Notes under the pieces: model-generated
What the model saw: only the letters and a program-made list of their open reading frames with translations
Told to the model about the DNA's origin: nothing
The model's database searches: none
Program-made: the position numbers and the translations under genes
IMG/VR virus record: IMGVR_UViG_3300024999_000040
Span: 62,001 to 126,000 of that record
From: a virus
DNA length: 64,000 nucleotides
Direction: 5' to 3' (one strand)
In this document: piece after piece, positions 1 through 64,000 of the stretch
How positions within the stretch are numbered: the first letter of the stretch is position 1
Layout of the letters: every line of letters begins with the position of its first letter

Positions 1-172
1 TCATATTTTGAGGACTAGCATATGGGAAAATACCTTCATTACTTTTAATTTTCTTGACATAACTTTTATTTGTAGTCCCTCCTGTAGCTTTTCCTTCAAC
101 TTCTTTACTGCTCATGTTTAACCTTGCATTTCTCGTTTCTATTGCTGTAATTCCCTGCAAAAATCTTGTCAT
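1..172 (-). CDS. cas7: Cas7-like CRISPR backbone protein, N-terminal part only
   Basis: The frame opens with ATG at 172 behind AAGGAG and runs off the left edge after 57 codons. The start MTRFLQGITAIETRNARLN followed by a GIFPYASPQNM segment resembles the N terminus of Cas7 proteins of the Cst2/DevR type, which coat the crRNA in type I-B Cascade. It follows the cas8-like gene by 46 bp in the same operon, which supports the call. Only the N terminus is visible, so the family call rests partly on context. Confidence 0.7.
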   Translation of the reverse strand, partial: MTRFLQGITAIETRNARLNMSSKEVEGKATGGTTNKSYVKKIKSNEGIFPYASPQNM

Positions 173-218
173 AACAATAATCTCCTTTTAAAAATTTTAT
201 TTGAATTTATTTTAATAA

Positions 219-1316
219 TTACTGCATAGTTATTCTGAATTGAAGAGAAGTTTTATAATCTTTCCATTTTCTAAAATTTAAAACTTCTTCCATTTCATCT
301 AAGTTAGATAGAATATTTAAACTTTCTTGATATTTAAGCAAAAAATCTTGAAATTTAGATTTATTATCACAACATCTTAGTTGTTTAGACAGTTCTTTAC
401 TATCTTCTGATTCAAGTAACTTTATACATATCTTATTAACAATTTCTTTTTGCTTTTCTGTCATTTCATAATCCTCCAATAATTCATATAATTCTTTTGA
501 GCAATTTTTATTATATTTTAATAATGTATTTGTAAAACTACTTTTATTTATCAAATTATAAAATAAACCTAGTTCAATAAATTCATGTAGTAATTGAGAT
601 GATTTTAAATCTGATAATAAATTATAATCTTTTCTATTAAGAACTTTTTCATCATAAAAAACATTTTGTCCATTTGCAATGCAGTGTTGAGATAAGTAAT
701 TTGAATTAAACATATCTTGAATTCGCTTTATATTTAAACAAGTTTCAATGTAATTATCAGTTTTCTTTATTTTAACATCAATTAATTGATTCTTGTCTAT
801 TTTAAGTTGTTGTTGATTAGTTATATATCTCATGGCTTCATCTGAGTCACTATTATACAATATAGCAGAACCAATTCTTTGATTATTTAAAACACTTATT
901 AAAGATAAATAAACACAAATCGGACATATATCTACATGCTTTAAATTACTAGCATGGTTAAAAAAAGTTTGTGATACCAAGTTAGCTATATATTTTCTAT
1001 CCACTTCTATATTAGTGTTAACTTGTTTTTCTCCACAGATTATACAATATTTATGATTAGATATATTATTTAATAATTCTCTCATAACTTCTTCTATGGA
1101 TTTTTTAGATTTAGTCTGAGTTAATATAGAATTAAAATGTGTTAATGCTTGACAAATGTCTACTCCTTCAGATTTTATTGCAGATTGTATTTTAGCACTT
1201 ATAATTTTATTATTTTCAAATAAATCTTGAATAGTAATTTCTGAATAAGGTTTCTTTATTATATTTTCTAAAACAAATAATCCATTATCAACTTGATAGT
1301 GATATGTTCTTTTCAT
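219..1316 (-). CDS. cas8: Cas8-like large subunit of type I-B Cascade (CXXC-CXXC type)
   Basis: 365 aa protein with two CxxC pairs (C91/C94 and C131/C134), the zinc-binding arrangement of Cst1/Cas8 proteins, which recognise the PAM and seat the crRNA 5' end. The rest is helical and poorly conserved, as usual for Cas8. It is short for the family (often 450-650 aa). It starts one base after the cas6 stop, so the two are translationally coupled, and cas7 follows. Family assignment is inferred from the zinc motif plus position in the operon; the sequence itself is divergent. Confidence 0.7.
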   Translation of the reverse strand: MKRTYHYQVDNGLFVLENIIKKPYSEITIQDLFENNKIISAKIQSAIKSEGVDICQALTHFNSILTQTKSKKSIEEVMRELLNNISNHKYCIICGEKQVNTNIEVDRKYIANLVSQTFFNHASNLKHVDICPICVYLSLISVLNNQRIGSAILYNSDSDEAMRYITNQQQLKIDKNQLIDVKIKKTDNYIETCLNIKRIQDMFNSNYLSQHCIANGQNVFYDEKVLNRKDYNLLSDLKSSQLLHEFIELGLFYNLINKSSFTNTLLKYNKNCSKELYELLEDYEMTEKQKEIVNKICIKLLESEDSKELSKQLRCCDNKSKFQDFLLKYQESLNILSNLDEMEEVLNFRKWKDYKTSLQFRITMQ

Positions 1317-2090
1317 TTAAGCCTCTTTTCTGGAAGTTATATAACTTAAACATCCAGCTCCCGAACTTGAATTTTGTCCTAATCCTAAATAATATATTAT
1401 CTTTTGCATTTTAGGAGAAGTTTGCACCCACACATTATATATATAACCGTTATTGTAGATTTCTTTTACTTTAAAACTTTTTGATTTTATCTCATCTATA
1501 TCATCTATATCAAAGAAAATTTCACCTTTAAAATCTTCTTGATATATTAGTTTATACTTCCTTTTAGCATTTTCAATGAGATTTTTATAATATAAACTTT
1601 CATAAACCGTAAGAGTATATGGCTTACAATTATCATCTTTAGAAGTTTCTATTACTGGACTAAGAGCCTTATATAACATTATGTTATTAAAAAGTACTGA
1701 CTTATCAACTTTAATATCTTTTAATATAAATTCATTGTCTTGTAATTTTATTTTTTTTGCATGAAGAATACCCTTAATGATTTTTTTGATAATATCTTCT
1801 TTACCAGAAATAATAAGTTTTAATATTGTATATTTATTTATTTTTATACCTTGTTTTGTAAAATGAGCATTCTCAAATAATAAAGTGAAGTTAAATAATT
1901 TATATATATGTCCTGATTCAACTCTATAACCTTGATTATGTAACATTTTTTCTAATATTTGATCAGATATTGATAAATAATAGTAACAATTTTTCATAAC
2001 TTCATAATTATTATCATATGGTATTACTGTTTCTATTGGTGAAGTAAATATAATTTGTTTCCTGCAAAATAAACTTTCTTTAGTCTGCAT
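1317..2090 (-). CDS. cas6: Cas6 CRISPR RNA endoribonuclease
   Basis: 257 aa. The C terminus carries the glycine-rich loop typical of Cas6 (GLGQNSSSGAG, about residues 236-246), which binds the repeat RNA. Cas6 cuts pre-crRNA inside the repeat and can stay on the crRNA hairpin within Cascade. The start overlaps the cas5 end by 11 bp and the stop abuts cas8, so all are one operon. No CRISPR array is visible in the window, so its substrate must lie beyond the left edge or come from the host. Confidence 0.8.
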   Translation of the reverse strand: MQTKESLFCRKQIIFTSPIETVIPYDNNYEVMKNCYYYLSISDQILEKMLHNQGYRVESGHIYKLFNFTLLFENAHFTKQGIKINKYTILKLIISGKEDIIKKIIKGILHAKKIKLQDNEFILKDIKVDKSVLFNNIMLYKALSPVIETSKDDNCKPYTLTVYESLYYKNLIENAKRKYKLIYQEDFKGEIFFDIDDIDEIKSKSFKVKEIYNNGYIYNVWVQTSPKMQKIIYYLGLGQNSSSGAGCLSYITSRKEA

Positions 2091-2712
2091 ATATGTAATC
2101 TCCTTTTATGCTCCATATAAATATATTTTGATTATCATCTTCGTCAAAATTTTTATCATAATTAAATTCATTATTAAATCGTAGAGATATAATTCTTGAA
2201 TCATAACTACCTAGTTTTGAATTATATTTTGTATATGCTGTTAACATAGGGATAATGTGTCCAGTTCCTATATTAATTGGAGTATATTGACCATAGCCAA
2301 TCCCTTGTTTGTTAACTAATTCAATTTCTTGTATTGGCATCTCTATTTTTGCTAATGAATCGGCTTGCCCCAATGTTAAAGTTCTAAACATGTTTATAGG
2401 TAATTTTATATCTGTATATATTATTAATTCAGTATCAAATAAATATTCTTTAGAACATGCGTCAGTAGTCATATTCTTTGGTTTTTGGTTTTTAATATCC
2501 ACTTTATACTTCTTGACTAAATCTTCGAATAGAGTGTCATATTTAAAGGTATATCCTAATTTAAAGTTGTTTATATTAAAACCATAGATATTTCTTAAAA
2601 TGCCAATCACTGTACTAGGAGGAGGACACCTATGTGTCATTCTATTTTTGGAAGTATACGGTATTCCAAAATGTGCAATAGGAGCTATAATTTTAATTTT
2701 CTGTAGTTTCAT
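2080..2712 (-). CDS. cas5: Cas5 subunit of type I-B Cascade
   Basis: 210 aa RAMP-type protein. Residues 25-40 (MTHRCPPPSTVIGILR) match the Cas5 signature of a PPPSTVIG loop just after the first strand; Cas5 holds the 5' handle of the crRNA. It is the first gene of the operon, 25 bp behind a strong promoter. The order cas5-cas6-cas8-cas7 differs from the common cas6-cas8-cas7-cas5-cas3 order. cas3 is not seen in the window. Confidence 0.85.
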   Translation of the reverse strand: MKLQKIKIIAPIAHFGIPYTSKNRMTHRCPPPSTVIGILRNIYGFNINNFKLGYTFKYDTLFEDLVKKYKVDIKNQKPKNMTTDACSKEYLFDTELIIYTDIKLPINMFRTLTLGQADSLAKIEMPIQEIELVNKQGIGYGQYTPINIGTGHIIPMLTAYTKYNSKLGSYDSRIISLRFNNEFNYDKNFDEDDNQNIFIWSIKGDYIYAD

Positions 2713-2736
2713 TTTTGTATTTACCTCACATTTGTT

Positions 2737-2764
2737 ATTATATCAACTTAGTTCAACAAGTCAA
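2737..2764 (-). promoter_or_regulatory. Promoter of the cas operon (class A)
   Basis: Minus-strand -35 TTGACT (2759-2764) and -10 TATAAT (2737-2742), 16 bp apart, 25 bp before the cas5 start. The spacer ends in TGAACTAAGTTGA, a sequence shared with five other promoters in the window, which suggests coordinated control. Confidence 0.8.
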
Positions 2765-2849
2765 GTGTTTTTTATTTATTGATTCTTTTTCTAGATACCT
2801 CCTTTTAGTTGCAAATTTGCTAACTTGTTTATTTGTTGACTGTGATTCC

Positions 2850-2879
2850 ATTATACTATAGTAGATAACATCTTGTCAA
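2850..2879 (-). promoter_or_regulatory. Upstream tandem promoter of the cas operon (class B)
   Basis: TTGACA (2874-2879), 18 bp spacer, TATAAT (2850-2855) on the minus strand, preceded by an AT-rich stretch that recurs before two other promoters. It lies about 110 bp upstream of the class A promoter, so the cas operon has two starts. An AAAGGAGG follows at about 2805 with no start codon behind it. Confidence 0.75.
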
Positions 2880-2918
2880 GCATATTATTATATTTATTTA
2901 ATTGAAAATTTTACTTCT

Positions 2919-3224
2919 TTAGCAATACGCCTTTCTAAGACTTCTACTAATTGTTTTTCTCCATCTGTTGCTATCTGCAACATCATCCTTCAGCACTGGG
3001 AACATGTTGACTACTTTACGGCGAATTCTTGAAATACTTTCAAAATTTACTCTATGCTTAATAAAGTTTTCCATATTGAATTCAGTATCATAGTATGTAG
3101 TAAAAAATTTGACAAAAAGTTCATGGTCATCTAATCTGGCTGTAGGATATTTGTCAAGTATTTCTTTTACTCTGTTCTCCATGATAGATAGAGATGTTTT
3201 AGATTTGGTTGTTGAAGCGTTCAT
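2919..3224 (-). CDS. Phage hypothetical protein with RIRRK motif
   Basis: 101 aa, basic. The layout (an ME-RVKEIL-KYP-AR start, a central helix, and SISRIRRKV near residue 65) resembles a family of small phage proteins from Firmicutes of unknown role. It precedes the cas operon in transcription order and is separated from it by the class B promoter. Confidence 0.6.
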   Translation of the reverse strand: MNASTTKSKTSLSIMENRVKEILDKYPTARLDDHELFVKFFTTYYDTEFNMENFIKHRVNFESISRIRRKVVNMFPVLKDDVADSNRWRKTISRSLRKAYC

Positions 3225-3307
3225 ATGTATTACCTTACCTTTCTTATTATATTTATTTTATATGTTTATTTTATCACTATATGTACTTAGTTTTAAAAGT
3301 TTTATTC

Positions 3308-3357
3308 AGGTGATACAGTTGACGCTACACCACCTAAATTTGTGTCAAGTCAGACAC
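3308..3357 (-). terminator. Two adjacent hairpins, possible terminator
   Basis: After the stop of the gene at 3376-3594 the minus strand can form GTGTC/GACAC (3342-3346 with 3053-type partner 3353-3357) and then AGGTG/CACCT (3308-3312 with 3331-3335), followed by an AT-rich run. There is no clean U-tract, so termination is only a guess. Confidence 0.3.
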
Positions 3358-3375
3358 TCAAAGTCAATGAATATT

Positions 3376-3594
3376 TTATTTTATAATAAAACCACAATCA
3401 AAATCACCGATTTCAAATTCATAACCATAAATATTAGTAACACAATCTTCTTTTTGAATATCATCAATTGCTTTAATATCAATATTATCTAAAAGACGAA
3501 TAGTTTGTTTACCTATTATTAACGTAGGTTTTTTATTGTTTAATGCTTGAAACATTTGAGCTTGATTGATTATTACATTAGTTAAATTATTCAT
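3376..3594 (-). CDS. Small hypothetical protein
   Basis: 72 aa when started at the ATG at 3594, which sits behind AAAGGGGAAA; an earlier in-frame ATG lacks a ribosome binding site. No family recognised. It ends in a short acidic, glycine-containing segment (GYEFEIGDFDCGF). Confidence 0.55.
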   Translation of the reverse strand: MNNLTNVIINQAQMFQALNNKKPTLIIGKQTIRLLDNIDIKAIDDIQKEDCVTNIYGYEFEIGDFDCGFIIK

Positions 3595-3636
3595 ATTTTC
3601 CCCTTTCATTCATTTTATATTTCTTAAACTTATTGT

Positions 3637-3921
3637 TTATGTAGGTATAATTATTTTAATAGTTGTATCTTCAGGTGTATTTGGATCTATCTTTGATCTA
3701 AGCTTTTCATTTAATGAAAAAGAGTTCACCTGAATAGTATTAATCATTTCACGCCAACCATCTGTTAAATAAGAATCATCTAGTAAATGATCATTAAATG
3801 GTGAAATTCCACTATCAGTTATTTTTCCAATAGTTTTAACTGTAGCAGAGATTTTTACTTCTTTATTTTTATCAATTTCTGCAATGTAGTTAATTATTTT
3901 TAATACAGATTCTTTATTCAT
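3637..3921 (-). CDS. Hypothetical protein
   Basis: 94 aa behind a GGAGAATATT ribosome binding site. Predicted alpha/beta with alternating charged strands (KEVKISATVKTIGKI). No recognised family. Part of a run of small genes between the cas operon and the nucleotide metabolism block. Confidence 0.55.
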   Translation of the reverse strand: MNKESVLKIINYIAEIDKNKEVKISATVKTIGKITDSGISPFNDHLLDDSYLTDGWREMINTIQVNSFSLNEKLRSKIDPNTPEDTTIKIIIPT

Positions 3922-3964
3922 ACAATATTCTCCTTTCCCTTATAAACATTTGATTCTAAAGTTT

Positions 3965-4348
3965 CTATCCTATGATACCAATACCAAGTATAATTTCGTT
4001 TGTCCAATTTTCTAGTATTCTAAAATCTCTTATAACAATTTTAATAGGTTTTGAAACTATGCTATAAATTCCATCATGGTTTATAATCATATCTTCAATA
4101 ATTTCAACAAATTTATTAACAATTGTTGACATTGCTACAGGTTCATTAAAATTATAAGTTATAGTTTTATTCCACGAAACTACAACTTGATTTCCATTAG
4201 AATCATTGAAACAAGCACTATCGCCGAATGATAAAAGTCTAATATCACAAAATGAAATATCTTTTTCTATTTGTTCTTCAATTTTTTTAAGTATTTTCTG
4301 TGTAAAATATTCTGTATAGTTCATCATTGAATATATTTCCCTAATCAT
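3965..4348 (-). CDS. Hypothetical protein
   Basis: 127 aa behind AGAAGGAGTT, and the first gene after the promoter at 4399-4427. The N terminus is helical and charged, the C terminus hydrophobic and strand-rich. No family recognised. Confidence 0.55.
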   Translation of the reverse strand: MIREIYSMMNYTEYFTQKILKKIEEQIEKDISFCDIRLLSFGDSACFNDSNGNQVVVSWNKTITYNFNEPVAMSTIVNKFVEIIEDMIINHDGIYSIVSKPIKIVIRDFRILENWTNEIILGIGIIG

Positions 4349-4398
4349 ATTTTAACTCCTTCTTGCTATTAAGTCGCAACCTATTTATTACACTTATT

Positions 4399-4427
4399 AT
4401 TATATCAATTTAGTTAAGGTTTGTCAA
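4399..4427 (-). promoter_or_regulatory. Class A promoter
   Basis: Consensus TTGACA (4422-4427), 17 bp, TATAAT (4399-4404) on the minus strand, about 50 bp before the gene at 3965-4348. The spacer contains the shared TTAACTAAATTGA. Confidence 0.85.
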
Positions 4428-4439
4428 CATAATATTTTC

Positions 4440-4456
4440 TACTGCCCATCACAGTA
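4440..4456 (-). repeat. TACTG/CAGTA hairpin after a stop codon
   Basis: Short inverted repeat TACTG (4440-4444) and CAGTA (4452-4456) just downstream of the gene at 4469. A related hairpin with the same GGGCAGTAG core is at 5049-5068. Placement after stop codons suggests an RNA 3' end or processing signal. Confidence 0.4.
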
Positions 4457-4468
4457 AAAATTTAATGT

Positions 4469-4975
4469 TTATATTTGCTTTTTACAGCATATTGATTTTA
4501 ATATATTATTCTGAAACGTAAAATCATTAGTAAGATCAATAAACTCATCTGCGGTTAATCCTATTAACTCATTTTCATTTTTAACCCTACATTCAATAAT
4601 AACACCGTTATAAAGTATAAATGTAGTTTTATGATTCCTAGACTCTGTAAGAAGTTTAATATCGTTTTTATTTATTACCATATGCATAAGATTTGTAAAA
4701 GTAATAAGTTCTGAAACATTACCAACAACAAGAATCTTATAATTATGTATTTTAGGAATAATTTTTTCTTTAAATACCATCTGTCTTTGCAAATCTTGAA
4801 TCATATGAAGTATTGTTTCTCTTGTCTTAGTTGTATTACTTCCAATCTCCACTTCATCATATTCTTCTTGAAGTTTTAGAAGTGTTTTAAGATGAAATTC
4901 CATACTGTAAGGTATATCGTATTTTTCTTTCCATTTAGTGAACTCTCTCTGAACGCTCTCACTCAAATTATTCAT
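4469..4975 (-). CDS. Hypothetical protein
   Basis: 168 aa, ATG behind AAAGGAGATT. The N-terminal 75 residues are charged and helical; the middle (IHNYKILVVGNVSELITF) looks like a beta-alpha unit. No family recognised. Ends with CCKKQI. Confidence 0.55.
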   Translation of the reverse strand: MNNLSESVQREFTKWKEKYDIPYSMEFHLKTLLKLQEEYDEVEIGSNTTKTRETILHMIQDLQRQMVFKEKIIPKIHNYKILVVGNVSELITFTNLMHMVINKNDIKLLTESRNHKTTFILYNGVIIECRVKNENELIGLTADEFIDLTNDFTFQNNILKSICCKKQI

Positions 4976-5048
4976 AATAATCTCCTTTAATTTTTGTATT
5001 TTATATTAAATACCAGATGGGTTAGTATTAATACCTTAGTTAAATAGC

Positions 5049-5068
5049 CTACTGCCCACTAACAGTAG
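5049..5068 (-). repeat. CTACTG/CAGTAG hairpin
   Basis: Perfect 6 bp inverted repeat CTACTG (5049-5054) and CAGTAG (5063-5068) with an 8 nt loop, 14 bp after the stop at 5083. Same core as the hairpin at 4440-4456. Confidence 0.45.
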
Positions 5069-5082
5069 ACTATTATATTTAC

Positions 5083-5772
5083 TTATCTTATATCCACAGA
5101 CAAATTCTTATCAGAACAATCCAAATATACTACCTTTGTCATTGAAGGAACAACAATATATTCTTTTGGAATGCTCAATCTCATATTATTAATCATATTG
5201 TCTTGCATTTCTTTATTTATGGCTGGTTTATTATCTTTATCTTTTGGAATTTCATGAACTATAATACCTTTTATTTTATCGAGATTGTTTTGTTGCCATT
5301 CTCTTATCTCTTCAACTTTCGATTCGATTTTTAATTTCTCTGCCTTTTTACTTGCTTCTTCAATTAAATAATTTGCTCTATTTTGTTCTTTATTTTCCTT
5401 ATAGATTTGTTTAACACAATTTAATTTAGATAACAATTTTTCCTTATTATTTTCTTGATCATCAATATATTCAGTGACATAAGATACATTGTAGTAAATA
5501 TAACCATCTGTACCTACTGTAACTTTTTGAATTGTTGTATAAACTCCCTTTTCACTTAAAAATATTTCATCTTTTTCTTTTAATTGATGAGGTAGTTCAT
5601 ATTCACCAATCTTAACTCTTTCTATTGTTTCTGAATCTTCTTCTAATTTTGGTTCACATAAAGAATTTTTTAAAGACCATTCATCTGCATTTTCTAGTTT
5701 GTAGAACCTTCTCACTTTTCTTCCCATTAAAATACTATGTACTTTATTAGTTTTGCTTTTTATTGTTGACAT
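5083..5772 (-). CDS. Hypothetical protein with central charged helix
   Basis: 229 aa. The first 110 residues are strand-rich, the next 60 form a lysine- and glutamate-rich helix, and the C terminus is a short beta segment (EYIVVPSMTKVVYLD). No family recognised. Starts behind GGTAGG. Confidence 0.55.
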   Translation of the reverse strand: MSTIKSKTNKVHSILMGRKVRRFYKLENADEWSLKNSLCEPKLEEDSETIERVKIGEYELPHQLKEKDEIFLSEKGVYTTIQKVTVGTDGYIYYNVSYVTEYIDDQENNKEKLLSKLNCVKQIYKENKEQNRANYLIEEASKKAEKLKIESKVEEIREWQQNNLDKIKGIIVHEIPKDKDNKPAINKEMQDNMINNMRLSIPKEYIVVPSMTKVVYLDCSDKNLSVDIR

Positions 5773-5856
5773 ATTGCCAACCTACCTTTCTGTGCTATGC
5801 ACATTTAAATGTTTTATTTATATTAAATACCTAGTGGGTGGTATTAAATATCTTGA

Positions 5857-6070
5857 TTATAGTATTTCTCTATATCCTTTACCATTATAAGAACCTATAA
5901 TGCCTCTAAGTTCTAATTCTTCAAGCATTATATTAGCCCAAGTAGTTCCATTTTTAAATTTTTTTTTGAATTAAAGTCCCATTGAAATTTTGTGTATCTT
6001 TACAACTATTTGCTAACTCGATAACTTTTATAACATCTTCTTCTGTTAGTATATTATAGTTATTTAACAT
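5857..6070 (-). CDS. FtsK-gamma-like winged-helix protein, frame broken at an A9 run
   Basis: The start is the ATG at 6070 behind AAAGGAGG. Read straight, the frame ends at 5954 just after a run of nine A (minus strand, 5959-5967). Dropping one A joins it to a second open frame that continues KFKNGTTWANIMLEELELRG and ends at 5857. The joined 70 aa product (TEEDVIKVIELA, then FNGTLIQKKF, then LEELELRGIIGSYNG) has the helix pattern of the FtsK gamma DNA-reading winged helix. Either transcript slippage or an indel. Confidence 0.6.
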
Positions 6071-6116
6071 GACAAACCTCCTTTCTTTAACCCAATAAAA
6101 TTCTCTTTTTAATGCC

Positions 6117-6383
6117 TTATTTAATTCCAAATTTACCATTCTTAAAATTATATAATCCTGTTTCATACCATTTGCCTATATGATTCAATCTATTGGCAAT
6201 GCATGTAGGACATAATAATCCTCCTCTTTTATATTGAGAAGGAGTAATCAATTCCCATAATTCATCTGCAATAACCATATCAGGAAAATCTTCATACGGC
6301 ATTCCGCAATCATAACATTTATCATATTCCCCACATGGCCTTTCTTCTTCAGTATATTTCCAAGGATATTTATAATTCTTCAT
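6117..6383 (-). CDS. Zinc-ribbon hypothetical protein
   Basis: 88 aa with CYDCGMPYEDF near residue 22 and CPTC near residue 58, giving two CxxC knuckles; probably one structural zinc. Starts behind AGAAAGG. No further function can be read. Confidence 0.6.
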   Translation of the reverse strand: MKNYKYPWKYTEEERPCGEYDKCYDCGMPYEDFPDMVIADELWELITPSQYKRGGLLCPTCIANRLNHIGKWYETGLYNFKNGKFGIK

Positions 6384-6418
6384 AATTTACCTTTCTAATA
6401 AACGATAGAACCCACATT

Positions 6419-6619
6419 TTATTGTCTCATTATTTCTTTAGAAAAATCATACAAATCATCTTCCTCGATTTCCATATGAGGCATTTCACCGTTACACTTG
6501 ACACAATACAAATGTTTAATGTGATGTTTCTCACGTTTTTTATTAAGTTTTCTAGGGATAGGGAATATGTTCCCACATCCCAAGCATTGTAGATTTTGAA
6601 TATAAATGTTTTTCTTCAT
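6419..6619 (-). CDS. Small zinc-ribbon protein
   Basis: 66 aa with CLGC at residues 12-15 and CVKC near residue 38. Basic between the knuckles (RKLNKKREKHH), acidic at the C terminus. Its start overlaps the stop of the macrodomain gene, so the two are translationally coupled. Confidence 0.6.
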   Translation of the reverse strand: MKKNIYIQNLQCLGCGNIFPIPRKLNKKREKHHIKHLYCVKCNGEMPHMEIEEDDLYDFSKEIMRQ

Positions 6620-7191
6620 AATAATTGTTGAATTTCTCTTTGTCTATTGCCAGCAAAATTCCAATCAATTCTCTTTGGTGGATTTAGAAAATTCTTATAA
6701 GCTAATGCCATTTGTTTTGCAGCTATATCAAAAGGTACTCTACCAGTTGCAGTACCTAATCCACAACATGCAACAGTTTGAATATTTCTATGTTTACTTG
6801 TAGCAATTAGCATAGCTTTCATTGCTTGATAAACATTGTCTGTGTTTCTTATATCCATAGGGACTCTCATTGTAGGAGTATGTGCTAAGTATGGATGCAT
6901 GTCATGATAAGTTTGAATAATAAATGATGTTCCTACTGGCTGTTCTCCAGCATAGTTTTCAATAATATATTCTTGTACTCTTTCCATTAATTGAGTACCA
7001 AAATATCTTGTAATGGCTAAATCTATACCACCATCCATTAATCCAAAAGAATTTGCAGGACTAACTATACAATCATAATCAGGCAAATTTTCTAAAGATG
7101 AATGTAGTACAGTTACATTAGTCAAATCTTTAAAGGCTATTTCAAATTCTTTGCATAGGTCTTTATTTATATCAAATAATAGTAAATTCAT
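6616..7191 (-). CDS. Macrodomain protein (ADP-ribose binding or processing)
   Basis: 191 aa, nearly all macrodomain. Residues 44-57 (SPANSFGLMDGGID) match the ADP-ribose-binding loop, where the N and D contact the distal ribose and adenine; ACCGLGTATGRVP is the second phosphate loop. Proteins of this family in phages bind or hydrolyse ADP-ribose derivatives. Its stop overlaps the next gene and its start overlaps the stop of the 7188-7529 gene by 4 bp. It belongs with the NADAR (20.6 kb), PARP (51.6 kb) and NAMPT (63 kb) genes as part of an NAD-related set. Confidence 0.85.
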   Translation of the reverse strand: MNLLLFDINKDLCKEFEIAFKDLTNVTVLHSSLENLPDYDCIVSPANSFGLMDGGIDLAITRYFGTQLMERVQEYIIENYAGEQPVGTSFIIQTYHDMHPYLAHTPTMRVPMDIRNTDNVYQAMKAMLIATSKHRNIQTVACCGLGTATGRVPFDIAAKQMALAYKNFLNPPKRIDWNFAGNRQREIQQLL

Positions 7192-7529
7192 ATTGATTCA
7201 CCATCTTTTTTATTTTCTTCTATACACCTGACCATATAGTCATAAAGTTCATCTAATGTTTTAACACTAATTTCCTTCTCTCCGTATTCACCGTAAAAAA
7301 TAACCCTATTATCTTCTTCGTACAGCCACCAAGACAATAAATCATTCCCATCTGTGCGTTCAAAATCTTCAGCAATCATATTTAATAATTCATCCATTAA
7401 ATAAGTTCCTATAACTGCAACGGTATGTCCATCACAGATTTTACTCACTAAAACGTTTAGCGTATCTTGTTCCGATTGAAAGTTCATTATTAGTTCCATA
7501 CGCTTTTTGAACAATTCTCTTGTCATCAT
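7188..7529 (-). CDS. Phage hypothetical protein
   Basis: 113 aa. The layout (FKKRMELIMNFQSEQDTLNVL, YLMDELLNMI, then an acidic tail) is familiar from Firmicutes phages and prophages but has no assigned role. Coupled on both sides by 4 bp overlaps with the macrodomain gene and the membrane protein at 7526-7714. Confidence 0.65.
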   Translation of the reverse strand: MMTRELFKKRMELIMNFQSEQDTLNVLVSKICDGHTVAVIGTYLMDELLNMIAEDFERTDGNDLLSWWLYEEDNRVIFYGEYGEKEISVKTLDELYDYMVRCIEENKKDGESI

Positions 7530-7714
7530 AATTTTATCCTCTCTATTACCCTAATTATCCAACATCCAATTCTTTCACAGTAAGAGAGTCCCAAACCAAT
7601 TAATACACAAATTAACAAAGCAAGAAATCCAAAGCCTACGAAGATTCCTGCTAGTGTGAGTTCAAACAAAATTTTGCATTTATTTTTATAGTTTATATAT
7701 GACATGTTTAGCAC
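7526..7714 (-). CDS. Single-span membrane protein
   Basis: 62 aa with one long hydrophobic segment (about residues 18-43, LTLAGIFVGFGFLALLICVL), then a cysteine-containing basic tail. Starts behind AGGAGAG. No family recognised. Confidence 0.55.
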   Translation of the reverse strand: MLNMSYINYKNKCKILFELTLAGIFVGFGFLALLICVLIGLGLSYCERIGCWIIRVIERIKL

Positions 7715-7770
7715 TCTCCTTTCGTTTGGTTATAAATACTGTGTAGTTTTTATTACTATATTTGTTTTGT

Positions 7771-8337
7771 TTACAATAACAAATTCCCTAAATCATTCCA
7801 ATTCACAGTTCTTATTCCATTCCAAGTATTATTCAATTCATTAACTTCTCCAAAGCAAATCTTATAATCCGCATTACTACTGATTAAGTTTTTTTCTGAA
7901 TCATCAATAATTATTGAATTTTCACCTGACATATTTACAACTGATTTATCCATTTTGCAATGTTTTTTCATTAACAAAATAGACTCATTAATGAATGGTA
8001 AATTTTCTTCAATCCACCATGCTTTATATGCAAGATTAGAAGGTATTCCGATTGAACATATTCTAACATCATATTCCTGACATATTTCTTTAAGAATTCT
8101 TTTTGTATTTGGATTAATAAATTCAACTACTTCAAAGAAACGTTTACTTCCAAATATTTCATCAACGTGATCTAATAAAGTACACTGATCTAATAAATGC
8201 ATGGGTTCTGCTTTATACCAATCTGCTTTTATGAAATTAGGATGCTTTATGTATTTTTCGTTGTAAACGTCCATGAACGCTTTAATTGAGTCAACTATTG
8301 TTGAGTCATAATCCAGAAATATTTTTTGTTTACTCAT
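7771..8337 (-). CDS. HAD-family 5'(3')-nucleotidase-like protein
   Basis: 188 aa from the ATG at 8337 (behind GGAGGAAACA; the longer frame lacks a signal). IFLDYDSTIVDS at residues 5-16 is the HAD nucleophile motif DxDxT/S, and NSIIIDDSEKNL near residue 150 the acidic metal-binding motif IV. Length and layout fit deoxyribonucleotidases, which remove phosphate from dNMPs. It sits between ThyX/dNMP kinase and the macrodomain gene, so a role in the phage nucleotide pool is inferred. Overlaps the dNMP kinase gene by 8 bp. Confidence 0.7.
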   Translation of the reverse strand: MSKQKIFLDYDSTIVDSIKAFMDVYNEKYIKHPNFIKADWYKAEPMHLLDQCTLLDHVDEIFGSKRFFEVVEFINPNTKRILKEICQEYDVRICSIGIPSNLAYKAWWIEENLPFINESILLMKKHCKMDKSVVNMSGENSIIIDDSEKNLISSNADYKICFGEVNELNNTWNGIRTVNWNDLGNLLL

Positions 8338-8875
8338 TGTTTCCTCCATTGAGATATTCAACAAACTTATTAACTTCCATTTGTAAATAGCCTTCTCCAC
8401 TTAGAGATTTCAAATAATAATCAAAAGTAAAGTTATCCAATGCTATTTCTGAAAGGTGCAATCTTTGTTCAGGAGTTAAATGATTTTCAAATCCAATTCT
8501 TTCAATATGTAATGAAATAACATCCCATCCAAAATCTTTAAGATAATTTATTTCGTTAGGAAAGCGTGTATCTGGTATTAAAAAATAATCAAAATCATCA
8601 TCAAATACATCTATGAACATTTCAATTAATTCAACCCAAAAGTTAAGATTCCTAGTTCTTACTTTTTCTGTGCCTATTTGCTGAAGAATAGTTCTACCTT
8701 TTTCATCTTTATTACCATCCCAACCAAAATATTGTTTGCATATGTATTTTAAGTAATCTGCATAATGAATAATTAATACTTTTTTACCTAAATATTCTAA
8801 TTTATCTTTTAGGATTGTTGCGGTTAAGTCTTTACCATGTTCTGCTTTTGCAGATAGAGTTATTATTTTACTCAT
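8330..8875 (-). CDS. Deoxynucleoside monophosphate kinase-like protein
   Basis: 181 aa from the ATG at 8875, which follows AGAAAGGAT. Residues 8-18 (SAKAEHGKDLT) form the P-loop, with GKD replacing the usual GK(S/T) as in T4 gene 1-type dNMP kinases. ADYLK, IGTEKVR and PDTRFPNE fit nucleotide and lid contacts of that family. It would phosphorylate dNMPs for phage DNA synthesis, next to ThyX and dUTPase. Confidence 0.75.
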   Translation of the reverse strand: MSKIITLSAKAEHGKDLTATILKDKLEYLGKKVLIIHYADYLKYICKQYFGWDGNKDEKGRTILQQIGTEKVRTRNLNFWVELIEMFIDVFDDDFDYFLIPDTRFPNEINYLKDFGWDVISLHIERIGFENHLTPEQRLHLSEIALDNFTFDYYLKSLSGEGYLQMEVNKFVEYLNGGNNE

Positions 8876-8888
8876 TATTATATCCTTT

Positions 8889-9518
8889 CTATTCAATTGT
8901 CTCAATATCTCCAAATATTTCAGGTAGAATTCTCTTAAAATCATTTAATACTGGAATAGCAACTTCACGCATTTGGGGATGTGCTGCTTTAGCAGTTCTA
9001 AGTTTAAAGAAATGTCTAAATTCTCTGAGATTCATTGTAACAACTATTTCAGTTTTAAGTGAATTAGGTAGTACTGAACGTGCTTCTTGTGGTGTTGCAC
9101 CATGGTCTATTAGACTAAGATAACTTGTTTCTGCAAATTTACAAGAAGATTCCCAAATTGCATAATTTATACTATCTTCTTCCCAAAATAAAGGTTTAAT
9201 AACAGTAATTTCATTTCCGAATTTACCACTACTATAATTTACGTACCTTGTTGATTCTTGTGCATAAGAAGCTATCCTATGTCTTACTATCTCATGGCTA
9301 ACTCCCCTGTCACAAATAAATTTTACTGTGACATTATAATGCTCTATCATAGCTTCATGTCCTCTATTGATAAGCATTGATACAAACTTACTTGCTGAAT
9401 CTTCAGTAATGCTACTCTCTGATTTATAGCATACCCTTCCTGAAAGTTCTAGTGTCTTTAATATTTCTGATCTGTTGATTGGTGTCATAATCTCATATGA
9501 CGGTTTGATAATTTTCAT
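8889..9518 (-). CDS. thyX: Flavin-dependent thymidylate synthase ThyX
   Basis: 209 aa. The ThyX signature RHRxxSxxxxSxR is intact (RHRIASYAQESTR, residues 79-91). The enzyme makes dTMP from dUMP using FAD and methylene-THF, without needing DHFR. Length matches the family. It is the first gene after the promoter at 9573-9601, followed downstream by dNMP kinase and the nucleotidase, so these form one nucleotide-synthesis transcript. Confidence 0.95.
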   Translation of the reverse strand: MKIIKPSYEIMTPINRSEILKTLELSGRVCYKSESSITEDSASKFVSMLINRGHEAMIEHYNVTVKFICDRGVSHEIVRHRIASYAQESTRYVNYSSGKFGNEITVIKPLFWEEDSINYAIWESSCKFAETSYLSLIDHGATPQEARSVLPNSLKTEIVVTMNLREFRHFFKLRTAKAAHPQMREVAIPVLNDFKRILPEIFGDIETIE

Positions 9519-9572
9519 AACCCTTTAAAACCTCACTTTTGTTGGCTTATTTTTAATTTATTTATACTTATT

Positions 9573-9601
9573 ATTATATCAATTTAGTTTAACTTTGTCA
9601 A
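9573..9601 (-). promoter_or_regulatory. Class A promoter for thyX
   Basis: TTGACA (9596-9601), 17 bp, TATAAT (9573-9578) on the minus strand, 55 bp before thyX. The spacer includes TTAAACTAAATTGA. The -35 overlaps the stop of the upstream gene at 9598. Confidence 0.85.
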
Positions 9602-9792
9602 TACTTACTTTTCAATATGTCATGTCTTAAATAACTACTATCTACATACTTTTCACAATTATTTAAAATACTCGTATCTAACTCTTTAAGTTCTACACCT
9701 CGACATGTACAATACTCTACAACCCTTTTGTTTGGATTATTACAATAATAGAATATACAACGTTTACTAGTACCCATTTCATGGCATTTCAT
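9598..9792 (-). CDS. Small cysteine-rich hypothetical protein
   Basis: 64 aa with six cysteines (C3, C12, C17, C28, C30, C45 approximately). The spacing does not form a standard zinc ribbon. Starts behind AAAGAGGTG. No family recognised. Confidence 0.5.
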   Translation of the reverse strand: MKCHEMGTSKRCIFYYCNNPNKRVVEYCTCRGVELKELDTSILNNCEKYVDSSYLRHDILKSKY

Positions 9793-9859
9793 ATTGACAC
9801 CTCTTTCTGCTTGCGTTTTTTGAATTGTTAGTGTAAAGGAGAAAGGGATTGTTAGTCCC

Positions 9860-10324
9860 TTAATTACTTGAGCCTATACCACCTATTCTATCACTATTAG
9901 ATTCACTGTTGTCTGCTACAAGATAATTCATAAAAACACCTTGACAAATTCTTTCACCTACTTCGATAGTTTTAATGAAAATAGAATTATTAAATAAGCA
10001 AACACCTATATTTCCATCGTTGTCCTTATTTTGATAATAATCTCCATCTATCACAGCAACAGAATTAGCTAGTGTAAGATACTTTTTAATACCAATTGAA
10101 CTGCGTATATAAAGCATTAATACTTCATTTTCACACATATATGCTTTAATATCAGTCCATATTACTTGTTTTTCTCCTGGTTGAATATCAATGGTAATAG
10201 GACTATAGAAATCTATACCAGCAGAATGTTTTGTTGCTCTTGTTGGTAGAATTATTTCTTTGTCTGGATGCTTTCTATATTGATCTGAAACTATTTCAAA
10301 TCCTCTCGTTTTTACTATATTCAC
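9860..10324 (-). CDS. dut: dUTPase
   Basis: 154 aa trimeric-type dUTPase. Motif 1 HSAGIDFYS, motif 2 IRSSIG, motif 3 NSVAVIDGDYY, motif 4 ERICQGVF and the C-terminal motif 5 RIGGIGSSN are all present in order. It turns dUTP into dUMP, which feeds ThyX and keeps uracil out of phage DNA. Lies between nrdG and the thyX promoter. Confidence 0.92.
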   Translation of the reverse strand: MNIVKTRGFEIVSDQYRKHPDKEIILPTRATKHSAGIDFYSPITIDIQPGEKQVIWTDIKAYMCENEVLMLYIRSSIGIKKYLTLANSVAVIDGDYYQNKDNDGNIGVCLFNNSIFIKTIEVGERICQGVFMNYLVADNSESNSDRIGGIGSSN

Positions 10325-10341
10325 TTATTTAACCTCTCTCA

Positions 10342-10821
10342 TTAACTTATTTTTATAGCAAATTGATTTTGTGAAACCAGATATACACCTAAAACTTCAT
10401 CCCATATTCCATTACTATTAGGTATATATCTGCCGAACTTAATAAATATATTATTATATTTTTTAAGCATTTCAACTTCTTCTATAATCTCTTCAGGATA
10501 ATACCCTGTATAAATCACAACATCGTCATTACACTTTTTCCTGAACTGATATATAAAAAACAATATTTCTAATAGTTGCTTTATTGGCTCTAATCCAGCT
10601 ATAACAATAGCCTGAGTAATTGGATTACTAAGGTATCTATTAATAATTTTATCAACAGATACCTCAATATTATCTTGATGTGCTAATTCTGAATTTTGAC
10701 AGATATGTATATCTAAATCCTTTTCAACTAGACACTTCCAATCACAGAAACAAGTAGCCAACATCATAGAAGGTTTTTTATAATCTTGAAAGTCTTCGTC
10801 TATAATGTTTTTTAATTTCAT
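10342..10821 (-). CDS. nrdG: Anaerobic ribonucleotide reductase activating protein (NrdG-like, radical SAM)
   Basis: 159 aa directly behind nrdD (no gap). The cluster motif is CFCDWKC (residues 24-30) instead of the classic CxxxCxxC, a shortened variant seen in some phage and clostridial NrdG-like proteins; ICQNSEL and IVIAGLEP fit the SAM-binding part. It would install the glycyl radical on NrdD. The altered first cysteine spacing is worth noting but position next to nrdD makes the role likely. Confidence 0.8.
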   Translation of the reverse strand: MKLKNIIDEDFQDYKKPSMMLATCFCDWKCLVEKDLDIHICQNSELAHQDNIEVSVDKIINRYLSNPITQAIVIAGLEPIKQLLEILFFIYQFRKKCNDDVVIYTGYYPEEIIEEVEMLKKYNNIFIKFGRYIPNSNGIWDEVLGVYLVSQNQFAIKIS

Positions 10822-12732
10822 TTAATCATCCATAGAATACCATTTTCTACTATAATATTCTTCTCTTCTTTCTTTACTATAATTATTTGTGGCAACAAGG
10901 AAACCAACAATGCGACTGTATTCATCTGTTTTTCCTTCACCACAAGTAGGACATATATTTCCAAAGAATCCATGATTGTGTTGACATACAGATATTTTAG
11001 GATTATATGCAAAATACAATACACCTGATTTTGCAATATGATTTAAAAGATTCCAAGATTGTTCCTCGTTTGCAAATTTCCCTTGTAGAGATACATGCAT
11101 TATTTGACCTCCACCACACTTTTTATCAAGTATAGCACCTAGTCTAATTTTTTCTTCAAGGGTACATTTTTCCATCAAGGGTATCCATTGATTTGAATAA
11201 ATAAAGTGTTTTTTTCTATCAAATAACATATTATCTTTTTTACATAACTTTATGTTGGCAGTTTCGGCAGGTATTATTTCAACTCCTATGTTATAACCTA
11301 AATTATAAGAATCTTGAACATCATTTATTGTATCCATTATTTTTATTGAGAAATCAATACCTTCAGGTGTGTAGTATTTATTGCCAAACTCATCAGCATA
11401 GATCATACCTAATTCGTCAATTACTTCATACATTGCTGTAGCACCATTAGTAACAGACTGGTTTTCTAATTTAATAACTCCATTTGAATAATTAGGTAAT
11501 AATCCTTTTTCAATATTGCGTTTAATAATATGTCTTACCGTATCTAATACCTCAATATTCAATCTAACCCTTTGTTCAAGCAATTGTAAATACAAATCTT
11601 TATCGCCATTGCTTTCAAGGGCTATTCTCATGAGATTAATAGTACTTACCTTTACTGAACCTATTTCAGTTAGGCTACCACCTATTGATGATAAAAACTG
11701 CTTGTTAAGTTTACTAATATCATTAGTCATTCTACAACAAGAAGCTAAATTAGTCACAGAATCACCAATATAGAAATTACTATCATACCATTCCATATTA
11801 TGACGATTTGACCATTGAGCAAATTCTTCATCAACAAACTTTCCATTTTGATAAAGTAAACTAAAAGTTAAAACAGGAAATGTAAGCATAACTGTTTTAC
11901 GTGTTTCTGACACAACTTCCATAAATACTTTTTGATGTTCAATAATTTCTTCAAGATAATCTATTACATATGTACCATCTGGATATTGTCTATCTCCAAA
12001 TATTTCAGATATATAATTTCTATCCATGATAATAATATTTGTAAATGGACTTTGAGTAATTCTTCCATGTATTTGATTAATTTCGAAAATAAACTGTTGG
12101 AAAAATTGTCTTCTATAATAATCTGGATTCTTTAAAAAATACTCTTGTGCTACATCATTTTTCCAAAAATAATATGAATAGATAAAAAACGAAGGTAATG
12201 CACATGCACCTGAAGTACGATTTGATACCCAAACAATAAATTCTCTTAAATGAGCAGCAAACGTGGTTAAATGCTTTGCAACTGATTTATTAGTTTTAGG
12301 TAAGAAGTGCAATCCTTTTTCAACCAAATCCTGTAATTCGTAAGCATAGCAGTAACTATAAAAACTTGAACTAGGAGCATCGTGCATATATAAAGCACCT
12401 GTCCATTCTGCTTCAAGCCATTCTTCTGCTCTTTTTAATCCATATTTCTTTATCATTTCATAGAATATTTTATTAAATGACAAAAGTTTTGTATGGGGCT
12501 TATCTATTTCTGATAGTAATGATCTTACATCTTTTACACTACTATTTGCGTTACTATCTATTGTGGCATCTACAGGATTATTTGTATCTACAAAATTATC
12601 TATGAAATCTGTAAAATTTAGGTTACTTGAATGAAACCCATTGATTTTTTCAAATTCTTCTCCATATTTTTCAGAAAGTTTATTATAACAAGCCACAAAA
12701 TTTTTATTAAGTTTAAGTCCTTTTATGTCCAT
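10822..12732 (-). CDS. nrdD: Anaerobic (class III) ribonucleoside-triphosphate reductase
   Basis: 636 aa. The glycyl radical site is in RIVGFL (G610) near the C terminus, preceded by a Cys/His metal site (C583, H585, H587, C594, C597). NRTSGACALPSFF and HGRITQSPFTN fit the substrate barrel. No N-terminal ATP cone is visible, as in T4 NrdD, so allosteric dATP shut-off is probably lost. Forms a unit with nrdG and the glutaredoxin-like gene, and indicates replication in anaerobic hosts. Confidence 0.95.
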   Translation of the reverse strand: MDIKGLKLNKNFVACYNKLSEKYGEEFEKINGFHSSNLNFTDFIDNFVDTNNPVDATIDSNANSSVKDVRSLLSEIDKPHTKLLSFNKIFYEMIKKYGLKRAEEWLEAEWTGALYMHDAPSSSFYSYCYAYELQDLVEKGLHFLPKTNKSVAKHLTTFAAHLREFIVWVSNRTSGACALPSFFIYSYYFWKNDVAQEYFLKNPDYYRRQFFQQFIFEINQIHGRITQSPFTNIIIMDRNYISEIFGDRQYPDGTYVIDYLEEIIEHQKVFMEVVSETRKTVMLTFPVLTFSLLYQNGKFVDEEFAQWSNRHNMEWYDSNFYIGDSVTNLASCCRMTNDISKLNKQFLSSIGGSLTEIGSVKVSTINLMRIALESNGDKDLYLQLLEQRVRLNIEVLDTVRHIIKRNIEKGLLPNYSNGVIKLENQSVTNGATAMYEVIDELGMIYADEFGNKYYTPEGIDFSIKIMDTINDVQDSYNLGYNIGVEIIPAETANIKLCKKDNMLFDRKKHFIYSNQWIPLMEKCTLEEKIRLGAILDKKCGGGQIMHVSLQGKFANEEQSWNLLNHIAKSGVLYFAYNPKISVCQHNHGFFGNICPTCGEGKTDEYSRIVGFLVATNNYSKERREEYYSRKWYSMDD

Positions 12733-12733
12733 T

Positions 12734-12934
12734 CTATATCTCCTTGATCCAATTAATTGCGTCTAAATAATTAAGTACTTTATTATCTATTTCTATCATT
12801 GGTACACTTCTAAATCCCTTTGCCTTCATAACTTCAATATCAGAATTTGTTGAATATACAATTCCTTTTTCTTCTAGTTTTGCTTTCAATATCTTACATT
12901 TTGGACATTCGGTTGTATATAAAATTACCGCCAA
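12734..12934 (-). CDS. Glutaredoxin/NrdH-like redox protein
   Basis: 66 aa thioredoxin fold: ECPKCKILKAKLEE gives the CPxC active site at C10/C13, and RSVPMIEID gives the cis-proline loop. Probably an electron donor linked to the nrdD operon; the class III enzyme usually takes electrons from formate, though phage enzymes can use glutaredoxin. Lies 2 bp from nrdD. Confidence 0.85.
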   Translation of the reverse strand: MAVILYTTECPKCKILKAKLEEKGIVYSTNSDIEVMKAKGFRSVPMIEIDNKVLNYLDAINWIKEI

Positions 12935-12948
12935 AATTCTGCCTCCTA

Positions 12949-13200
12949 TTATATATTATTATTTTCTTCAATTTTCTCACTTTCACTTTCTCTTACTGCT
13001 CTACCATCCACTTCAGTAAAGAAATGATAATTATCATGTATGCAAACATAACTTAAATCAGCATAACCCTGATTCTGTGAATTAGGAGACACACCAATTG
13101 CTCTCCAACATTCGTTCTTTCGTTCACAATGTTCTGAAATACAAAAACTAAGTCCCAATATTATATCACCTCTATTCTGCTCTATATCCGCATTCTTCAC
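12949..13200 (-). CDS. Small cysteine-containing hypothetical protein, start uncertain
   Basis: Up to 83 aa from a GTG at 13200 without a ribosome binding site. A more likely start lies about 14 codons in, where AGAGGTGAT precedes ATA/TTG. Contains CISEHCERKNECW, a Cys cluster of unknown role, and an acidic tail. Overlaps the end of the zinc-ribbon gene at 13172-13339. Confidence 0.5.
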   Translation of the reverse strand: MKNADIEQNRGDIILGLSFCISEHCERKNECWRAIGVSPNSQNQGYADLSYVCIHDNYHFFTEVDGRAVRESESEKIEENNNI

Positions 13201-13339
13201 AGACTAATACTGCACAACGTTCATAAACTATTCTGCCCATATACTCTCTCGGTTCTCTCCATGTATCCCAATGCATCTCATTGCCACATATTGGACAATA
13301 CCATTCTTCTTCTGAATACATATCATTTTCTTCATTCAT
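13172..13339 (-). CDS. Small zinc-ribbon protein
   Basis: 55 aa frame with ATG at 13339. WYCPICGNEMHWD and LVCEECGYRA give two CxxC knuckles, a complete zinc ribbon. Likely one of the many structural zinc proteins of this phage. Short, but the four cysteines and acidic N terminus argue that it is real. Confidence 0.6.
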   Translation of the reverse strand: MNEENDMYSEEEWYCPICGNEMHWDTWREPREYMGRIVYERCAVLVCEECGYRAE

Positions 13340-13362
13340 TTTATAATATTATCACCTGCTTT

Positions 13363-13548
13363 CTATTCCTTCATTTTATTATTAACTACATTCCAATCTT
13401 GAGAAGTACATATTTTCTTGTTCTCTGTGTGATTGTACAAAGACCAGATATTATTGTGAAGAGTAATAATAAAAACAGAATTTCCCACTAACTCCTGTTG
13501 CATTATTTCTTCATTTTTATATTTCTTTGATTTTACATGCTCAAAAAT
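13363..13548 (-). CDS. Hypothetical protein with probable AUU start
   Basis: About 61 aa. No ATG opens the frame. A nine-base match to the extended anti-SD (GAGGTGATC) lies exactly where it would serve an AUU at 13546-13548; a TTG at 13569 keeps the frame open further but has no signal. The product has a helical N terminus and a short beta segment (VFIITLHNNIW). No family recognised. Confidence 0.45.
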   Translation of the reverse strand: MFEHVKSKKYKNEEIMQQELVGNSVFIITLHNNIWSLYNHTENKKICTSQDWNVVNNKMKE

Positions 13549-13553
13549 ATTGA

Positions 13554-13682
13554 TCACCTCTGTTGCCAATTGAAATAAATTCTACCGCACTTCTTACAAG
13601 TAGCTTTCTTATCTTTAAACCAATTCAAATCTTCATCTTTACATCCAGTAAAAGTATGTATTATAAAATAAATTAACCACAT
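13554..13682 (-). CDS. Very small zinc-knuckle protein
   Basis: 42 aa, ATG at 13682 behind AAAAGGAG. Contains TCKKCGRIYFN, one half of a zinc ribbon, plus a single C14 upstream. Its stop sits inside the ribosome binding site of the next gene. Confidence 0.5.
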   Translation of the reverse strand: MWLIYFIIHTFTGCKDEDLNWFKDKKATCKKCGRIYFNWQQR

Positions 13683-13694
13683 AAAATACTCCTT

Positions 13695-13892
13695 TTAGAT
13701 ACAAATATTTGCTTCTTTCAATAATCTTTTAGCTAATGGTCTTGATAATTCTCTACCATGAAAAGGCAATGTAATTATCCTATTACAACCATTTTTCACA
13801 AATGATACATGAGTACCACCATGACTACGGTGCCAGCCATTTGATATTAAAATTCCAGTAAATTCTCTAGGTGAAAATCCTTGCATACGCAT
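13695..13892 (-). CDS. hicA: HicA-like mRNA interferase toxin, no HicB beside it
   Basis: 65 aa, the usual size of HicA. SPREFTGILISNGWHRSHGG then THVSF (catalytic His region), RIITLPFHGRELSRPLAKR and LKEANI match the dsRBD-like fold of HicA toxins, which cut translated mRNA. No HicB antitoxin is seen on either side: the neighbours are a 42 aa zinc protein and a 49 aa unrelated protein. It may act on host mRNA, or be countered from elsewhere in the genome. Confidence 0.8.
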   Translation of the reverse strand: MRMQGFSPREFTGILISNGWHRSHGGTHVSFVKNGCNRIITLPFHGRELSRPLAKRLLKEANICI

Positions 13893-13929
13893 ATTATGTA
13901 TTCTCCTTTCTATATTATATTTTCTTTAT

Positions 13930-14079
13930 TTAACTTTTTGTTTTTTCTTTTAAAATTTGTTTGCATTCTTGAATACTTTCATCAATAGAGCAATTATTTT
14001 TACCAGATAAAACAATTAATTCTGCTATGAACATAACATCTTTATCGGGTATTTTTTCTGTATCAATTTTAATAATCAT
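13930..14079 (-). CDS. Small hypothetical protein
   Basis: 49 aa, ATG at 14079 behind GAAAGGTAAT. MIIKIDTEKIPDKDV then an amphipathic helix and a cysteine pair (C33, C41). Lies directly before hicA in transcription order but shows no HicB or RHH/HTH features. Confidence 0.5.
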   Translation of the reverse strand: MIIKIDTEKIPDKDVMFIAELIVLSGKNNCSIDESIQECKQILKEKTKS

Positions 14080-14096
14080 TTATATATTACCTTTCT

Positions 14097-14118
14097 CAAT
14101 AAAATGTATTTTCTATTG
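14097..14118 (-). repeat. Intergenic CAATA hairpin (example)
   Basis: On the minus strand CAATAGAAA pairs with TTTTATTG around a short loop; the TAG stop of the upstream gene is within the left arm, and the next ribosome binding site follows at once. One of more than fifteen such units. Confidence 0.5.
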
Positions 14119-14505
14119 GGTTTGTTCCTGATTCAATCTTTCACATTCTTTTTCGGCTTCTTCTCTGTTTATAAATAACTTATCTTCCGAAATATCATTC
14201 ATTAAATCAAAAGTATCATACTCTCCTGAAAAATATGAAAGATTATAATAAAATCCATCTCTTAAATTTTCAATATATAATCCAGTAACTACATAAGGAC
14301 AAAATTTATCAACAGAAAATTCTATATATTCTTCTCTTGTTTTACCTATGCCATTACATCTAGAACAATCTAAATTGAAAGTTTCTATTAATACTTTTCC
14401 TGTACCATTACAAGTATTACAGTCTATAATAGCACCTTTTTTCTTATTGCACTGAATTCTATATACTTCATTACCGAAGTTAAACTTAGGTTTTGGTAGT
14501 TGCAT
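14113..14505 (-). CDS. DnaJ-type zinc finger protein, paralogue 1
   Basis: 130 aa. Two CxxCxGxG repeats (CNTCNGTG and CSRCNGIG) form half of a DnaJ-style zinc centre. A NFGNEVYRI start and an INREEAEKECERLN end frame it, the same architecture as the proteins at 21094-21495 and 42161-42424. There is no J domain, so a co-chaperone role is not implied. The stop codon lies inside one of the CAATA hairpins. Confidence 0.65.
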   Translation of the reverse strand: MQLPKPKFNFGNEVYRIQCNKKKGAIIDCNTCNGTGKVLIETFNLDCSRCNGIGKTREEYIEFSVDKFCPYVVTGLYIENLRDGFYYNLSYFSGEYDTFDLMNDISEDKLFINREEAEKECERLNQEQTQ

Positions 14506-14555
14506 ATTTTAATTCCTCTTTTCTCGAAATACTTTGAATGCATTCTTTTATTGTT

Positions 14556-14702
14556 CTACTTTTCTTCACATACTTCAACATTAATTTCACAAACAAAATC
14601 ATAAGTATCATATTTTGAAATAACGTCTAATAATTCTTGTAACTGTTCGTAGCCTTTACATTCATAACTTTCGCCTTCTCTTTTAATTGTAAATTTTAAC
14701 AT
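14556..14702 (-). CDS. Small hypothetical protein
   Basis: 48 aa, ATG at 14702 behind GAGTAGG. Beta-beta-alpha pattern (KFTIKREGESYECKGYEQL), with a helix and a second strand. Resembles small phage proteins of unknown function. Confidence 0.5.
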   Translation of the reverse strand: MLKFTIKREGESYECKGYEQLQELLDVISKYDTYDFVCEINVEVCEEK

Positions 14703-14716
14703 AACCTACTCCTTTC

Positions 14717-15106
14717 TTACCACTTTCTAGTATCCGTAAAATCAATTTCACATTTACACTGAGAACATACACCTGTAACATAACCACCTATACCGGTATT
14801 ACCTTCAAATAGTTCTAATGGAATTTTACAAGTATTACAATTAGCATATATCTTACCTTCATATGTATCTGTATATCCATCTGCCTTACCTTTATATTCC
14901 ATTTCTTTGTGTTGATCTAAAAACCAATTAGCAGACATTGAATTTGATTGAACTGCTTTAAGTTTTCTTAGTTCTTCATTTAAGCTATTTTCTTCTTGTT
15001 GTAAAATTTCTCTCCTAAATTGTGTGTTTTGAACTTCTTTCCATAGATTATCATCTTCTGTTTCTATGGATACTAACCGATTTTGGATTTCTATAATTCT
15101 ATCCAT
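14717..15106 (-). CDS. Coiled-coil protein with C-terminal zinc ribbon
   Basis: 129 aa. Residues 1-55 form a heptad-rich coiled coil, and CNTC near residue 91 plus CSQCKC near residue 115 make a zinc ribbon. Starts 8 bp after the lipoprotein gene start region. Function not recognised. Confidence 0.6.
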   Translation of the reverse strand: MDRIIEIQNRLVSIETEDDNLWKEVQNTQFRREILQQEENSLNEELRKLKAVQSNSMSANWFLDQHKEMEYKGKADGYTDTYEGKIYANCNTCKIPLELFEGNTGIGGYVTGVCSQCKCEIDFTDTRKW

Positions 15107-15114
15107 ATTTTCTC

Positions 15115-15531
15115 CTAATCAACCGTTGTAACTTCAACAGGCAAAATCATTTTTGGATTAAAGTTAATTTGATACTTATATTTGTTTATGGTAGTAGTAC
15201 CTAAATCCTCAACTATATAGCTAATGTCTTTTGATAAAAATACAAAATGTTTGTAGAAAGTACCATTTTCATTTTCACCTATAACAGCTAAATCACCATC
15301 AGTTTCTTTCTCGATTGAAAAATTACCTGTCATTTGAAATAGAATTGCTGTATTACCGTCCTCTGCTCTTGTGTTTATTACTGTCAATTTTCTTGCAACG
15401 TTGAAATTGTCTGCTTGCAATGAAAGATTGTAACTGACAGTATTTGCTTGACGTTGTTCACAACCCGAGAATACCAATATTGACATAATTGCTACGAGTG
15501 TGATAATAACATTCCTTTTTGATTTAAACAT
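15115..15531 (-). CDS. Phage beta-sandwich lipoprotein
   Basis: 138 aa with a lipoprotein signal: basic N terminus, hydrophobic stretch, and lipobox VFSGC (lipidated Cys at about 24). The mature part (SYNLSLQADNFNVARKLTVI, then GNFS, then HFVFLSKDISYIVED, then YKYQINFNP) matches a widespread phage and prophage lipoprotein family of beta-sandwich fold. It would sit on the outer face of the host membrane. A superinfection or surface role is possible but unproven. Confidence 0.75.
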   Translation of the reverse strand: MFKSKRNVIITLVAIMSILVFSGCEQRQANTVSYNLSLQADNFNVARKLTVINTRAEDGNTAILFQMTGNFSIEKETDGDLAVIGENENGTFYKHFVFLSKDISYIVEDLGTTTINKYKYQINFNPKMILPVEVTTVD

Positions 15532-15604
15532 GATTTTTCTCCTTTATTATTTTAATTTTATTTGGTACAATTTTATTTTCCTTTAAATTCAACATTTCAT
15601 TATC

Positions 15605-16003
15605 TTATGTCTTATTTATTTCAATTATAATATTTTCAATAATATCCTCTGTATTTTCTATCATGAAAAACGTCGGATGGTTGTTTGTTTCATCCATCCA
15701 TCTTTCCAATGCTTCATTAAGCATATCTTCAAGTTTCTGTTTTTCTTCTTTAGTATAATCTAGATATCCTTCTGAACATTCACCACATTGATCATAAGCA
15801 TTTTCTGAAATATAATCTAATACATTATCAACATCAATACTTGGAATAAAACAAGTTATTTGACCTACCTGATACGATTCCTCTTCTCTTTCTATTGCTT
15901 CTGCTCTACCTGTTTCAATAGCCTCTTCCCTTGTTTCAAAAAATTCACATTCATCCCAATGTTCTTCATCACCAAAATTGTACATCCATTGTCCTGTTTT
16001 CAT
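15605..16003 (-). CDS. Acidic phage hypothetical protein
   Basis: 132 aa, strongly acidic. ECEFFETREEAIETGRAEAI is a pattern repeated in many phage hypotheticals in which a short alpha-helical EEA motif follows a strand. CGECSEG could bind metal. No function assigned. Confidence 0.6.
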   Translation of the reverse strand: MKTGQWMYNFGDEEHWDECEFFETREEAIETGRAEAIEREEESYQVGQITCFIPSIDVDNVLDYISENAYDQCGECSEGYLDYTKEEKQKLEDMLNEALERWMDETNNHPTFFMIENTEDIIENIIIEINKT

Positions 16004-16022
16004 AATTTTATATTTCCTTTCT

Positions 16023-16208
16023 TTAACTTACTTTTACAATATGAAATGTTGTTTTACATTTTGGACAAATAAATTTCAAACCATTATCTCTACTATATTC
16101 AAAACTCATTGTATCAATATCCATTGATTGAACGATATTTCCATTATCATCTTCAAACATATAATCCATATATGCTCTTTGACCACAATCACAAGTAATG
16201 TTTATCAT
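16023..16208 (-). CDS. Small zinc-ribbon protein
   Basis: 61 aa from the ATG at 16208 behind GAAAGGAAT. CDCG near residue 5 and CPKC near residue 51 form a zinc ribbon. Function unknown. Confidence 0.6.
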   Translation of the reverse strand: MINITCDCGQRAYMDYMFEDDNGNIVQSMDIDTMSFEYSRDNGLKFICPKCKTTFHIVKVS

Positions 16209-16237
16209 ATTTATATTCCTTTCTTTCGTCATAAATA

Positions 16238-16537
16238 TTATATACTTTTTATAATCAACTCTAATCTACCACCAAGCAATTCCAACAATTTCTTAGTAAA
16301 AGCCTTATCATCATCTGAATCCATACATTCCATACTTGCGGTTAATATTAATTCTTCTTCTGGATTTTTAAAGTCTTCTCCGTCATTACCACTTCTCTTT
16401 ACAATATCAAGCGTTCCAAATCCAATTGTAGAACTCCAATAGATACGCATACCACCTTTATTGTACTTATGTTTGCTCCAGAAATCTATATTATCTATTT
16501 GTAGGTTGATATTATTTACATCGTTTTTTCTTGGCAT
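16238..16537 (-). CDS. Hypothetical protein
   Basis: 99 aa, ATG behind AGGATAAAAC. Strand-rich N terminus and a helical C terminus (DDKAFTKKLLELLGG). No family recognised. Preceded by the inverted repeat at 16584-16631. Confidence 0.55.
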   Translation of the reverse strand: MPRKNDVNNINLQIDNIDFWSKHKYNKGGMRIYWSSTIGFGTLDIVKRSGNDGEDFKNPEEELILTASMECMDSDDDKAFTKKLLELLGGRLELIIKSI

Positions 16538-16583
16538 AGTTTTATCCTTTCTTTTACCTTATGAAATAGGATATATATTGGGT

Positions 16584-16631
16584 ATACCATATATAGCATC
16601 AAAAATAAATTTTATATACTATATATGGTAT
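16584..16631. repeat. Long inverted repeat, copy 1 of 3
   Basis: Perfect 13 bp arms ATACCATATATAG (16584-16596) and CTATATATGGTAT (16619-16631) around 22 nt. Related arms occur at 36933-36980 and 62899-62960, always between the stop of one gene and the ribosome binding site of the next. Confidence 0.75.
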
Positions 16632-16642
16632 GGTTTTTTATA

Positions 16643-17266
16643 TTACTTTATCTCGTCATTCCAGTTATCTTGTATTTCTCCATCAGTTCTATAACTAGCA
16701 ACAGATTTACTAACGCTAGAATACAACGTTCCAATACCACGACTGTTTGCTGTATAATTCGAAGCAAACTGTCCAGATATTCCAAAATTCTGAGCCGTTG
16801 ATACAGCATCAATATTTGCACCAAGAAATAAGAACTTCCAACTATAGTTGTTTGTTTGATGCTTAATCATTTCCTTAACTTTACTTTGGGTAAATTCTTT
16901 ACTGGAATTTTCTTGACCATCTGTAGTAATTACAAAAATAACTTTAGAAGGTTTGTCTTCCTCTTTTGTCTTACTTAGTCTGTCACCTACAGTATTAATT
17001 GTTTTGCCTATAGCGTCTAATAATGCTGTCATTCCTCTTGCTGAATATTCTTTAGTTGTAAGTAGTTTTACTGCTTTAATGTCTACCCCATTATGAAGTA
17101 TTTCATATTGATCATCAAACAGTATTGTAGTGAGTATAGCTTCTCCGTCTTCCTGTTTCTGAATTTCAATAAATGAATTAAATCCACCTATTGTATCAGT
17201 TACTAAGTTACTCATAGAGCCACTTCTGTCGAGGATGAATACGATTTCAGTTAAATTGTCTTTCAT
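16643..17266 (-). CDS. von Willebrand factor A domain protein (TerY-like)
   Basis: 207 aa, a bare vWA domain. The metal site is complete: FILDRSGSMSN (residues 10-20, DxSxS), the threonine in RGMTALLDAIG, and the aspartate in VITTDGQENSS. Such proteins act as metal-dependent protein-binding modules in tellurite-resistance, chaperone and defence systems. No Ter, MoxR or kinase partner is next to it, so the role is open. Confidence 0.85.
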   Translation of the reverse strand: MKDNLTEIVFILDRSGSMSNLVTDTIGGFNSFIEIQKQEDGEAILTTILFDDQYEILHNGVDIKAVKLLTTKEYSARGMTALLDAIGKTINTVGDRLSKTKEEDKPSKVIFVITTDGQENSSKEFTQSKVKEMIKHQTNNYSWKFLFLGANIDAVSTAQNFGISGQFASNYTANSRGIGTLYSSVSKSVASYRTDGEIQDNWNDEIK

Positions 17267-17325
17267 GTTTTCTTAATCTCCTTTTATATTAATTTAATTT
17301 TACTTTAAAATTTCCGTTTCGTTGA

Positions 17326-17766
17326 CTATTTAAGTTTAAAGTTAAAACTTCCACTTATTATATGTATACAATCGCATTTTCTTTTGTATTTAAATAATAC
17401 ATAAACATCACAATCGTTTGTTGGAATGGCAAACTTTTTCCCTATTGGTCTTATAGTATGTAGTGTTCCATCAGATGTTTGCACCTCAATATCTCCAATA
17501 ATTTCTTTATCGTGTGGTAATTCTCCAATACCTTTATTTAATGGAATTGTCATTTGATGAAAAAGTTCAACCTTTTTATTTTCTTCTATAAGCATCCAAT
17601 TATTAATACATAGTATACAATTAGTCATATTTAAAAATACCGGTTCTTTATCATTATCCCATACAATACTTCCATTAATGCATTTGACTTTTAAAGTCGA
17701 ATCTTCAATAACTGCTTTTAAGTTTGGATTTTTTCTTAATTCAATTATCATTTCTAAAGTATTCAT
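17326..17766 (-). CDS. Hypothetical protein
   Basis: 146 aa, with a helical start (LEMIIELRKNPNLKAVI) followed by a beta-rich body. The N-terminal layout resembles phage proteins in which the number of low-complexity positions describes a small cap domain; no function assigned. Confidence 0.5.
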   Translation of the reverse strand: MNTLEMIIELRKNPNLKAVIEDSTLKVKCINGSIVWDNDKEPVFLNMTNCILCINNWMLIEENKKVELFHQMTIPLNKGIGELPHDKEIIGDIEVQTSDGTLHTIRPIGKKFAIPTNDCDVYVLFKYKRKCDCIHIISGSFNFKLK

Positions 17767-17808
17767 ACTATTATTATACTCCTTTAGTTAAAAATATTCA
17801 ATACCTAT

Positions 17809-18216
17809 TTATACAAACATAGCCAACACCAACAGCACCATCTCATGTAATCTATGATCTATTCCTATATGCATAAATCCAAATGTCTGATAATCGTTTA
17901 TCTGTTCCCAACTCATACCTTTGAATCTCATAATCCATTTAACAGGGATTCTAGTGTCTATAAGTAAATGTGATATAAACAACACATCCCATATGAATGA
18001 AAATTGCTGATAGTTAAAATCAAATATAAACAGTAGGGCAGTTGAAGTTAATGCCGAATAAATAAAACTATGGCTCACTACTGCTATAGTAGCCTTTAAA
18101 CAATTATCCATAGTCCATTTACTTTTATTAACTGCTTGCCAGTTCCATTGAAATATCCAATCAACGAATAGGCTTATGAAATATGCTACTACTAGGAATT
18201 CTATATTTATATTCAT
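17809..18216 (-). CDS. DUF3307-like membrane protein
   Basis: 135 aa with four hydrophobic segments. FLVVAYFISLFVDWIFQW, conserved KSKWTMDNCL, SHSFIYSA and SHLLIDTRIPVKWIM match the DUF3307 family of integral membrane proteins found in phages and bacteria. Role unknown; acts in the host membrane. Confidence 0.75.
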   Translation of the reverse strand: MNINIEFLVVAYFISLFVDWIFQWNWQAVNKSKWTMDNCLKATIAVVSHSFIYSALTSTALLFIFDFNYQQFSFIWDVLFISHLLIDTRIPVKWIMRFKGMSWEQINDYQTFGFMHIGIDHRLHEMVLLVLAMFV

Positions 18217-18227
18217 TTAGTTTAACC

Positions 18228-18356
18228 TCACTTACTTTTATAATTATCTTTCTTTCCACCATCATAAATCCTTTTGCAACCAACACAATTAGATACTGCC
18301 TTTGATCTTAAATCAACATCTTCATATTTACAACCTTTACAAGTTAATTTTCCCAT
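18228..18356 (-). CDS. Tiny zinc-binding protein
   Basis: 42 aa, ATG at 18356. CKGC (residues 6-9) and CVGC (26-29) form a minimal zinc ribbon; the tail is lysine-rich. Its ATG overlaps the stop of the gene at 18357-18497. Confidence 0.55.
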   Translation of the reverse strand: MGKLTCKGCKYEDVDLRSKAVSNCVGCKRIYDGGKKDNYKSK

Positions 18357-18497
18357 TTAGTTTAATCTCCAAATTTTTTCCCATAATTTAATACAATGAT
18401 ATTGAAAATTATACCATATCCATTTCCATTTAGGTGTAGGTTTACCTATATTATCAAGAATCTCATTAACTGGTTTTAATATTATTTTGTCAGTCAT
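18357..18497 (-). CDS. Tryptophan-rich small protein
   Basis: 46 aa, ATG at 18497. KPTPKWKWIWYN then CIKLWEKIWRLN gives an aromatic amphipathic tail that might touch membrane or the preceding membrane protein. Coupled to the zinc protein by TAAATG. Confidence 0.5.
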   Translation of the reverse strand: MTDKIILKPVNEILDNIGKPTPKWKWIWYNFQYHCIKLWEKIWRLN

Positions 18498-18525
18498 TTT
18501 TTATTTTCCCCTCAGGCAATAAAAT

Positions 18526-18771
18526 TCAAATTTCATTCGCTTGTAATATTTCAATTATTTTATCTGAATCATATTGTTTTCTTAAAGTATTTTTCGCAAT
18601 ATCAGACATAATCCCCATAGTACTTACCGCTATAATTAAATCTCTATCATTATTTTTATATTTGTCACATATTGCTATCATCTGAGTTTTAATAGACTCA
18701 AATATTTCATCTACATGATCATCTTGTGCTTCATATTTTTTATTTGGTTTATCATCAAATGTTACTATCAT
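18526..18771 (-). CDS. Hypothetical helical protein
   Basis: 81 aa. The start overlaps the stop of 18768-18935 (ATGA). Mostly helical with an acidic first half. Its stop region forms one of the intergenic hairpins. Confidence 0.55.
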   Translation of the reverse strand: MIVTFDDKPNKKYEAQDDHVDEIFESIKTQMIAICDKYKNNDRDLIIAVSTMGIMSDIAKNTLRKQYDSDKIIEILQANEI

Positions 18772-18935
18772 ATATTTTCCTTTCTTAGACCTTTAATCTT
18801 TTCTCCACAACTACTACAAAATTTATCCATAGGGCTTAAGCCACCACATTTACATTTATTACAATAATATAATGTTGAAAGTTTTCCATCTGATGGAGGG
18901 AAAATAATAATTTCTTTATATAATATCTCTGCCAT
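18768..18935 (-). CDS. Small zinc-ribbon protein
   Basis: 55 aa, ATG at 18935 behind AAAGGAAC. YYCNKCKCGG and FCSSCGEK give two CxxC knuckles near residues 25 and 41. Coupled by ATGA to the next gene. Confidence 0.6.
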   Translation of the reverse strand: MAEILYKEIIIFPPSDGKLSTLYYCNKCKCGGLSPMDKFCSSCGEKIKGLRKENI

Positions 18936-18975
18936 ACTTATTGTTCCTTTCTAGGCAATAAAATTGCCAGTTCAA

Positions 18976-19173
18976 TCATTTATTTCTATACATCTTTTGT
19001 AAAAGACCATCCTCAAACTCATATTCAAATAATTTGCAATCTTCACAGAAATAATAGGCTTCATCACCTTCGCTAAATCCAGCACAATTATATCCACCAA
19101 ATGAACCTTTCCTATATTCTATATTGTTGTGATTGCAATTTTTCTGTTTAATTAATTTATCTATACTATACAT
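18976..19173 (-). CDS. Small Cys/His protein
   Basis: 65 aa from the ATG at 19173, which follows GAAAGGAGAA; the longer frame to 19299 runs through repeats and has no signal. CNHNNIEYRKG and YFCEDCKLFEY suggest a zinc site. Function unknown. Confidence 0.55.
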   Translation of the reverse strand: MYSIDKLIKQKNCNHNNIEYRKGSFGGYNCAGFSEGDEAYYFCEDCKLFEYEFEDGLLQKMYRNK

Positions 19174-19204
19174 ATGGATTCTCCTTTCAAATGGCCACCT
19201 CAAG

Positions 19205-19267
19205 ACTTTTATTACAAACATATTACAATACTTCATTTGAGGTACTTTTATTACAGAAATATTACAA
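19205..19267 (-). repeat. Imperfect 24 bp direct repeat in a leader
   Basis: Two 24 bp units (19205-19228 and 19244-19267, 22 of 24 bases identical) 39 bp apart, each with two ATTACAA cores, flanked by CCTCAA/TTGAGG that could close a hairpin. Located between two zinc-protein genes. Confidence 0.5.
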
Positions 19268-19288
19268 AGCGTTATTATATGTACTTTA

Positions 19289-19612
19289 TTACCTTTCACT
19301 CAAGTCTTTAAACATTTCTTTACAATAACAATTATCACACAAACAATAATCTTTCATTTCAACATGTCTATATTTCTTAGGCTGCGGATAAAATATACCA
19401 GTATGTCTATATTTTAAACCGCACTCTATACAATTTTTGTATTCTATTTTTCTAGCACTATATGTAGGATCAAATTCAACCTGCACTTCAAATTCTTCTT
19501 CACATTACTGACAAGTCCAATCTAAAGTATTATCTGAAGATAATCCATCACATAGAGCATCGGTCATATCATTCTCATATTCACAATAAGGACATTCTAC
19601 TGTATTGTACAT
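19289..19612 (-). CDS. Double zinc-ribbon protein interrupted by an in-frame TAA
   Basis: ATG at 19612 opens MYNTVECPYCEYE and runs to WTCQ, then TAA (19505-19507), then CEEEFEVQVEF in the same frame to 19289. Without the stop the product is 107 aa with three CxxC pairs, and the stop falls inside the second CxxC (CQ-stop-C). The downstream part has only a GTG at 19486 without a proper ribosome binding site. Readthrough, decay or a base error are all possible. Confidence 0.55.
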
Positions 19613-19630
19613 TGTTTTTATATCTCTCCT

Positions 19631-19924
19631 TTACATTGTTTGATTATACAAACTTTCCATTGCTTTTAGAACACTTTCGTATCCATAGAAATTATCTTCT
19701 ATTGGAAACAATACTCTACTAAATACTGAACTAAGATGTTTACATGTAAGAAGTATATACTGATCACTTTTATTATCCCTGATATTTCTATCGAATAAAA
19801 GGCTTATAAAAAATATAGGCTTACATTCATCGGTTAACCAGTGTTTTTCAGTTAATTCATTTACTTCATTTCTTAAAGAATCTATAATACTATTTCCCCA
19901 TGTTCTATCTTCATATGTGATCAT
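19631..19924 (-). CDS. Hypothetical protein
   Basis: 97 aa, alpha/beta. The start overlaps the stop of the next upstream gene region by a few bases. No family recognised. Confidence 0.5.
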   Translation of the reverse strand: MITYEDRTWGNSIIDSLRNEVNELTEKHWLTDECKPIFFISLLFDRNIRDNKSDQYILLTCKHLSSVFSRVLFPIEDNFYGYESVLKAMESLYNQTM

Positions 19925-19926
19925 AA

Positions 19927-20226
19927 TTATTCATCCCATCCATCCAAATTACCATTCCAATTTTGATACTCTTCAAAATATGAAAACTTATTTACTGAAA
20001 TTTGCTTATTATATTCATCAATAGCTGATTTTGCCTTTAATATTATACTTTCTTTATTATAATACATATCTGTCCATGAATAATTATATGGAGCAATATT
20101 TTTACCGTTTACCTGAAAAATATTAATATTATGATGAGTCTTACCGTTTATACCTCTTTCAGTTGCAAAATTATAATCTATTGCATATGTATTGTTTTTG
20201 TAGGTTATAGTTTTCTTTAAGTCCAT
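19927..20226 (-). CDS. Hypothetical protein
   Basis: 99 aa, ATG behind AAAGGTGG. Rich in Asn and Tyr; strands at the start (KTITYKNNTYAIDYNF) and an acidic WNGNLDGWDE tail. No family recognised. Confidence 0.5.
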   Translation of the reverse strand: MDLKKTITYKNNTYAIDYNFATERGINGKTHHNINIFQVNGKNIAPYNYSWTDMYYNKESIILKAKSAIDEYNKQISVNKFSYFEEYQNWNGNLDGWDE

Positions 20227-20249
20227 TTATATCTCCACCTTTCTTTATC

Positions 20250-20271
20250 CAATAAAACTGCAATTTCATCG
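20250..20271 (-). repeat. Intergenic CAATA hairpin (example)
   Basis: Minus strand CGATGAAA pairs with TTTTATTG around a 6 nt loop. The TGA stop of the upstream gene at 20266 lies in the left arm. Confidence 0.5.
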
Positions 20272-20433
20272 ACTTTGTTTTATTTTTAATTCAAGTTCTC
20301 TTTTTGAGTGCCATAACATATGACTATATGCAAAATACGTTCCTGGTTTATTTAAAATTGCAGTAAATAAAAATGTTAAGCCATCAATAATTTGCAATAG
20401 TCCATTGATAAAATAATAAATCCTTCTCTTCAT
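20266..20433 (-). CDS. Small membrane-associated protein
   Basis: 55 aa, ATG at 20433 behind TTTGGAGAT. A hydrophobic segment (FINGLLQIIDGLTFLFTAIL) suggests one membrane span; the C terminus is basic. Confidence 0.5.
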   Translation of the reverse strand: MKRRIYYFINGLLQIIDGLTFLFTAILNKPGTYFAYSHMLWHSKRELELKIKQSR

Positions 20434-20458
20434 AATTTATCTCCAAAAGTCTATCAAA

Positions 20459-20635
20459 TTAAGATTTTAAGTTATAAACGTCAATATTATAACCTTCAGA
20501 TAATGTTCTTTCAATGTTATCCATTTGTAATCTGACACGATTATATGATTTAAATGATTCATGTTTGTTAAGTAATTTATTTGCTGTTTTATTTAATTGT
20601 TTCCATGATTCAATTAATTCTTTTGACTTATCCAT
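20459..20635 (-). CDS. Small helical protein
   Basis: 58 aa, ATG at 20635 behind GAGAGAGGAA. Highly helical and charged (SKELIESWKQLNKTANKLL). Overlaps the end of the NADAR gene by 8 bp. Confidence 0.5.
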   Translation of the reverse strand: MDKSKELIESWKQLNKTANKLLNKHESFKSYNRVRLQMDNIERTLSEGYNIDVYNLKS

Positions 20636-21056
20636 TCTTTAGTTCCTCTCTCACTCTCATCAATATCTTACCTAACTTATTCTGACCTCTACCACTACAT
20701 ACACCCCAATAAGTATCATTCCAGCTATTACCTTCAATTAATTCGGCATCACCTGTATTAATGAGCATTTGCTTTAAATACTTAATATTGAATTTAGCCT
20801 TAACAACGTTATACATAACGTCATCTTTTATTTGTTCCCAATCTTGTCTTAGTTGTACTTTTCTACCTAACTTCTTAGCATCTGAAGCACTAAGATTACA
20901 AAATTGTTTTCTATTGTTTTTATCTATTATTTTTACAGATTGAAATGCGGCTTCAGCATTATTGTAAAACAATCCATCATATTCAATTTGATATGATATA
21001 TCTTCATAAAAATTACTTAAAAAATAATATTGTCCTCTGAATTCATTTATTAGCAT
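20628..21056 (-). CDS. NADAR-family (YbiA-like) protein
   Basis: 142 aa, the usual size. FRGQYYFLSNFYE, YNNAEAAFQSVK, LSASDAKKLGRKVQLRQDW, MYNVVKAKF and NSWNDTYWGVC-GRGQNKLGKILMRVRE match the NADAR/RibX fold end to end. Members split N-glycosidic bonds in riboflavin-pathway intermediates, and some remove ADP-ribose from bases or RNA. Together with a macrodomain, a PARP-like enzyme and NAMPT in the same phage, an ADP-ribose role is the attractive reading, but the substrate cannot be told from sequence. Confidence 0.88.
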   Translation of the reverse strand: MLINEFRGQYYFLSNFYEDISYQIEYDGLFYNNAEAAFQSVKIIDKNNRKQFCNLSASDAKKLGRKVQLRQDWEQIKDDVMYNVVKAKFNIKYLKQMLINTGDAELIEGNSWNDTYWGVCSGRGQNKLGKILMRVREELKNG

Positions 21057-21093
21057 TTTTATATCTCCTTAATTTCACAATGAAATAAATCTT

Positions 21094-21495
21094 TTATTTA
21101 CTCTTTTCAATATTTTCATTTTTATTTCTATCATCACATTCGTTTTGAGCTTCTTCTAATGTTTTAAAACAATCCTTTTCATAAAAATAATTTCCAGAAT
21201 TACCCCAAGGGAAATAAGCAATTTTAGTTTCCTTTTTAGTAACTTCAATATCTATTCTATGAATTTTGTTAAAACTAGTATATTTATTCTCCGCAATTCT
21301 CCAGCATTGAGGTTCTATTATTGTCCTAGTTCCAGAACCATAACATTCAGGGCAAATAAACTTCTTTTCTGATATATTAATTTCACATTCACCTTTGCAA
21401 ACATCACAAGTAACTGTTTTCTCTTCGGTATTTTGCCATATTATAAATATATATTCTCCTATTGACAACTTTGTATTAATATCCATAATTAACAA
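21094..21495 (-). CDS. DnaJ-type zinc finger protein, paralogue 2
   Basis: 133 aa. CDVCKGE and CPECYGSG form a zinc centre like half of a DnaJ finger; the N terminus (LSIGEYIFIIWQN) and the C terminus (CFKTLEEAQNECDDRN) align with the proteins at 14113-14505 and 42161-42424. Confidence 0.6.
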   Translation of the reverse strand: MLIMDINTKLSIGEYIFIIWQNTEEKTVTCDVCKGECEINISEKKFICPECYGSGTRTIIEPQCWRIAENKYTSFNKIHRIDIEVTKKETKIAYFPWGNSGNYFYEKDCFKTLEEAQNECDDRNKNENIEKSK

Positions 21496-21519
21496 TCTCC
21501 TTCCAAATCGGACATTCGT

Positions 21520-21726
21520 TTAGTTTATTCCATCAATCCTTTTACGCCAACAATTCAAACACAAATCTTCTTCTTTAACAATCGGTTCAGATGTTGTAAT
21601 CATGTCTCTAAAATTAAGTATGATTTTTCCGCATCCATCACAGATTTCTTCCCATGACCACCACTGACTTACATCTGGAATATTAGAATCTGGATTATAT
21701 TTTACTTTCTGAATATTGTTTTTCAT
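21520..21726 (-). CDS. Small zinc-ribbon protein
   Basis: 68 aa. CDGC near residue 29 and CLNC near residue 56 form a zinc ribbon. Two tryptophans precede the first pair. Function unknown. Confidence 0.55.
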   Translation of the reverse strand: MKNNIQKVKYNPDSNIPDVSQWWSWEEICDGCGKIILNFRDMITTSEPIVKEEDLCLNCWRKRIDGIN

Positions 21727-21761
21727 ATTAACCTCTCAACAAAACAAACTTTATTATGTTT

Positions 21762-22238
21762 TTATTTTATTTCAAAATCTCTTTTAATAAACTCTTTATA
21801 TTCATCATAAGTAAAAGCCTTGCTACCATCCCAAGCATGTATCAAATCAGTTCTCATTTGATACATAGTACCTTGACCTTGAGCAGTTCTTATGAGAATG
21901 TTTAATCCTTTGAAAACCAAGCAACAATTTTCTTCTTCAAAATAAGAACTTTCTATATTACTAATCATTGCTTTATTTGCATAGTCAATCATATTTGAAC
22001 ACAACTTACAAAAGTTTAATTCTGAAAACTCATATTTTTCTGTATTATATAATATATCTTCATTATCAATATAATCTTCTTTATTGAGTAAATGTTGATA
22101 TACTAAATCCATAATATTATCTTGTTTTTCCATTATAAATTTCTCATTCTGTAATTCTTGTTCAATCATATCTTGAATACAACCATCAATAAATTCTTGT
22201 TTCTCTTCTTCGGTTTTAAATAAATCTGTAAAGTTCAT
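21762..22238 (-). CDS. Hypothetical protein
   Basis: 158 aa from the ATG at 22238 behind AAGGAAGGAAA; an upstream frame extension lacks a signal. Helical, acidic, with an EEEKQEFIDGCIQDMIEQEL start. No family recognised. Confidence 0.55.
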   Translation of the reverse strand: MNFTDLFKTEEEKQEFIDGCIQDMIEQELQNEKFIMEKQDNIMDLVYQHLLNKEDYIDNEDILYNTEKYEFSELNFCKLCSNMIDYANKAMISNIESSYFEEENCCLVFKGLNILIRTAQGQGTMYQMRTDLIHAWDGSKAFTYDEYKEFIKRDFEIK

Positions 22239-22284
22239 AATTATTTCCTTCCTTAAAGGCAACGAAAACTGTCTTTTATTGGGT

Positions 22285-22467
22285 TTATATAAACGATCTC
22301 CAATGTTTTTCGTCTTCACTTTGTTTAATGCTTTGCCTTAATCTAGATATTAATTTTAATTGCTGTAAATCTGATAACATATCAAATGCTTGCCAAAACA
22401 ATGTTTCAATATGAATTTTATTATTGTCTTTATATATAAGTTCTATAACTTTATCTTTATTTGTCAT
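22285..22467 (-). CDS. Small hypothetical protein
   Basis: 60 aa starting MTNKDKVIEL at 22467 (a TTG three codons upstream is an alternative, with GGAAGG before it). Helical. First gene after the class B promoter at 22505-22534. Confidence 0.5.
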   Translation of the reverse strand: MTNKDKVIELIYKDNNKIHIETLFWQAFDMLSDLQQLKLISRLRQSIKQSEDEKHWRSFI

Positions 22468-22504
22468 ATGCTCCAATTACCTTCCACTCTTTTGCTATAT
22501 TAAC

Positions 22505-22534
22505 ATTATAACATGGAGTGGAAGGTTAAGTCAA
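22505..22534 (-). promoter_or_regulatory. Class B promoter
   Basis: TTGACT (22529-22534), 18 bp, TATAAT (22505-22510) on the minus strand. Upstream lies the AT-rich TAAATAAATATAGTAATA stretch also seen before the promoters at 2850 and 36009. The spacer carries GAGTGGAAGG, repeated just downstream at about 22485. Confidence 0.75.
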
Positions 22535-22557
22535 GAGTATTACTATATTTATTTAGT

Positions 22558-23082
22558 TTATTTAAGTTGATTTCTTAGATGATAATAAAACGTACAAAAA
22601 ATAAATTTTGCAGTATATTCTTTATTCAAAAATATAAAATTCAAGCCATACCTATCTGTCATTGAATGTAAGGTACCTATTGCAGATTTAGAAGCATATT
22701 TACTTTGATATTTTCCTTCATACATGTCATCATAAGTAGAATCTTCTATTATCAAATACATTTTACCCTTATGCCTAAGAAATTCAGATTCTAGTCTATC
22801 CCTTTCTACGAAGTTTTCTATTATTTCGTCAAGACATCCCTTACGTTCTATGGAAATTTGATTATTAAAATAAGTATCTCTAATTATACCTAATTCTGGA
22901 TTTTTAGGAATATAAAAACTATAATCTCCCCAATCAAGTTTCTTGCTAACATAAGAGATTTTCTTTTTATCAAACCATTCTGTAATATGGGAACATTGTT
23001 GTTCCCTACTGTCACATATAATTGTCATAGAAGATAATATTTTCTTCAGTTCAGCTTCAGTATATTTGAAATTTTCAATCAT
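22558..23082 (-). CDS. ERCC4-type nuclease
   Basis: 174 aa. The XPF/ERCC4 nuclease motif is complete: CDSREQQ (23-29), DWGDYSF (50-56), SIERKG (77-82), then NFVERDRLESEF. The family cuts branched or flap DNA; phage versions work in replication or recombination. Its start overlaps the polymerase stop by 4 bp, tying it to the replication block. The C-terminal HhH domain of cellular XPF is absent. Confidence 0.85.
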   Translation of the reverse strand: MIENFKYTEAELKKILSSMTIICDSREQQCSHITEWFDKKKISYVSKKLDWGDYSFYIPKNPELGIIRDTYFNNQISIERKGCLDEIIENFVERDRLESEFLRHKGKMYLIIEDSTYDDMYEGKYQSKYASKSAIGTLHSMTDRYGLNFIFLNKEYTAKFIFCTFYYHLRNQLK

Positions 23083-26000
23083 TTGCTTTCTCCATTCTGA
23101 AATTTGTAAGTGATATTACTATATTTTGGTATCCAATATTCAACAGTTCCATCTACTTCTCTATATATTTTCTTTCCTGTATCTGGATTAATTTCTCCTG
23201 TTGGTTCTTTTTGTGGCTTTTCATCAATAACTTTAACAAACAAAAAATCTCCTTGATCAAATGGTTGTTTATTATATTGATTTGTCCACATTTTTGTTTC
23301 TATTGTTTCACCATATTTAATTCTATACAAGATTACTTTAGTTATTGATTTTAGTACTTCCAACTCCGAAATATAATAAATATCATATGAATATTGATTA
23401 TCACTAAAAGTAATGATTCCTAGAATTTCCTTCTGATTGTCTATTATCTCTTTTGTGGTTAAAGGAATATTTTCTATATTACTTATAATATCCTGTAACA
23501 AATCTTTATTTCTAAGTTTAGTAACTTTTTTTGCAGTTTCATTTCCATAACCCAAAACAAAATCTAGCTTTATTCCATATTCTTCTATTTTGGCTTTAGA
23601 AATTTCTTTTGATTCTCCAAAAATATCATTCCATTTTATAATTTGTAAAAGATAATTAACACCACCAAATTGTTTAAAATAATTTAACTTAACAAGTTTT
23701 TCAATAACAGTTTTATTAATTCCAACTCCTTTTAAAGAATCAAGGAATTCTATAAAATTATTATATTTACTTTGTCCAAGTTCAAATAATGTTTGCGATA
23801 CCTTTTCACCAAATCCTTTTATACTAGACATATTCGGATAGATAACTTTATTTTGTTCATCAATATTTACTCTTCTATTATCTATACCAAATTCATAATC
23901 CCCAAGTCTATATCCATAAAAAGTTAAAGCTTCTTTTACAAGTGCATCAATTTTCTTTTTATTCTCTTTATCTTGATAGTGGTTAATTGCTACTTCATAA
24001 AATTTTGTTGTATGATGTGCTTTAAACCACGCTTGATATGCACTATCACCTCCCATTGATAAAGCATGTGGAGCATTAAATGCATACCTTGCTGAGTCCT
24101 CGATAACATCCCAAATATTATCAAAATTATCAAGATTATTAAATATCTTAATCCAATTTTCTTTTAATGTACTTTTTAATTTATCTAACTTCTCTCCTTT
24201 AAGTTTCTTTTTAGATATCGCTTTTAAAACACCATATGCCTCACCCATAGGTAAACCAAGAAAAGATAATAACTTCATTATAGATTCTTGATATAACATA
24301 AAGTGATAACTATCAGTAAGTAAATCATCTATAATTTTTTCTCCGGTTGTATAGTTTTCTCTTGCTAAAAATGTTCCTAATAGCGATTTAAATCCTGGTC
24401 GTATACCAGCTATAAAAGCACTAGATTCAGCTAAAGTTTTTGCTTTATATTGTTTTGCTTTCTTCGTTGTTGATTCTTTTTCAACTTGATTAACACAACA
24501 AGTTATTCCTTTTTCATATATCTCCCATGTTGCTTCATCGTTTTGAATCATTTCTCTTAATTCATCAAAAGTAGGTACTTCTTTCCCAATACTTTGAAAA
24601 AACTTATGAGTTAAATGAACACTATCAACTATAAGATAATCATTTTTTACATAGCCAAATTCATCAAGATAATTACCTTCTATACAAGCACATAGAGTAC
24701 GTTTTCCTGTAGTCTCTGATACTGCATTGATTAATCCTATCTTGCGTCTTATATCTCCTTCTAGCAACAAATAACCGCATGGATGAGCCTTTAGATTTAT
24801 TGTAATTCCTTGATATTCTAAACTGCCTTTATAAATTTCAAGATATTCTTCTGGAATAAAGTCTTCAATATGTATGAATTCTTTATCTTCTTCATCAGCA
24901 TATTTTAATTTATCGTTATACTTATCAATAAACTTAGATATTTCATTTGCAACTTCTGGTTCAACATCATTTGCTCCTGCGAATAATTGCCATGCTGCCT
25001 TTTCTTTAAGTTTTTCAATTGCCATCAAAGGATAACAACTATGATATCCAATTAGTTCTCTTGTTGCTTCTACAAAAGGTTCTTGTACGGCAACATTATA
25101 ATCTATATCTGGCATTTGTCCACTTAATACCCTATCTTTTGTTAAAAATCTTTCAGGATATATAGGAATTTCACAATTAAATCTATCTATTGTAGTAAAT
25201 CCCAATAATTTATTTGTTATAAATGATGCAGCACTACCTCTTGATGTGGTAGTTAAAATTCCACCTTTTTCATTAACTGCTTTAGATATTATATGATAAT
25301 TAGTTAATGGATAATCTACTACTCCACTATCCACATATTCTCCTACTTCATATCTTATACCTGCAACTTTTTCAGGTGTTTTTAACTTTTCATGTTTATA
25401 ACTATCATTTATAATTTTCTTAAATATTTTAGTTCTTTCTTCATATGTAGTATTTGGATAAACACAAGGTATTTTGAAACTCTGATCAAAAACTGTTTCT
25501 TCACATTCATTAATAAATACATTTGTATTCATCATTGATGTTAGAATTTCTTCATTATTTAAAACACCTTGCCTTTTAAACCTTTCGAATATTTCTTTAT
25601 TATTAGGATAATCAAGATACCATCCTTCTTCATCTTCATAGGTGATGCCTTTGTATTTTAATATCTGATCACGTTTAATTGTATTTTCAGGTTTAACATA
25701 ATGGCTATCTAATCCGCATATAATTTGTATTCCGTATTTCTTAGATATTTCTAATATTTTTTCATTGAGAAATTTTTGGCTTGGAGTATTATGATTTTGT
25801 ACTTCTAAAAAGAAATTATCTCCAAAATGTTCATGAACTTTTAACCATATATCTTCTGCATCTTCATATTTCCACCCTGTAACACATGCGGAGGTTATTA
25901 TCATATTATCTTTAGGAATATTAAATAACAATTCTAAATCAATTCTAGGTTTATAATAATAACCATCTTCGTTCGCAATAGAAAGAGCAAAATTCAAGTC

Positions 26001-26369
26001 TTCACGCCCTATCTCATTCTTTGCAACTAAAACTATATGACAATTAGTTCTATCTTTTTCTATTCTATTTTTAACCCAATATGCTTCAGCAGAATGTCTA
26101 TACTTTAATTCATATTTTTTAGCAATTTTATATGCTTCAAACTGGTTTCCTTGGTTTCCATGTTCCCCACTAAATAAACATCTTCCTTTATATTCAATAG
26201 TTTTTTCTGCATAATTTTCTATTGGTTCTGCACAATCAGGAGTAGAAACATTTGAATGATAAGTATGCTTATGATAGTTCTCACAATATAAATTTTCTAA
26301 ATAATCATCTACATTATAAGGAAATTTAAATGATAAAGAAGGTATTATTTTTTCAATTAGTTCTCTCAT
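23079..26369 (-). CDS. dnaE: DnaE-like DNA polymerase III alpha subunit
   Basis: 1096 aa C-family polymerase. An N-terminal PHP domain (YHKHTYHSNVS, residues 32-42) is followed by the palm: SRGSAASF (376-383), then MPDIDYN (419-425). In bacterial DnaE this reads PDFDxDF with two catalytic Asp; here the second is Asn (N425). The following VAVQEPFVEATREL seems characteristic of a phage subfamily. Tandem HhH and an OB-like end are shorter than in cellular DnaE. It is the likely phage replicase, with DnaB, SSB and helicase genes downstream in coordinates and upstream in transcription. Confidence 0.88.
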   Translation of the reverse strand: MRELIEKIIPSLSFKFPYNVDDYLENLYCENYHKHTYHSNVSTPDCAEPIENYAEKTIEYKGRCLFSGEHGNQGNQFEAYKIAKKYELKYRHSAEAYWVKNRIEKDRTNCHIVLVAKNEIGREDLNFALSIANEDGYYYKPRIDLELLFNIPKDNMIITSACVTGWKYEDAEDIWLKVHEHFGDNFFLEVQNHNTPSQKFLNEKILEISKKYGIQIICGLDSHYVKPENTIKRDQILKYKGITYEDEEGWYLDYPNNKEIFERFKRQGVLNNEEILTSMMNTNVFINECEETVFDQSFKIPCVYPNTTYEERTKIFKKIINDSYKHEKLKTPEKVAGIRYEVGEYVDSGVVDYPLTNYHIISKAVNEKGGILTTTSRGSAASFITNKLLGFTTIDRFNCEIPIYPERFLTKDRVLSGQMPDIDYNVAVQEPFVEATRELIGYHSCYPLMAIEKLKEKAAWQLFAGANDVEPEVANEISKFIDKYNDKLKYADEEDKEFIHIEDFIPEEYLEIYKGSLEYQGITINLKAHPCGYLLLEGDIRRKIGLINAVSETTGKRTLCACIEGNYLDEFGYVKNDYLIVDSVHLTHKFFQSIGKEVPTFDELREMIQNDEATWEIYEKGITCCVNQVEKESTTKKAKQYKAKTLAESSAFIAGIRPGFKSLLGTFLARENYTTGEKIIDDLLTDSYHFMLYQESIMKLLSFLGLPMGEAYGVLKAISKKKLKGEKLDKLKSTLKENWIKIFNNLDNFDNIWDVIEDSARYAFNAPHALSMGGDSAYQAWFKAHHTTKFYEVAINHYQDKENKKKIDALVKEALTFYGYRLGDYEFGIDNRRVNIDEQNKVIYPNMSSIKGFGEKVSQTLFELGQSKYNNFIEFLDSLKGVGINKTVIEKLVKLNYFKQFGGVNYLLQIIKWNDIFGESKEISKAKIEEYGIKLDFVLGYGNETAKKVTKLRNKDLLQDIISNIENIPLTTKEIIDNQKEILGIITFSDNQYSYDIYYISELEVLKSITKVILYRIKYGETIETKMWTNQYNKQPFDQGDFLFVKVIDEKPQKEPTGEINPDTGKKIYREVDGTVEYWIPKYSNITYKFQNGESK

Positions 26370-26380
26370 ATTATATTCCT

Positions 26381-29173
26381 TTACTTTAATATTTCTTTTA
26401 ATTCATCTGCGAACAAACAATATTTACCTTTATTTCTACTTTTATTTTCATTAGTATTATATGTAATATACAGTTCATCTTTTGCTCTAGTGATATCAAC
26501 AAATAGAAGTCTTCTTTCTTCTTCAAGTAAATTCAAATCGTCTTGAATTTCGTCATATTTAAATGAATTAATAGTTGTAATAACTACACTCCATTCCTTG
26601 CCTTTGCTACTATGTGCTGTTGTCAAAGTTACTACATTGTATTTATTTTCATCTTTTTCTATGCTTGTATCATCATTATATAAATTTATTTTATAAATAT
26701 GTTCTAAGAAAAGATTAAAATTATCAAAAGTTATTTCTTGTAAATCTTCAATAAAACTTTTTGCTATTTCATCTTTTTCTATAATGGGATCAATTAATTT
26801 ATAAAAATATTCTATTCTTGATTCTTCAGATTTTAAACTACTGAATTCCTCTATTATTTTTATTTTAAAATCATTACAAAACATTTCAATATATTCCTTA
26901 TTCTTTTCTGAAAGCTCATTAATAAAATACAAATGCTCCATCAAATAATAATCATGTTCATTGTTTTTAAAGAAATTACTTAAATTTATTATGTGCTGAA
27001 CATTTACATTATCGATATATAACTCACTTGCTTCTATCACATTAGGAATATTTTCTTTTTTAAAGTAACTTTGAATTTCCAGTAATTCTTTTTTGGTTCT
27101 TGCTATTATACAAACTTCATATTTTGGAATGCCTTTAGATATACTCTCTTTTACAAAATTGGTAATACCAATGTATTCATTTTCTAAAGTATCATAAGGT
27201 ATTAAGATAGGTACTTTACCATTACTTCTTCTGCCAATAATTTCTTTATCAATTCTTTGTGTATTTAATTTGTTTAACTCATTAGCAACATAACATATTT
27301 CATTTGTTGACCTAAAATTATCAAGCAGAAAAACGTCATTTACATTTGTAAATTGTTTATCAAAGTTTAAAATGTTCTCAGGCGTAGTATTTCGAAATGA
27401 GTAAATTGCCTGTGAATCATCTCCGACAACCATTAATGAATTCATATTATTATATTTTTCTAATAAATGTAATAACTTTACTTGTGTAAAATCTGTATCT
27501 TGATATTCATCTATTATAACATGCTTAAATCCATATTTGTCAATTAAATTAATATCTACTTCAAATAGTTCAATTAAGTATAATATCTGGTCTTGATACT
27601 GTATTAACCCCTTAGATTTTAGCTTTTCATTAAACTTAGAATACATCTCATAAATAAGATCAGCCTTATTTGATTCTACATTAAAATCCTTTTCTCTTGA
27701 CAAAATTTTCTCATTAAATGTTCCAACACTATAATCATAACTTTTTATAATATTGAAATATATCACAAGTTGCTTAAAAGCCCCTTTAGCATTAGGATAA
27801 TTAAGTAGTGGATTCCTATAATTTAACCATTCTATTTTACTATACTCTTCTATTTCAAACAGTTCTTTAATAATATCATTTACATCTATAGAGTTTGCCA
27901 ACTTAGGTTGTACTGAAAACCCTAGTTTATTCCATTCTTTAGATACTATGCTATCTCCAAAAGAGTTAAAGGTAAAAATATTGAGATTATTAACATTTAT
28001 GTTTTTGATTCCATAATAACTTAACCAATAGTTAATTTTATCTCTTAATTCTTGCGCTCCTTTATTAGTGAAGGTTATTAATAATATATCTCTTGGAGTA
28101 TACCCCTTCTTGAACAATTCTATTGTCCTCATGACCATACTTGATGATTTTCCTGAACCTGCAACAGCATTTATCCTATAATTACCATGTTCTATTTCTA
28201 CAATCTGTTTTTGATCTTTTGTTAGTTTAAGTTCTCCGCTAGATTTCTTAGAATCTATAACTATTTTCATATCCAATTTATTATTAGTATCTTCATAATT
28301 ACATAGAGTTGAATAATTACAAAAATCACAATCGGAAGATTTACATTTTTCTGAATTAAAATTCAAATCAGAATTTAAAAGTTCTATAATTTCAGCATCT
28401 AGGGATTTATCATAATTAAAAGTTATGATATTGTTCCCTTCGGAATTATTAAAATATAGAACATCAGATATTTCCTTAATTTGTTTTTCGTGTTCTTTTT
28501 GCAACTTTTTATCAGGGTAACTAATTAGTTTTAGATTATTTAATACTTCAGTCAGTTCATTTTCATCCGTCAAAAATTGAGAATAAAGGGCTTCTTTATC
28601 CTTCTTCCCTTTTAAATGATAAAATGAAGATATAATTGGTTTACCTTTACTAGCGTATAATTGCTCCCCTAACTTTTTCAAAAGATATAATTCTATATCA
28701 TTCTCAGGTAAATTCTTATCTGTTCTTGCCTTATAACTCAATTCAGTTGCACCCATCTTATATTTTATTATTTCAATACTTTCAGGATTCTCAAAACCCA
28801 CATCAGCATTTATTTCTATTTCTTGATCATTTATTGAAACATTCCCATATATAGTTTTAGCTATTATTTCTCTATTCTTCAGCTTCTCAAAAGTTATATA
28901 TCTTGATAAATGGGAAAATATTATATTTATTTCTACTGTTTTCTCTTGTTTTGTTAAGAAAAACTTTTCTTCTATTAGGTTTTCTATCAAAGATTTTAAC
29001 TCTGTATCCTTTAGGTTAACAAAATCATAATCCTTAATAATAGTTTTATATATTTGGGAAATCATACTGGACTTATTATTAAGAGTCTTAAAATTGCTAA
29101 ATTGAGATACATAGGCTTTAAATTTACAATCTTTTATATTTTTGAGTTGATATAATTTTATTTTATTTTTCAT
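26381..29173 (-). CDS. Fe-S nuclease-like domain fused to an SF1 (UvrD/Rep) helicase
   Basis: 930 aa. Residues 1-300 resemble Cas4/AddB-type RecB nucleases: C16 plus C277/C282/C285/C291 could hold a 4Fe-4S cluster, and ADVGFENPESIEIIKYK (123-139) aligns with the PD-(D/E)xK core, except that the usual Asp of DYK is Lys, so cutting may be lost. Residues 320-930 are a full SF1A helicase: Walker A AVAGSGKSS (336-344), IIDEYQDT, VVGDDSQAIYSFR, TTAHSSKGKEW. The order nuclease-helicase is opposite to AddA. Probably used in replication restart or recombination. Confidence 0.85.
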   Translation of the reverse strand: MKNKIKLYQLKNIKDCKFKAYVSQFSNFKTLNNKSSMISQIYKTIIKDYDFVNLKDTELKSLIENLIEEKFFLTKQEKTVEINIIFSHLSRYITFEKLKNREIIAKTIYGNVSINDQEIEINADVGFENPESIEIIKYKMGATELSYKARTDKNLPENDIELYLLKKLGEQLYASKGKPIISSFYHLKGKKDKEALYSQFLTDENELTEVLNNLKLISYPDKKLQKEHEKQIKEISDVLYFNNSEGNNIITFNYDKSLDAEIIELLNSDLNFNSEKCKSSDCDFCNYSTLCNYEDTNNKLDMKIVIDSKKSSGELKLTKDQKQIVEIEHGNYRINAVAGSGKSSSMVMRTIELFKKGYTPRDILLITFTNKGAQELRDKINYWLSYYGIKNINVNNLNIFTFNSFGDSIVSKEWNKLGFSVQPKLANSIDVNDIIKELFEIEEYSKIEWLNYRNPLLNYPNAKGAFKQLVIYFNIIKSYDYSVGTFNEKILSREKDFNVESNKADLIYEMYSKFNEKLKSKGLIQYQDQILYLIELFEVDINLIDKYGFKHVIIDEYQDTDFTQVKLLHLLEKYNNMNSLMVVGDDSQAIYSFRNTTPENILNFDKQFTNVNDVFLLDNFRSTNEICYVANELNKLNTQRIDKEIIGRRSNGKVPILIPYDTLENEYIGITNFVKESISKGIPKYEVCIIARTKKELLEIQSYFKKENIPNVIEASELYIDNVNVQHIINLSNFFKNNEHDYYLMEHLYFINELSEKNKEYIEMFCNDFKIKIIEEFSSLKSEESRIEYFYKLIDPIIEKDEIAKSFIEDLQEITFDNFNLFLEHIYKINLYNDDTSIEKDENKYNVVTLTTAHSSKGKEWSVVITTINSFKYDEIQDDLNLLEEERRLLFVDITRAKDELYITYNTNENKSRNKGKYCLFADELKEILK

Positions 29174-29195
29174 TAATAAATCCTTCTTTATAATT

Positions 29196-30551
29196 TTATT
29201 TGAAAATTGATTGTTTTTTATTGTTTTTATCCTCTTTTGCTATACTGTAAAAATTAAAAGTTCTGCCTTCAAACATCAAAGGGAAATATCCAGTAGCCCC
29301 ATTTCTTTGTTTTGCAATAATTGCTTTCCTTTTTTGAATTTCAGCCATATCATCAGAATCACTTTCTTTATGAAGAAAAATTACGTTATCAGCATCCTGC
29401 TCTATATCACCACATTCTCTTAAATCGCTCAATCTAGGTTCTCTATTTTCTTTTTCTGTTGCACGATTTAATTGTGCTAACGCAACTACAGGAATATTAA
29501 ATTCTTTTGATAGTGATTTTAAATTTCTACTGATATCTCCAAGTTCTCCATTTCTATTGTCAGTTTTTTTCATAGTCAACATTAACTGAATATAATCTAC
29601 AAATAAAGCATCTAACTTGTTTTTTGATTTTAATTGTCTACAATAAGCACGAATTTCTTGTATGTATTTAAATTCTTCAATTTGCAATGGAAGGCTATTA
29701 ATATATATCAAGGTTTGTTTGTATAATTTATATTCATCTTCTGTCATTAATTTAGGCTTTCTTAATTTATGACTATTAATTTTTGATTCTGAAGATATTA
29801 GTCTTGCCAATAATTGCTTATCAGACATCTCTAAACTTATAAATGGAATATGTAATCCTTTTTTAACAAGATTTCTAGCAATTTGTAATCCGAAAGCGGT
29901 CTTGCCAACAGCAGGTCTAGCCCCAATAATTGTAAATTCTTGTTCATGCAATCCGTCTAACCAATAATCATAATCGGTTAATCCTGTAAAATATTTTTCT
30001 TCATTTCCATTATCTTGATTTCTTTTTCTTTCAATATCTCCATCAAGTTCTTCTGAAGCTTTTTTCATACTTCTATTTTTCTTTTGATCATTTATGTCTA
30101 TTCCAGATATAATTTCTAGGGCATCATTTTTTAAGTCAACAGTATTATCATAGTCTTGCTCATATGCTTTTTCTTGTATTTCTGAAGACTTTTTTATTAA
30201 TTGTCTTCTTATGGATTTTTCTTCTACTATTCTTGAATAATGTTTAGCATTTGCAGTTGTTGGTACATTACTTGAGATATAAGCAAGATAATCATAGCCA
30301 CCAATTGTATCGAAAATATTCTGTAATTTTAATTGTTCTGATACAGTAATTATATCTACTGGTTTATTACCATTATGTAGTTCATAAATAATATCAAATA
30401 TTTCTTGATGTTCTGGCTTATAAAAATCCCTTGAATTTAAAATAGATAAAATATCTGGTATAATATCACTATCCAATAAGGCAGAACCTAATACACTTTG
30501 TTCTGCCTCAATGTTTTGTGGAGGCAACCTACCTAAAGCATTAAAATTCAT
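29196..30551 (-). CDS. dnaB: Replicative DNA helicase (DnaB family)
   Basis: 451 aa, full length for DnaB. N-terminal domain QNIEAEQSVLGSAL, linker, then RecA core with Walker A GARPAVGKT (210-218), Walker B ALFVDYIQLM, and RxSDLRECGDIEQDAD near residue 380 with PLMFEGRTFNFY at the end. It unwinds the fork for the phage polymerase. Lies between the helicase-nuclease and the initiator-like gene. Confidence 0.95.
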   Translation of the reverse strand: MNFNALGRLPPQNIEAEQSVLGSALLDSDIIPDILSILNSRDFYKPEHQEIFDIIYELHNGNKPVDIITVSEQLKLQNIFDTIGGYDYLAYISSNVPTTANAKHYSRIVEEKSIRRQLIKKSSEIQEKAYEQDYDNTVDLKNDALEIISGIDINDQKKNRSMKKASEELDGDIERKRNQDNGNEEKYFTGLTDYDYWLDGLHEQEFTIIGARPAVGKTAFGLQIARNLVKKGLHIPFISLEMSDKQLLARLISSESKINSHKLRKPKLMTEDEYKLYKQTLIYINSLPLQIEEFKYIQEIRAYCRQLKSKNKLDALFVDYIQLMLTMKKTDNRNGELGDISRNLKSLSKEFNIPVVALAQLNRATEKENREPRLSDLRECGDIEQDADNVIFLHKESDSDDMAEIQKRKAIIAKQRNGATGYFPLMFEGRTFNFYSIAKEDKNNKKQSIFK

Positions 30552-30561
30552 AACACCATCC

Positions 30562-31239
30562 TTAATTTACTTCATAATTTGATAAATCTTTATATTGAGG
30601 CTTTTTAGGCTGATTAATAGAATTTTGTTTATTCTTTTTTTCTTCCATATTAATCCAAGTTAAAATAGTATGGTAATGACTAGCTTTCTTTCTTTTTGCT
30701 TCAGTAGGTTTTTCACCTATCCAATTATTCAAACTCTCTATTTTATCATCTATGAATTTCTTATCGTATTTTTCTACTAACTTTTCATATTCATTTTCAG
30801 TCAAAAAAACATATTCCAAATATTGTTTTTTATCTTCTTTGGGTTTTTCTATTTTTATATCGTTTTCAACTAAATTTGTATTAATATTTACTTTCTTTTT
30901 CATCTTCTGAATATTATTTAATAAATTTGGTACATATAAAATTCTTTCATTTTTCCATTTTTCTTTATCAATAGCATCTAATTCACATAGAGTGTTTAAA
31001 ATTTCAGACATTAATTTACCATCAATTTTAAATTTATCTAATAGAATTTTACATGCTCCTTTTGTTTTAGCACAAAATTGATAATCATGAGATGGACTAC
31101 TTCCTAAAACTTCTAATAATTTAAACCAAACTGCATACCCATTATTTTGATATAACATTTCCAATGTTTTTATTGTTGTGCTTTCTTTTAATAAATGAGG
31201 GAAAAAGTCTATAGATTGTTTAGGTTTCCCTGCCATCAT
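30562..31239 (-). CDS. Replication initiator-like protein (Lin1244/Lin1753 N-terminal type)
   Basis: 225 aa. The N terminus (DFFPHLLKESTTIKTLEMLY, then GYAVWFKLLEVL) matches the winged-helix domain called Lin1244/Lin1753 N-terminal, often found before dnaB/dnaC in phages and prophages. Lysine-rich middle and C-terminal helices. It probably binds the origin or loads DnaB; inferred from position directly before dnaB. Confidence 0.75.
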   Translation of the reverse strand: MMAGKPKQSIDFFPHLLKESTTIKTLEMLYQNNGYAVWFKLLEVLGSSPSHDYQFCAKTKGACKILLDKFKIDGKLMSEILNTLCELDAIDKEKWKNERILYVPNLLNNIQKMKKKVNINTNLVENDIKIEKPKEDKKQYLEYVFLTENEYEKLVEKYDKKFIDDKIESLNNWIGEKPTEAKRKKASHYHTILTWINMEEKKNKQNSINQPKKPQYKDLSNYEVN

Positions 31240-31306
31240 ATATCACCTACTTTTAAAAGATTTTAGGAGGAGAATATTTCTCCTCCTATAAGTTTACATA
31301 TTTGTA

Positions 31307-31711
31307 TTAAAATGGAAGATCATCGTCTTCCAAAGGATAAAAACCATCTCCCTGTGCTCCAGTAGGTTTTTGTGAAGGTGTTCCTTCACCCTTTTTGCTA
31401 TCTGCAAAATAAGTATCTTCAACAATAACTTCTGTTACATAATGCTTTTTACCTTCGTTATCATCCCAAGTTCTTGTTTCAATTCTTCCTACAATAGCAA
31501 CCTGTGAACCTTTAGTAAAATATTTAGCTACAAATTCTGCTGTCTTTGCCCATGACTGACAATTGATAAAATCTGCTTTCTTTTCTTCCCCTTGTTTTGT
31601 AAATTTTCTGTTTACCGCTAATGTGAAAGAACATACGGCAGTATTATTAGCAGTAGTATACTTCAATTCAGGGTCTTTGGTGAGCCTTCCCATAAGAATT
31701 ACTTTGTTCAT
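31307..31711 (-). CDS. ssb: Single-stranded DNA-binding protein
   Basis: 134 aa SSB: OB fold with MNKVILMGRLTKDPELKYT, ADFINCQSWAKTAEF and GSQVAIVGRIETRTW, a Gly/Gln/Pro linker, and the acidic tip DDDLPF that recruits partner proteins. Length is close to that of bacterial SSB with a shortened linker. Confidence 0.95.
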   Translation of the reverse strand: MNKVILMGRLTKDPELKYTTANNTAVCSFTLAVNRKFTKQGEEKKADFINCQSWAKTAEFVAKYFTKGSQVAIVGRIETRTWDDNEGKKHYVTEVIVEDTYFADSKKGEGTPSQKPTGAQGDGFYPLEDDDLPF

Positions 31712-31730
31712 AATTAATTTATCCTCCTAT

Positions 31731-32675
31731 TTATTTTGTTATAGTTATATCCTTTAATGCCTTGATAACGGCATTTGCGACCTCTATGTCCTTAATTGTG
31801 GTATAATTTGCAACTGTGTGTTTTGACTTTATTGCCGTTTTAATGTCTGCCTCTGATACTTTCAATGAAGTTAATTCAGCAACTATAGTCTTAATATCTT
31901 CTTTTGCTTTTGCTAATTCATCAACTACTGATTCATCAATTTTAGATTCATTGAATTTTGGTGTCTCTGATTTAGGTTGTGGTTTAGGGTCTGGAGCATC
32001 TCCACTATTAGCCCAATCATACAATGCCATACCATCTTTTTCTGTCAGCACATCATATCTATTTTCAAAGAGATGTGTATTGTCTTTCATAGCATCAGCA
32101 ATATGTGATTGTTGGTCAATATTGAACGTAACGGTATAGTTGTATTCTGTATTATCTCTCTGTTTATAACCCAATCCAACTTTCTTTGGCACTTGCTTTC
32201 CATTCTTCTCTTCCATAACATATTCGTCTTTTCCTCTGACGGTAGCAAAAATATGTAGTGGAGATTGAAGAATCTTTTCCATAAAAGGGTCATGTCTAGG
32301 AGTAATTTTTACCCAATTAGTATAACTATTTCCTGGCATTTTTGAGTGAACTTCCAAACAATAATCCCATTCATGAGTTATACTATCAATGATTAAAATA
32401 GTGTAACCCCCATCAGCAGCAGCATCTATTGCTTCAATATACTTTTCTGGAGTATAAGGTGCTGATAATTGCAAATCATCAAAATCGAATTCATTTGCAT
32501 AATATCTTATACGTCCATTTTCCGTATCAATTGCTGCAATTTTACCACCAGACTTTTTTGCAAATCCAGTTGCAAGTCTTAACATTGAATATGTTTTGCC
32601 TGAACCCGATGCTCCTGCCCCGAGAACCTTTATCCATATCTGTTCTCTCTTCGCTTTTTTAAAGCCAATTGCCAT
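31731..32675 (-). CDS. RecA-like AAA ATPase (Sak4/AAA_24 type)
   Basis: 314 aa. Walker A GAGASGSGKT (19-28), AIDTENGR, and Walker B YTILIIDSIT (about 91-100) define the phage Sak4 / AAA_24 group of recombinases that load on ssDNA with SSB. The C-terminal 100 residues after a proline-rich linker are helical. Directly follows ssb in coordinates, consistent with a recombination pair. Confidence 0.85.
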   Translation of the reverse strand: MAIGFKKAKREQIWIKVLGAGASGSGKTYSMLRLATGFAKKSGGKIAAIDTENGRIRYYANEFDFDDLQLSAPYTPEKYIEAIDAAADGGYTILIIDSITHEWDYCLEVHSKMPGNSYTNWVKITPRHDPFMEKILQSPLHIFATVRGKDEYVMEEKNGKQVPKKVGLGYKQRDNTEYNYTVTFNIDQQSHIADAMKDNTHLFENRYDVLTEKDGMALYDWANSGDAPDPKPQPKSETPKFNESKIDESVVDELAKAKEDIKTIVAELTSLKVSEADIKTAIKSKHTVANYTTIKDIEVANAVIKALKDITITK

Positions 32676-32713
32676 AAATTCTCTTACCCTCTTTCTTTAT
32701 TATATTTATTTTA

Positions 32714-33403
32714 TTATTTGTTATATAAAGGTGAAAACTCACCAAAATATATTAACTCTGCATTATGTCTTGCTTTAACTGCATTTTCAAAATCATCAAA
32801 GTTTCCTAAATAAATTTGTTTGCCTTCAACTGTAATTCTGGCTCTCCAACAATTTTCTTTTTCTCTCCAACCAACGCCAGTTATTCCAGAAGTATTATCT
32901 TTTCTTTTGTTAATATTCATACCATTTTGACTATTTGTAGCAACTCTTAAATTTTTTCTACGATTATCATATTTATGTCTATTTCTATGATCAACTTTAC
33001 TTGATGTATTCATTAATAATTTATGTAATTTAATACCTTTACCATAAATCCTAGTTACTACATATCCGTCTTTATCAAAATACCAACTATGACTTTCAAT
33101 AACTTCTGAATCAATTATGTCATAATAAAACTCTTGATTAGTGTCTGTAAATCCAACTTTATAATTATCTTTAAACTCAAAAATATTAGGTGGAACTGAG
33201 TTTCTTTTTCTTTCTTTATATAGACACCCACAACTTTTGATTCTTTCTGACGTTAAATGGGATGCTCTAACTTCTTTTATTGTTCTTTTCTCACATTGAC
33301 ATTCACAAATCCAATAAGGTCTACCATTTCTATCTTCTGCTCTTTTTATTACTTTAAGTAAACCAAACATTTGCCCTGTTAAATCTTTTAATACATTAAT
33401 CAC
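32714..33403 (-). CDS. HNH homing endonuclease with AP2 DNA-binding domain
   Basis: 229 aa. An N-terminal zinc-like part (CECQCEKR, CGC), an HNH core (KVDHRNRHKYDNRRKNLRVA) and a C-terminal AP2 domain (GITGVGWREKENCWRARITV, then FDDFENAVKARHNAE). A typical free-standing phage homing endonuclease, wedged between the HD hydrolase (4 bp overlap) and the RecA-like gene. Probably a selfish insertion. Confidence 0.85.
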   Translation of the reverse strand: MINVLKDLTGQMFGLLKVIKRAEDRNGRPYWICECQCEKRTIKEVRASHLTSERIKSCGCLYKERKRNSVPPNIFEFKDNYKVGFTDTNQEFYYDIIDSEVIESHSWYFDKDGYVVTRIYGKGIKLHKLLMNTSSKVDHRNRHKYDNRRKNLRVATNSQNGMNINKRKDNTSGITGVGWREKENCWRARITVEGKQIYLGNFDDFENAVKARHNAELIYFGEFSPLYNK

Positions 33404-33987
33404 TTTCTTTCTATTACTATATCAAAGTCAAATTCAGATAAATATCTTCTTGATGATAGATAGTCACCAATATGGGTTATACTTTGTAATTTATTTTTTG
33501 GTTTTGGAAGCAATTGATTCTTCTTATACTTATCCTTATAATCATAAGCCCAAGAACCCATATGACTACTGATACAACCCTTTATTTGTTCAAGTATATC
33601 TGAATCAATTAAAATATTTAATTCAGCATCATTAGTCAGAAAATCAGCCATTATAGTAGGATGTAATAAGACTGTTCCAGTACCGTTCTCTCCACACTTC
33701 ATACCATCATGTAACAACAAAGAAGCAATTACTATATCCTTTTCTGTATCAGTATACTTCATCATTTCCAGACTAAGCAAATCTACTGCAATTCTTACAG
33801 CTACTTTAGTATGTCTTATCAAACCACCTTCACCTAGACTGAATTTCGGATGATAACGTCCTGATGAACTTGCAGGAATTTCAAAGAAGTAATCTGGAAG
33901 TTTATTAAGTGTTGATTCTGCAAAATTTCTTATCTTCTCGTCTTTTATGTATCCAAGTTCTGTTTCAAATATTTCTAGTCTATTCAA
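33400..33987 (-). CDS. HD-domain phosphohydrolase (YhaM-like)
   Basis: 195 aa. H-HD-D pattern is complete: LIRHTKVAV, LLLHDGMK, HPTIMADF, SSHMGSW and HIGDYLSSR. This matches the HD part of 3'-5' exonucleases such as YhaM, without their OB domain. It may act on RNA or nucleotides; the exact substrate is not readable. Confidence 0.75.
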   Translation of the reverse strand: MNRLEIFETELGYIKDEKIRNFAESTLNKLPDYFFEIPASSSGRYHPKFSLGEGGLIRHTKVAVRIAVDLLSLEMMKYTDTEKDIVIASLLLHDGMKCGENGTGTVLLHPTIMADFLTNDAELNILIDSDILEQIKGCISSHMGSWAYDYKDKYKKNQLLPKPKNKLQSITHIGDYLSSRRYLSEFDFDIVIERK

Positions 33988-34009
33988 GTTTAACCTCCTT
34001 TCATAAAAC

Positions 34010-34033
34010 CCAATAAATTGTCTCTTCTATTGG
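34010..34033 (-). repeat. Intergenic CAATA hairpin (example)
   Basis: CCAATA and TATTGG arms flank a 12 nt loop; on the minus strand the left arm carries the CAA TAG end of the gene at 34027-34320. Confidence 0.55.
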
Positions 34034-34320
34034 CTAATTAATTTTCTTGGTTCTGCTAACTTATCCATATTAATATCAGGTACAAATGTCAAAGCTTCCG
34101 CAACAGCATATGAACCATCTGGATTCTTTTGCTGTGTAGTTACCTGAACTATGCAACCATTGGGTAAATTACATACCTTAGTTGATTTCATCCAACCCTG
34201 TTCCTGACTTGAAGCTTTACACAATAACGCAAATGTATCTCCATCTCCATATACCTTCAAATCAGATATATTTGCTTTTGCTCCCTTTACTTCTGATATG
34301 TCTAACATTTTTTCTTGCAT
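34027..34320 (-). CDS. Hypothetical protein
   Basis: 97 aa, beta-rich (YGDGDTFALLCKASSQEQGW, GCIVQVTTQQKNPDGSYAVA). Looks like a small OB or beta-barrel protein; its place at the edge of the replication block suggests a DNA-related role, but no family is recognised. Confidence 0.55.
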   Translation of the reverse strand: MQEKMLDISEVKGAKANISDLKVYGDGDTFALLCKASSQEQGWMKSTKVCNLPNGCIVQVTTQQKNPDGSYAVAEALTFVPDINMDKLAEPRKLISQ

Positions 34321-34337
34321 TGTTTTTCATTCTCCTT

Positions 34338-34754
34338 TCATAATAACCAATTAATTTCTTCCGACAATCTTACATCTGATTCTGGATTAATAATCTCATG
34401 AAGAATTATTGTTAAGATTCCATCTGCTATTTTATAAGTTACCTTATTGTAAATGGTATAATCTACTGGCAAGTTTATATTTATTTTGTTTTCAAAACCA
34501 GTAAGTTCATCAACATATTTACCTTCCACAGTAACAAAAAGTGTCTTGGTCTTATTAATGAAATTTTTCTTAACAATAATATGATTTCCGTTCAAACCAA
34601 TCAATTCATACTGAAGTATTTTCTTGTTATCTTTTTCAATTGTCTGAATTGGTCTATCTTTACTATTATCAATAGTGATATCATATGGATTAAAATTATA
34701 AGTTGCATAACTTATGCCATGAGTATGACTGCCATCATAAAGTGTATTATCCAC
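34338..34754 (-). CDS. Hsp20/alpha-crystallin-like protein
   Basis: 138 aa. YELIGLNGNHIIVKK, FVTVEGKYVDE and the end VTYKIADGILTIIL match the strand order of the Hsp20 ACD, where A-DGIL-I is the hallmark. Small heat shock-like proteins occur in some large phages as holdase chaperones. N-terminal arm is short. Overlaps the acidic protein gene by one base. Confidence 0.65.
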   Translation of the reverse strand: MDNTLYDGSHTHGISYATYNFNPYDITIDNSKDRPIQTIEKDNKKILQYELIGLNGNHIIVKKNFINKTKTLFVTVEGKYVDELTGFENKININLPVDYTIYNKVTYKIADGILTIILHEIINPESDVRLSEEINWLL

Positions 34755-35137
34755 TACTCTTCATCCTCCATATCCTTTTCGTCTTCGTATAAATCTTCAT
34801 CCTCGTCAGATTCAATTTCATTACCGCTATCAAGAACTTTTAAAGTACCTTCCTTAATACTCAATACAGACCATATTTCTTCATAATCCATTCCAGTAGG
34901 TACTATCTGCAATTTAGTCTTTTCCTTTTTGCCTTTGACCTTCAGTATCAAACCTTCTTTGATCTCAGAGTTCTCAGTAATAAAGGAAATCTTATCACCT
35001 TCCTGAACCTTTATTGTATTACCATCAAACTCAACCTCAAATACATTCCATGCTTCTTTTGGGTCTACCTTTAGTGTCTTTTCTTTTCCATCAATGTTCA
35101 TATCAATCAACTTGTATGAATTCGTAACATTAATCAT
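34754..35137 (-). CDS. Beta-rich protein with acidic tail
   Basis: 127 aa. First 95 residues form a beta domain (DGNTIKVQEGDKISFIT, LILKVKGKKEKT); the last 20 are nearly all Asp/Glu, a DNA-mimic-like or charge tail. Starts behind AAAGAGATT. No family recognised. Confidence 0.55.
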   Translation of the reverse strand: MINVTNSYKLIDMNIDGKEKTLKVDPKEAWNVFEVEFDGNTIKVQEGDKISFITENSEIKEGLILKVKGKKEKTKLQIVPTGMDYEEIWSVLSIKEGTLKVLDSGNEIESDEDEDLYEDEKDMEDEE

Positions 35138-35168
35138 TATGTATTAATCTCTTTCTGTGGATTCACCA

Positions 35169-35474
35169 CTACTTATTTATTTTTATATTTGATATTGATT
35201 TACTAAGTGATTCTGAAATATTATTTTTCTCGTTCAATATTAAAATCATAGCTTCTTCTTTTGAAAAACCTACTGAAATATACGCATCATACTGATTTCT
35301 TTTTGCTATTGCCACAGTCTCAAAATAATCCGTATTATTAGCAAAGTCTTTATAAACTACAAGCAATTCATTAGCAATTGAATATGCCAATGGTTTATAC
35401 TTGCTTATAAGTTCAGAAATCATTTCCTTTGCCAAATCAGGATCTTCCATTAACATTACTAAAATATCATTCAT
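35169..35474 (-). CDS. Helical hypothetical protein
   Basis: 101 aa, all-helical (DPDLAKEMISELISKYKPL). VGFSKEEAMILIL is a pattern common in small phage proteins of unknown function. Starts behind AAAGGAGAAAA. Confidence 0.55.
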   Translation of the reverse strand: MNDILVMLMEDPDLAKEMISELISKYKPLAYSIANELLVVYKDFANNTDYFETVAIAKRNQYDAYISVGFSKEEAMILILNEKNNISESLSKSISNIKINK

Positions 35475-35514
35475 ATTTTTTCTCCTTTCCTTTATTATAT
35501 TTACTCACTTAAAC

Positions 35515-35676
35515 CTACGCCCTATATCCGCAATGATTAATAAGATAATCCATTGCCGAACATGCTGTCAGACCTTTCAAACCTACTTCTTTCTTTAATA
35601 TTATTCTCTTACCTGAAATTTCTCCACCGCTGGACGTAACTAAAGATACTGCCTGTGATTCTGTGAATTTCTTCAT
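35515..35676 (-). CDS. Small hypothetical protein
   Basis: 53 aa, ATG at 35676 behind GGAAGGTAAA. Has KFTESQAVSLVTSSGG and LTACSAMDYLINHCGY; reads like a short DNA- or protein-binding module. No family recognised. Confidence 0.5.
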   Translation of the reverse strand: MKKFTESQAVSLVTSSGGEISGKRIILKKEVGLKGLTACSAMDYLINHCGYRA

Positions 35677-35718
35677 GTGATTTTTACCTTCCTTTTCTAC
35701 GTATTATTTTATTTTTGT

Positions 35719-35937
35719 TTACTGATTGACTGAAATAACCCTTACACTACCACCAAAATATTTATTACAGATATTGATATAATTTACTGGATAGTGAGCA
35801 AACAAGTAATCACCCACTGAACTCCATGTTTCACTTACCCTACCTTGTAAAATTTTTACTTTTGCTTCTTCCATGAAAAAACTAGCCTTTTGTGAATCTG
35901 AATACTTTTCCTTGTGCTCCGATTTATGTTCTGCCAT
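35719..35937 (-). CDS. Small hypothetical protein
   Basis: 72 aa with a charged N terminus (EHKSEHKEKYSDSQ) and a helical centre. First gene after the class B promoter at 36009-36038. No family recognised. Confidence 0.5.
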   Translation of the reverse strand: MAEHKSEHKEKYSDSQKASFFMEEAKVKILQGRVSETWSSVGDYLFAHYPVNYINICNKYFGGSVRVISVNQ

Positions 35938-36008
35938 TATGTATTTTCCTACCTTTCATATTATTATATTTACTTAATTTAAAAATTGAGCGTATTCGCC
36001 TTAATTAT

Positions 36009-36038
36009 ATTATAACATGAATCCTTTATATGTGTCAA
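36009..36038 (-). promoter_or_regulatory. Class B promoter
   Basis: TTGACA (36033-36038), 18 bp, TATAAT (36009-36014) on the minus strand, preceded by TAAATAAATATAGTAATATGC, which also forms the end of the gene at 36053. Near identical upstream element to the promoter at 2850. Confidence 0.8.
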
Positions 36039-36052
36039 GCATATTACTATAT

Positions 36053-36271
36053 TTATTTAATTGAAATTCCATTTTTCTCTAGTATTATTTCAAGAAGAAG
36101 AATATAATCATTTTTTTCTGCTATAATATCATCTTTGCCTATATTGAGTTCTTTTTCTACTTCTAATTCTCTTTCCATTCTTATAAATTCGTAATTTAGA
36201 TTTGTAAGCAAATTACAAATATCATCTGAATCAATACGTTCTTTATGTCTTGTTGTATTAACTATTTCCAC
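36053..36271 (-). CDS. Small coiled-coil protein
   Basis: 72 aa. Residues 25-68 form a continuous heptad helix (YEFIRMERELEVEKELNIG). Overlaps the next upstream gene by 14 bp. Confidence 0.5.
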   Translation of the reverse strand: MEIVNTTRHKERIDSDDICNLLTNLNYEFIRMERELEVEKELNIGKDDIIAEKNDYILLLEIILEKNGISIK

Positions 36272-36440
36272 TGTTGTTACCCTCCATTAACTTTTTATAG
36301 AATCCTACCTTGCCTGTATCTTGATCAACACAACGTATATAGTTATCTATATCGTTTTTATTTTGCATGTATTCTTCTTTAATTATTTCTTGCCATTTTT
36401 CAGGATTACCGAATTGATCTCTACCAGTTAATATTTTCAT
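36258..36440 (-). CDS. Small hypothetical protein
   Basis: 60 aa from the ATG at 36440 behind GGGAGGTG. Charged, helical, with LTGRDQFGNPEKWQEII. No family recognised. Confidence 0.5.
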   Translation of the reverse strand: MKILTGRDQFGNPEKWQEIIKEEYMQNKNDIDNYIRCVDQDTGKVGFYKKLMEGNNSGNS

Positions 36441-36454
36441 ATACACCTCCCTCA

Positions 36455-36886
36455 TCACTTTATTATTTTCTTAGACAAACATTTACTACCATATCTATTG
36501 CCTATTATATAGCCATATTTTTTAAGCCCATATTCATAAACATTTCTTCTTCGATTATCTGTCCAATGAATAATAATTACATCATCATTTCTACAAAATT
36601 CAGAATCTTCAAAATCAAGTAGTTGTCTTTTAGCCCATAATAAACCTTCTAATCCACACCTTCCTACTTCTTTATCTGACAAGATATCTCTTTGCCCATC
36701 AATTAATTGTTTTATATGTTTTTTCTTATTGGCTATGGCTACAAATACTGAATATTCATCATTACTTTTACACTCATATCTGAATAGATAAATAGCTATT
36801 GTTTGACCATTGGAAAGTTTTTCAGTTTTAAAATAGCCATGTGATTTATTATCACCATCAAATTTAATTCTTTCAAAATCTTTAAT
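36455..36886 (-). CDS. Hypothetical protein with probable AUU start
   Basis: About 143 aa. A TTG at 36910 opens the frame, but GAGGTGAT (about 36891-36898) is placed for an AUU at 36884-36886, the same arrangement as at 13548. The body is alpha/beta with SVFVAIANKKKHIKQLIDG and a basic end (TDNRRRNVYEYG). No family recognised. Confidence 0.5.
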   Translation of the reverse strand: MKDFERIKFDGDNKSHGYFKTEKLSNGQTIAIYLFRYECKSNDEYSVFVAIANKKKHIKQLIDGQRDILSDKEVGRCGLEGLLWAKRQLLDFEDSEFCRNDDVIIIHWTDNRRRNVYEYGLKKYGYIIGNRYGSKCLSKKIIK

Positions 36887-36932
36887 GTTTATCACCTCAC
36901 TTTTGGACAATGAAAATGAAATTTTATTGGGT

Positions 36933-36980
36933 ATACTATATATTGTGTTTTAATCTTATTTTGTATATTATATATAGCAT
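36933..36980. repeat. Long inverted repeat, copy 2 of 3
   Basis: Arms ATACTATATAT (36933-36943) and ATATATAGCAT (36970-36980), 11 bp with one G-T pair. A CAATGAAA/TTTTATTGG hairpin (36908-36930) lies directly beside it, as in copy 3. Confidence 0.6.
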
Positions 36981-36990
36981 GGTCTTATTG

Positions 36991-37182
36991 CTAATCATTT
37001 AATAATTTGAATAATTCACCATTACATTTTTCAATTTTACAATTTGTGAGTTCAATAACAATTTCCCACAAAGCACCATGATAATCTGAACTGTCATTAA
37101 AATATAAGGCATTTGAAGCTATTCTCAATATTTCTTTATCTCTGCCAGTTAAGTCATTAATAATTGTTTTCAATTTATTCAT
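36991..37182 (-). CDS. Small hypothetical protein
   Basis: 63 aa, helical start (NKLKTIINDLTGRDKEILRI) and acidic loop. Overlaps the upstream zinc protein by 4 bp. No family recognised. Confidence 0.5.
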   Translation of the reverse strand: MNKLKTIINDLTGRDKEILRIASNALYFNDSSDYHGALWEIVIELTNCKIEKCNGELFKLLND

Positions 37183-37409
37183 GACATACCCATACCTTTC
37201 ATTGCCAACTCATTAATCTTATTTTCAATTGCTTTTTTAATTTCATTACGACAAATCCAACAAGTATCTTCATAATCAAATTTTGCAGTACATTCAAACA
37301 CTCCTAAATATATATTTAAATCTAATGGAAATTTATTTTCGTTACATGGTTGATTTTCTCTAAATTCATTTCCACATATATCACATTTCCAAGCATCGAT
37401 TTTACTCAT
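37179..37409 (-). CDS. Zinc-binding hypothetical protein
   Basis: 76 aa. CDICGNEF near residue 9 and CWIC near residue 51 form a zinc site around a central beta part. Function unknown. Confidence 0.55.
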   Translation of the reverse strand: MSKIDAWKCDICGNEFRENQPCNENKFPLDLNIYLGVFECTAKFDYEDTCWICRNEIKKAIENKINELAMKGMGMS

Positions 37410-37442
37410 GACTTTCCTTTCCTGTTTTATTATATTTATTAA

Positions 37443-38015
37443 TTAACTTTTACCAGCAAATTCACCATAATATTGTTGTCTATACATTTCTGCATCTTTT
37501 CCTGCCTCATGTACATCTGTATAATATTTACCAACTCTAAATCTGTGATTCTTGATACAAAGCATTATTATGTATTTTCCAGAGTCTTTATCTTGTAACA
37601 CATTTCTATAATCTGACTTATTATTTCTATTTTTACTTTTTCGATTTTTACTATTTTGATTGTTATATATTACACGAAGATTATCTTTACAATTGTTTAA
37701 AGTGTTATTATCTTTGTGGTCAACATGGATGTCGATTCTACCATGACTAGTATTTAAAATAAAATTATGTAGTCTTTCGAGATGCATTTTTCGTTTTTCA
37801 TTTTCATCTCTTGTGTAATAAGTAGCACTTGCATAAATAGGGTCAACATCTGGCTTTCCATCAATATGCCACCTATAATCTAAGTCTATAAGCCTTTGTA
37901 AATCTTCTGTGTCAATAATTACAGTAAATTTACGTCCATTTCTTTGTACAATATAAATCTCAGTAATATTTCCAATTACTTTGTAATCATTAAATCCAAG
38001 TCTCTTTAAGTTTAT
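37443..38015 (-). CDS. HNH endonuclease with AP2-like end, apparent AUA start
   Basis: The conserved HNH core (HVDHKDNNTLNNCKDNLRVI) and AP2-like end are in the last 114 codons, but the frame stays open upstream for 76 more codons with sensible sequence (KRLGFNDYKVIGNITEIYIV) and no ATG. AAGGAGAGG stands 6-9 bases before an ATA at 38013-38015. The gene is therefore probably about 190 aa with an AUA start or a mutated ATG. A homing endonuclease like the one at 32714-33403. Confidence 0.6.
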   Translation of the reverse strand: MNLKRLGFNDYKVIGNITEIYIVQRNGRKFTVIIDTEDLQRLIDLDYRWHIDGKPDVDPIYASATYYTRDENEKRKMHLERLHNFILNTSHGRIDIHVDHKDNNTLNNCKDNLRVIYNNQNSKNRKSKNRNNKSDYRNVLQDKDSGKYIIMLCIKNHRFRVGKYYTDVHEAGKDAEMYRQQYYGEFAGKS

Positions 38016-38045
38016 ATGTATCCTCTCCTTATTATATAACTTTAA

Positions 38046-38456
38046 TTACTTCAACATTTCCTCAATTGAACCAATTTCTAATTCGACCTGCTTTTCGTTT
38101 GAAAGTAAATTTTGCAGCTTAATTTCTAAAGCCTGTAGTTTATTTTCTTCTTCTCTCTGTATTACCATTGCTAACTTATTATTAATATCAGTAACCCATT
38201 CTTCAAGTTTATAACCTGAAAGAATATACTCATCAAGCAATCCTAAATCAATAGCAGACAAACGATAAGCATTTAACTTAATTAATATTGAAATCAATTC
38301 ATCCTTTGATAATACCTGTAAATTCTTTCTTACTCCATCAACCTCAATTGAACAATTGGTAATAGGACTAAATTTCTTCGCTTTCTTTAACTTCTCTTTC
38401 TTTTCCTTAATCTGAGCCTTTAACTCCATAATCTTTTCATCATTTACATTTTTCAT
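38046..38456 (-). CDS. Coiled-coil hypothetical protein
   Basis: 136 aa. N-terminal 25 residues and the last 45 are heptad helices rich in Lys/Glu; the middle (IEVDGVRKNLQVLSKDELISI) is a small alpha/beta part. Overlaps the 354 aa gene by 17 bp. Confidence 0.55.
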   Translation of the reverse strand: MKNVNDEKIMELKAQIKEKKEKLKKAKKFSPITNCSIEVDGVRKNLQVLSKDELISILIKLNAYRLSAIDLGLLDEYILSGYKLEEWVTDINNKLAMVIQREEENKLQALEIKLQNLLSNEKQVELEIGSIEEMLK

Positions 38457-39504
38457 CTTTAACTCTTCTCCATTCTTTTATTATTTCTCCGTTTGATTTA
38501 TAGGTGGCTAAATAACAAGGTTTATATTTTTCATAAACTCTTTCAATCGCCATTTCTCTATCTAATGTATCGCCTGACCTATTTCTATCACTATTACTTA
38601 CATCATACTTAGGGATAGTGTTTCTACTACCATACCAATATTCTCTATATTTAGATATAAAGAATTTATCTCCATTTTCATTGTAAAAATGTCCATTATA
38701 ATAACATTCTTCTGCATGTTTTTTAAACTTATCTAAAGTATAATCAATATATTTATCTTTCTTTTGATCTCTTTGTGAAATATACTTTTTTGCATTCAAT
38801 TTATCCATTAATTCTGCATAATTCTCTACGCAATTTTTGTCAACAGCATCAATAATTTGACCACTTAAAGACTTATATGAACTAAAGTAATCATCTTCAT
38901 AATCAGAAGTTTCATGAAAAAAATATTCATTTACTTCTTTATCTTCACCATTTGATTTTTGAAATTTACCCATATAAATTTTATTGGTATTATTTTTAAA
39001 TTTATATGTTCCACCAAGAATCATGTCCTTGCCTTGAAAACTTGTTTTTTGGTGAAGTTTTTCATTAAACTCAGAAAGCTCCTTATAATCTGGTGATTCT
39101 GTTGGAATTAAAATTAAATCTTTCCCGTCCCAACCATAGACGAAATCCCCTTCTAATCCTTTACCCTTAGTAGATGTAGCGTTTTCTAAAATAAACAGAA
39201 GATTAGGGATGGTAATTTCAAATTCAAAATCTCTAGGGTCATATACTCTACAATATGTCTGCCTATGATTCCATCCTGTATTATACCCACCAACCTTCTT
39301 ATTAAGAACAAAACCTGATGTTGGAACATTCTCAAGTATTTGATTAGGTATCTTTTCATCTCTCCAGCCCTGCCAGGACGTTTCTTTTCTTAAAATACCT
39401 TTCTGATCAAAATATATGATGTAAGCCAATTTCTTTGTATATGTATCATTTCTATTTTGAAAACCTACATTAATTTTTTCTGGTATAAAAATATTTGTTT
39501 TCAC
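38440..39504 (-). CDS. Conserved phage hypothetical protein
   Basis: 354 aa. Segments such as ILRKETSWQGWRDEKI, GFVLNKKVGGYNTGWNHRQ and YCRVYDPRDFEFEI recur in large Firmicutes phages with no assigned function. Many conserved aromatic residues; no membrane segment. One of the largest unassigned genes here. Confidence 0.65.
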   Translation of the reverse strand: MKTNIFIPEKINVGFQNRNDTYTKKLAYIIYFDQKGILRKETSWQGWRDEKIPNQILENVPTSGFVLNKKVGGYNTGWNHRQTYCRVYDPRDFEFEITIPNLLFILENATSTKGKGLEGDFVYGWDGKDLILIPTESPDYKELSEFNEKLHQKTSFQGKDMILGGTYKFKNNTNKIYMGKFQKSNGEDKEVNEYFFHETSDYEDDYFSSYKSLSGQIIDAVDKNCVENYAELMDKLNAKKYISQRDQKKDKYIDYTLDKFKKHAEECYYNGHFYNENGDKFFISKYREYWYGSRNTIPKYDVSNSDRNRSGDTLDREMAIERVYEKYKPCYLATYKSNGEIIKEWRRVKDEKCK

Positions 39505-39521
39505 TACTTATACTCCTTTCA

Positions 39522-39788
39522 TTAAACATATATATCCAACAACAATCTTTCAAAATACTCTTTAACTCCACCATTAGTTGTTACAGAACTTTTAATAACA
39601 TCCATCAATTCTTCACCAGTGAATTTTCTATCTTTATATTGATTTAGTGTCTTATAAAGAAAATACATTCCCTGTGCTACACCTAATGAATAATATTGAT
39701 GTTCCGTAGATTTTTCAAAAATTTCATGATGTATTTTTTCTGATTCATACTTTTCATAACCCATTCTTATTAAAGTTTTTCTATCCAT
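39522..39788 (-). CDS. Hypothetical protein
   Basis: 88 aa, ATG behind GAAAGGAG. Helical with KYESEKIHHEIFEKSTEH and a C-terminal EYFERLLLDIYV. No family recognised. Confidence 0.5.
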   Translation of the reverse strand: MDRKTLIRMGYEKYESEKIHHEIFEKSTEHQYYSLGVAQGMYFLYKTLNQYKDRKFTGEELMDVIKSSVTTNGGVKEYFERLLLDIYV

Positions 39789-39807
39789 AACTCTCCTTTC
39801 ATTAATC

Positions 39808-39829
39808 CAATAAAACTGTCACTTCATTG
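39808..39829 (-). repeat. Intergenic CAATA hairpin (example)
   Basis: Minus strand CAATGAAG and TTTTATTG arms around a 6 nt loop, between the gene ending at 39824 and the ribosome binding site of the gene starting at 39788. Confidence 0.5.
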
Positions 39830-40132
39830 TAAAAATAAATACTTAAGTTTACTTTCTATTATTTTTATTAAGTTATTATCTTTGGGAATAGTACAATTAT
39901 AAACTTCAGCACTACTATTTTCAAACCAGTTAATTCCTATAAATCTTCTACTGTCTATACACTTATATACTAATTTTTTATTATGAGTCCACATCTTAAT
40001 AGATCCATCTTCATTTTTATGAAAGCATATTTTCCAATTACAAAAGAAAGCAGCAACTTCATAATATGAAAAACTAATAAATTCTTGGTATGTAGTGAAA
40101 ACTTCTTTTGGAACATTAATTAAAATATCCAT
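39824..40132 (-). CDS. Hypothetical protein
   Basis: 102 aa, alpha/beta with FSYYEVAAFFCNWKICFHK and paired strands. No family recognised. Confidence 0.5.
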   Translation of the reverse strand: MDILINVPKEVFTTYQEFISFSYYEVAAFFCNWKICFHKNEDGSIKMWTHNKKLVYKCIDSRRFIGINWFENSSAEVYNCTIPKDNNLIKIIESKLKYLFLQ

Positions 40133-40169
40133 TATTGTTTTATTCCTTTCAGACGATAAAATTGTAATA

Positions 40170-40355
40170 TCATGGGGTTGATTTACTATTATTTTTCATA
40201 AAGAATTCTTTTGGTGTCATTTTTGTAGCAGTAAAATTAATTATGTTTGGATTTTTTAATAATCTTATTGCTTCTTCTAATGTAACATCTTTACCTTCCA
40301 TAGTAGTAATCAAGGTAGATGATTCAGCAATTTGAAATTTGATCTTTTTGAACAT
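40170..40355 (-). CDS. Small hypothetical protein
   Basis: 61 aa. Strand at the start (KKIKFQIAESSTLITTM), then a helix with an ATKMTPKEFF segment. No family recognised. Confidence 0.5.
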   Translation of the reverse strand: MFKKIKFQIAESSTLITTMEGKDVTLEEAIRLLKNPNIINFTATKMTPKEFFMKNNSKSTP

Positions 40356-40370
40356 TTATGTATTCCTTTC

Positions 40371-40556
40371 TTATTTAACTTCTTCTATATATTCTCCGTC
40401 AACTTCTTCTTTACATGAAGGGCAATAAAAGTAACCATCATCTTTATAGCTCATTTTCACCAAGTCTTCTCTATCATCGTAGTTAAAACTAGTTTGGCAA
40501 TCCCATTCTTCAGCAGTATGTATTTCTTTGCATTCTGGACATTTAAAATTACTCAT
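40371..40556 (-). CDS. Small zinc-ribbon protein
   Basis: 61 aa from the ATG at 40556 behind GAAAGGAAT. CPECKE at residues 5-10 and CPSCKEE near residue 47 give a zinc ribbon; acidic tail. Confidence 0.6.
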   Translation of the reverse strand: MSNFKCPECKEIHTAEEWDCQTSFNYDDREDLVKMSYKDDGYFYCPSCKEEVDGEYIEEVK

Positions 40557-40569
40557 TATTATATTCCTT

Positions 40570-40923
40570 TCACTTAGATACAATTTTTACCTTATATCCT
40601 AACATATGTTCAATTTCTTCAATACTTAATTCTTGTGGTGTATCATCTATATCTTCTACATACTCTTGAACTAATTTAAACCACTTTGAATTTTCTCTTA
40701 CACTAGCATGAAAAATAATTGCATCTCCTGTCAATCCACAGTTACCTTTTCCTGAATAACAACCACCATTTTTAGTCCAACATAATTTTAAACATCCTTC
40801 AGCTAAACTACCATGTATATCATCTTCTTTATCCCAATAAAATATTGCTCCTGCATCTATTCCAGGAATATCTTGTAACAATTCATAAAAATTATAACTT
40901 CCGTCTAATGCTTTTACTCCCAT
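40570..40923 (-). CDS. Hypothetical protein
   Basis: 117 aa from the ATG at 40923 behind GGGAAAGGAAAA. Contains four Cys in CLKLCWTKNGGCYSGKGNC, possibly a metal site. No family recognised. Confidence 0.5.
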   Translation of the reverse strand: MGVKALDGSYNFYELLQDIPGIDAGAIFYWDKEDDIHGSLAEGCLKLCWTKNGGCYSGKGNCGLTGDAIIFHASVRENSKWFKLVQEYVEDIDDTPQELSIEEIEHMLGYKVKIVSK

Positions 40924-40958
40924 ATTGTTTTCCTTTCCCAATGCAATCATAGTTTTAA

Positions 40959-41549
40959 TCACTCTTTGAAAGTTATCACATTATCATCTTTAGTATTAAT
41001 AATATAAAATGGTGGTGATACTCCCCTATTAAACTTACTTGATGATTGAAGTGCTTTATGTATTCTTTCTACTGGAGCTAATACAGTACCCTCTGTAGAA
41101 AATAATGAACCTAATGCAACCGATACTCCACAACCTATTGCTTGATAATCTAAATCAACCGATAAGACAGCATAATTTGATTCAATCAAATACAATTTAT
41201 TTTTATAAGCAAACATGAAATAACTTTCAATCTCATTTACACCTTTGTCTAATATATTTGTATGTCCATTTGAAAATAATTGAGTTATATTAGGAATAAA
41301 TTTTGTTACAAGATACTTATGATCTATATTGGGTTCATCTCTTTTATCAATTAAATTTTCTGCATATGTAAGTAAATTTAGATCTCTTACGCTGCCACTA
41401 AAACCCATAATTGCGTTGGATGTATCTATAGACTTAAATACTTTTCTTTGGAATAAAGTTTGCTCTAAATAACTTGTAGAAGCACAACTATCTCCACCCA
41501 TATATACACAATCATTTTCTTTATCTAATAAACCTATTACACAAGTCAT
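40959..41549 (-). CDS. Proteasome-like Ntn hydrolase
   Basis: 196 aa. Starts MTCVIGLLDKEN and YMGGDSCAS, then FKSIDTSNAIMGFSGSVRD, close to phage proteins of the proteasome beta / HslV superfamily. Thr2 would become the N-terminal nucleophile after Met removal. The family can be a peptidase or amidase; the target is unknown. Start overlaps the small upstream gene by 4 bp. Confidence 0.75.
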   Translation of the reverse strand: MTCVIGLLDKENDCVYMGGDSCASTSYLEQTLFQRKVFKSIDTSNAIMGFSGSVRDLNLLTYAENLIDKRDEPNIDHKYLVTKFIPNITQLFSNGHTNILDKGVNEIESYFMFAYKNKLYLIESNYAVLSVDLDYQAIGCGVSVALGSLFSTEGTVLAPVERIHKALQSSSKFNRGVSPPFYIINTKDDNVITFKE

Positions 41550-41710
41550 ATTATATTACCTTTCTTATTTAATTTTCTCAATACTTTAAAAATTCTAATT
41601 GCCTTATTCTCATCCTTCTCTTCCATAGCCCAATCCATTAATTCTTCAATTAAATCAGGAATAAATTTTGTAAAAGTAAAAGTACACATATTGTCCATTC
41701 CAGTAGGCAT
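41546..41710 (-). CDS. Small helical protein
   Basis: 54 aa, ATG at 41710 behind GGAGAGATT; stop TGA overlaps the Ntn hydrolase start (ATGA). Helical: FIPDLIEELMDWAMEEKDEN. May be a partner of the Ntn hydrolase through coupled translation. Confidence 0.55.
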   Translation of the reverse strand: MPTGMDNMCTFTFTKFIPDLIEELMDWAMEEKDENKAIRIFKVLRKLNKKGNII

Positions 41711-41754
41711 AATCTCTCCTTTCAACCAATTAAAATCTTTGCTTTTATTATAAG

Positions 41755-42114
41755 TTACTCTTTATCTTTTTCAGTAATGGTATAAATATTACTGTCCTGA
41801 CTTATAATTCTATATTTTTCATTAAACTCATTCATTTTAACTGTATTGCTTATGATTACTTGATATTGTGTATATGAAGTTCTACTAAAATAACTATAAA
41901 AACCTCCAAACGAAAGAAGTCCAAACAATATAGTAAAAAAGAATAACATTGCTCTAATATTATTATTATTATTATTATAATCTCCTCTAAAATCTTCAAA
42001 AACTAACCATAAAAGAAATAAAGTTGCAAGTCCTATTAATATACCTAAAATTAAATTTTCAATTCCTGATGTCCACTTAACTGTCTCATTTAAAACTTGA
42101 ATACCTTTCATCAT
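41755..42114 (-). CDS. Two-span membrane protein
   Basis: 119 aa with two hydrophobic segments (GIENLILGILIGLATLFLLW and AMLFFFTILFGLLSFGGFY) around an Asn-rich turn (five AAT codons in a row, a short ATT/AAT microsatellite). C-terminal soluble part. No family recognised. Confidence 0.55.
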   Translation of the reverse strand: MMKGIQVLNETVKWTSGIENLILGILIGLATLFLLWLVFEDFRGDYNNNNNNIRAMLFFFTILFGLLSFGGFYSYFSRTSYTQYQVIISNTVKMNEFNEKYRIISQDSNIYTITEKDKE

Positions 42115-42160
42115 AATATTATATATCCTTTCTTAAAATCCTTTGAAAGACTTATTTTAA

Positions 42161-42424
42161 TTACTCATCATTCAAATATAATTCCGCTTCAGTTTTAGTT
42201 GAATAAAGTTTTTGTGCTGGAAGACATCTAGGATAACTCAAATTGTAACTTTCATGATATTCATTTATAAAAATATCATTTACAATACTTCTATGTATCT
42301 TCTTTACTTGTTTATTTGGTAATCTACTATTACAGCAAGAACAAGTCTCGCCGTATTCTGTTTCTTCTTCAATAAACCAAACGGTATCACCGATATTAAA
42401 TTTTGTTTTATAACCTTCACTCAT
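42161..42424 (-). CDS. DnaJ-type zinc finger protein, paralogue 3
   Basis: 87 aa, with CSCC where the others have a CxxCxGxG unit. The FNIGDTVWFIEEE start and the LYSTKTEAELYLNDE end align with the proteins at 14113 and 21094. Only one cysteine pair remains. Confidence 0.55.
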   Translation of the reverse strand: MSEGYKTKFNIGDTVWFIEEETEYGETCSCCNSRLPNKQVKKIHRSIVNDIFINEYHESYNLSYPRCLPAQKLYSTKTEAELYLNDE

Positions 42425-42426
42425 TT

Positions 42427-42849
42427 TTATATTTCCTCCATTAACTTAATCAACTCTGGATGCCACTTATCAATAAATCTAGTAAATTTTGATTGTTTTA
42501 TATACTCACCATAGCTTTTAGATTTAGAAACAATATTAGACCCGTAGAATCCATATGCTATTCCTGTTCGTATGTAACTATCATTTTTATTAGAACTTAT
42601 CATAATCCAAATTAGTTTATCCATTTTGTAAGCTGGTTCAATTCCAATATAAAATGATATACCATCTTTTGATTCATTGATTTGAAAATCACATCCATCA
42701 AACTCTGAAAAATATAATGGTATTACATCTTCACAGATTTTCTTTAATAGTTCATTAATTTTCTCGTTTTCACTCCATTGATTATTAAGCAAACATTTAT
42801 CAGGATTACCCAAACCTATACTAGTAGCCATACCCAATCTATGTCTCAT
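42427..42849 (-). CDS. Hypothetical protein
   Basis: 140 aa. Alpha/beta: ENEKINELLKKICEDV, DGISFYIGIEPAYK, IWIMISSN. Two bases separate it from the zinc finger gene. No family recognised. Confidence 0.5.
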   Translation of the reverse strand: MRHRLGMATSIGLGNPDKCLLNNQWSENEKINELLKKICEDVIPLYFSEFDGCDFQINESKDGISFYIGIEPAYKMDKLIWIMISSNKNDSYIRTGIAYGFYGSNIVSKSKSYGEYIKQSKFTRFIDKWHPELIKLMEEI

Positions 42850-42891
42850 AGTTTAATCTCACCTCACTTTAAAATAACTGTTTCATTGGAT

Positions 42892-43113
42892 TTATTCTTC
42901 ATCTTCCAATAAGTCTAAATTATAATCAAATTTATAAGGTTCTCCTGCTACTACCTTAATCGTTAACTTTCTATTTTCTAGAGATAGAATAATTATTCCA
43001 TCGTTGAATACCGCAGAAATTTCATCACCTTCTTCAAGTTTTTGGTCTTCTCCGTATTCTTTTTCAAATTCATCCATTATCATTCCAATTGCTTTATTAA
43101 CAGTTTCCATCAT
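42892..43113 (-). CDS. Small acidic protein
   Basis: 73 aa. Helix then paired strands (ISAVFNDGIIILSLENRKLTIKVV), acidic end. Overlaps the upstream gene by 4 bp. Confidence 0.5.
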   Translation of the reverse strand: MMETVNKAIGMIMDEFEKEYGEDQKLEEGDEISAVFNDGIIILSLENRKLTIKVVAGEPYKFDYNLDLLEDEE

Positions 43114-43328
43114 TTAATTTCCTCCTTATATGCCTTTGGTTCAATTCCAAAACCATGCCCTATTCCAATACCTTTCTTACCAACAAAGAACAAAATGCCT
43201 TGTTTTGCATCCCATATCCCAAATTTCCTATTATCATCTACTTTAGAGCAATATATAAGTGCTATTCTCCAAATCCAAAGTATATGAAAATCTCCATGTG
43301 TTTTTGTGAATATTAATGGTCTTTTCAT
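43110..43328 (-). CDS. Small beta-rich protein
   Basis: 72 aa with a glycine-rich strand (GKKGIGIGHGFGI). Coupled to the next gene by a 4 bp overlap. No family recognised. Confidence 0.5.
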   Translation of the reverse strand: MKRPLIFTKTHGDFHILWIWRIALIYCSKVDDNRKFGIWDAKQGILFFVGKKGIGIGHGFGIEPKAYKEEIK

Positions 43329-43332
43329 ATTT

Positions 43333-43518
43333 TTACCTCAAGTTAATCTTAATAATATCTAACAAAACAAATCCCACAAATATACATCCTGTTCCTAAAA
43401 AGAATGGTATTACTTTATACAACAATGCTGAAACAAAATTCTTAGTGTTTTGAACAAAACTACCAATTATGTAATAAACTCCTGCTATTATCGAAATCCA
43501 CGCACATAAAATTGTCAT
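43333..43518 (-). CDS. Two-span membrane protein
   Basis: 61 aa, hydrophobic at 4-22 (LCAWISIIAGVYYIIGSFV) and 35-58. Starts behind GGAGATAT. Small inner-membrane protein of unknown role. Confidence 0.5.
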   Translation of the reverse strand: MTILCAWISIIAGVYYIIGSFVQNTKNFVSALLYKVIPFFLGTGCIFVGFVLLDIIKINLR

Positions 43519-43547
43519 ATTTTATATCTCCTTTCTCTTATTTTACC

Positions 43548-43569
43548 CAATGAAATGAACGATTCATCG
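43548..43569 (-). repeat. Intergenic CAATA hairpin (example)
   Basis: Minus strand CGATGAA and TTTCATTG arms around a short loop, between the stop at 43576 and the next ribosome binding site. Confidence 0.5.
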
Positions 43570-43575
43570 TCTTTC

Positions 43576-43749
43576 CTATTTAACCCTTTTTATTTCTCTT
43601 TTAACTCTTTCAACTTTCGGCAATTCCATAAACAATTCATTCGCCATCTCACCATAAACACTTAATATATCAGCTTGTTCTTTTGTTGATCTTCCTTGTA
43701 AATCTGCAAGAATAAGTTTTCTGATTCTGTTTTCATGAATTGATTTCAT
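43576..43749 (-). CDS. Small helical protein
   Basis: 57 aa, ATG at 43749 following GGGATACAT. All-helical, basic: HENRIRKLILADLQGR, STKEQADILSVYGE. Might be a small DNA- or protein-binding unit; no family recognised. Confidence 0.5.
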   Translation of the reverse strand: MKSIHENRIRKLILADLQGRSTKEQADILSVYGEMANELFMELPKVERVKREIKRVK

Positions 43750-43762
43750 TTATGTATCCCCT

Positions 43763-44011
43763 TTATTTAAGTGATATTTTGTCTGCTACAAAATCAACAA
43801 AAGCAAACAGATTGAATAATAAGACAGCTAGAATAGTAACTGGTAGAGAAATCAAAGCAAAAATCATCTGCTTCTTGGAAAGTCTTTTATTCAATATAAA
43901 CCAATCATATGTAATCCAATCGTATTTCCACATCCACATCATTGCTGAAATCATAATCCAAATAACCAAAATCAAAGTTATAATACTCATACTATATCTC
44001 CTTTCCTTCAT
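43763..44011 (-). CDS. Two-span membrane protein
   Basis: 82 aa with hydrophobic segments near residues 8-24 and 49-73. Overlaps the 231 aa membrane protein start by one base, and probably works with it at the membrane. Confidence 0.5.
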   Translation of the reverse strand: MKERRYSMSIITLILVIWIMISAMMWMWKYDWITYDWFILNKRLSKKQMIFALISLPVTILAVLLFNLFAFVDFVADKISLK

Positions 44012-44706
44012 TACTCCTCAACAAAAATTACATCTTGATACCCCAACTTACCAACCAATTCTCTTAAATTGTCTTTCAAGTTAACCAACGCTTCATTAAA
44101 AACTTCTTTATTGTTGGTTAACTTTTCTGTCACTATCTCTTGAGCAATGTCTATTATACCTTTTATGTCTTCAGGTACAAACTGCTTTGAAAGCCAAGAC
44201 TTTTCTCCGTCAATCTTACTATTCTCAGTATCTAATTCTACATATTTAAGTTTAACTTCTGATTTAGGTATTGTAAGAATAACAGTTTCTTCAGAGAATC
44301 TTACAGATATTTTGTTCAAGTCCATGACTATGCCGAAATTATATGCAAGGCTTATATCTAGAGATTTATTTGCAAACCAATTTCCCTCTTTTATATAATC
44401 TGTGTATGTAACAATCCCTTCGCTGATAATTAATTGGTTTACTTTTTGTAGCTCATTTGTAATTATCTCTGGATTTTGTAACTGTTGTAATCGTATCTTT
44501 CTGAGTTTATCTTCTTGTGCTTTCAGTTTGTATGTGTTTACCGTATTTTCTAGGTCTTTGATTTGATTTTGTAGATCATTAGTATCTTGTGTAACCTGTT
44601 GCACTGGTGTAGGTTCTATTTGCTTGGATTGTTTATAATCTAAATAAGCGATTACAATAACTCCTATTGCAACTAGAACAAGTATGAATTTGAAAAACTT
44701 TACCAT
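44011..44706 (-). CDS. DUF4230-like membrane-anchored protein
   Basis: 231 aa. N-terminal anchor (FILVLVAIGVIVIAYL, residues 7-22), a coiled coil (40-75), then a soluble domain with SLAYNFGIVMDLNKISVRF and TVILTIPKSEVKL, the layout of DUF4230 proteins. First gene after the class A promoter at 44727-44755. Function unknown. Confidence 0.65.
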   Translation of the reverse strand: MVKFFKFILVLVAIGVIVIAYLDYKQSKQIEPTPVQQVTQDTNDLQNQIKDLENTVNTYKLKAQEDKLRKIRLQQLQNPEIITNELQKVNQLIISEGIVTYTDYIKEGNWFANKSLDISLAYNFGIVMDLNKISVRFSEETVILTIPKSEVKLKYVELDTENSKIDGEKSWLSKQFVPEDIKGIIDIAQEIVTEKLTNNKEVFNEALVNLKDNLRELVGKLGYQDVIFVEE

Positions 44707-44726
44707 AACTCACTTCCTTGTATATT

Positions 44727-44755
44727 ATTATACCAACTTAGTTAACGTTTGTCAA
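44727..44755 (-). promoter_or_regulatory. Class A promoter
   Basis: TTGACA (44750-44755), 17 bp, TATAAT (44727-44732) on the minus strand, 20 bp before the DUF4230-like gene. Spacer contains GTTAACTAAGTTGG. The -35 overlaps the stop of the upstream gene. Confidence 0.85.
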
Positions 44756-45171
44756 GACAGATATTTGAAATTATTTAATCTCTCAGTCAATTCTTCTGAC
44801 CAAATAGAAAGTAATTCATAATCCTTACTATTTATTTCTATATATTCATATAAAGCTCTACTCAAATCTTTTATTCTTTGATATTCAAATATATCTTTAG
44901 GCATAACACCTAAAGGTGGTTTTGTATATTTATAATCATTAGAAAGAAATTCAAGATTTTCAAAATCAAACAATAAACCACCATTACTTTTATCAATTGT
45001 TTGTATTATTTCATCATCAAAATCAATAACAAATCTACGTCCAATCTTATAATCATAATTTATTGTGCCTGTTTTATTAATATAATCCTCAAGATTCTTA
45101 TAATCATTTTCAAACCCATTCATATTTAGTATTCTTATTTTCTTACCTATGCATTCTAATTCGTTATTCAT
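44752..45171 (-). CDS. SH3-like hypothetical protein
   Basis: 139 aa. The first 60 residues (GKKIRILNMNGFEND, GTINYDYKIGRRFVIDFDD) look like a small SH3 barrel; the C-terminal half begins PPLGVMPKDIFEYQRIKDL, a pattern common in phage hypotheticals with a helical cap. Role unknown. Confidence 0.6.
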   Translation of the reverse strand: MNNELECIGKKIRILNMNGFENDYKNLEDYINKTGTINYDYKIGRRFVIDFDDEIIQTIDKSNGGLLFDFENLEFLSNDYKYTKPPLGVMPKDIFEYQRIKDLSRALYEYIEINSKDYELLSIWSEELTERLNNFKYLS

Positions 45172-45200
45172 AATGATCTCCTCTCATTTTACAATAAAAC

Positions 45201-45740
45201 TTATGATTTATCTTGTTTTCTTTTAATTCTCAGTTCTTTCAATTTCTCTTTCTTTACTTTTAGTAATTCATCAATCTTTTCTTGTAACTTTTCATTTTCT
45301 ATTTCTAATGGATTCTTTTTCTTCTCAACAATACGTTCCTCATATCCGAACATTTCATTTGTAAAATTAATAGCAGAAGCATAAGACCTAGTTAAACTTA
45401 AAAATTTAATGTTATTTCTTATTTGTCTATGTAATCTAGTTATTTGTTTAGTTTCTGAATATGTAACCATTCTAGTTTCTCTTGCTTTTTTGGTTCTTTC
45501 TTCTTTTACTTTACGTTTTTCTTCTTCTCTTTTCCATCTTCTGTCTTCGGACTCTTCACAACGTCTTTGACCATCAACCATTCTATCATATATGTCATCC
45601 ATATCATCATCTGGATTCCAAGACATACCAACGCAAGGTGGTTCAATTGGTATACCTCCCGGAGATGAAGTCATACCACCAGTGCACATTTCACCTAATA
45701 ATGGACATTGACTACAATCTTCAAGTTCTTTATATAGCAT
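45201..45740 (-). CDS. Cys-rich N terminus plus long charged helix
   Basis: 179 aa. The first 40 residues hold CSQCPLLGEMC and PPC, a possible Fe-S or zinc site; residues 65-179 form a long basic coiled coil with repeated KKEK units. No family recognised. Confidence 0.55.
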   Translation of the reverse strand: MLYKELEDCSQCPLLGEMCTGGMTSSPGGIPIEPPCVGMSWNPDDDMDDIYDRMVDGQRRCEESEDRRWKREEEKRKVKEERTKKARETRMVTYSETKQITRLHRQIRNNIKFLSLTRSYASAINFTNEMFGYEERIVEKKKNPLEIENEKLQEKIDELLKVKKEKLKELRIKRKQDKS

Positions 45741-45752
45741 TTTTATACCTCT

Positions 45753-46214
45753 TTATTTTTTACACTTTTCATAGTTCCAGTGTTCACAAGGAACGTCATA
45801 AGATTTTTCATCCATCAAATCAAGTATTTTTTGTGCTAGATTTTTAGGAGTTATCCAATATGACATTTCAGGAGGCAATTCACCTCTATTGTTTTTCACA
45901 TTGTCAGTAATAACAAAGTCTTTTTCATAAGTATCGTAACTATCATAACTAGGTGTTTTATCTGTCTTTAATATTCCTTCTAATGCATCTCTTAAATAAT
46001 CGACATGTAACCAACCTGCAACAAGTTTACGTGACTTCACTTGCCTATTTAAATCCCATAACTGTGTGCTTTTATGATTTATTTCTGAATATATTGGTTT
46101 AATACTTTTCATAAGATTTTCAAATGTCTTATTCAGTTCATTTAATTGTACTATAAATTCATCAATCTGAGAATATAATTCTTCTGGACTAATTTGATTG
46201 TTTTGATCTTCCAT
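45753..46214 (-). CDS. Hypothetical coiled-coil protein
   Basis: 153 aa from the ATG at 46214, behind GAAAGGAGT. N-terminal coiled coil (SQIDEFIVQLNELNKTFENL) and a C-terminal HWNYEKCKK. No family recognised. Confidence 0.55.
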   Translation of the reverse strand: MEDQNNQISPEELYSQIDEFIVQLNELNKTFENLMKSIKPIYSEINHKSTQLWDLNRQVKSRKLVAGWLHVDYLRDALEGILKTDKTPSYDSYDTYEKDFVITDNVKNNRGELPPEMSYWITPKNLAQKILDLMDEKSYDVPCEHWNYEKCKK

Positions 46215-46255
46215 TTTTACTCCTTTCAAGTGAATAAAATCTGGTGTTCATAGAC

Positions 46256-46720
46256 TTATCTTAACACTAATAAATAAAACATATATCCAAAGTAACTTAA
46301 ATATATAGTACTTGTGATAAATCCTTTGACTGTAAATCTTTTCATATCATCAAGAGCAACTTCATATCTCACTCTTCCTTCATCAGTTTTCAAATCACAC
46401 TTTGGCTTATTGTTTCTGTTAAATACAAATGTACTAAACAATAAGTAAAATATTGTAAATATAGTAGGATATTTGTAAATATCTACACCAAAGGCATTTA
46501 CTAGGTATATACCCTCTGCAATAATTAAAAGCAAAACTAATAACATTTTCCAACTAATTTTTAGTATTTCTTTTCCAATTGTTTCTTTCTCTTTTTCCTC
46601 AATTGTTTGTGCCTGTTTTAATGTTAGTTCTCCATGCTTCTTCATTATATCAAAGAATAAATTTCCTCTAACCAATGAAGCCGCATAATATGTAATAAAT
46701 ACTACTGTCCAAAATATCAT
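46256..46720 (-). CDS. Multi-span membrane protein
   Basis: 154 aa with four hydrophobic segments (near 3-16, 54-72, 79-97 and 134-152). Charged loops between them. No family recognised. Confidence 0.55.
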   Translation of the reverse strand: MIFWTVVFITYYAASLVRGNLFFDIMKKHGELTLKQAQTIEEKEKETIGKEILKISWKMLLVLLLIIAEGIYLVNAFGVDIYKYPTIFTIFYLLFSTFVFNRNNKPKCDLKTDEGRVRYEVALDDMKRFTVKGFITSTIYLSYFGYMFYLLVLR

Positions 46721-46731
46721 AATTTTCTCCT

Positions 46732-47157
46732 TTACTCCTGCATCTCAAATTCAACGTTACATTCACCACAAATAATATTCTTATCTGCTTTAGCCTTTAT
46801 CTTTTCTTCACATTGAGGACAAATGTATGTGAATTGTGTTTTCTCTTTAGGTGTACTTTCTTTTAACGGAGCATTCCTAAAATAAGAGAAACATTCCATA
46901 TTTAACTTTATACTTTCATCAATGAAAGCCTTAAATTCTTCTGAACACGTTGTATGACCAAATCCATACTTCTTACTCTTGTCAACTATTAATCCTACAG
47001 CTTCAGCAGCCTTTTTAAACTTTTTATTATGTACTTGACCATTACAATCCTTAATCTCTGCTATTTTGTTAGCGTAGTGTACCATTTCATGTTGTAGCGT
47101 ACATACTATCTCATATCCATCTCTGCTGAGATATTCAGCACACATATGTAATTTCAT
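46732..47157 (-). CDS. SprT-like zinc metalloprotease, N terminus probably out of frame
   Basis: 141 aa. TLQHEMVHYAN (about 22-32) is the HExxH zinc protease motif and the C-terminal CPQC/CGEC pair is a zinc ribbon, the SprT/Spartan layout. The N terminus is short. Just upstream an ATG at about 47190, behind GGATGAGG, opens a frame ending MWYEITYVC; shifting it by one base gives YEIT-MCAEYL, close to the usual YEINICAEYL of the family. A one-base indel near 47150 is suspected. Confidence 0.75.
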   Translation of the reverse strand: MKLHMCAEYLSRDGYEIVCTLQHEMVHYANKIAEIKDCNGQVHNKKFKKAAEAVGLIVDKSKKYGFGHTTCSEEFKAFIDESIKLNMECFSYFRNAPLKESTPKEKTQFTYICPQCEEKIKAKADKNIICGECNVEFEMQE

Positions 47158-47200
47158 ACCACATATCTTCTGAAGAATCTAGTAAATATAATTTCATATA

Positions 47201-47407
47201 TTAATCCTCATCCTCTACTATATCTATTTTATTTACTGTTTCAGGAGTCAACCCTATACCCATTAGAAAATTCTTAAATTCATCAACTAAGAATTCTAAA
47301 GAAGTTTTATCCATAAATACTGCATCGGTAAAAGTTTTTGTAATTCTACTTTCTTGACCAAATTCATCAGTATAGGCAAAATCTGTTTTTATAATATTTT
47401 CTTCCAT
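47201..47407 (-). CDS. Small acidic hypothetical protein
   Basis: 68 aa. Strand, then helix (TSLEFLVDEFKNFLMGIG) and acidic end. A layout seen in many phage small proteins. No function assigned. Confidence 0.55.
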   Translation of the reverse strand: MEENIIKTDFAYTDEFGQESRITKTFTDAVFMDKTSLEFLVDEFKNFLMGIGLTPETVNKIDIVEDED

Positions 47408-47428
47408 TATTATTTCTCCTTTCAGGCA

Positions 47429-47647
47429 TCAACTATCATATTGATATTCTGGAGTACAAATAAATCTGTAACTATATTCTTGTTCTTTTATTTCAAAAAT
47501 TATTCTAGTTGCATCTCTATATTTGTCTCTTAGTATATCAAAGACTAATTTACAAACTTCTTTATCATCCATATTTTCAATTTCTATTCTTATTTCATCT
47601 TTCATATCATGTTTATAAATATTATTTGAACAATCAATTTGTACCAT
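47429..47647 (-). CDS. Small hypothetical protein
   Basis: 72 aa, helix-strand-strand (KEVCKLVFDILRDKYRDATRI). Two bases before the radical SAM gene stop. No family recognised. Confidence 0.5.
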   Translation of the reverse strand: MVQIDCSNNIYKHDMKDEIRIEIENMDDKEVCKLVFDILRDKYRDATRIIFEIKEQEYSYRFICTPEYQYDS

Positions 47648-47649
47648 AA

Positions 47650-48609
47650 TTATTCTCCTTTAACAATTTTAAACATTTCATCAATTGTTCCTAATAACTC
47701 ATATCTATTTAAAGAAGTGGAATTCTTAGCAAAATCTTCTTTTACCAAATCTATATACATTGTAAATTGACCATCATCTCCCATATAAAATTCATTCCAT
47801 TCTTCGGTTGTGAATAGCCTTCTTATATTCAATTGTTCTAATGCTAGATTATCAAAACTAACCACCTCGAAAGAAGCAATGATTTTATGCATATTATCAT
47901 AAATAGATTTCTGATTTTTTACTATATTATCTTCATTATTTCCTTTGTACTCATGACCTCTTCTTAAATCTTTATATCCTAATATTAAAAGTTTATATCC
48001 TTTATTCGATAATTTCATAATACTATCAAAAGAATGAATTCCATTAATAACATGAATTACTGTATTCTTCTTATATTCATTTACTTCTCCATCATCATAT
48101 ATATCTAAAGTAAATATTCTTTCTAATTCTTCGGCATCTCCATTATAAGATATACCAACTCCATATACTTCTTTATGCTTCATCCAATGAAAAATATCAT
48201 AAACATTTTGAGATTTAAAATAATTTTCTTTACCATTAAAGTTCATAAATTCACCAGTTAGATGATTTTGATTAACAGTTATATTTGCTATAATCCCCTT
48301 ACTCTTACACCATTTTAAGAACATATATAAATCTTTATTCTCAAAAATATTCCCTCCACCTATAGCAAGTTCCGTTCCTGCTCTTAGTGAGTATAAAAAT
48401 TCATGATTAAAATTTGCATTTTTACCATCTGGAGTAGAATTTTCATGACAAAAAGCACAGCCCATATCACACTTATCAGAAATTTTAATATCAATATTTT
48501 CAGGAAAAGAAGATATGAATTTATCCTCGTTGTTTTCCCTTATTTTTGTTCCATCATCATAAAGTTTTACAGAATAATTTCCATTTATGTATTCATGAAG
48601 TAAATTCAT
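47650..48609 (-). CDS. Radical SAM protein
   Basis: 319 aa. CDMGCAFC (C47, C51, C54) is the CxxxCxxC site for the 4Fe-4S cluster; IGGGNIFEN fits the SAM GGE-like loop. Similar free-standing radical SAM proteins occur in large Firmicutes phages with no known substrate. No NrdD or queuosine partner beside it. Confidence 0.85.
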   Translation of the reverse strand: MNLLHEYINGNYSVKLYDDGTKIRENNEDKFISSFPENIDIKISDKCDMGCAFCHENSTPDGKNANFNHEFLYSLRAGTELAIGGGNIFENKDLYMFLKWCKSKGIIANITVNQNHLTGEFMNFNGKENYFKSQNVYDIFHWMKHKEVYGVGISYNGDAEELERIFTLDIYDDGEVNEYKKNTVIHVINGIHSFDSIMKLSNKGYKLLILGYKDLRRGHEYKGNNEDNIVKNQKSIYDNMHKIIASFEVVSFDNLALEQLNIRRLFTTEEWNEFYMGDDGQFTMYIDLVKEDFAKNSTSLNRYELLGTIDEMFKIVKGE

Positions 48610-48632
48610 ATCTCTTATCTCCTTTTTCTTAA

Positions 48633-48926
48633 TTAACCATCATATCCAAAATAACCAAATGCTACTACTTCGTCACCGCTTTTAGTAGTAAAAGATTGTG
48701 AAAATTCTTCATAATCTCTTCCGTAATTTTCAAAAGTACATAAATCACTCCACTTATGTTCCTTTTTATACTTATCTAATTCATCAATTGGTACGAAAAT
48801 ATTTTCGTCTTTATCAAGTAATACTTCACCTTTCTTCCATTTTAAGTAATCTTCCTTTGCAACAATAGAAAGACTATGAGTAGAACTACTATTTGTTTCA
48901 AAAATACTTCTTCTAATTTGAATCAT
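48633..48926 (-). CDS. FETNSSS-motif phage protein 1
   Basis: 97 aa. Begins with IRRSIFETNSSSTHSLSI (residues 3-20), a motif at the N terminus of many phage hypotheticals in Firmicutes. The remainder is acidic and ends in VVAFGYFGYDG. Function unknown. A paralogue follows. Confidence 0.65.
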   Translation of the reverse strand: MIQIRRSIFETNSSSTHSLSIVAKEDYLKWKKGEVLLDKDENIFVPIDELDKYKKEHKWSDLCTFENYGRDYEEFSQSFTTKSGDEVVAFGYFGYDG

Positions 48927-48941
48927 ATGTAACCTCCTTTC

Positions 48942-49409
48942 TTAGTGATTATCGTTGTCAATGATTATAAAATATTTATCATTGAAAACGATATCTCTCA
49001 TATTATTTTTAAATTCTTCTTTGTTTTCAGACCAGACATCATCAAGAATATCTGTAGATTGATGATCTATGTAACCATCTTTATACCACTCATCATTTTT
49101 ATCATATGGCTCATAAACCAATTCACTACCAGTATAATCTTTAAACATTTCAGAAAGCCATTGAAAAAATCTACTCTCTGCTATTTCCTCACTAGAATCT
49201 TTGTATTGAATCATTGTAGCAATATAATTTAGTTTTTCTAGTGGAGAAGAAAGATTGTCTCCTGACCATCCATATTCGTCTGAACTAACTGTTACAGATT
49301 TACCAAATTTATATATACCCATTCTATCTTTACCTACCATTGCCAAACTGTGCATTGAACTTGAATTTGTTTCAAATACGCTTCTTCTTATTACTGTCTT
49401 CATTTTCAA
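48942..49409 (-). CDS. FETNSSS-motif phage protein 2
   Basis: 155 aa. VIRRSVFETNSSSMHSLAMV (residues 5-24) matches its neighbour; the remainder is longer and acidic. Tandem genes, 16 bp apart, suggest duplication. Confidence 0.65.
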   Translation of the reverse strand: MKMKTVIRRSVFETNSSSMHSLAMVGKDRMGIYKFGKSVTVSSDEYGWSGDNLSSPLEKLNYIATMIQYKDSSEEIAESRFFQWLSEMFKDYTGSELVYEPYDKNDEWYKDGYIDHQSTDILDDVWSENKEEFKNNMRDIVFNDKYFIIIDNDNH

Positions 49410-49462
49410 TTTACCTTTCTTTTATTATTATATTTTTTATATTGCCCTTTAAAATTATCAAT

Positions 49463-50095
49463 TTAAATACTTAATTTACTAAAATAATCTAAATTACTAA
49501 TAAATTTAATGATCTTATCATTTTCAAAAACTACAAATTCTGTAACAAGCTTTTCTTGCTTTGATAAATCTGCATCTTCATATTCTTCTGTATTTTTATT
49601 ATAGCTTCCAAACCAATTTTCTACTCCATCATCACAACTGGTATTCTTCCAAATAAAGTATGGATATTCATTTTCATCTAATTTCAATATTTCATCAGCA
49701 ATTTCATTAAATATTTCAATAATATGTTGCTGCTTTAATGGATATTCTCCGTCAGTATGTTTATTAAATTCTACATTTTGTGCTGCAAATCTACGAATAC
49801 TCGCTGCTATTATTTGCTTGTCATTGGTAAAGAAAACTTGCTGATTACTTAATTCCCAACAAACTCTATCAGGTGTATTTTGACAATTGTTAACTTTATT
49901 ATTTAATGGATTGAAAAGACTACCATCTGATATTAAACTCTTTTTATATCCAAATGGAGTTTCTATTAATCCTCTTATATATTTGTCTGATAATATACCC
50001 CATATTATAGGACTAAACAACCACGAATTTCCAAATTCTAAAATTTCGCTACCATTAAAATTTTTATCCATAACCCATAAACTACTTGTACTCAT
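49463..50095 (-). CDS. Conserved phage hypothetical protein
   Basis: 210 aa. Starts with SSLWVMDKNFNGSEILEFGN and has ASIRRFAAQNVEF, segments familiar from Clostridium-type phages but without assigned function. Starts behind AAAGGAGAAGG. Confidence 0.6.
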   Translation of the reverse strand: MSTSSLWVMDKNFNGSEILEFGNSWLFSPIIWGILSDKYIRGLIETPFGYKKSLISDGSLFNPLNNKVNNCQNTPDRVCWELSNQQVFFTNDKQIIAASIRRFAAQNVEFNKHTDGEYPLKQQHIIEIFNEIADEILKLDENEYPYFIWKNTSCDDGVENWFGSYNKNTEEYEDADLSKQEKLVTEFVVFENDKIIKFISNLDYFSKLSI

Positions 50096-50133
50096 ATTCC
50101 TTCTCCTTTAATTTACCACATGAAATTTGTGTT

Positions 50134-50439
50134 TTATTGTTTTTCATTCCATTTTTCAAATTGTTGTAGCATATCCAAGCTATGATAACAATCCATTGGT
50201 ACTTTTAAAGGTTCACTCTGATCATACCATTTATCTACTTGTAAACTTTTGTGTGAATTTCTCATACAAAAACAACAAGGTCTTTCACCACTAGGTATTC
50301 CAGGAAAGTCTGTGCCTTCTACCAATTTACCATCTGTATATGTACAATAAGCTGCTGAATGAGAACAACCATAGCATATTAATGGTTGATTGTTTTCATC
50401 TTTGACACAATCATTTAATCTTTTTAAAATATCACTCAT
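50134..50439 (-). CDS. Cys-rich hypothetical protein
   Basis: 101 aa. CYGCSHSAAYC and GERPCCFCMRN form a likely zinc site in the first 65 residues. First gene after the class A promoter at 50466-50494. Confidence 0.6.
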   Translation of the reverse strand: MSDILKRLNDCVKDENNQPLICYGCSHSAAYCTYTDGKLVEGTDFPGIPSGERPCCFCMRNSHKSLQVDKWYDQSEPLKVPMDCYHSLDMLQQFEKWNEKQ

Positions 50440-50465
50440 ATATTACCTCAACTTTTCTATCTATT

Positions 50466-50494
50466 ATTATATCACCTTAGTTAACCAAAGTCAA
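50466..50494 (-). promoter_or_regulatory. Class A promoter
   Basis: TTGACT (50489-50494), 17 bp, TATAAT (50466-50471) on the minus strand; spacer carries GGTTAACTAAGGTGA. The -35 overlaps the end of the upstream gene. Confidence 0.8.
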
Positions 50495-50706
50495 TTGTTT
50501 CCATAAATATTCTTAGTTCCATCAATTACATTCTTAATTTCTTTTAACTGTGTAGCTAATATGTATGTCGTATTTGTAGAATCATCTATACCAAAGATTA
50601 CAATACCCTCAGAATCCTCGTATACACTCATTCTTAGCTGTTTATTGTGTAGATCGCTCCAGTGAATTGTTTGAATATCTTTTTTTGAAAAAAATAAATT
50701 ACTCAT
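50491..50706 (-). CDS. Small hypothetical protein
   Basis: 71 aa from the ATG at 50706 behind AGAAAGGT; the longer frame to 50796 has no signal. Beta-rich: QLRMSVYEDSEGIVIFGID. The 190 bp upstream (50707-50893) hold a TATAAT without a good -35 and a G-rich run on the plus strand, but no gene. Confidence 0.55.
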   Translation of the reverse strand: MSNLFFSKKDIQTIHWSDLHNKQLRMSVYEDSEGIVIFGIDDSTNTTYILATQLKEIKNVIDGTKNIYGNN

Positions 50707-50893
50707 AATTATACCTTTCTTATAGTTATTATGTATAAAAGTTATTTTTAGAAATATACTATATGTGCATATAACTACACAATACATTAATGGCATCTAT
50801 TATAGTATGATTTGGGGTGGGTGGTAGGACTTTAATTAGGTGTCATTAATTATGTAAAAATTTAAAACACATTGAAATGCATCATTCGTGGTC

Positions 50894-51157
50894 TTACTTC
50901 TTTTCATCAAAATAAACACTATACCACCAACGATTTAATCTCTTGATATTTAATTTAAAATTCTTTTGAATGTAAATATTCTCTTTTAATAATTCAAGAA
51001 TATTTTCTCTTACTTTCACTTTTAATCCAACAACTAAAGGATGTGCAAAAACCCTATCCTTATTTTCTTTACCTTGAATTATTGTTAACTGATAAAACGT
51101 ATTGTCTGGTTGATTAGGATTTGCTAAATCATAGCTAAGAATATGTTCTTTATCCAT
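50894..51157 (-). CDS. Hypothetical protein
   Basis: 87 aa from the ATG at 51157. Beta-rich (DNTFYQLTIIQG, VVGLKVKVRENI) with a basic C terminus. Overlaps the upstream gene by 8 bp. Confidence 0.5.
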   Translation of the reverse strand: MDKEHILSYDLANPNQPDNTFYQLTIIQGKENKDRVFAHPLVVGLKVKVRENILELLKENIYIQKNFKLNIKRLNRWWYSVYFDEKK

Positions 51158-51404
51158 TATAATTACCTGAAAATTCATTAATATCTACAGGAAAACTTCC
51201 TATATCTTCAGTCATAAAAATGTCTGCACCACATAAATATTCTTCCTTCATTTCATCCAAGTCAAAATCATAAGTCTTAGCCAACTTAGTAAAATGTTTT
51301 ATTCTACTATAACCCTGATTTAAGGTATGACCTTCTTCAACTAATTTACCGTTTATGTATAGACCTTCCCAATCGTCTGAAATTAATAATATTGCCTTGT
51401 TCAT
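51150..51404 (-). CDS. Hypothetical protein
   Basis: 84 aa. LLISDDWEGLYINGKLVEEGHT looks like a phage family of small beta-hairpin proteins. Its ATG overlaps the TGA that ends the frameshifted PARP C terminus, implying that ribosomes do reach that TGA. Confidence 0.55.
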   Translation of the reverse strand: MNKAILLISDDWEGLYINGKLVEEGHTLNQGYSRIKHFTKLAKTYDFDLDEMKEEYLCGADIFMTEDIGSFPVDINEFSGNYNG

Positions 51405-51558
51405 GGTTGACCCTTCCTTATGTTAAAAAATTCATTCAACTCTCTACTTAGTAATAATTGGATATTCATTGGAATACTAAAAGATTCGCTTCTCATACAA
51501 TTATCAGGTAAAGATACATAAGCATATTCTCTTCCTAATTTTAATTCTAATGTTGGGT
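51401..51558 (-). other. Out-of-frame C terminus of the PARP-like gene
   Basis: Open in the -1 frame relative to the PARP gene, with no start signal of its own. It encodes a tail with LGREYAYVSLP, where the E (codon 51527-51529) lines up with the catalyt Glu of NEYIVY in PARPs. It ends at 51401-51403 in an ATGA overlap with the next gene. See the PARP entry. Confidence 0.6.
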
Positions 51559-52671
51559 CTAGTTTACACAATTCGGACAAAATTTTTGCAAATTATCATA
51601 ATTTAAATCATAATACTTACTATTAAAATCATATACATCATAAGGAATACCATAGGCAACATCAAACATTCCCAAAAAACCTGAATTTGAATTTCCTTTT
51701 GACCAATAAGACCCTGCAAGAGAAGTATATCCTAAAAATTTTTCGGCTTTTGGGGCATAATAGATACCATATCCAAAAAGTTTACCTGTAACTACTGCAT
51801 TTGGTCTTAATACTAAACCTGTATTAATTATTGACCAAAAATTCTCTGACTTCGACCCATGGAATAATAATTTACAATTCTTTATACTATTATTGTTTAC
51901 AAAATCATCAAACTTCTTTTGTGTTTTTAAATTAATAACTTTCCATGCTTGATAAAATTTATTGTTGCACGAACCTAACTGAGTTTTTATTATATCTCTT
52001 TCTTTATCAGATATTTCTTCAAACTTTAATCCCATAGTATCTAAAATTGTTTGAGTTGGAACATATGTATCTTCCACAACTTCATCGGTTAAGGACTGTT
52101 GAACTACTTGACCTTTCATAACATCAAGTAGGTCTTGTTCACTTTGAATTATTTTTCCAAAATCATTTTTATCACAGGCAAGATAATCTTTTACCTTACC
52201 CATCTTTCTAGGAATGATTCTAAATAATTCTAATAGAGTTTTATTAAACAATTCAAGATTTTCAGTTTTTATTAAATTATTTAATGTCATTTGTGCTTCT
52301 GTGACCATATTAATTGTACAGGCATTTGAAGATATTGTATAATTATCTGCTATTACTTGTTTAGCCATTGCTTGTAATCTTTGAACTATTTGAGCAATAG
52401 AAGGATTAGAAATATCTACGTATTCTTTTTTCTTTTGCTTTGTAATTGTTTCTGCAACTAATCTGGTTTGATCATGATATCCTTTTTTCAACTTTTCATT
52501 AAGTTTTTTATCCCATTGTGATATTGGATACTGTGCTGTTTGATATCCAGTTGCACCAACTCTACCATATTGAACGGTAAACGAATTTTCATCTGGATTT
52601 GGTATAAGACGATAATATTTGTTATTGTTTGCATCTGCTTCTACCATAACTAAATATAATGAGTTTTCCAT
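51559..52671 (-). CDS. WGR-domain PARP-like ADP-ribosyltransferase
   Basis: 370 aa as read. Order: WGR DNA-sensing domain (FTVQYGRVGATG, 31-42), helical regulatory domain (about 95-235), PARP catalytic domain (LLFHGSK with H271; FGYGIYYAPKAEK with Y304/Y305). This is the layout of bacterial PARP-1-like proteins, which use NAD to ADP-ribosylate targets on DNA damage. The frame stops 9 residues after YDLNYDNLQK, before the catalytic Glu. An A5T4 run at 51579-51587 allows a -1 shift into the frame that carries it. The gene lies 1 bp from NAD-dependent ligase. Confidence 0.85.
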   Translation of the reverse strand: MENSLYLVMVEADANNNKYYRLIPNPDENSFTVQYGRVGATGYQTAQYPISQWDKKLNEKLKKGYHDQTRLVAETITKQKKKEYVDISNPSIAQIVQRLQAMAKQVIADNYTISSNACTINMVTEAQMTLNNLIKTENLELFNKTLLELFRIIPRKMGKVKDYLACDKNDFGKIIQSEQDLLDVMKGQVVQQSLTDEVVEDTYVPTQTILDTMGLKFEEISDKERDIIKTQLGSCNNKFYQAWKVINLKTQKKFDDFVNNNSIKNCKLLFHGSKSENFWSIINTGLVLRPNAVVTGKLFGYGIYYAPKAEKFLGYTSLAGSYWSKGNSNSGFLGMFDVAYGIPYDVYDFNSKYYDLNYDNLQKFCPNCVN

Positions 52672-52672
52672 A

Positions 52673-54646
52673 TTAAGCCATCCTTCCTATCATATCATTA
52701 AAAGATGCTTCAGTAATGATTGGTATATTTAAATCCTTTGCAGCCTTATTCTTTCCTGAAGTAGATGTAATGTCATTATTGATTAAAAAATTTGTCTTAC
52801 TGGAAACACTTCCGTTCAGTTTGCCATTAAGTGAAAGTATTAAATCTTCAAGTTCTTTACGATTCTTAAATGTTTTCACATCTCCTGTTACAACAAATGC
52901 AATTCCTGTAAGGTCTTTAAAACCTGTGGACTTCTTTTCTTCTGGTTTATTTATAGTAACATATTCCAACAACTCTTTAACCTGATTCATATTGTCCTGA
53001 TTCTGAAAATATTCATAAACAGCATAAGCGGTAATCAAACCAAAATCAGCAATACCAGTGAAATTATGATGAGATTTAGTTGCTTCTAAGAAAGCGTTTA
53101 TATCGTTTTTAAAGTGCTTCGCTAGTCTCTTACTTCCTCCGACTCCAATTTTCGGAATACCAAGAGCATAAATAAAGTTTTCAAACTTAACTGTCTTAGA
53201 ATTCTCAATTGCTTCTATGAGTTTGGAATAACTTCTCAAACCAAATCCTTCTGTATGGATAATATCCATCTTATATCTTTCAATCCTATAAATATCAGCA
53301 AATGTTTCTATCCAACCGTTATTGATGAAAGTCTCAATTCCTGCATCTGATAGTCCATCAATGTTCATTGCTTCCTTACTGACAAAATGAACAAACTTAT
53401 TTACCAACTTGGAAGAACAATCCTCATTCTCACAAAATAAAAATCTTGCCTCTTTAGGTCTTTTTATAACCAAATCACTACCGCATGAAGGACAATGCAT
53501 ATCTATCTTATATGTTCCTGAACGAGTTAAATTATCTTCAATCTGAGGGATCACGGCATTGGCTCGATACACTGTTACAATATCCCCTACACCTAACTGT
53601 AAAGATTCAAATATATCATAGTTATGCAAACTTGCTCTTGATACTTTTACTCCATCAATGTCCACTTCTTGAAATAATCCTGTAATTGAAGTCATACCTG
53701 TACGAGTAGTATTTAATTCAACTCCTATGAATGATGTTTCGCTAGAATCATCCTGCCATTTCAAAGCAAACATATTTTTAGTATGATGCCCTGTAGAGCC
53801 TTGTGATTTTCCATAAGCAATATCATTAAATTCAACAATAAGTCCATCAGTAAGATATGGTAAAGCAGGTAATTTTTCTTTAAAACTTTCTATACCTCCA
53901 ATGATACTAATAATATCTACTAATATAGCTTCTACTACTTCAAATCCTCTATCTTTTAGAAATTGTAATTGCTCCCTTTTAGTTAAAAGTAAATCAAAAT
54001 CACATTTAACTATTCCAAAAGCAATAAATATTAAGTTTCTATCTTTTGTAATATTAGCATCCAACTGTCTGACACTTCCCGAAGCCAAATTCCTAGGACT
54101 GGAATATGTTTCTTCACCTTTAACAATAAGTTCAGTATTTATTCTCTCAAACTCTTTAAATGCTACCAAACCTTCTCCACGAATTTCAAGATAACCATCA
54201 TAGTCAATCCAAAGTGGGACATTCGTGAACTTCATAACAGTGTGTGTCACATCTTCGCCTTCTTCGCCTCCACCTCTGGTTATAACTTGCTGCAATTTAC
54301 CTTTATTGTAACGAAGAACAAGAGTAAGACCGTCCAACTTCCAAGACAATACACATTCTTGATTATTCATGAATTTGATAACATCATTAATATCTTTTGA
54401 TTTCTCGGCAGACAACATAGGCTCAGTATGAGTAACTTTTTTCAAATAATCTACTACTTCTCCCTGAACTTTCTGCGTTGGTGAATTTGATAGAATATAA
54501 CCTGTTTCTGCTTCAAGTTCACAAAGATTATTATAGTAAGAGTCATACTCTTTGTCGGATATTTCAGGTTTATCTTTTGTATAATATTTTTTTGAATGAT
54601 AATTACACAGTCTCACGAGTTCTTTAATTTTTTCAATTTTACTCAT
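52673..54646 (-). CDS. ligA: NAD-dependent DNA ligase LigA
   Basis: 657 aa, full length. Ia domain, KLDG active site (K103), adenylation and OB domains, a four-Cys zinc finger (CPSCG and CENEDC), HhH repeats (LGIPKIGVGGSKRLAKHF), and a C-terminal BRCT (DLTGIAFVVTGD). Seals nicks in phage DNA using NAD as AMP donor, so it draws on the same cofactor as PARP and NAMPT in this genome. Confidence 0.96.
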   Translation of the reverse strand: MSKIEKIKELVRLCNYHSKKYYTKDKPEISDKEYDSYYNNLCELEAETGYILSNSPTQKVQGEVVDYLKKVTHTEPMLSAEKSKDINDVIKFMNNQECVLSWKLDGLTLVLRYNKGKLQQVITRGGGEEGEDVTHTVMKFTNVPLWIDYDGYLEIRGEGLVAFKEFERINTELIVKGEETYSSPRNLASGSVRQLDANITKDRNLIFIAFGIVKCDFDLLLTKREQLQFLKDRGFEVVEAILVDIISIIGGIESFKEKLPALPYLTDGLIVEFNDIAYGKSQGSTGHHTKNMFALKWQDDSSETSFIGVELNTTRTGMTSITGLFQEVDIDGVKVSRASLHNYDIFESLQLGVGDIVTVYRANAVIPQIEDNLTRSGTYKIDMHCPSCGSDLVIKRPKEARFLFCENEDCSSKLVNKFVHFVSKEAMNIDGLSDAGIETFINNGWIETFADIYRIERYKMDIIHTEGFGLRSYSKLIEAIENSKTVKFENFIYALGIPKIGVGGSKRLAKHFKNDINAFLEATKSHHNFTGIADFGLITAYAVYEYFQNQDNMNQVKELLEYVTINKPEEKKSTGFKDLTGIAFVVTGDVKTFKNRKELEDLILSLNGKLNGSVSSKTNFLINNDITSTSGKNKAAKDLNIPIITEASFNDMIGRMA

Positions 54647-54700
54647 TATTTTCTCCTTTTATATTTATCTTTTTATTATTTCTTCTTTCATCTGAACTCT

Positions 54701-55129
54701 CTAATACTTATCTTGAACTCCGTATTTTTCTTCTATTTGTTCAGTTCTCAAAAAGCAATTATCTTTTCCTAATTCAATATCAAATTTTGAATAACATTCC
54801 TGAGTACAATTTTGTAATAATAACTGACATCTTAACCACCTATTCACGTTCATTCTATCGGAACAATAATCCAAATAATTTAAAAATGAATTATACATTT
54901 TCAAATAATTTTCAAACTTATCTAAGTCTTTTGTTTCACACCAAATATCAGTAAGTCTATTTGGTAAATCATTATAACTTAAAAAATATTTTTCTGACAT
55001 TAGTTTCCATAAACATTCTACTTCTTTTAAAATGTAATAATCATTTAGATCATCATTAAGTTTAAAATTTTCAAGACTATTAATAAATTCTTCCCATTGC
55101 TCGTATGTAATTTCTATCTTCTTTTTCAT
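54701..55129 (-). CDS. Hypothetical protein
   Basis: 142 aa, helical and acidic, with EQWEEFINSLENF start and several cysteines near the C terminus (CQLLLQNCTQEC). Starts before a run of eight T. No family recognised. Confidence 0.55.
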   Translation of the reverse strand: MKKKIEITYEQWEEFINSLENFKLNDDLNDYYILKEVECLWKLMSEKYFLSYNDLPNRLTDIWCETKDLDKFENYLKMYNSFLNYLDYCSDRMNVNRWLRCQLLLQNCTQECYSKFDIELGKDNCFLRTEQIEEKYGVQDKY

Positions 55130-55164
55130 TGTAAAAAAAAATCCTCCAATCTACATAAAATGTT

Positions 55165-55332
55165 TTATTTACTCTTTATAAAAGTAATTTTATTATTCAT
55201 ACTTTCAATTTCATAACCTAATTCAGCACATGCTATCTCCTGAACTATTGTTTGATCGAAATAAAAAGTATCATATCCAATACTATTTAGGTACTGTAAC
55301 ATTTCATCAAGTGTCATTCTATTCTTTAACAT
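55165..55332 (-). CDS. Small helical protein
   Basis: 55 aa, ATG at 55332 behind GAAGGAGAAA. KNRMTLDEMLQYLNSIGYD and a second helix (VQEIACAELGYEI) suggest an HTH-like fold. No family recognised. Confidence 0.5.
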   Translation of the reverse strand: MLKNRMTLDEMLQYLNSIGYDTFYFDQTIVQEIACAELGYEIESMNNKITFIKSK

Positions 55333-55358
55333 AAAAATTTCTCCTTCAAATGCCCATT

Positions 55359-55505
55359 TTATTTATATAATCCAAGTTTTTTGCATTCTTCTCTCATAAA
55401 AGCATGTTGTCTTTTACTTAATCCATAATAACCAAATACTAAAAAGTCATCGTAAGTTCTATTAATTTCCTTATTAATAAAATAATTCTTAATCATTTTT
55501 ATCAT
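55359..55505 (-). CDS. Small basic protein
   Basis: 48 aa, ATG at 55505 behind GAGAGGGAA. Helical, with YGLSKRQHAFMREECKKLG at the end. Coupled to the sigma factor gene upstream through a short gap holding a CAATA hairpin. Confidence 0.5.
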   Translation of the reverse strand: MIKMIKNYFINKEINRTYDDFLVFGYYGLSKRQHAFMREECKKLGLYK

Positions 55506-55520
55506 TTTTTTATTCCCTCT

Positions 55521-55542
55521 CAATGAAACATCTATTTCGTTG
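55521..55542 (-). repeat. Intergenic CAATA hairpin (example)
   Basis: Minus strand CAACGAAA and TTTCATTG arms (one mismatch) around a 6 nt loop, just after the sigma factor stop at 55548. Confidence 0.5.
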
Positions 55543-55547
55543 TCTTT

Positions 55548-56153
55548 TTATCCAGCACTTTTAAACACTTTTTCATGTACATAATCTGCTTCAGTTATTA
55601 CTTTTTTAATAATTTCATATATATTACTCTTGCTACAACCTTTAATTTCTGCCATTTCTAAAGGTGTTTTCTTTTGTAAAATATATTCAAATATTTCTCT
55701 GTTTCTACCTTTAAGTATTTCACGCAATTTTATAATTACTTTTTGATTATAAGTAGTATCAATAATATTTGTATAGCAACCTTTATCTTTAAGAACATCT
55801 ATTATCCTATCACCGTTTATTTGATTTCTTGATACAGGAGTATAAATAGAAATTACGTTCTTATCATACATTTTTATTTTATTTCTCGTAACCTTCATTT
55901 TCTTTAGTATCATTGACCTAATACAAATATAAGCCAATGTAGAAAATTTACAGTTCTTAGATTCATCATATCGTTTCATTGCATCATACAAACCCAACAT
56001 GCCTTCTTGAACAAAATCTTCCTCATCATATGTATTGATAATACTTGGATATGTTTTTCTTAAAACTTTCTTAACCAAGTTTTTGTTTTCTTCAAGAAAA
56101 TCATTTATTTTGTTTTTGTCTTGTAGTATTTCTTTAATGTTTATACTTTCCAT
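55548..56153 (-). CDS. Sigma-70 family RNA polymerase sigma factor
   Basis: 201 aa. EEDFVQEGMLGLYDAMKRYDESK then FSTLAYICIRSMI is region 2 (core binding, -10 reading); the C-terminal part from about residue 145 (LREILKGRNREIFEYILQ, TPLEMAEIKGCSKSNIYEII) is a region 4 HTH. Size and layout fit phage or SigF/SigH-like sigma factors. Could direct host polymerase to later phage genes; its target sequence is not identified. Sits directly after the structured RNA block. Confidence 0.88.
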   Translation of the reverse strand: MESINIKEILQDKNKINDFLEENKNLVKKVLRKTYPSIINTYDEEDFVQEGMLGLYDAMKRYDESKNCKFSTLAYICIRSMILKKMKVTRNKIKMYDKNVISIYTPVSRNQINGDRIIDVLKDKGCYTNIIDTTYNQKVIIKLREILKGRNREIFEYILQKKTPLEMAEIKGCSKSNIYEIIKKVITEADYVHEKVFKSAG

Positions 56154-56487
56154 TATTATCTCTCTTTCATAATCTTTTAATGTCCTAAATTATTTACTCT
56201 AAGTTTTTTAGTTTCGCTTTGCACGACTCAGGAAACAATCTATTATAGGAATTCCAATCGTGTCAAGAAATTCCATTGAAGGCGTAGTCCTAATACAATC
56301 CTATCTCGATTTCAGATTATACCATTTAACTACTTTCTCATCTACCCAATAGCTGTACGCTTAGAGTAAATAATTTAAGATACTATATTTAGTTTTATTG
56401 AAGGTTATTCAAGCGATACCTACAAACGCTTTAGAAAGTTTAGCAGACTTTCTATCCCTGTTGCATGAATAAAATGGTATCCATTGC

Positions 56488-56562
56488 TGGCAGCCATTAA
56501 TGGATTCGAACCACCGCATACAGGAGTCAAATTCCTGAGCCTTACCGCTTGGCTAAATGGCT
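56488..56562 (-). tRNA. tRNA-Gln (UUG), CCA encoded
   Basis: Cloverleaf: acceptor AGCCATT/AATGGCT, D arm GCC/GGC, anticodon stem CAGGA/TCCTG with loop ATTTGAC (anticodon TTG at 56528-56530), T arm GGTGG-TTCGAAT-CCATT, discriminator G, and genomic CCA. Reads CAA, common in this AT-rich genome. Confidence 0.9.
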
Positions 56563-56852
56563 ATGTAATACGGTTAATCCACCCACCGTAAGGGAGTTGT
56601 CATCAACTCACATGGAACAGTCTTATCATTCTACTGCCAAGTCGAGGTTTCTGTATCTGTATGCATCCAGTATACCAATTTTATCAAAACCACCCCACCC
56701 ATAAGTGTTTTGACTAGATTATTTCTATTTAACACCAATGATTAAACAACCAAATATCATTGTGTTGTAGGTTCTTATACAGGTGATCTACATTACCTAA
56801 CTCTGTATGCAAAGAGTTACCAGAAAGTTTTACCTTTATTACTTCCAAGTTT

Positions 56853-56929
56853 TGGTAGCTGTGATGGAATTCGAATCCATTCTTTCAGGTTTTTAAGACC
56901 TGTTCCTCTTCCTGTTGGGATACACAGCC
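56853..56929 (-). tRNA. tRNA with UAA anticodon (Leu), short variable loop, CCA encoded
   Basis: Acceptor GGCTGTG/CACAGCT, anticodon stem CAGGT/ACCTG with loop CTTAAAA (anticodon TAA at 56893-56895, reads UUA), T arm ATGGA-TTCGAAT-TCCAT, then A and CCA. Leucine tRNAs normally have a long variable arm; here only 5 nt lie between anticodon and T stems, so charging identity is unclear. Confidence 0.8.
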
Positions 56930-57085
56930 ATATAAATAGAGCAAACCAGATAATTTTGTCACGCTTCTTAGGGATGAAGCTCATACATGTAAACCTTGTA
57001 CTTTGGTTTTACGGTTCTCATTCTCGAGTCAACCGCATTATGTTGTGATTACCTCTGTTTTGCTTGCCCTTCGCTCTATGTTATT

Positions 57086-57114
57086 ATTATATCTATTTAG
57101 TTAAATCTTGTCAA
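57086..57114 (-). promoter_or_regulatory. Class A promoter of the RNA block and sigma gene
   Basis: TTGACA (57109-57114), 17 bp, TATAAT (57086-57091) on the minus strand, placing the start near 57079. Spacer has TTTAACTAAATAGA. Upstream ATGC fits the class B element too. Confidence 0.85.
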
Positions 57115-57141
57115 GCATATATCAAAAAATATTTTAAAAGA

Positions 57142-57513
57142 TTACGCATTACTTTGATAACAATCCTGACACACAATAAATGGTCTTCCTATACTAGAAT
57201 TTTCATTATAATCATATTCAAGTTCCTGTGATATAACACAATTTGTTGAACCACAATTTAGACATTTAATCTCAAACCCTTTGTCTTGTTCGTCATATTC
57301 TGGTTCTGACTCAGGACACATTAGATCGCACATCTGTTTTAACTCAGGATGCAGTTTAGAGCAATATTCTGGATAACATCTCTGTGAACCACATAGGTTA
57401 CATGCTTCTGGTATTATAATTTCTTCTGTTGTTTCTTCTGGAGTTTTGGATTCTACTCGACTCCACTCATAATCATCACCTGTATGATTTGTAAAATTCG
57501 GTTTATCAGTCAT
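57142..57513 (-). CDS. Zinc-ribbon protein, acidic
   Basis: 123 aa. CNLCGSQRCYPEYC and CLNCGSTNC form two zinc clusters; the rest is Glu-rich. Ends close to the promoter at 57086-57114. Confidence 0.55.
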   Translation of the reverse strand: MTDKPNFTNHTGDDYEWSRVESKTPEETTEEIIIPEACNLCGSQRCYPEYCSKLHPELKQMCDLMCPESEPEYDEQDKGFEIKCLNCGSTNCVISQELEYDYNENSSIGRPFIVCQDCYQSNA

Positions 57514-57625
57514 TTTTTATATCTCCAATCTTTTTTCAAAACTATTATAGCAAAGATTATATTTGCTATTTTTCTTTGTAACACAATTTATGTTACAATC
57601 AAAATTTACCGATGAAATAGCTTTT

Positions 57626-57862
57626 TTATTTGGTACATTCTAACCATTTTTCTATTTCATCTTTTGCGTTTCTAACTTTTTGTGTATTCATAAGTTTTAC
57701 TAATATATCATCAGAAATATTAAGGTTATAATCTTCGCTAAATTTAGTTGCTAAAGCATAATGTATACTATCATCAAGATAAATATCTCCTTCTTTTGCA
57801 TCGGATTCAACAGCACATAAAGCTATAGTAATCCCATCAATAATTCTTATTCTAATTGCCAT
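57626..57862 (-). CDS. Conserved small phage protein
   Basis: 78 aa. RIIDGITIALCAVESDAKEGDIYLDD then a helix and DEIEKWLECTK. This pattern is common in Firmicutes phages and prophages, with no known function. Confidence 0.65.
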   Translation of the reverse strand: MAIRIRIIDGITIALCAVESDAKEGDIYLDDSIHYALATKFSEDYNLNISDDILVKLMNTQKVRNAKDEIEKWLECTK

Positions 57863-57910
57863 TTATATTAAAATCTCCTTTTTCCTAAAGAAACACTTCA
57901 TTCAATGTGT

Positions 57911-58378
57911 TCAATCTTCTATTTCTGAATCTTCATCATCTTCTCTGTAAAAATAATTACTTGCCCAATTACTAACATGTCTTGTCTCAGTTCTTTCGAT
58001 TTGATAATCTAATCTTTCGCTACGATAACCACTGTCCCTAATTAACTTTCTTAAAGTAATGCCATATTGTAATTCAGTTTCTATATTGTATAAAATATTT
58101 AAAGATAAAGATAATATCTCTTTAGTTACTTCTTCAGAAAAATTAAATTCATTTTCACAAATTCTTACACAAATATATTTTGAATCTTTTGTTCCTACAT
58201 ATCCCCATATGCTTTTTTGTTCTGTTTGATTATTAAATTTAATAGTTATCCATGCTGAATAATATGAAGTAAAATTATATTCGAATTCAGATTCTCTATT
58301 TGCTGAAAGTTCTATGTATTCTACTTCTGGAAAGTATTCGAACATTTTTACTACTTTATAATAATTTTTATTTAACAT
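57911..58378 (-). CDS. Hypothetical protein
   Basis: 155 aa. Alpha/beta with FEYNFTSYYSAWITIKF and a basic-acidic end (ERTETRHVSNWA). No family recognised. Confidence 0.5.
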   Translation of the reverse strand: MLNKNYYKVVKMFEYFPEVEYIELSANRESEFEYNFTSYYSAWITIKFNNQTEQKSIWGYVGTKDSKYICVRICENEFNFSEEVTKEILSLSLNILYNIETELQYGITLRKLIRDSGYRSERLDYQIERTETRHVSNWASNYFYREDDEDSEIED

Positions 58379-58424
58379 TTATTATTCCTTTCAAAACAAA
58401 ATGAATTCTCCCATTCATCGTCTT

Positions 58425-58862
58425 TTAATAATCCAACAAAGTACTATCATTCAAAATATCAAATGCTTTATTATATTTCTTCACTCTTTCTCTATCTTTT
58501 TCAGTAACATTTTTAAGTCTACTTAAATCACTATTATGCTGTAAATCTAATTTTTTAACATATGTAGCAGTAGAATTTTGTTTAACTCTTTTAATATAAT
58601 CAAAATAATCTTCACCTTTTCTATGAGTTAAACAATCCAAAGCATTTAATATTTCATCGGAAAATTCACACATGTATTTTAAATAATTCATATCATAATC
58701 ACTATCTTCAATAACATCATGTAATACAGCTACAATTCTTGTTTCATTATTATAGCATTGCATCATCAAATGCAACGGATGTAGTATATATGGCTTTCCT
58801 GCTTTGTCTAATTGTCCTTCATGTGCATTTACAGCTACCTTAATTGCTCTGTCTAAAGTCAT
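58425..58862 (-). CDS. Single-domain HD hydrolase of the RelA/SpoT type (small alarmone hydrolase-like)
   Basis: 145 aa. HEGQLDKAGKPYILHPL (13-29), VLHDVIEDS (46-54), and KLDLQHNSDLSR near residue 100 match the (p)ppGpp hydrolase HD fold: H-HD-ED-N motifs in order. There is no synthetase or TGS domain, so it is like MESH1/SAH enzymes, which break down the starvation alarmone or NADPH. A phage could use it to keep the host out of stringent response. Confidence 0.82.
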   Translation of the reverse strand: MTLDRAIKVAVNAHEGQLDKAGKPYILHPLHLMMQCYNNETRIVAVLHDVIEDSDYDMNYLKYMCEFSDEILNALDCLTHRKGEDYFDYIKRVKQNSTATYVKKLDLQHNSDLSRLKNVTEKDRERVKKYNKAFDILNDSTLLDY

Positions 58863-58907
58863 AACTACTCCCTTCCTTTGAACTTTCCCTTTTAATTACA
58901 ATTACTC

Positions 58908-59060
58908 TTGTTTTTTATTTTTAAAAGTATTATAATAATATTAGCAATCATAAGATTGGAGACCCTTATGATTTGCTATATTAAGTTTTTTGTAATTACA
59001 ATGTTTGCAGATAGGAGGTGTGATCAAGTACATCTCCTTATTTGCGTTTAATAGGTAAAA
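58908..59060 (+). other. Intergenic hairpin with a plus-strand promoter-like signal
   Basis: Plus strand: TTGTTT (58908-58913), 17 bp, TATAAT (58931-58936), then a 12 bp hairpin (58943-58954 with 58965-58977, one bulge), a T6 run near 58985, and AGGAGGTGTG near 59003. On the minus strand a short frame with CKHCNYKK ends in TAA, perhaps a decayed zinc ribbon. About 200 bp with no clear gene. Confidence 0.35.
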
Positions 59061-59068
59061 ACACTGAT

Positions 59069-59473
59069 TTATTTTAATCTATTTAATTCTTTTTTAATTA
59101 AATCCATTATAATAGGATGGGCAATTATGTTTCTATCCATCATATAAATATCTTTTTTCGGTACTTCTTTATATCCATATCTCTTAGCCCATTTCTTATT
59201 TATGCGTTTGCTCTTATGCTTCCTTCTTTGAATCTTGTCAACCATAGCTAAACTTTCAATAAATTTATAACCCATCATTTGATACATCATATATTGATTA
59301 AACTGAAAATTACTGCATGTTAGTGTTGCTTCTTTGGAATGATTAAAACTTACATACTTCATTTTTTCTTCTGAAGAAGAAGATATATCAGCTTTAAAAT
59401 CGGTTGTACCTATGGCTACTTCTTTACCATCTTGAGTATATAATTTAAAATTACAAGCGTTATTTATGTACAT
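59069..59473 (-). CDS. Hypothetical protein
   Basis: 134 aa. Beta-rich start, basic middle (KIQRRKHKSKRINKKWAK) that could bind nucleic acid, helical end. No family recognised. Confidence 0.5.
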   Translation of the reverse strand: MYINNACNFKLYTQDGKEVAIGTTDFKADISSSSEEKMKYVSFNHSKEATLTCSNFQFNQYMMYQMMGYKFIESLAMVDKIQRRKHKSKRINKKWAKRYGYKEVPKKDIYMMDRNIIAHPIIMDLIKKELNRLK

Positions 59474-59491
59474 ATTTACTCCATTCTACCC

Positions 59492-59511
59492 AATAGAATC
59501 ATTATTCTATT
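59492..59511 (-). repeat. Intergenic CAATA hairpin, best formed example
   Basis: AATAGAAT and ATTCTATT, a perfect 8 bp stem with a 4 nt loop, immediately after the stop of the gene at 59511-59828. Confidence 0.6.
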
Positions 59512-59828
59512 TACCACTCATATTTAATTTCTTGAAACTCTTCTGGAACACAAGAAGTACAGTTTATTCTATATTTTATCCAATTAATTAATTCAGCTTG
59601 TTTATAATAAATATCCCACCTACAATCATCAACGACTATTAACTGATCAATATAATGCCCTCTTGCATGATTATATGTAGGAAATGTTTTATATATCGTA
59701 TCATCTTTCATTATTATATAATCTTTATATATAGATTTTATTTCAGTGTCATTATCATTTTCAGCTAAAATCCTTATAGCTTTACACGATAATTCAAAAT
59801 TATAACCAACTACTGCTATACTTAACAT
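59511..59828 (-). CDS. Hypothetical protein
   Basis: 105 aa. IAVVGYNFELSCKAIRI and IDQLIVVDDCRWDIYYKQ give a Rossmann-like strand pattern. No family recognised. Confidence 0.5.
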   Translation of the reverse strand: MLSIAVVGYNFELSCKAIRILAENDNDTEIKSIYKDYIIMKDDTIYKTFPTYNHARGHYIDQLIVVDDCRWDIYYKQAELINWIKYRINCTSCVPEEFQEIKYEW

Positions 59829-59868
59829 TTATTATACTCCCTTCATTAAAAACGATGAAAAATTACTT

Positions 59869-60036
59869 TTATAAGGTTTTACCTTTATCTTCATACTTTG
59901 GTCTATCTAATAGAGACTTACTATCTTCACAATTCCAAATATCACATTCACTTTCAAATGGGCAATAAGGTTTATTTTCATCATCTAACCTAAAATATTT
60001 ACAATCTGTACAATATACATGCATATTTTCATCCAT
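59869..60036 (-). CDS. Small Cys-rich protein
   Basis: 55 aa from the ATG at 60036 (behind GAGGAAG). CTDCKYF, CPFESEC and IWNCED resemble small phage zinc proteins. Overlaps nothing; follows 60038-60175 by one base. Confidence 0.55.
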   Translation of the reverse strand: MDENMHVYCTDCKYFRLDDENKPYCPFESECDIWNCEDSKSLLDRPKYEDKGKTL

Positions 60037-60037
60037 A

Positions 60038-60175
60038 TTATACTTCCTCACAATCTAATCCCAAATATTTCATTAACTCAACGATAAATTTCCATCCATA
60101 ACCACTAAATGTATGTACTATAGGATTATCTATTTTTTTATTAATTGTTTTGACTTCTATTATATGGAATTTCAC
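60038..60175 (-). CDS. Small protein, GTG start, overlaps next frame
   Basis: 45 aa from a GTG at 60175, preceded directly by an in-frame TAG. Ends GWKFIVELMKYLGLDCEEV. It overlaps the frame at 60141-60260 by 35 bp in +1 phase; the two may be halves of one 70-75 aa gene split by a frameshift. Confidence 0.4.
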   Translation of the reverse strand: MKFHIIEVKTINKKIDNPIVHTFSGYGWKFIVELMKYLGLDCEEV

Positions 60176-60260
60176 CTAATACAAAATCTTTAATATCTAA
60201 TTTTTCATAATTTGATATTGCATATTTTCTTATTCTTAAAAATACGTCTTGTTGACTCAT
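60141..60260 (-). CDS. Small protein, possibly N-terminal half of a split gene
   Basis: 39 aa from the ATG at 60260. QQDVFLRIRKYAISNYEKLD is a helix; the rest (PYNRSQNN) looks like out-of-frame sequence. See 60038-60175. Confidence 0.4.
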   Translation of the reverse strand: MSQQDVFLRIRKYAISNYEKLDIKDFVLGEIPYNRSQNN

Positions 60261-60300
60261 ATATTCCCTTTCTACACGATGAAATTAAAGTTTTATTTAC

Positions 60301-60576
60301 TTAATCTTGAAAATGTTCAGACTCTATATTATTCAATTTATCTATAATTCTATTTGCATTTTCTGAATATATTGATATAACCGATTTAACATATTCAATA
60401 TCGTCTTTACTATCAAAATTCATATATCCAGATAACATATACTCACATTCAGGACAGACAATATGATATATTCCTCTTCCGTATCCATCTCTACAATTTG
60501 CCCAAATAATTTTATTTAATTTGCCATTGAAGTTTTCTTCTAATTTATTACAATTAGGACAGTAAAAAATACTCAT
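60301..60576 (-). CDS. Zinc-ribbon hypothetical protein
   Basis: 91 aa. YCPNCNK (residues 5-8) and CPECEYML near residue 40 form a zinc ribbon with a Cys in between. Function unknown. Confidence 0.55.
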   Translation of the reverse strand: MSIFYCPNCNKLEENFNGKLNKIIWANCRDGYGRGIYHIVCPECEYMLSGYMNFDSKDDIEYVKSVISIYSENANRIIDKLNNIESEHFQD

Positions 60577-60586
60577 ACCAAACCCC

Positions 60587-60865
60587 TCATCCCAATCCTA
60601 AAGATACCACTGACAATATAGCTGAATGAGCTTCATAATCATCTTCTTTTGATATATTATTTCTAGAAATATAATCATCGGAACTTACACAAAGTCCATT
60701 ACACCAATCAATAAATATCTTTTTTTGAACATCATTCTTTAAAGAGTCTAAATGTTCTTTTTCAACTCTATTTATATATTCTCTTACTGAGTTATCAAAG
60801 GCTTTAAAAGTATCAGATTCCATAAATTCATCAATATCTGTTTTTACTACATTAAGTAAGTTCAT
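60587..60865 (-). CDS. Hypothetical protein
   Basis: 92 aa, helical, acidic. Its start overlaps the stop of the DUF5662-like gene by 4 bp. No family recognised. Confidence 0.5.
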   Translation of the reverse strand: MNLLNVVKTDIDEFMESDTFKAFDNSVREYINRVEKEHLDSLKNDVQKKIFIDWCNGLCVSSDDYISRNNISKEDDYEAHSAILSVVSLGLG

Positions 60866-61314
60866 AAACTTCTCCTAATTGTATTTCTAAATATTTCTGC
60901 CAGTTCATCAGAATAACCAAATCTATCTTTATTTATTTCTATACTTTTCATTATATCTCCGTTGTCATGTCTCATTGTTGCTGCCATCCAATCACATATC
61001 ATTTCTATTAAATCAACTAAAGATATATCCTTAATACCATTTTCCCAATGTTCAGGATGATGTTTATTTTGTGAATAGTGATGGTCTAAGGCAGGTTTCA
61101 TTTCTTTAAGAAATCCTTTGTATTCTTCTGAACCATATGTGCATCCAGAAAGTTTTGGAGTAAATTCAGTAAAAATATCTATTTCATAATCACCTAATTT
61201 TGAATTATCATGACTTATTGCTCTTTGTTGCAATTCAAAAATAATTTCATTTATAAAAACATTAACACTATATTTATGTTTATATGTTTCTACCATTGTT
61301 TCATATTTTGTCAT
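60862..61314 (-). CDS. DUF5662-like protein
   Basis: 150 aa. AISHDNSKLGDYEIDIF, HHYSQNKHHPEHW and DLIEMICDWMAATMRHDNGD match a phage family (DUF5662) with conserved His/Asp that look like a metal-binding HD-type helical fold. Reaction unknown. Confidence 0.75.
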   Translation of the reverse strand: MTKYETMVETYKHKYSVNVFINEIIFELQQRAISHDNSKLGDYEIDIFTEFTPKLSGCTYGSEEYKGFLKEMKPALDHHYSQNKHHPEHWENGIKDISLVDLIEMICDWMAATMRHDNGDIMKSIEINKDRFGYSDELAEIFRNTIRRSL

Positions 61315-61359
61315 TTTTGTTTTCCTTTCTTTAACCCATTGAAAGAATAGATTTATTGT

Positions 61360-61596
61360 CTATTCTTTATCTTCCCATTCTGATATTACTGGTTGAACCA
61401 CCAATTTTGCTCTTTCAGAATAAGTTTTTGTACCACCCCAAAAGAATTCTCCTGCCTCGTTATAAGCTTCAAGTTGTCCTTCATCTGTACGATATTCTGA
61501 TTTAAAACAGATGGAATCATTAAATACAAATAATCCTGCTGGACATTCTTCTAATGTGCAAGCCCAACCTTCAGGCTTTAACACTAATTTTTTCAT
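61360..61596 (-). CDS. Conserved small phage protein
   Basis: 78 aa. KPEGWACTLEECPAGLFVF and LCFKSEY-like segments recur in many phages; role unknown. Stop lies at the edge of an AATAGA/TCTATT hairpin. Confidence 0.7.
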   Translation of the reverse strand: MKKLVLKPEGWACTLEECPAGLFVFNDSICFKSEYRTDEGQLEAYNEAGEFFWGGTKTYSERAKLVVQPVISEWEDKE

Positions 61597-61639
61597 AATA
61601 TATTCCTTCCTTTCCGATTAAAAAGATTGCTTCGTGGTC

Positions 61640-62065
61640 TTATTGCCACAGTACCCACCAAAATTCCTTAATTGCTTTCCACCAATCATTATATTTAAAA
61701 TCACAATACCTTCTAATATGCTCTATCTTCGTTTCTGGCTCTTGCATATATCCATAAGCATAATGATTAATATAATGTCCACAATTGGCACACACAAGAT
61801 CATATTCTAAAACAGTTGAACCATACCCATCTAATCTATCTGTATTGGTTTCTGTTGTTTTGGTGGATTTACATTTAGGACATTTTTCAAGGTTATTCCA
61901 CTTGTTGAATATGTATAAAAACTAATTTCTTATCTTTCCAAATAGCCTAACTTTCATTTCAAATGTAAAAACTGTATCCATACAATCTGGACATTTATCT
62001 GGACATTCAGTCCAATTATTACAATCATCTAAATTACATGGAGATTTATTATATTTTTGTTCCAT
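61640..62065 (-). CDS. Zinc-ribbon protein with an in-frame TAG
   Basis: ATG at 62065 behind GGAAGGAGAA opens a 47 aa product with CNLDDC, CPDKCPDC, ending KVRLFGKIRN at TAG (61922-61924). The same frame then continues FNKWNNLEKCPKCKS and CANCGHY to 61640 with no start codon or ribosome binding site of its own. Joined, 141 aa with two more CxxC pairs. Either readthrough or a nonsense change in one gene. Confidence 0.5.
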
Positions 62066-62110
62066 ATTTCTCCTTCCCAAAAGTGATTAAAAGGCTTCAT
62101 TTAAAGTATT

Positions 62111-62302
62111 TTAATACTCTGTAAATTCATGCCCACAATCATTACATTTACACTCATATTTTATTTTATATGATACTGTTTCCCAATAACTATAATCAAG
62201 GCTGCTGTCCATTTTCTTTTCTTTGACCTCATTATATCTTACTTCTTTTACAACAATATCTGAACTATTACATTTGTCACATGTAAACTGAATTTCCTTC
62301 AT
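62111..62302 (-). CDS. Small zinc-ribbon protein
   Basis: 63 aa from the ATG at 62302 behind GAGGGAGATG. FTCDKCNSS and CKCNDCGHEF give two CxxC pairs. Overlaps the upstream gene by 4 bp. Confidence 0.6.
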   Translation of the reverse strand: MKEIQFTCDKCNSSDIVVKEVRYNEVKEKKMDSSLDYSYWETVSYKIKYECKCNDCGHEFTEY

Positions 62303-62643
62303 GCTTTCATCTCCCTCACACCTATAGCACATTCCATACACTGAGTATAGTAATCATCCCAATTACCTGAAGGTAAATCCTTATCTAATAATCCATTTCT
62401 TCTCAATAAGTTTCTAATAGCCATTCCATCATAATGATGATATCCAATAAACCATTGTGCTTTAGTTTCTGAAGGAGTATTATTATATAGATTTACTAAA
62501 AACTTTTTCTCTCCTTCTTTAAAATCATTGTTTAGAATTTCTACTGCTTTTTGTAATATGTCTTTAGGCAATTCATTAGAACACTTTTCATGATGAGCGT
62601 TAAATTCCTCATCTGTTGGAATTTCGATTATATTACTATTCAT
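62299..62643 (-). CDS. Conserved phage hypothetical protein
   Basis: 114 aa. GYHHYDGMAIRNLLRRNG and SGNWDDYYTQCMECAI are familiar from Firmicutes phages; function unknown. Confidence 0.6.
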   Translation of the reverse strand: MNSNIIEIPTDEEFNAHHEKCSNELPKDILQKAVEILNNDFKEGEKKFLVNLYNNTPSETKAQWFIGYHHYDGMAIRNLLRRNGLLDKDLPSGNWDDYYTQCMECAIGVREMKA

Positions 62644-62683
62644 ATATTTTTCCTTTCTTGAAACAACAACAGTTGCTTTTCAT

Positions 62684-62866
62684 TTACTCTTCTAAATATT
62701 TATCAAACCAATCAAAACAATCTTGCAATAATTGTTTTCTACACCAATAAGTATTTGAACCTTTTGGGTCACGTTTACAATTTCCACAATTTCCTTCTTT
62801 GCAAAATTTTAAAGTATGATAAAGTTCTACACTTTTATCATCTACAATATTTATTATTTCACACAT
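62684..62866 (-). CDS. Small Cys-rich protein
   Basis: 60 aa from the ATG at 62866 behind GAAAGGAAA. FCKEGNCGNCKRDPKG and WCRK suggest a zinc site. Function unknown. Confidence 0.55.
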   Translation of the reverse strand: MCEIINIVDDKSVELYHTLKFCKEGNCGNCKRDPKGSNTYWCRKQLLQDCFDWFDKYLEE

Positions 62867-62898
62867 AATTTCCTTTCTCACAATGAAATTTATATTTT

Positions 62899-62960
62899 AT
62901 TGGCTATACCATATATAGATTTATAACATAAAAATATATACAATATATGGTATAGCCAAT
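62899..62960. repeat. Long inverted repeat, copy 3 of 3
   Basis: Perfect 18 bp arms (62899-62916 and 62943-62960) around 26 nt; CAATGAAA/TTTTATTGG hairpin (62881-62903) lies beside it. Between the NAMPT stop and the next gene. Confidence 0.8.
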
Positions 62961-62980
62961 TGGACAATTACTATATTTAT

Positions 62981-64000
62981 TTAATTACTCATTAGTTTAT
63001 TTCTTATCTCTGCCAAAGTTTCATCTCTTATCAATTTACCATCAACAAAAATGTCTTCGAGGATATCTACATCTTTTAACTTCTCTCTTTCAGCTCTGCC
63101 TAATCCATCAATATACTTAATATTCCCATTTTCATTTACTACGCATACAAGTCCTGTTTGTGATTTCTTGAAGTTTGCTTTATCTGTAACAGGGTCTTTA
63201 AATAAGTTCTTTTCTTTTCCACCAAATACTCCAAAGGTTGACTTCAAAGCAAATCCAAAAGTATCTCTTGTATTATATTGGTAAGTGAAGGAACCAATGC
63301 CATAAACCATATTGGTTGAAGCAAATCCTTTATCCATTAATCTCTTACAAATTTCATCACATCTTTCAAGTGTAATTGCATCTCCATAAATACAACCAAT
63401 ATGTGAATCCAATTGTTTATAACCTTTATCAGTAATAGTTCCACCAAAAATATCCCAAAGAATCTCTATAACGCCTTTCTGTTCATTTTCATCGGCAGAC
63501 TCAGAATCACCACAGATTATTTTTACAGGATCACCACTATCAGGGCGAATAACAATTCTACCATCTCTTGCCAAAATTTCAGGCTTCAATGTTTTAATAA
63601 CATTATTCAAAACTCCCCATAAATCCCATGTATCAGATACTATAGAGGCGAATCCAGAAGGATAAACTTCTGTGATAATTCTTCTATAAGATTCAAGTTC
63701 ATTCTGTCCGTATGCACACATTACCGAGTGTTCCGTAGCTGGTATAGAAGTTCCTACTAATTCCTTTTCTATATTGGCATTGTAAAACTCTTCTAAATAC
63801 AATATTGCAGGAATAGTATCTGTTCCAGAAAATGAAAGTAAATGTCCTGCTCCACTTGCTTTAGCAGCATCTAAAGCACTCATACCCCTCATAGAGAAAT
63901 CATGACCCTGAAATTGAACTCCACCTAAATCTCCACCTGTTTTTTCAGCATACATATTAAGTAACTGTCTGTATTCATATGCAATAGTAGCACTTGTTGT
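62981..64000 (-). CDS. nampt: Nicotinamide phosphoribosyltransferase, cut by the right edge
   Basis: 340 codons visible; the frame is open to the edge, so about 120-150 N-terminal residues are missing. GGVQFQGHDFSMRGMS, AGHLLSFSGTDT, SIPATEHSVMC, IVSDTWDLWGVL, VIRPDSGDP and STFGVFGG match NAMPT end to end. The enzyme makes NMN from nicotinamide and PRPP, the first step of NAD salvage. Phage NAMPTs are known from NAD-rebuilding pathways that beat NAD-depleting defences; an NMN adenylyltransferase partner is not in this window. Confidence 0.93.
   Translation of the reverse strand, partial: TTSATIAYEYRQLLNMYAEKTGGDLGGVQFQGHDFSMRGMSALDAAKASGAGHLLSFSGTDTIPAILYLEEFYNANIEKELVGTSIPATEHSVMCAYGQNELESYRRIITEVYPSGFASIVSDTWDLWGVLNNVIKTLKPEILARDGRIVIRPDSGDPVKIICGDSESADENEQKGVIEILWDIFGGTITDKGYKQLDSHIGCIYGDAITLERCDEICKRLMDKGFASTNMVYGIGSFTYQYNTRDTFGFALKSTFGVFGGKEKNLFKDPVTDKANFKKSQTGLVCVVNENGNIKYIDGLGRAEREKLKDVDILEDIFVDGKLIRDETLAEIRNKLMSN

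What the first reader, a model, noticed from the sequence alone, without database searches (positions are those of the whole stretch)
1..2879. Phage-borne type I-B-like CRISPR effector operon with unusual gene order
cas5-cas6-cas8-cas7 on one transcript, led by two tandem promoters of phage type. The order differs from the usual, Cas8 is small (365 aa), and no cas1, cas2, cas3, cas4 or array is visible. Such systems in large phages may target rival phages or host genes, or repress transcription if cas3 is absent.
Basis: partly seen in the sequence, partly recalled or inferred. Interest (0 to 1): 0.75.

Follow-up and report, generated by a model that had tools for sequence, protein, structure and literature searches.

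The report
Phage with borrowed CRISPR attack system
A large clostridial phage carries every part needed to cut DNA with a CRISPR system, plus a bank of 13 guides, but none of the parts needed to record new guides; its nearest relatives sit in clostridial genomes, two of them on a small mobile element whose guides match other phages, so it most likely serves one genetic parasite against another.

Summary
The window starts inside a 148.7-kb phage record. Left of position 1, cas7 continues intact, followed by a 14-repeat/13-spacer CRISPR array and a full-length cas3 with intact HD and helicase motifs. The locus is cas5-cas6-cas8-cas7-array-cas3, all on the minus strand, with no cas1, cas2 or cas4 detected in the record. 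It is therefore a complete interference module of type I-B (Cst1/Cst2-like), not a Cas3-less repressor.

The gene order and small Cas8 are not phage inventions. Six other loci in clostridial genomes share order, a 382-392-aa Cas8 and absence of adaptation genes. They form one clade with the phage (Cas3 100/99, Cas7 97/95 support). Almost all other near I-B relatives run cas6-cas8-cas7-cas5-cas3, mostly followed by cas4-cas1. In two genomes the operon lies on an 18-19-kb integrase-bearing element in the tmRNA gene; seven of its spacer matches were checked, all in Clostridioides phages, with CCW motifs at five. The phage array has unusually varied repeats, so it is probably not growing.

Likely role: DNA-cutting competition with other mobile elements. 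None of the phage's own spacers found a target. New variant of a known kind.

The parts
2850..2879 (-). Promoter P1: TTGACA-18-TATAAT
   Evidence: 12/12 consensus match. Its -35 box lies in a 34-bp stretch (2874-2907) that recurs at 97% identity at G000:98033-98066, upstream of another phage gene.
2737..2764 (-). Promoter P2: TTGACT-16-TATAAT with TG before the -10 box
   Evidence: 11/12. Similar promoter-like stretches at G000:112466(-), 71573(-) and 22709(+); two of these reach E 1e-4 to 4e-4, but the match counts do not exceed shuffles.
2080..2712 (-). cas5 (210 aa)
   Evidence: TIGR02593 above cut-off; TIGR01895 Cas5b E 1.6e-17; PADLOC Cas5b.
1317..2090 (-). cas6 (257 aa), crRNA-processing RNase
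   Evidence: TIGR01877 E 2.5e-23 above cut-off; Pfam Cas_Cas6_C; solved Cas6 3ufc E 4.7e-12.
219..1316 (-). cas8 (365 aa), large subunit with CxxC...CxxC
   Evidence: PADLOC Cas8b zinc-finger part E 7.7e-5; relatives L038 E 2e-51 and L052 E 1.9e-9; L052 is TIGR01908 Cas8b1/Cst1 E 8.5e-40.
1..172 (-). cas7, first codons only; the gene (354 aa) continues left of the window to L006:11108 (record 61108-62172). Further parts lie outside the window: inverted repeat record 61048-61101, CRISPR array (14 repeats, 13 spacers) record 60022-60907, cas3 (676 aa) record 57964-59994, phage integrase (neighbour) record 55390-56595, all on the minus strand.
   Evidence: cas7: TIGR02585 Cst2/DevR E 1.9e-26 above cut-off. 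Inverted repeat: folding z-score -9.2. Array. cas3: TIGR01587 and TIGR01596 above cut-off, PADLOC Cas3b E 6e-152, catalytic residues conserved. Integrase. Record base = L006 base + 50000 = window base + 62000.

Best explanation
[quoted passage not shown] Shown: cas5, cas6, cas8, cas7, a 13-spacer array and cas3 lie in one direction behind two tandem promoters; all five genes are full length and Cas3 keeps its nuclease and helicase residues; no adaptation gene was found. Inferred: Cas6 cuts the array transcript into crRNAs; Cas5, Cas7 and Cas8 load them into a surveillance complex; it binds DNA that carries a matching sequence next to a motif such as CCW; Cas3 is recruited and degrades that DNA. 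Inferred purpose: to keep competing phages or other mobile elements out of the shared host (superinfection exclusion). New spacers, if any, must come through Cas1-Cas2 supplied by the host; the varied repeats suggest that this array has not grown lately. The module belongs to a clostridial clade of compact, adaptation-less I-B systems, at least partly element-borne, from which the phage acquired it (direction inferred).
For: Whole operon, array and cas3 present. Families: Cas6, Cas7 and Cas3 above curated cut-offs, Cas5 above that of the general Cas5 model. Cas3 residues H25, H57-D58, K61, H79, H100-H101, D169, GRTGLGKT and DEIH conserved among relatives. No Cas1/2/4. A 34-bp stretch with the P1 -35 box recurs elsewhere in the phage. 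Clade: same order and small Cas8 in L038, L040, L041, L126, L127, L128 (L126 without cas3), against the usual order in the other nearest loci; monophyly 100/99 (Cas3) and 97/95 (Cas7), phage beside Alkaliphilus L038. Function by kinship: spacers of L127/L128 match Clostridioides phages at 89-97% identity, 5 of 7 with CCW directly 5', a sixth if the boundary moves by one base. Published precedent: in C. difficile the 'partial' I-B operon without cas1/2/4 is the one needed for interference, with a CCA motif (PMC10732046); haloarchaeal proviruses carry adaptation-deficient I-B systems that mostly target viruses (PMC12596717).
Against: No convincing target for any of the 13 phage spacers: INPHARED, 395 plus 227 genomes of two orders, related phage fragments, the phage itself; three spacers also failed as translated patterns in IMG/VR. 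Repeats are heterogeneous (10 distinct among 14), which could mean decay. Expression is not shown; the promoters are consensus matches.
Confidence: 0.7

Rival explanations
1. Counter-defence: the system cuts defence islands or phage satellites that would otherwise parasitise or block this phage, as the I-F system of Vibrio phage ICP1 cuts PLE.
For: The module is complete for DNA cutting; relatives occur on an integrase-bearing satellite-like element, so phages and such elements of clostridia do meet.
Against: No spacer matched anything in 622 clostridial genomes well enough to believe; the checked spacer matches of the relatives are in phages, not satellites.
Confidence: 0.13
2. A decaying passenger: the operon was captured from a host element and is now losing function, beginning with the array.
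For: Phage array has 10 distinct repeats of 14; relatives have 2-4 distinct repeats in 22-31 (L127, L128, L038, L040). No spacer has a known target.
Against: All five genes are open and full length, most with Shine-Dalgarno-like sites; Cas3 motifs intact; repeat changes avoid positions 19-27 and 29, the crRNA handle side.
Confidence: 0.1
3. Regulation of host or phage genes by crRNA-guided binding, as the first reader suggested for a cas3-less system.
For: Large phages with type I systems lacking Cas3 are reported (PMC7162821); one clade member, L126, does lack cas3 nearby.
Against: Here cas3 is present and intact; no host or self target found.
Confidence: 0.04
4. A host chromosomal island wrongly joined to a viral contig.
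For: Closest relatives are in bacterial genomes; an integrase is adjacent.
Against: Phage genes on both sides: tape measure, minor tail, amidase and integrase to the left; DnaB, DNA helicase and DNA polymerase III alpha of phage type to the right; a 34-bp promoter stretch is shared with another phage gene.
Confidence: 0.03

Closest known systems
Type I-B (Cas8b1/Cst1, Cas7/Cst2, 'Tneap' branch) CRISPR-Cas
   Same: Homologous Cas5b, Cas7/Cst2, Cas6, Cas3; Cas8 related to Cst1 proteins through L052.
   Different: Order cas5-cas6-cas8-cas7-(array)-cas3 instead of cas6-cas8-cas7-cas5-cas3-cas4-cas1-cas2; Cas8 365 aa instead of about 435-590; no adaptation genes.
'Partial' I-B cas operon of Clostridioides difficile (CD2455-CD2451; PMC10732046)
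   Same: Interference genes without cas1/2/4, fed by an adaptation module elsewhere; CCA motif; clostridial.
   Different: Chromosomal in most strains; whether its sequence belongs to the clade described here was not tested.
Adaptation-deficient I-B systems of haloarchaeal proviruses (PMC12596717)
   Same: Virus-borne I-B without cas1/2/4, spacers mostly against viruses; outsourcing of acquisition proposed.
   Different: Archaeal; sequence relation and gene order were not compared here.
phiCD211/phiCDIF1296T-like large Clostridioides phages
   Same: Large temperate clostridial siphophages; DNA polymerase III alpha about 35% identical; some carry a cas3-like gene and phiCD211 a CRISPR array (PMC6127314).
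   Different: In the two relatives examined (L012, L013) no other cas genes were seen beside the Cas3-like helicase, and no array was found there; Cas7 and Cas8 of this phage have no tblastn match in INPHARED.
Vibrio phage ICP1 type I-F system
   Same: Phage-borne type I system with its own array and Cas3-type nuclease.
   Different: ICP1 has its own adaptation genes and targets PLE (PMC11656645); this one has none and its targets are unknown.

Membership tests
CRISPR-Cas type I | Cas3 with helicase (and HD nuclease) domains | tested here: met
   TIGR01587, TIGR01596 above cut-off; residues conserved
CRISPR-Cas type I | CRISPR array beside the cas genes | tested here: met
   14 repeats, 13 spacers
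Subtype I-B (Cst1/Cst2 branch) | Cas7 of Cst2/DevR family | tested here: met
   TIGR02585 92.9 bits, cut-off 72.75
Subtype I-B (Cst1/Cst2 branch) | Cas5b | tested here: inconclusive
   TIGR01895 63.8 bits, below its cut-off 96.7, though the best match; general Cas5 model TIGR02593 above cut-off
Subtype I-B (Cst1/Cst2 branch) | Cas8b1/Cst1 large subunit | tested here: inconclusive
   No direct NCBIfam or Pfam match; weak PADLOC Cas8b; homologous to L052 (E 1.9e-9), which is TIGR01908; no significant fold match
Subtype I-B (Cst1/Cst2 branch) | Cas6 endoribonuclease | tested here: met
   TIGR01877 above cut-off
Complete (adaptive) I-B locus | cas1, cas2, cas4 | tested here: not met
   None in the phage record
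Compact adaptation-less clostridial I-B clade (defined here) | order cas5-cas6-cas8-cas7 then cas3, Cas8 under 400 aa, no cas1/2/4, monophyly | tested here: met
   (cas3 missing in L126)
C. difficile 'partial' I-B operon | sequence kinship to CD2455-CD2451 | not tested
   Sequence not at hand; only its lack of adaptation genes compared, from PMC10732046
Haloarchaeal proviral I-B | sequence kinship | not tested
   Only the description in PMC12596717 was used
ICP1-like phage adaptive CRISPR | own adaptation module | tested here: not met

The most novel reading that the evidence does not exclude
A separate mobile lineage of type I-B, stripped of adaptation genes and rebuilt in gene order, moves among clostridial phages and tmRNA-integrated satellite-like elements and is used by them to fight one another, drawing spacers from host Cas1-Cas2.
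Probability: 0.45. Interest if true: 0.68.

Novelty: new variant of a known kind. Interest (0 to 1): 0.55.

Why it matters
Phages below 200 kb rarely carry CRISPR systems (PMC11656645), and this 149-kb phage has a complete I-B interference set in one operon. It links a phage to a small clade of compact I-B systems, two members of which ride on an integrase-bearing element and point at phages. That gives a testable case of CRISPR used between mobile elements, of spacer supply by the host, and of a compact Cas8 that standard NCBIfam and Pfam models miss.

Tried and rejected
Repression without Cas3: rejected, cas3 found. Phage-specific gene order: rejected, shared with relatives in bacterial genomes. 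Self-targeting: none above shuffles. Spacer targets in INPHARED, two orders of genomes, related viral fragments: none credible; one 28-nt AT-rich partial match to spacer 3 in G183 (E 1.4e-5 in one of 227 genomes) treated as chance. Translated patterns for spacers 4, 5 and 13 in IMG/VR: none. Repeat with wobble in IMG/VR: none. Cas8 and Cas3 single-sequence scans and a Cas8 profile in IMG/VR: none confirmed; single-sequence Cas3 in genomes: none. Cas7/Cas3 in 17 related viral records: none, but mostly fragments. Cas8 model from one sequence useless (pLDDT 32); with 15 sequences pLDDT 79.5 but no significant PDB match (best row a chain of a type I-C Cascade entry at E 0.88). Repeat as a stable hairpin: no. 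Spacers of L038 against INPHARED: none. Listeria 'phage' LM 4-11-1 as a phage relative: the locus looks chromosomal, record marked unverified.

Full report
What is there. The window is bases 62001-126000 of a 148,716-base virus record with 28.9% GC. I fetched the 16 kb around its left edge (L006 = record bases 50001-66000; window coordinate = L006 coordinate minus 12000). On the minus strand, in order: cas5 (210 aa), cas6 (257 aa), cas8 (365 aa), cas7 (354 aa), a CRISPR array and cas3 (676 aa from its ATG, which lies 27 nt after the last repeat). cas5 overlaps cas6, cas6 abuts cas8, and cas7 follows 46 nt later; most of the genes have a Shine-Dalgarno-like site. Families: Cas5, Cas6, Cas7/Cst2 and Cas3 are clear. 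Cas8 is not recognised by NCBIfam or Pfam, and only its zinc-finger stretch by PADLOC (Cas8b, E 7.7e-5).

Is it really a phage? Left of the locus are tape-measure, minor-tail and amidase genes and an integrase; to the right DnaB, a DNA helicase and a phage-type DNA polymerase III alpha. The polymerase is 54% identical to a human faecal phage fragment and about 35% to the large temperate Clostridioides phages of the phiCD211 kind. So a large clostridial, probably temperate siphophage is the best reading; the host itself is not known. Relatives of the polymerase in IMG/VR are mostly short fragments, and none of the 17 shows Cas3 or Cas7.

Promoters. P1 is a 12/12 consensus and P2 11/12. The 34 bp holding the P1 -35 box recur at 97% identity at record base 98033, before another phage gene, so the operon appears to be under phage-type promoter sequences. 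The similarity of P2 to other phage promoters is weaker: it is significant in the BLAST search for two sites, but match counts do not exceed shuffled controls.

Is the machine intact? Cas3 keeps the catalytic columns that are invariant among its relatives: H25, H57-D58, K61, H79, H100-H101 and D169 of the HD nuclease, GRTGLGKT and DEIH of the helicase. The array has 14 repeats and 13 spacers of 33-37 nt. Ten of the 14 repeats are distinct. In four relatives 22-31 repeats show only 2-4 forms; L039 lies between. The changes fall at repeat positions 1, 10, 11, 16, 18, 28 and 30; positions 19-27 and 29, on the side that becomes the crRNA handle, do not vary. The simplest reading is an array that has not been growing by leader-end duplication. 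No adaptation gene is found: Cas1 by Pfam, Cas1/2/4 by reference proteins.

Where does it come from? A profile of Cas3 in 84,980 species genomes gave 80 loci. The four best are clostridial: Alkaliphilus MAG L038 (48% identity), Clostridium L039, and two loci of one Clostridium MAG, L040 and L041. A profile of Cas8 in 227 and 395 genomes of the two orders concerned found three more: G131 (L126), G441 (L127), G391 (L128). All loci with the full region read cas5-cas6-cas8 (382-392 aa)-cas7-cas3, except that L126 has no cas3 nearby; none has cas1, cas2 or cas4. Among the other nearest I-B loci, where the set is readable, the order is cas6-cas8 (about 435-590 aa)-cas7-cas5-cas3, mostly with cas4 and cas1. 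Trees put the phage and these loci in one clade: 100/99 for Cas3, 97/95 for Cas7, with L038 as sister of the phage (94/84 and 100/98). L038 has the array between cas7 and cas3, as in the phage, with the repeat GTTTTAATTTAAATACATTATTTTATAAAT, close to the phage repeat; in L040, L041, L127 and L128 the array follows cas3. Cas1 was absent from the genomes of L038, L039, L040 (MAGs, perhaps incomplete) and from G131, whose contig is 5.7 Mb; G391 and G441 have one Cas1 each, in a separate I-B locus.

What the relatives do. In G441 and G391 the operon sits on an 18-19-kb element bounded by a 20-bp repeat, TGGTGGAGACGAGGGGAGTC. One copy is the end of the tmRNA gene. The element has an integrase, repressors, an HTH_17 protein and DnaB; I saw no structural phage genes, so I call it satellite-like (inference). 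Its cas genes are about 90% identical between the two genomes, yet the 25 and 30 spacers share none. Spacers therefore turn over, presumably through the host's Cas1-Cas2 (inference). INPHARED matches to these arrays are all to Clostridioides phages (14 and 3 records). I checked seven: 89-97% identity; five have CCA or CCT directly 5' and a sixth would have CCA if the spacer boundary moved by one base. CCA is the motif used for C. difficile I-B (PMC10732046). The two genomes are probably Clostridioides relatives: the tmRNA tag (from memory) and the targets suggest it, but they are unnamed.

Mechanism. I infer ordinary type I interference: processing by Cas6, a Cas5-Cas7-Cas8 complex, Cas3 degradation of matched DNA. 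That an adaptation-less I-B operon can do this is published for C. difficile, where the partial operon is the one needed for interference (PMC10732046). The likely benefit is exclusion of competing phages or elements. The step that is missing is a target: none of the 13 spacers has a credible match in the phage itself, INPHARED, 622 clostridial genomes or related viral fragments. Many spacers can be read as open frames, but that is weak.

Known and new. Virus-borne I-B without adaptation genes is described in haloarchaeal proviruses (PMC12596717); type I systems without acquisition in huge phages (PMC7162821); solo cas3 plus array in phiCD211 (PMC6127314). PADLOC already holds a Cas8b model that matches the L127 Cas8 (E 5e-53), so part of this clade was known to its authors. 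I found no description of the clade, its order or its element; my paper searches were few and the library is incomplete. Hence: a new variant of a known kind.

Noticed in passing
G000 24320-24559 + 24570-25961 and 44429-44632 + 44661-45899 (left of the window; L008, L009): Two IscB-like genes (RRXRR plus HNH domains), each directly preceded by a HEARO RNA: two RNA-guided nuclease units in the same phage.
   Followed up: partly
L127/L131 and L128/L132 (G441, G391): An 18-19-kb element in the tmRNA gene with integrase, repressor and DnaB carries the CRISPR operon; in G441 it also carries a TIR/SEFIR-like protein and a protein matching PADLOC PDC-S36 and TmtA models.
   Followed up: partly
L126 8014-11669 (G131): A clade member with cas5-cas6-cas8-cas7 and a short degenerate array but no cas3 nearby and no Cas1 in the genome: a candidate for binding without cutting, or a relic.
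   Followed up: no
L127 about 5560-5700: Two degenerate repeats about 19 nt apart lie between cas3 and the array leader, outside the array; they could encode a crRNA-like regulator.
   Followed up: no
Leaders of L040, L041, L127, L128; phage L006 11048-11101: Perfect inverted repeats (TTTGCAGT...ACTGCAAA, about 108 nt span) precede the array in four relatives; the phage has a different, tighter one after cas7; none in L038. Role unknown.
   Followed up: partly
G000 26286-26414 and 26538-27608: A skipping-rope RNA next to a second tyrosine recombinase gene.
   Followed up: no
OR846720.1 / L014: A record named Listeria phage LM 4-11-1 (unverified) holds an ordinary cellular I-B locus with a 36-repeat array and metabolic genes; it is probably host DNA.
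   Followed up: partly
window 6616-7191: A 191-aa protein that reads like a macro domain (from memory, no search made).
   Followed up: no
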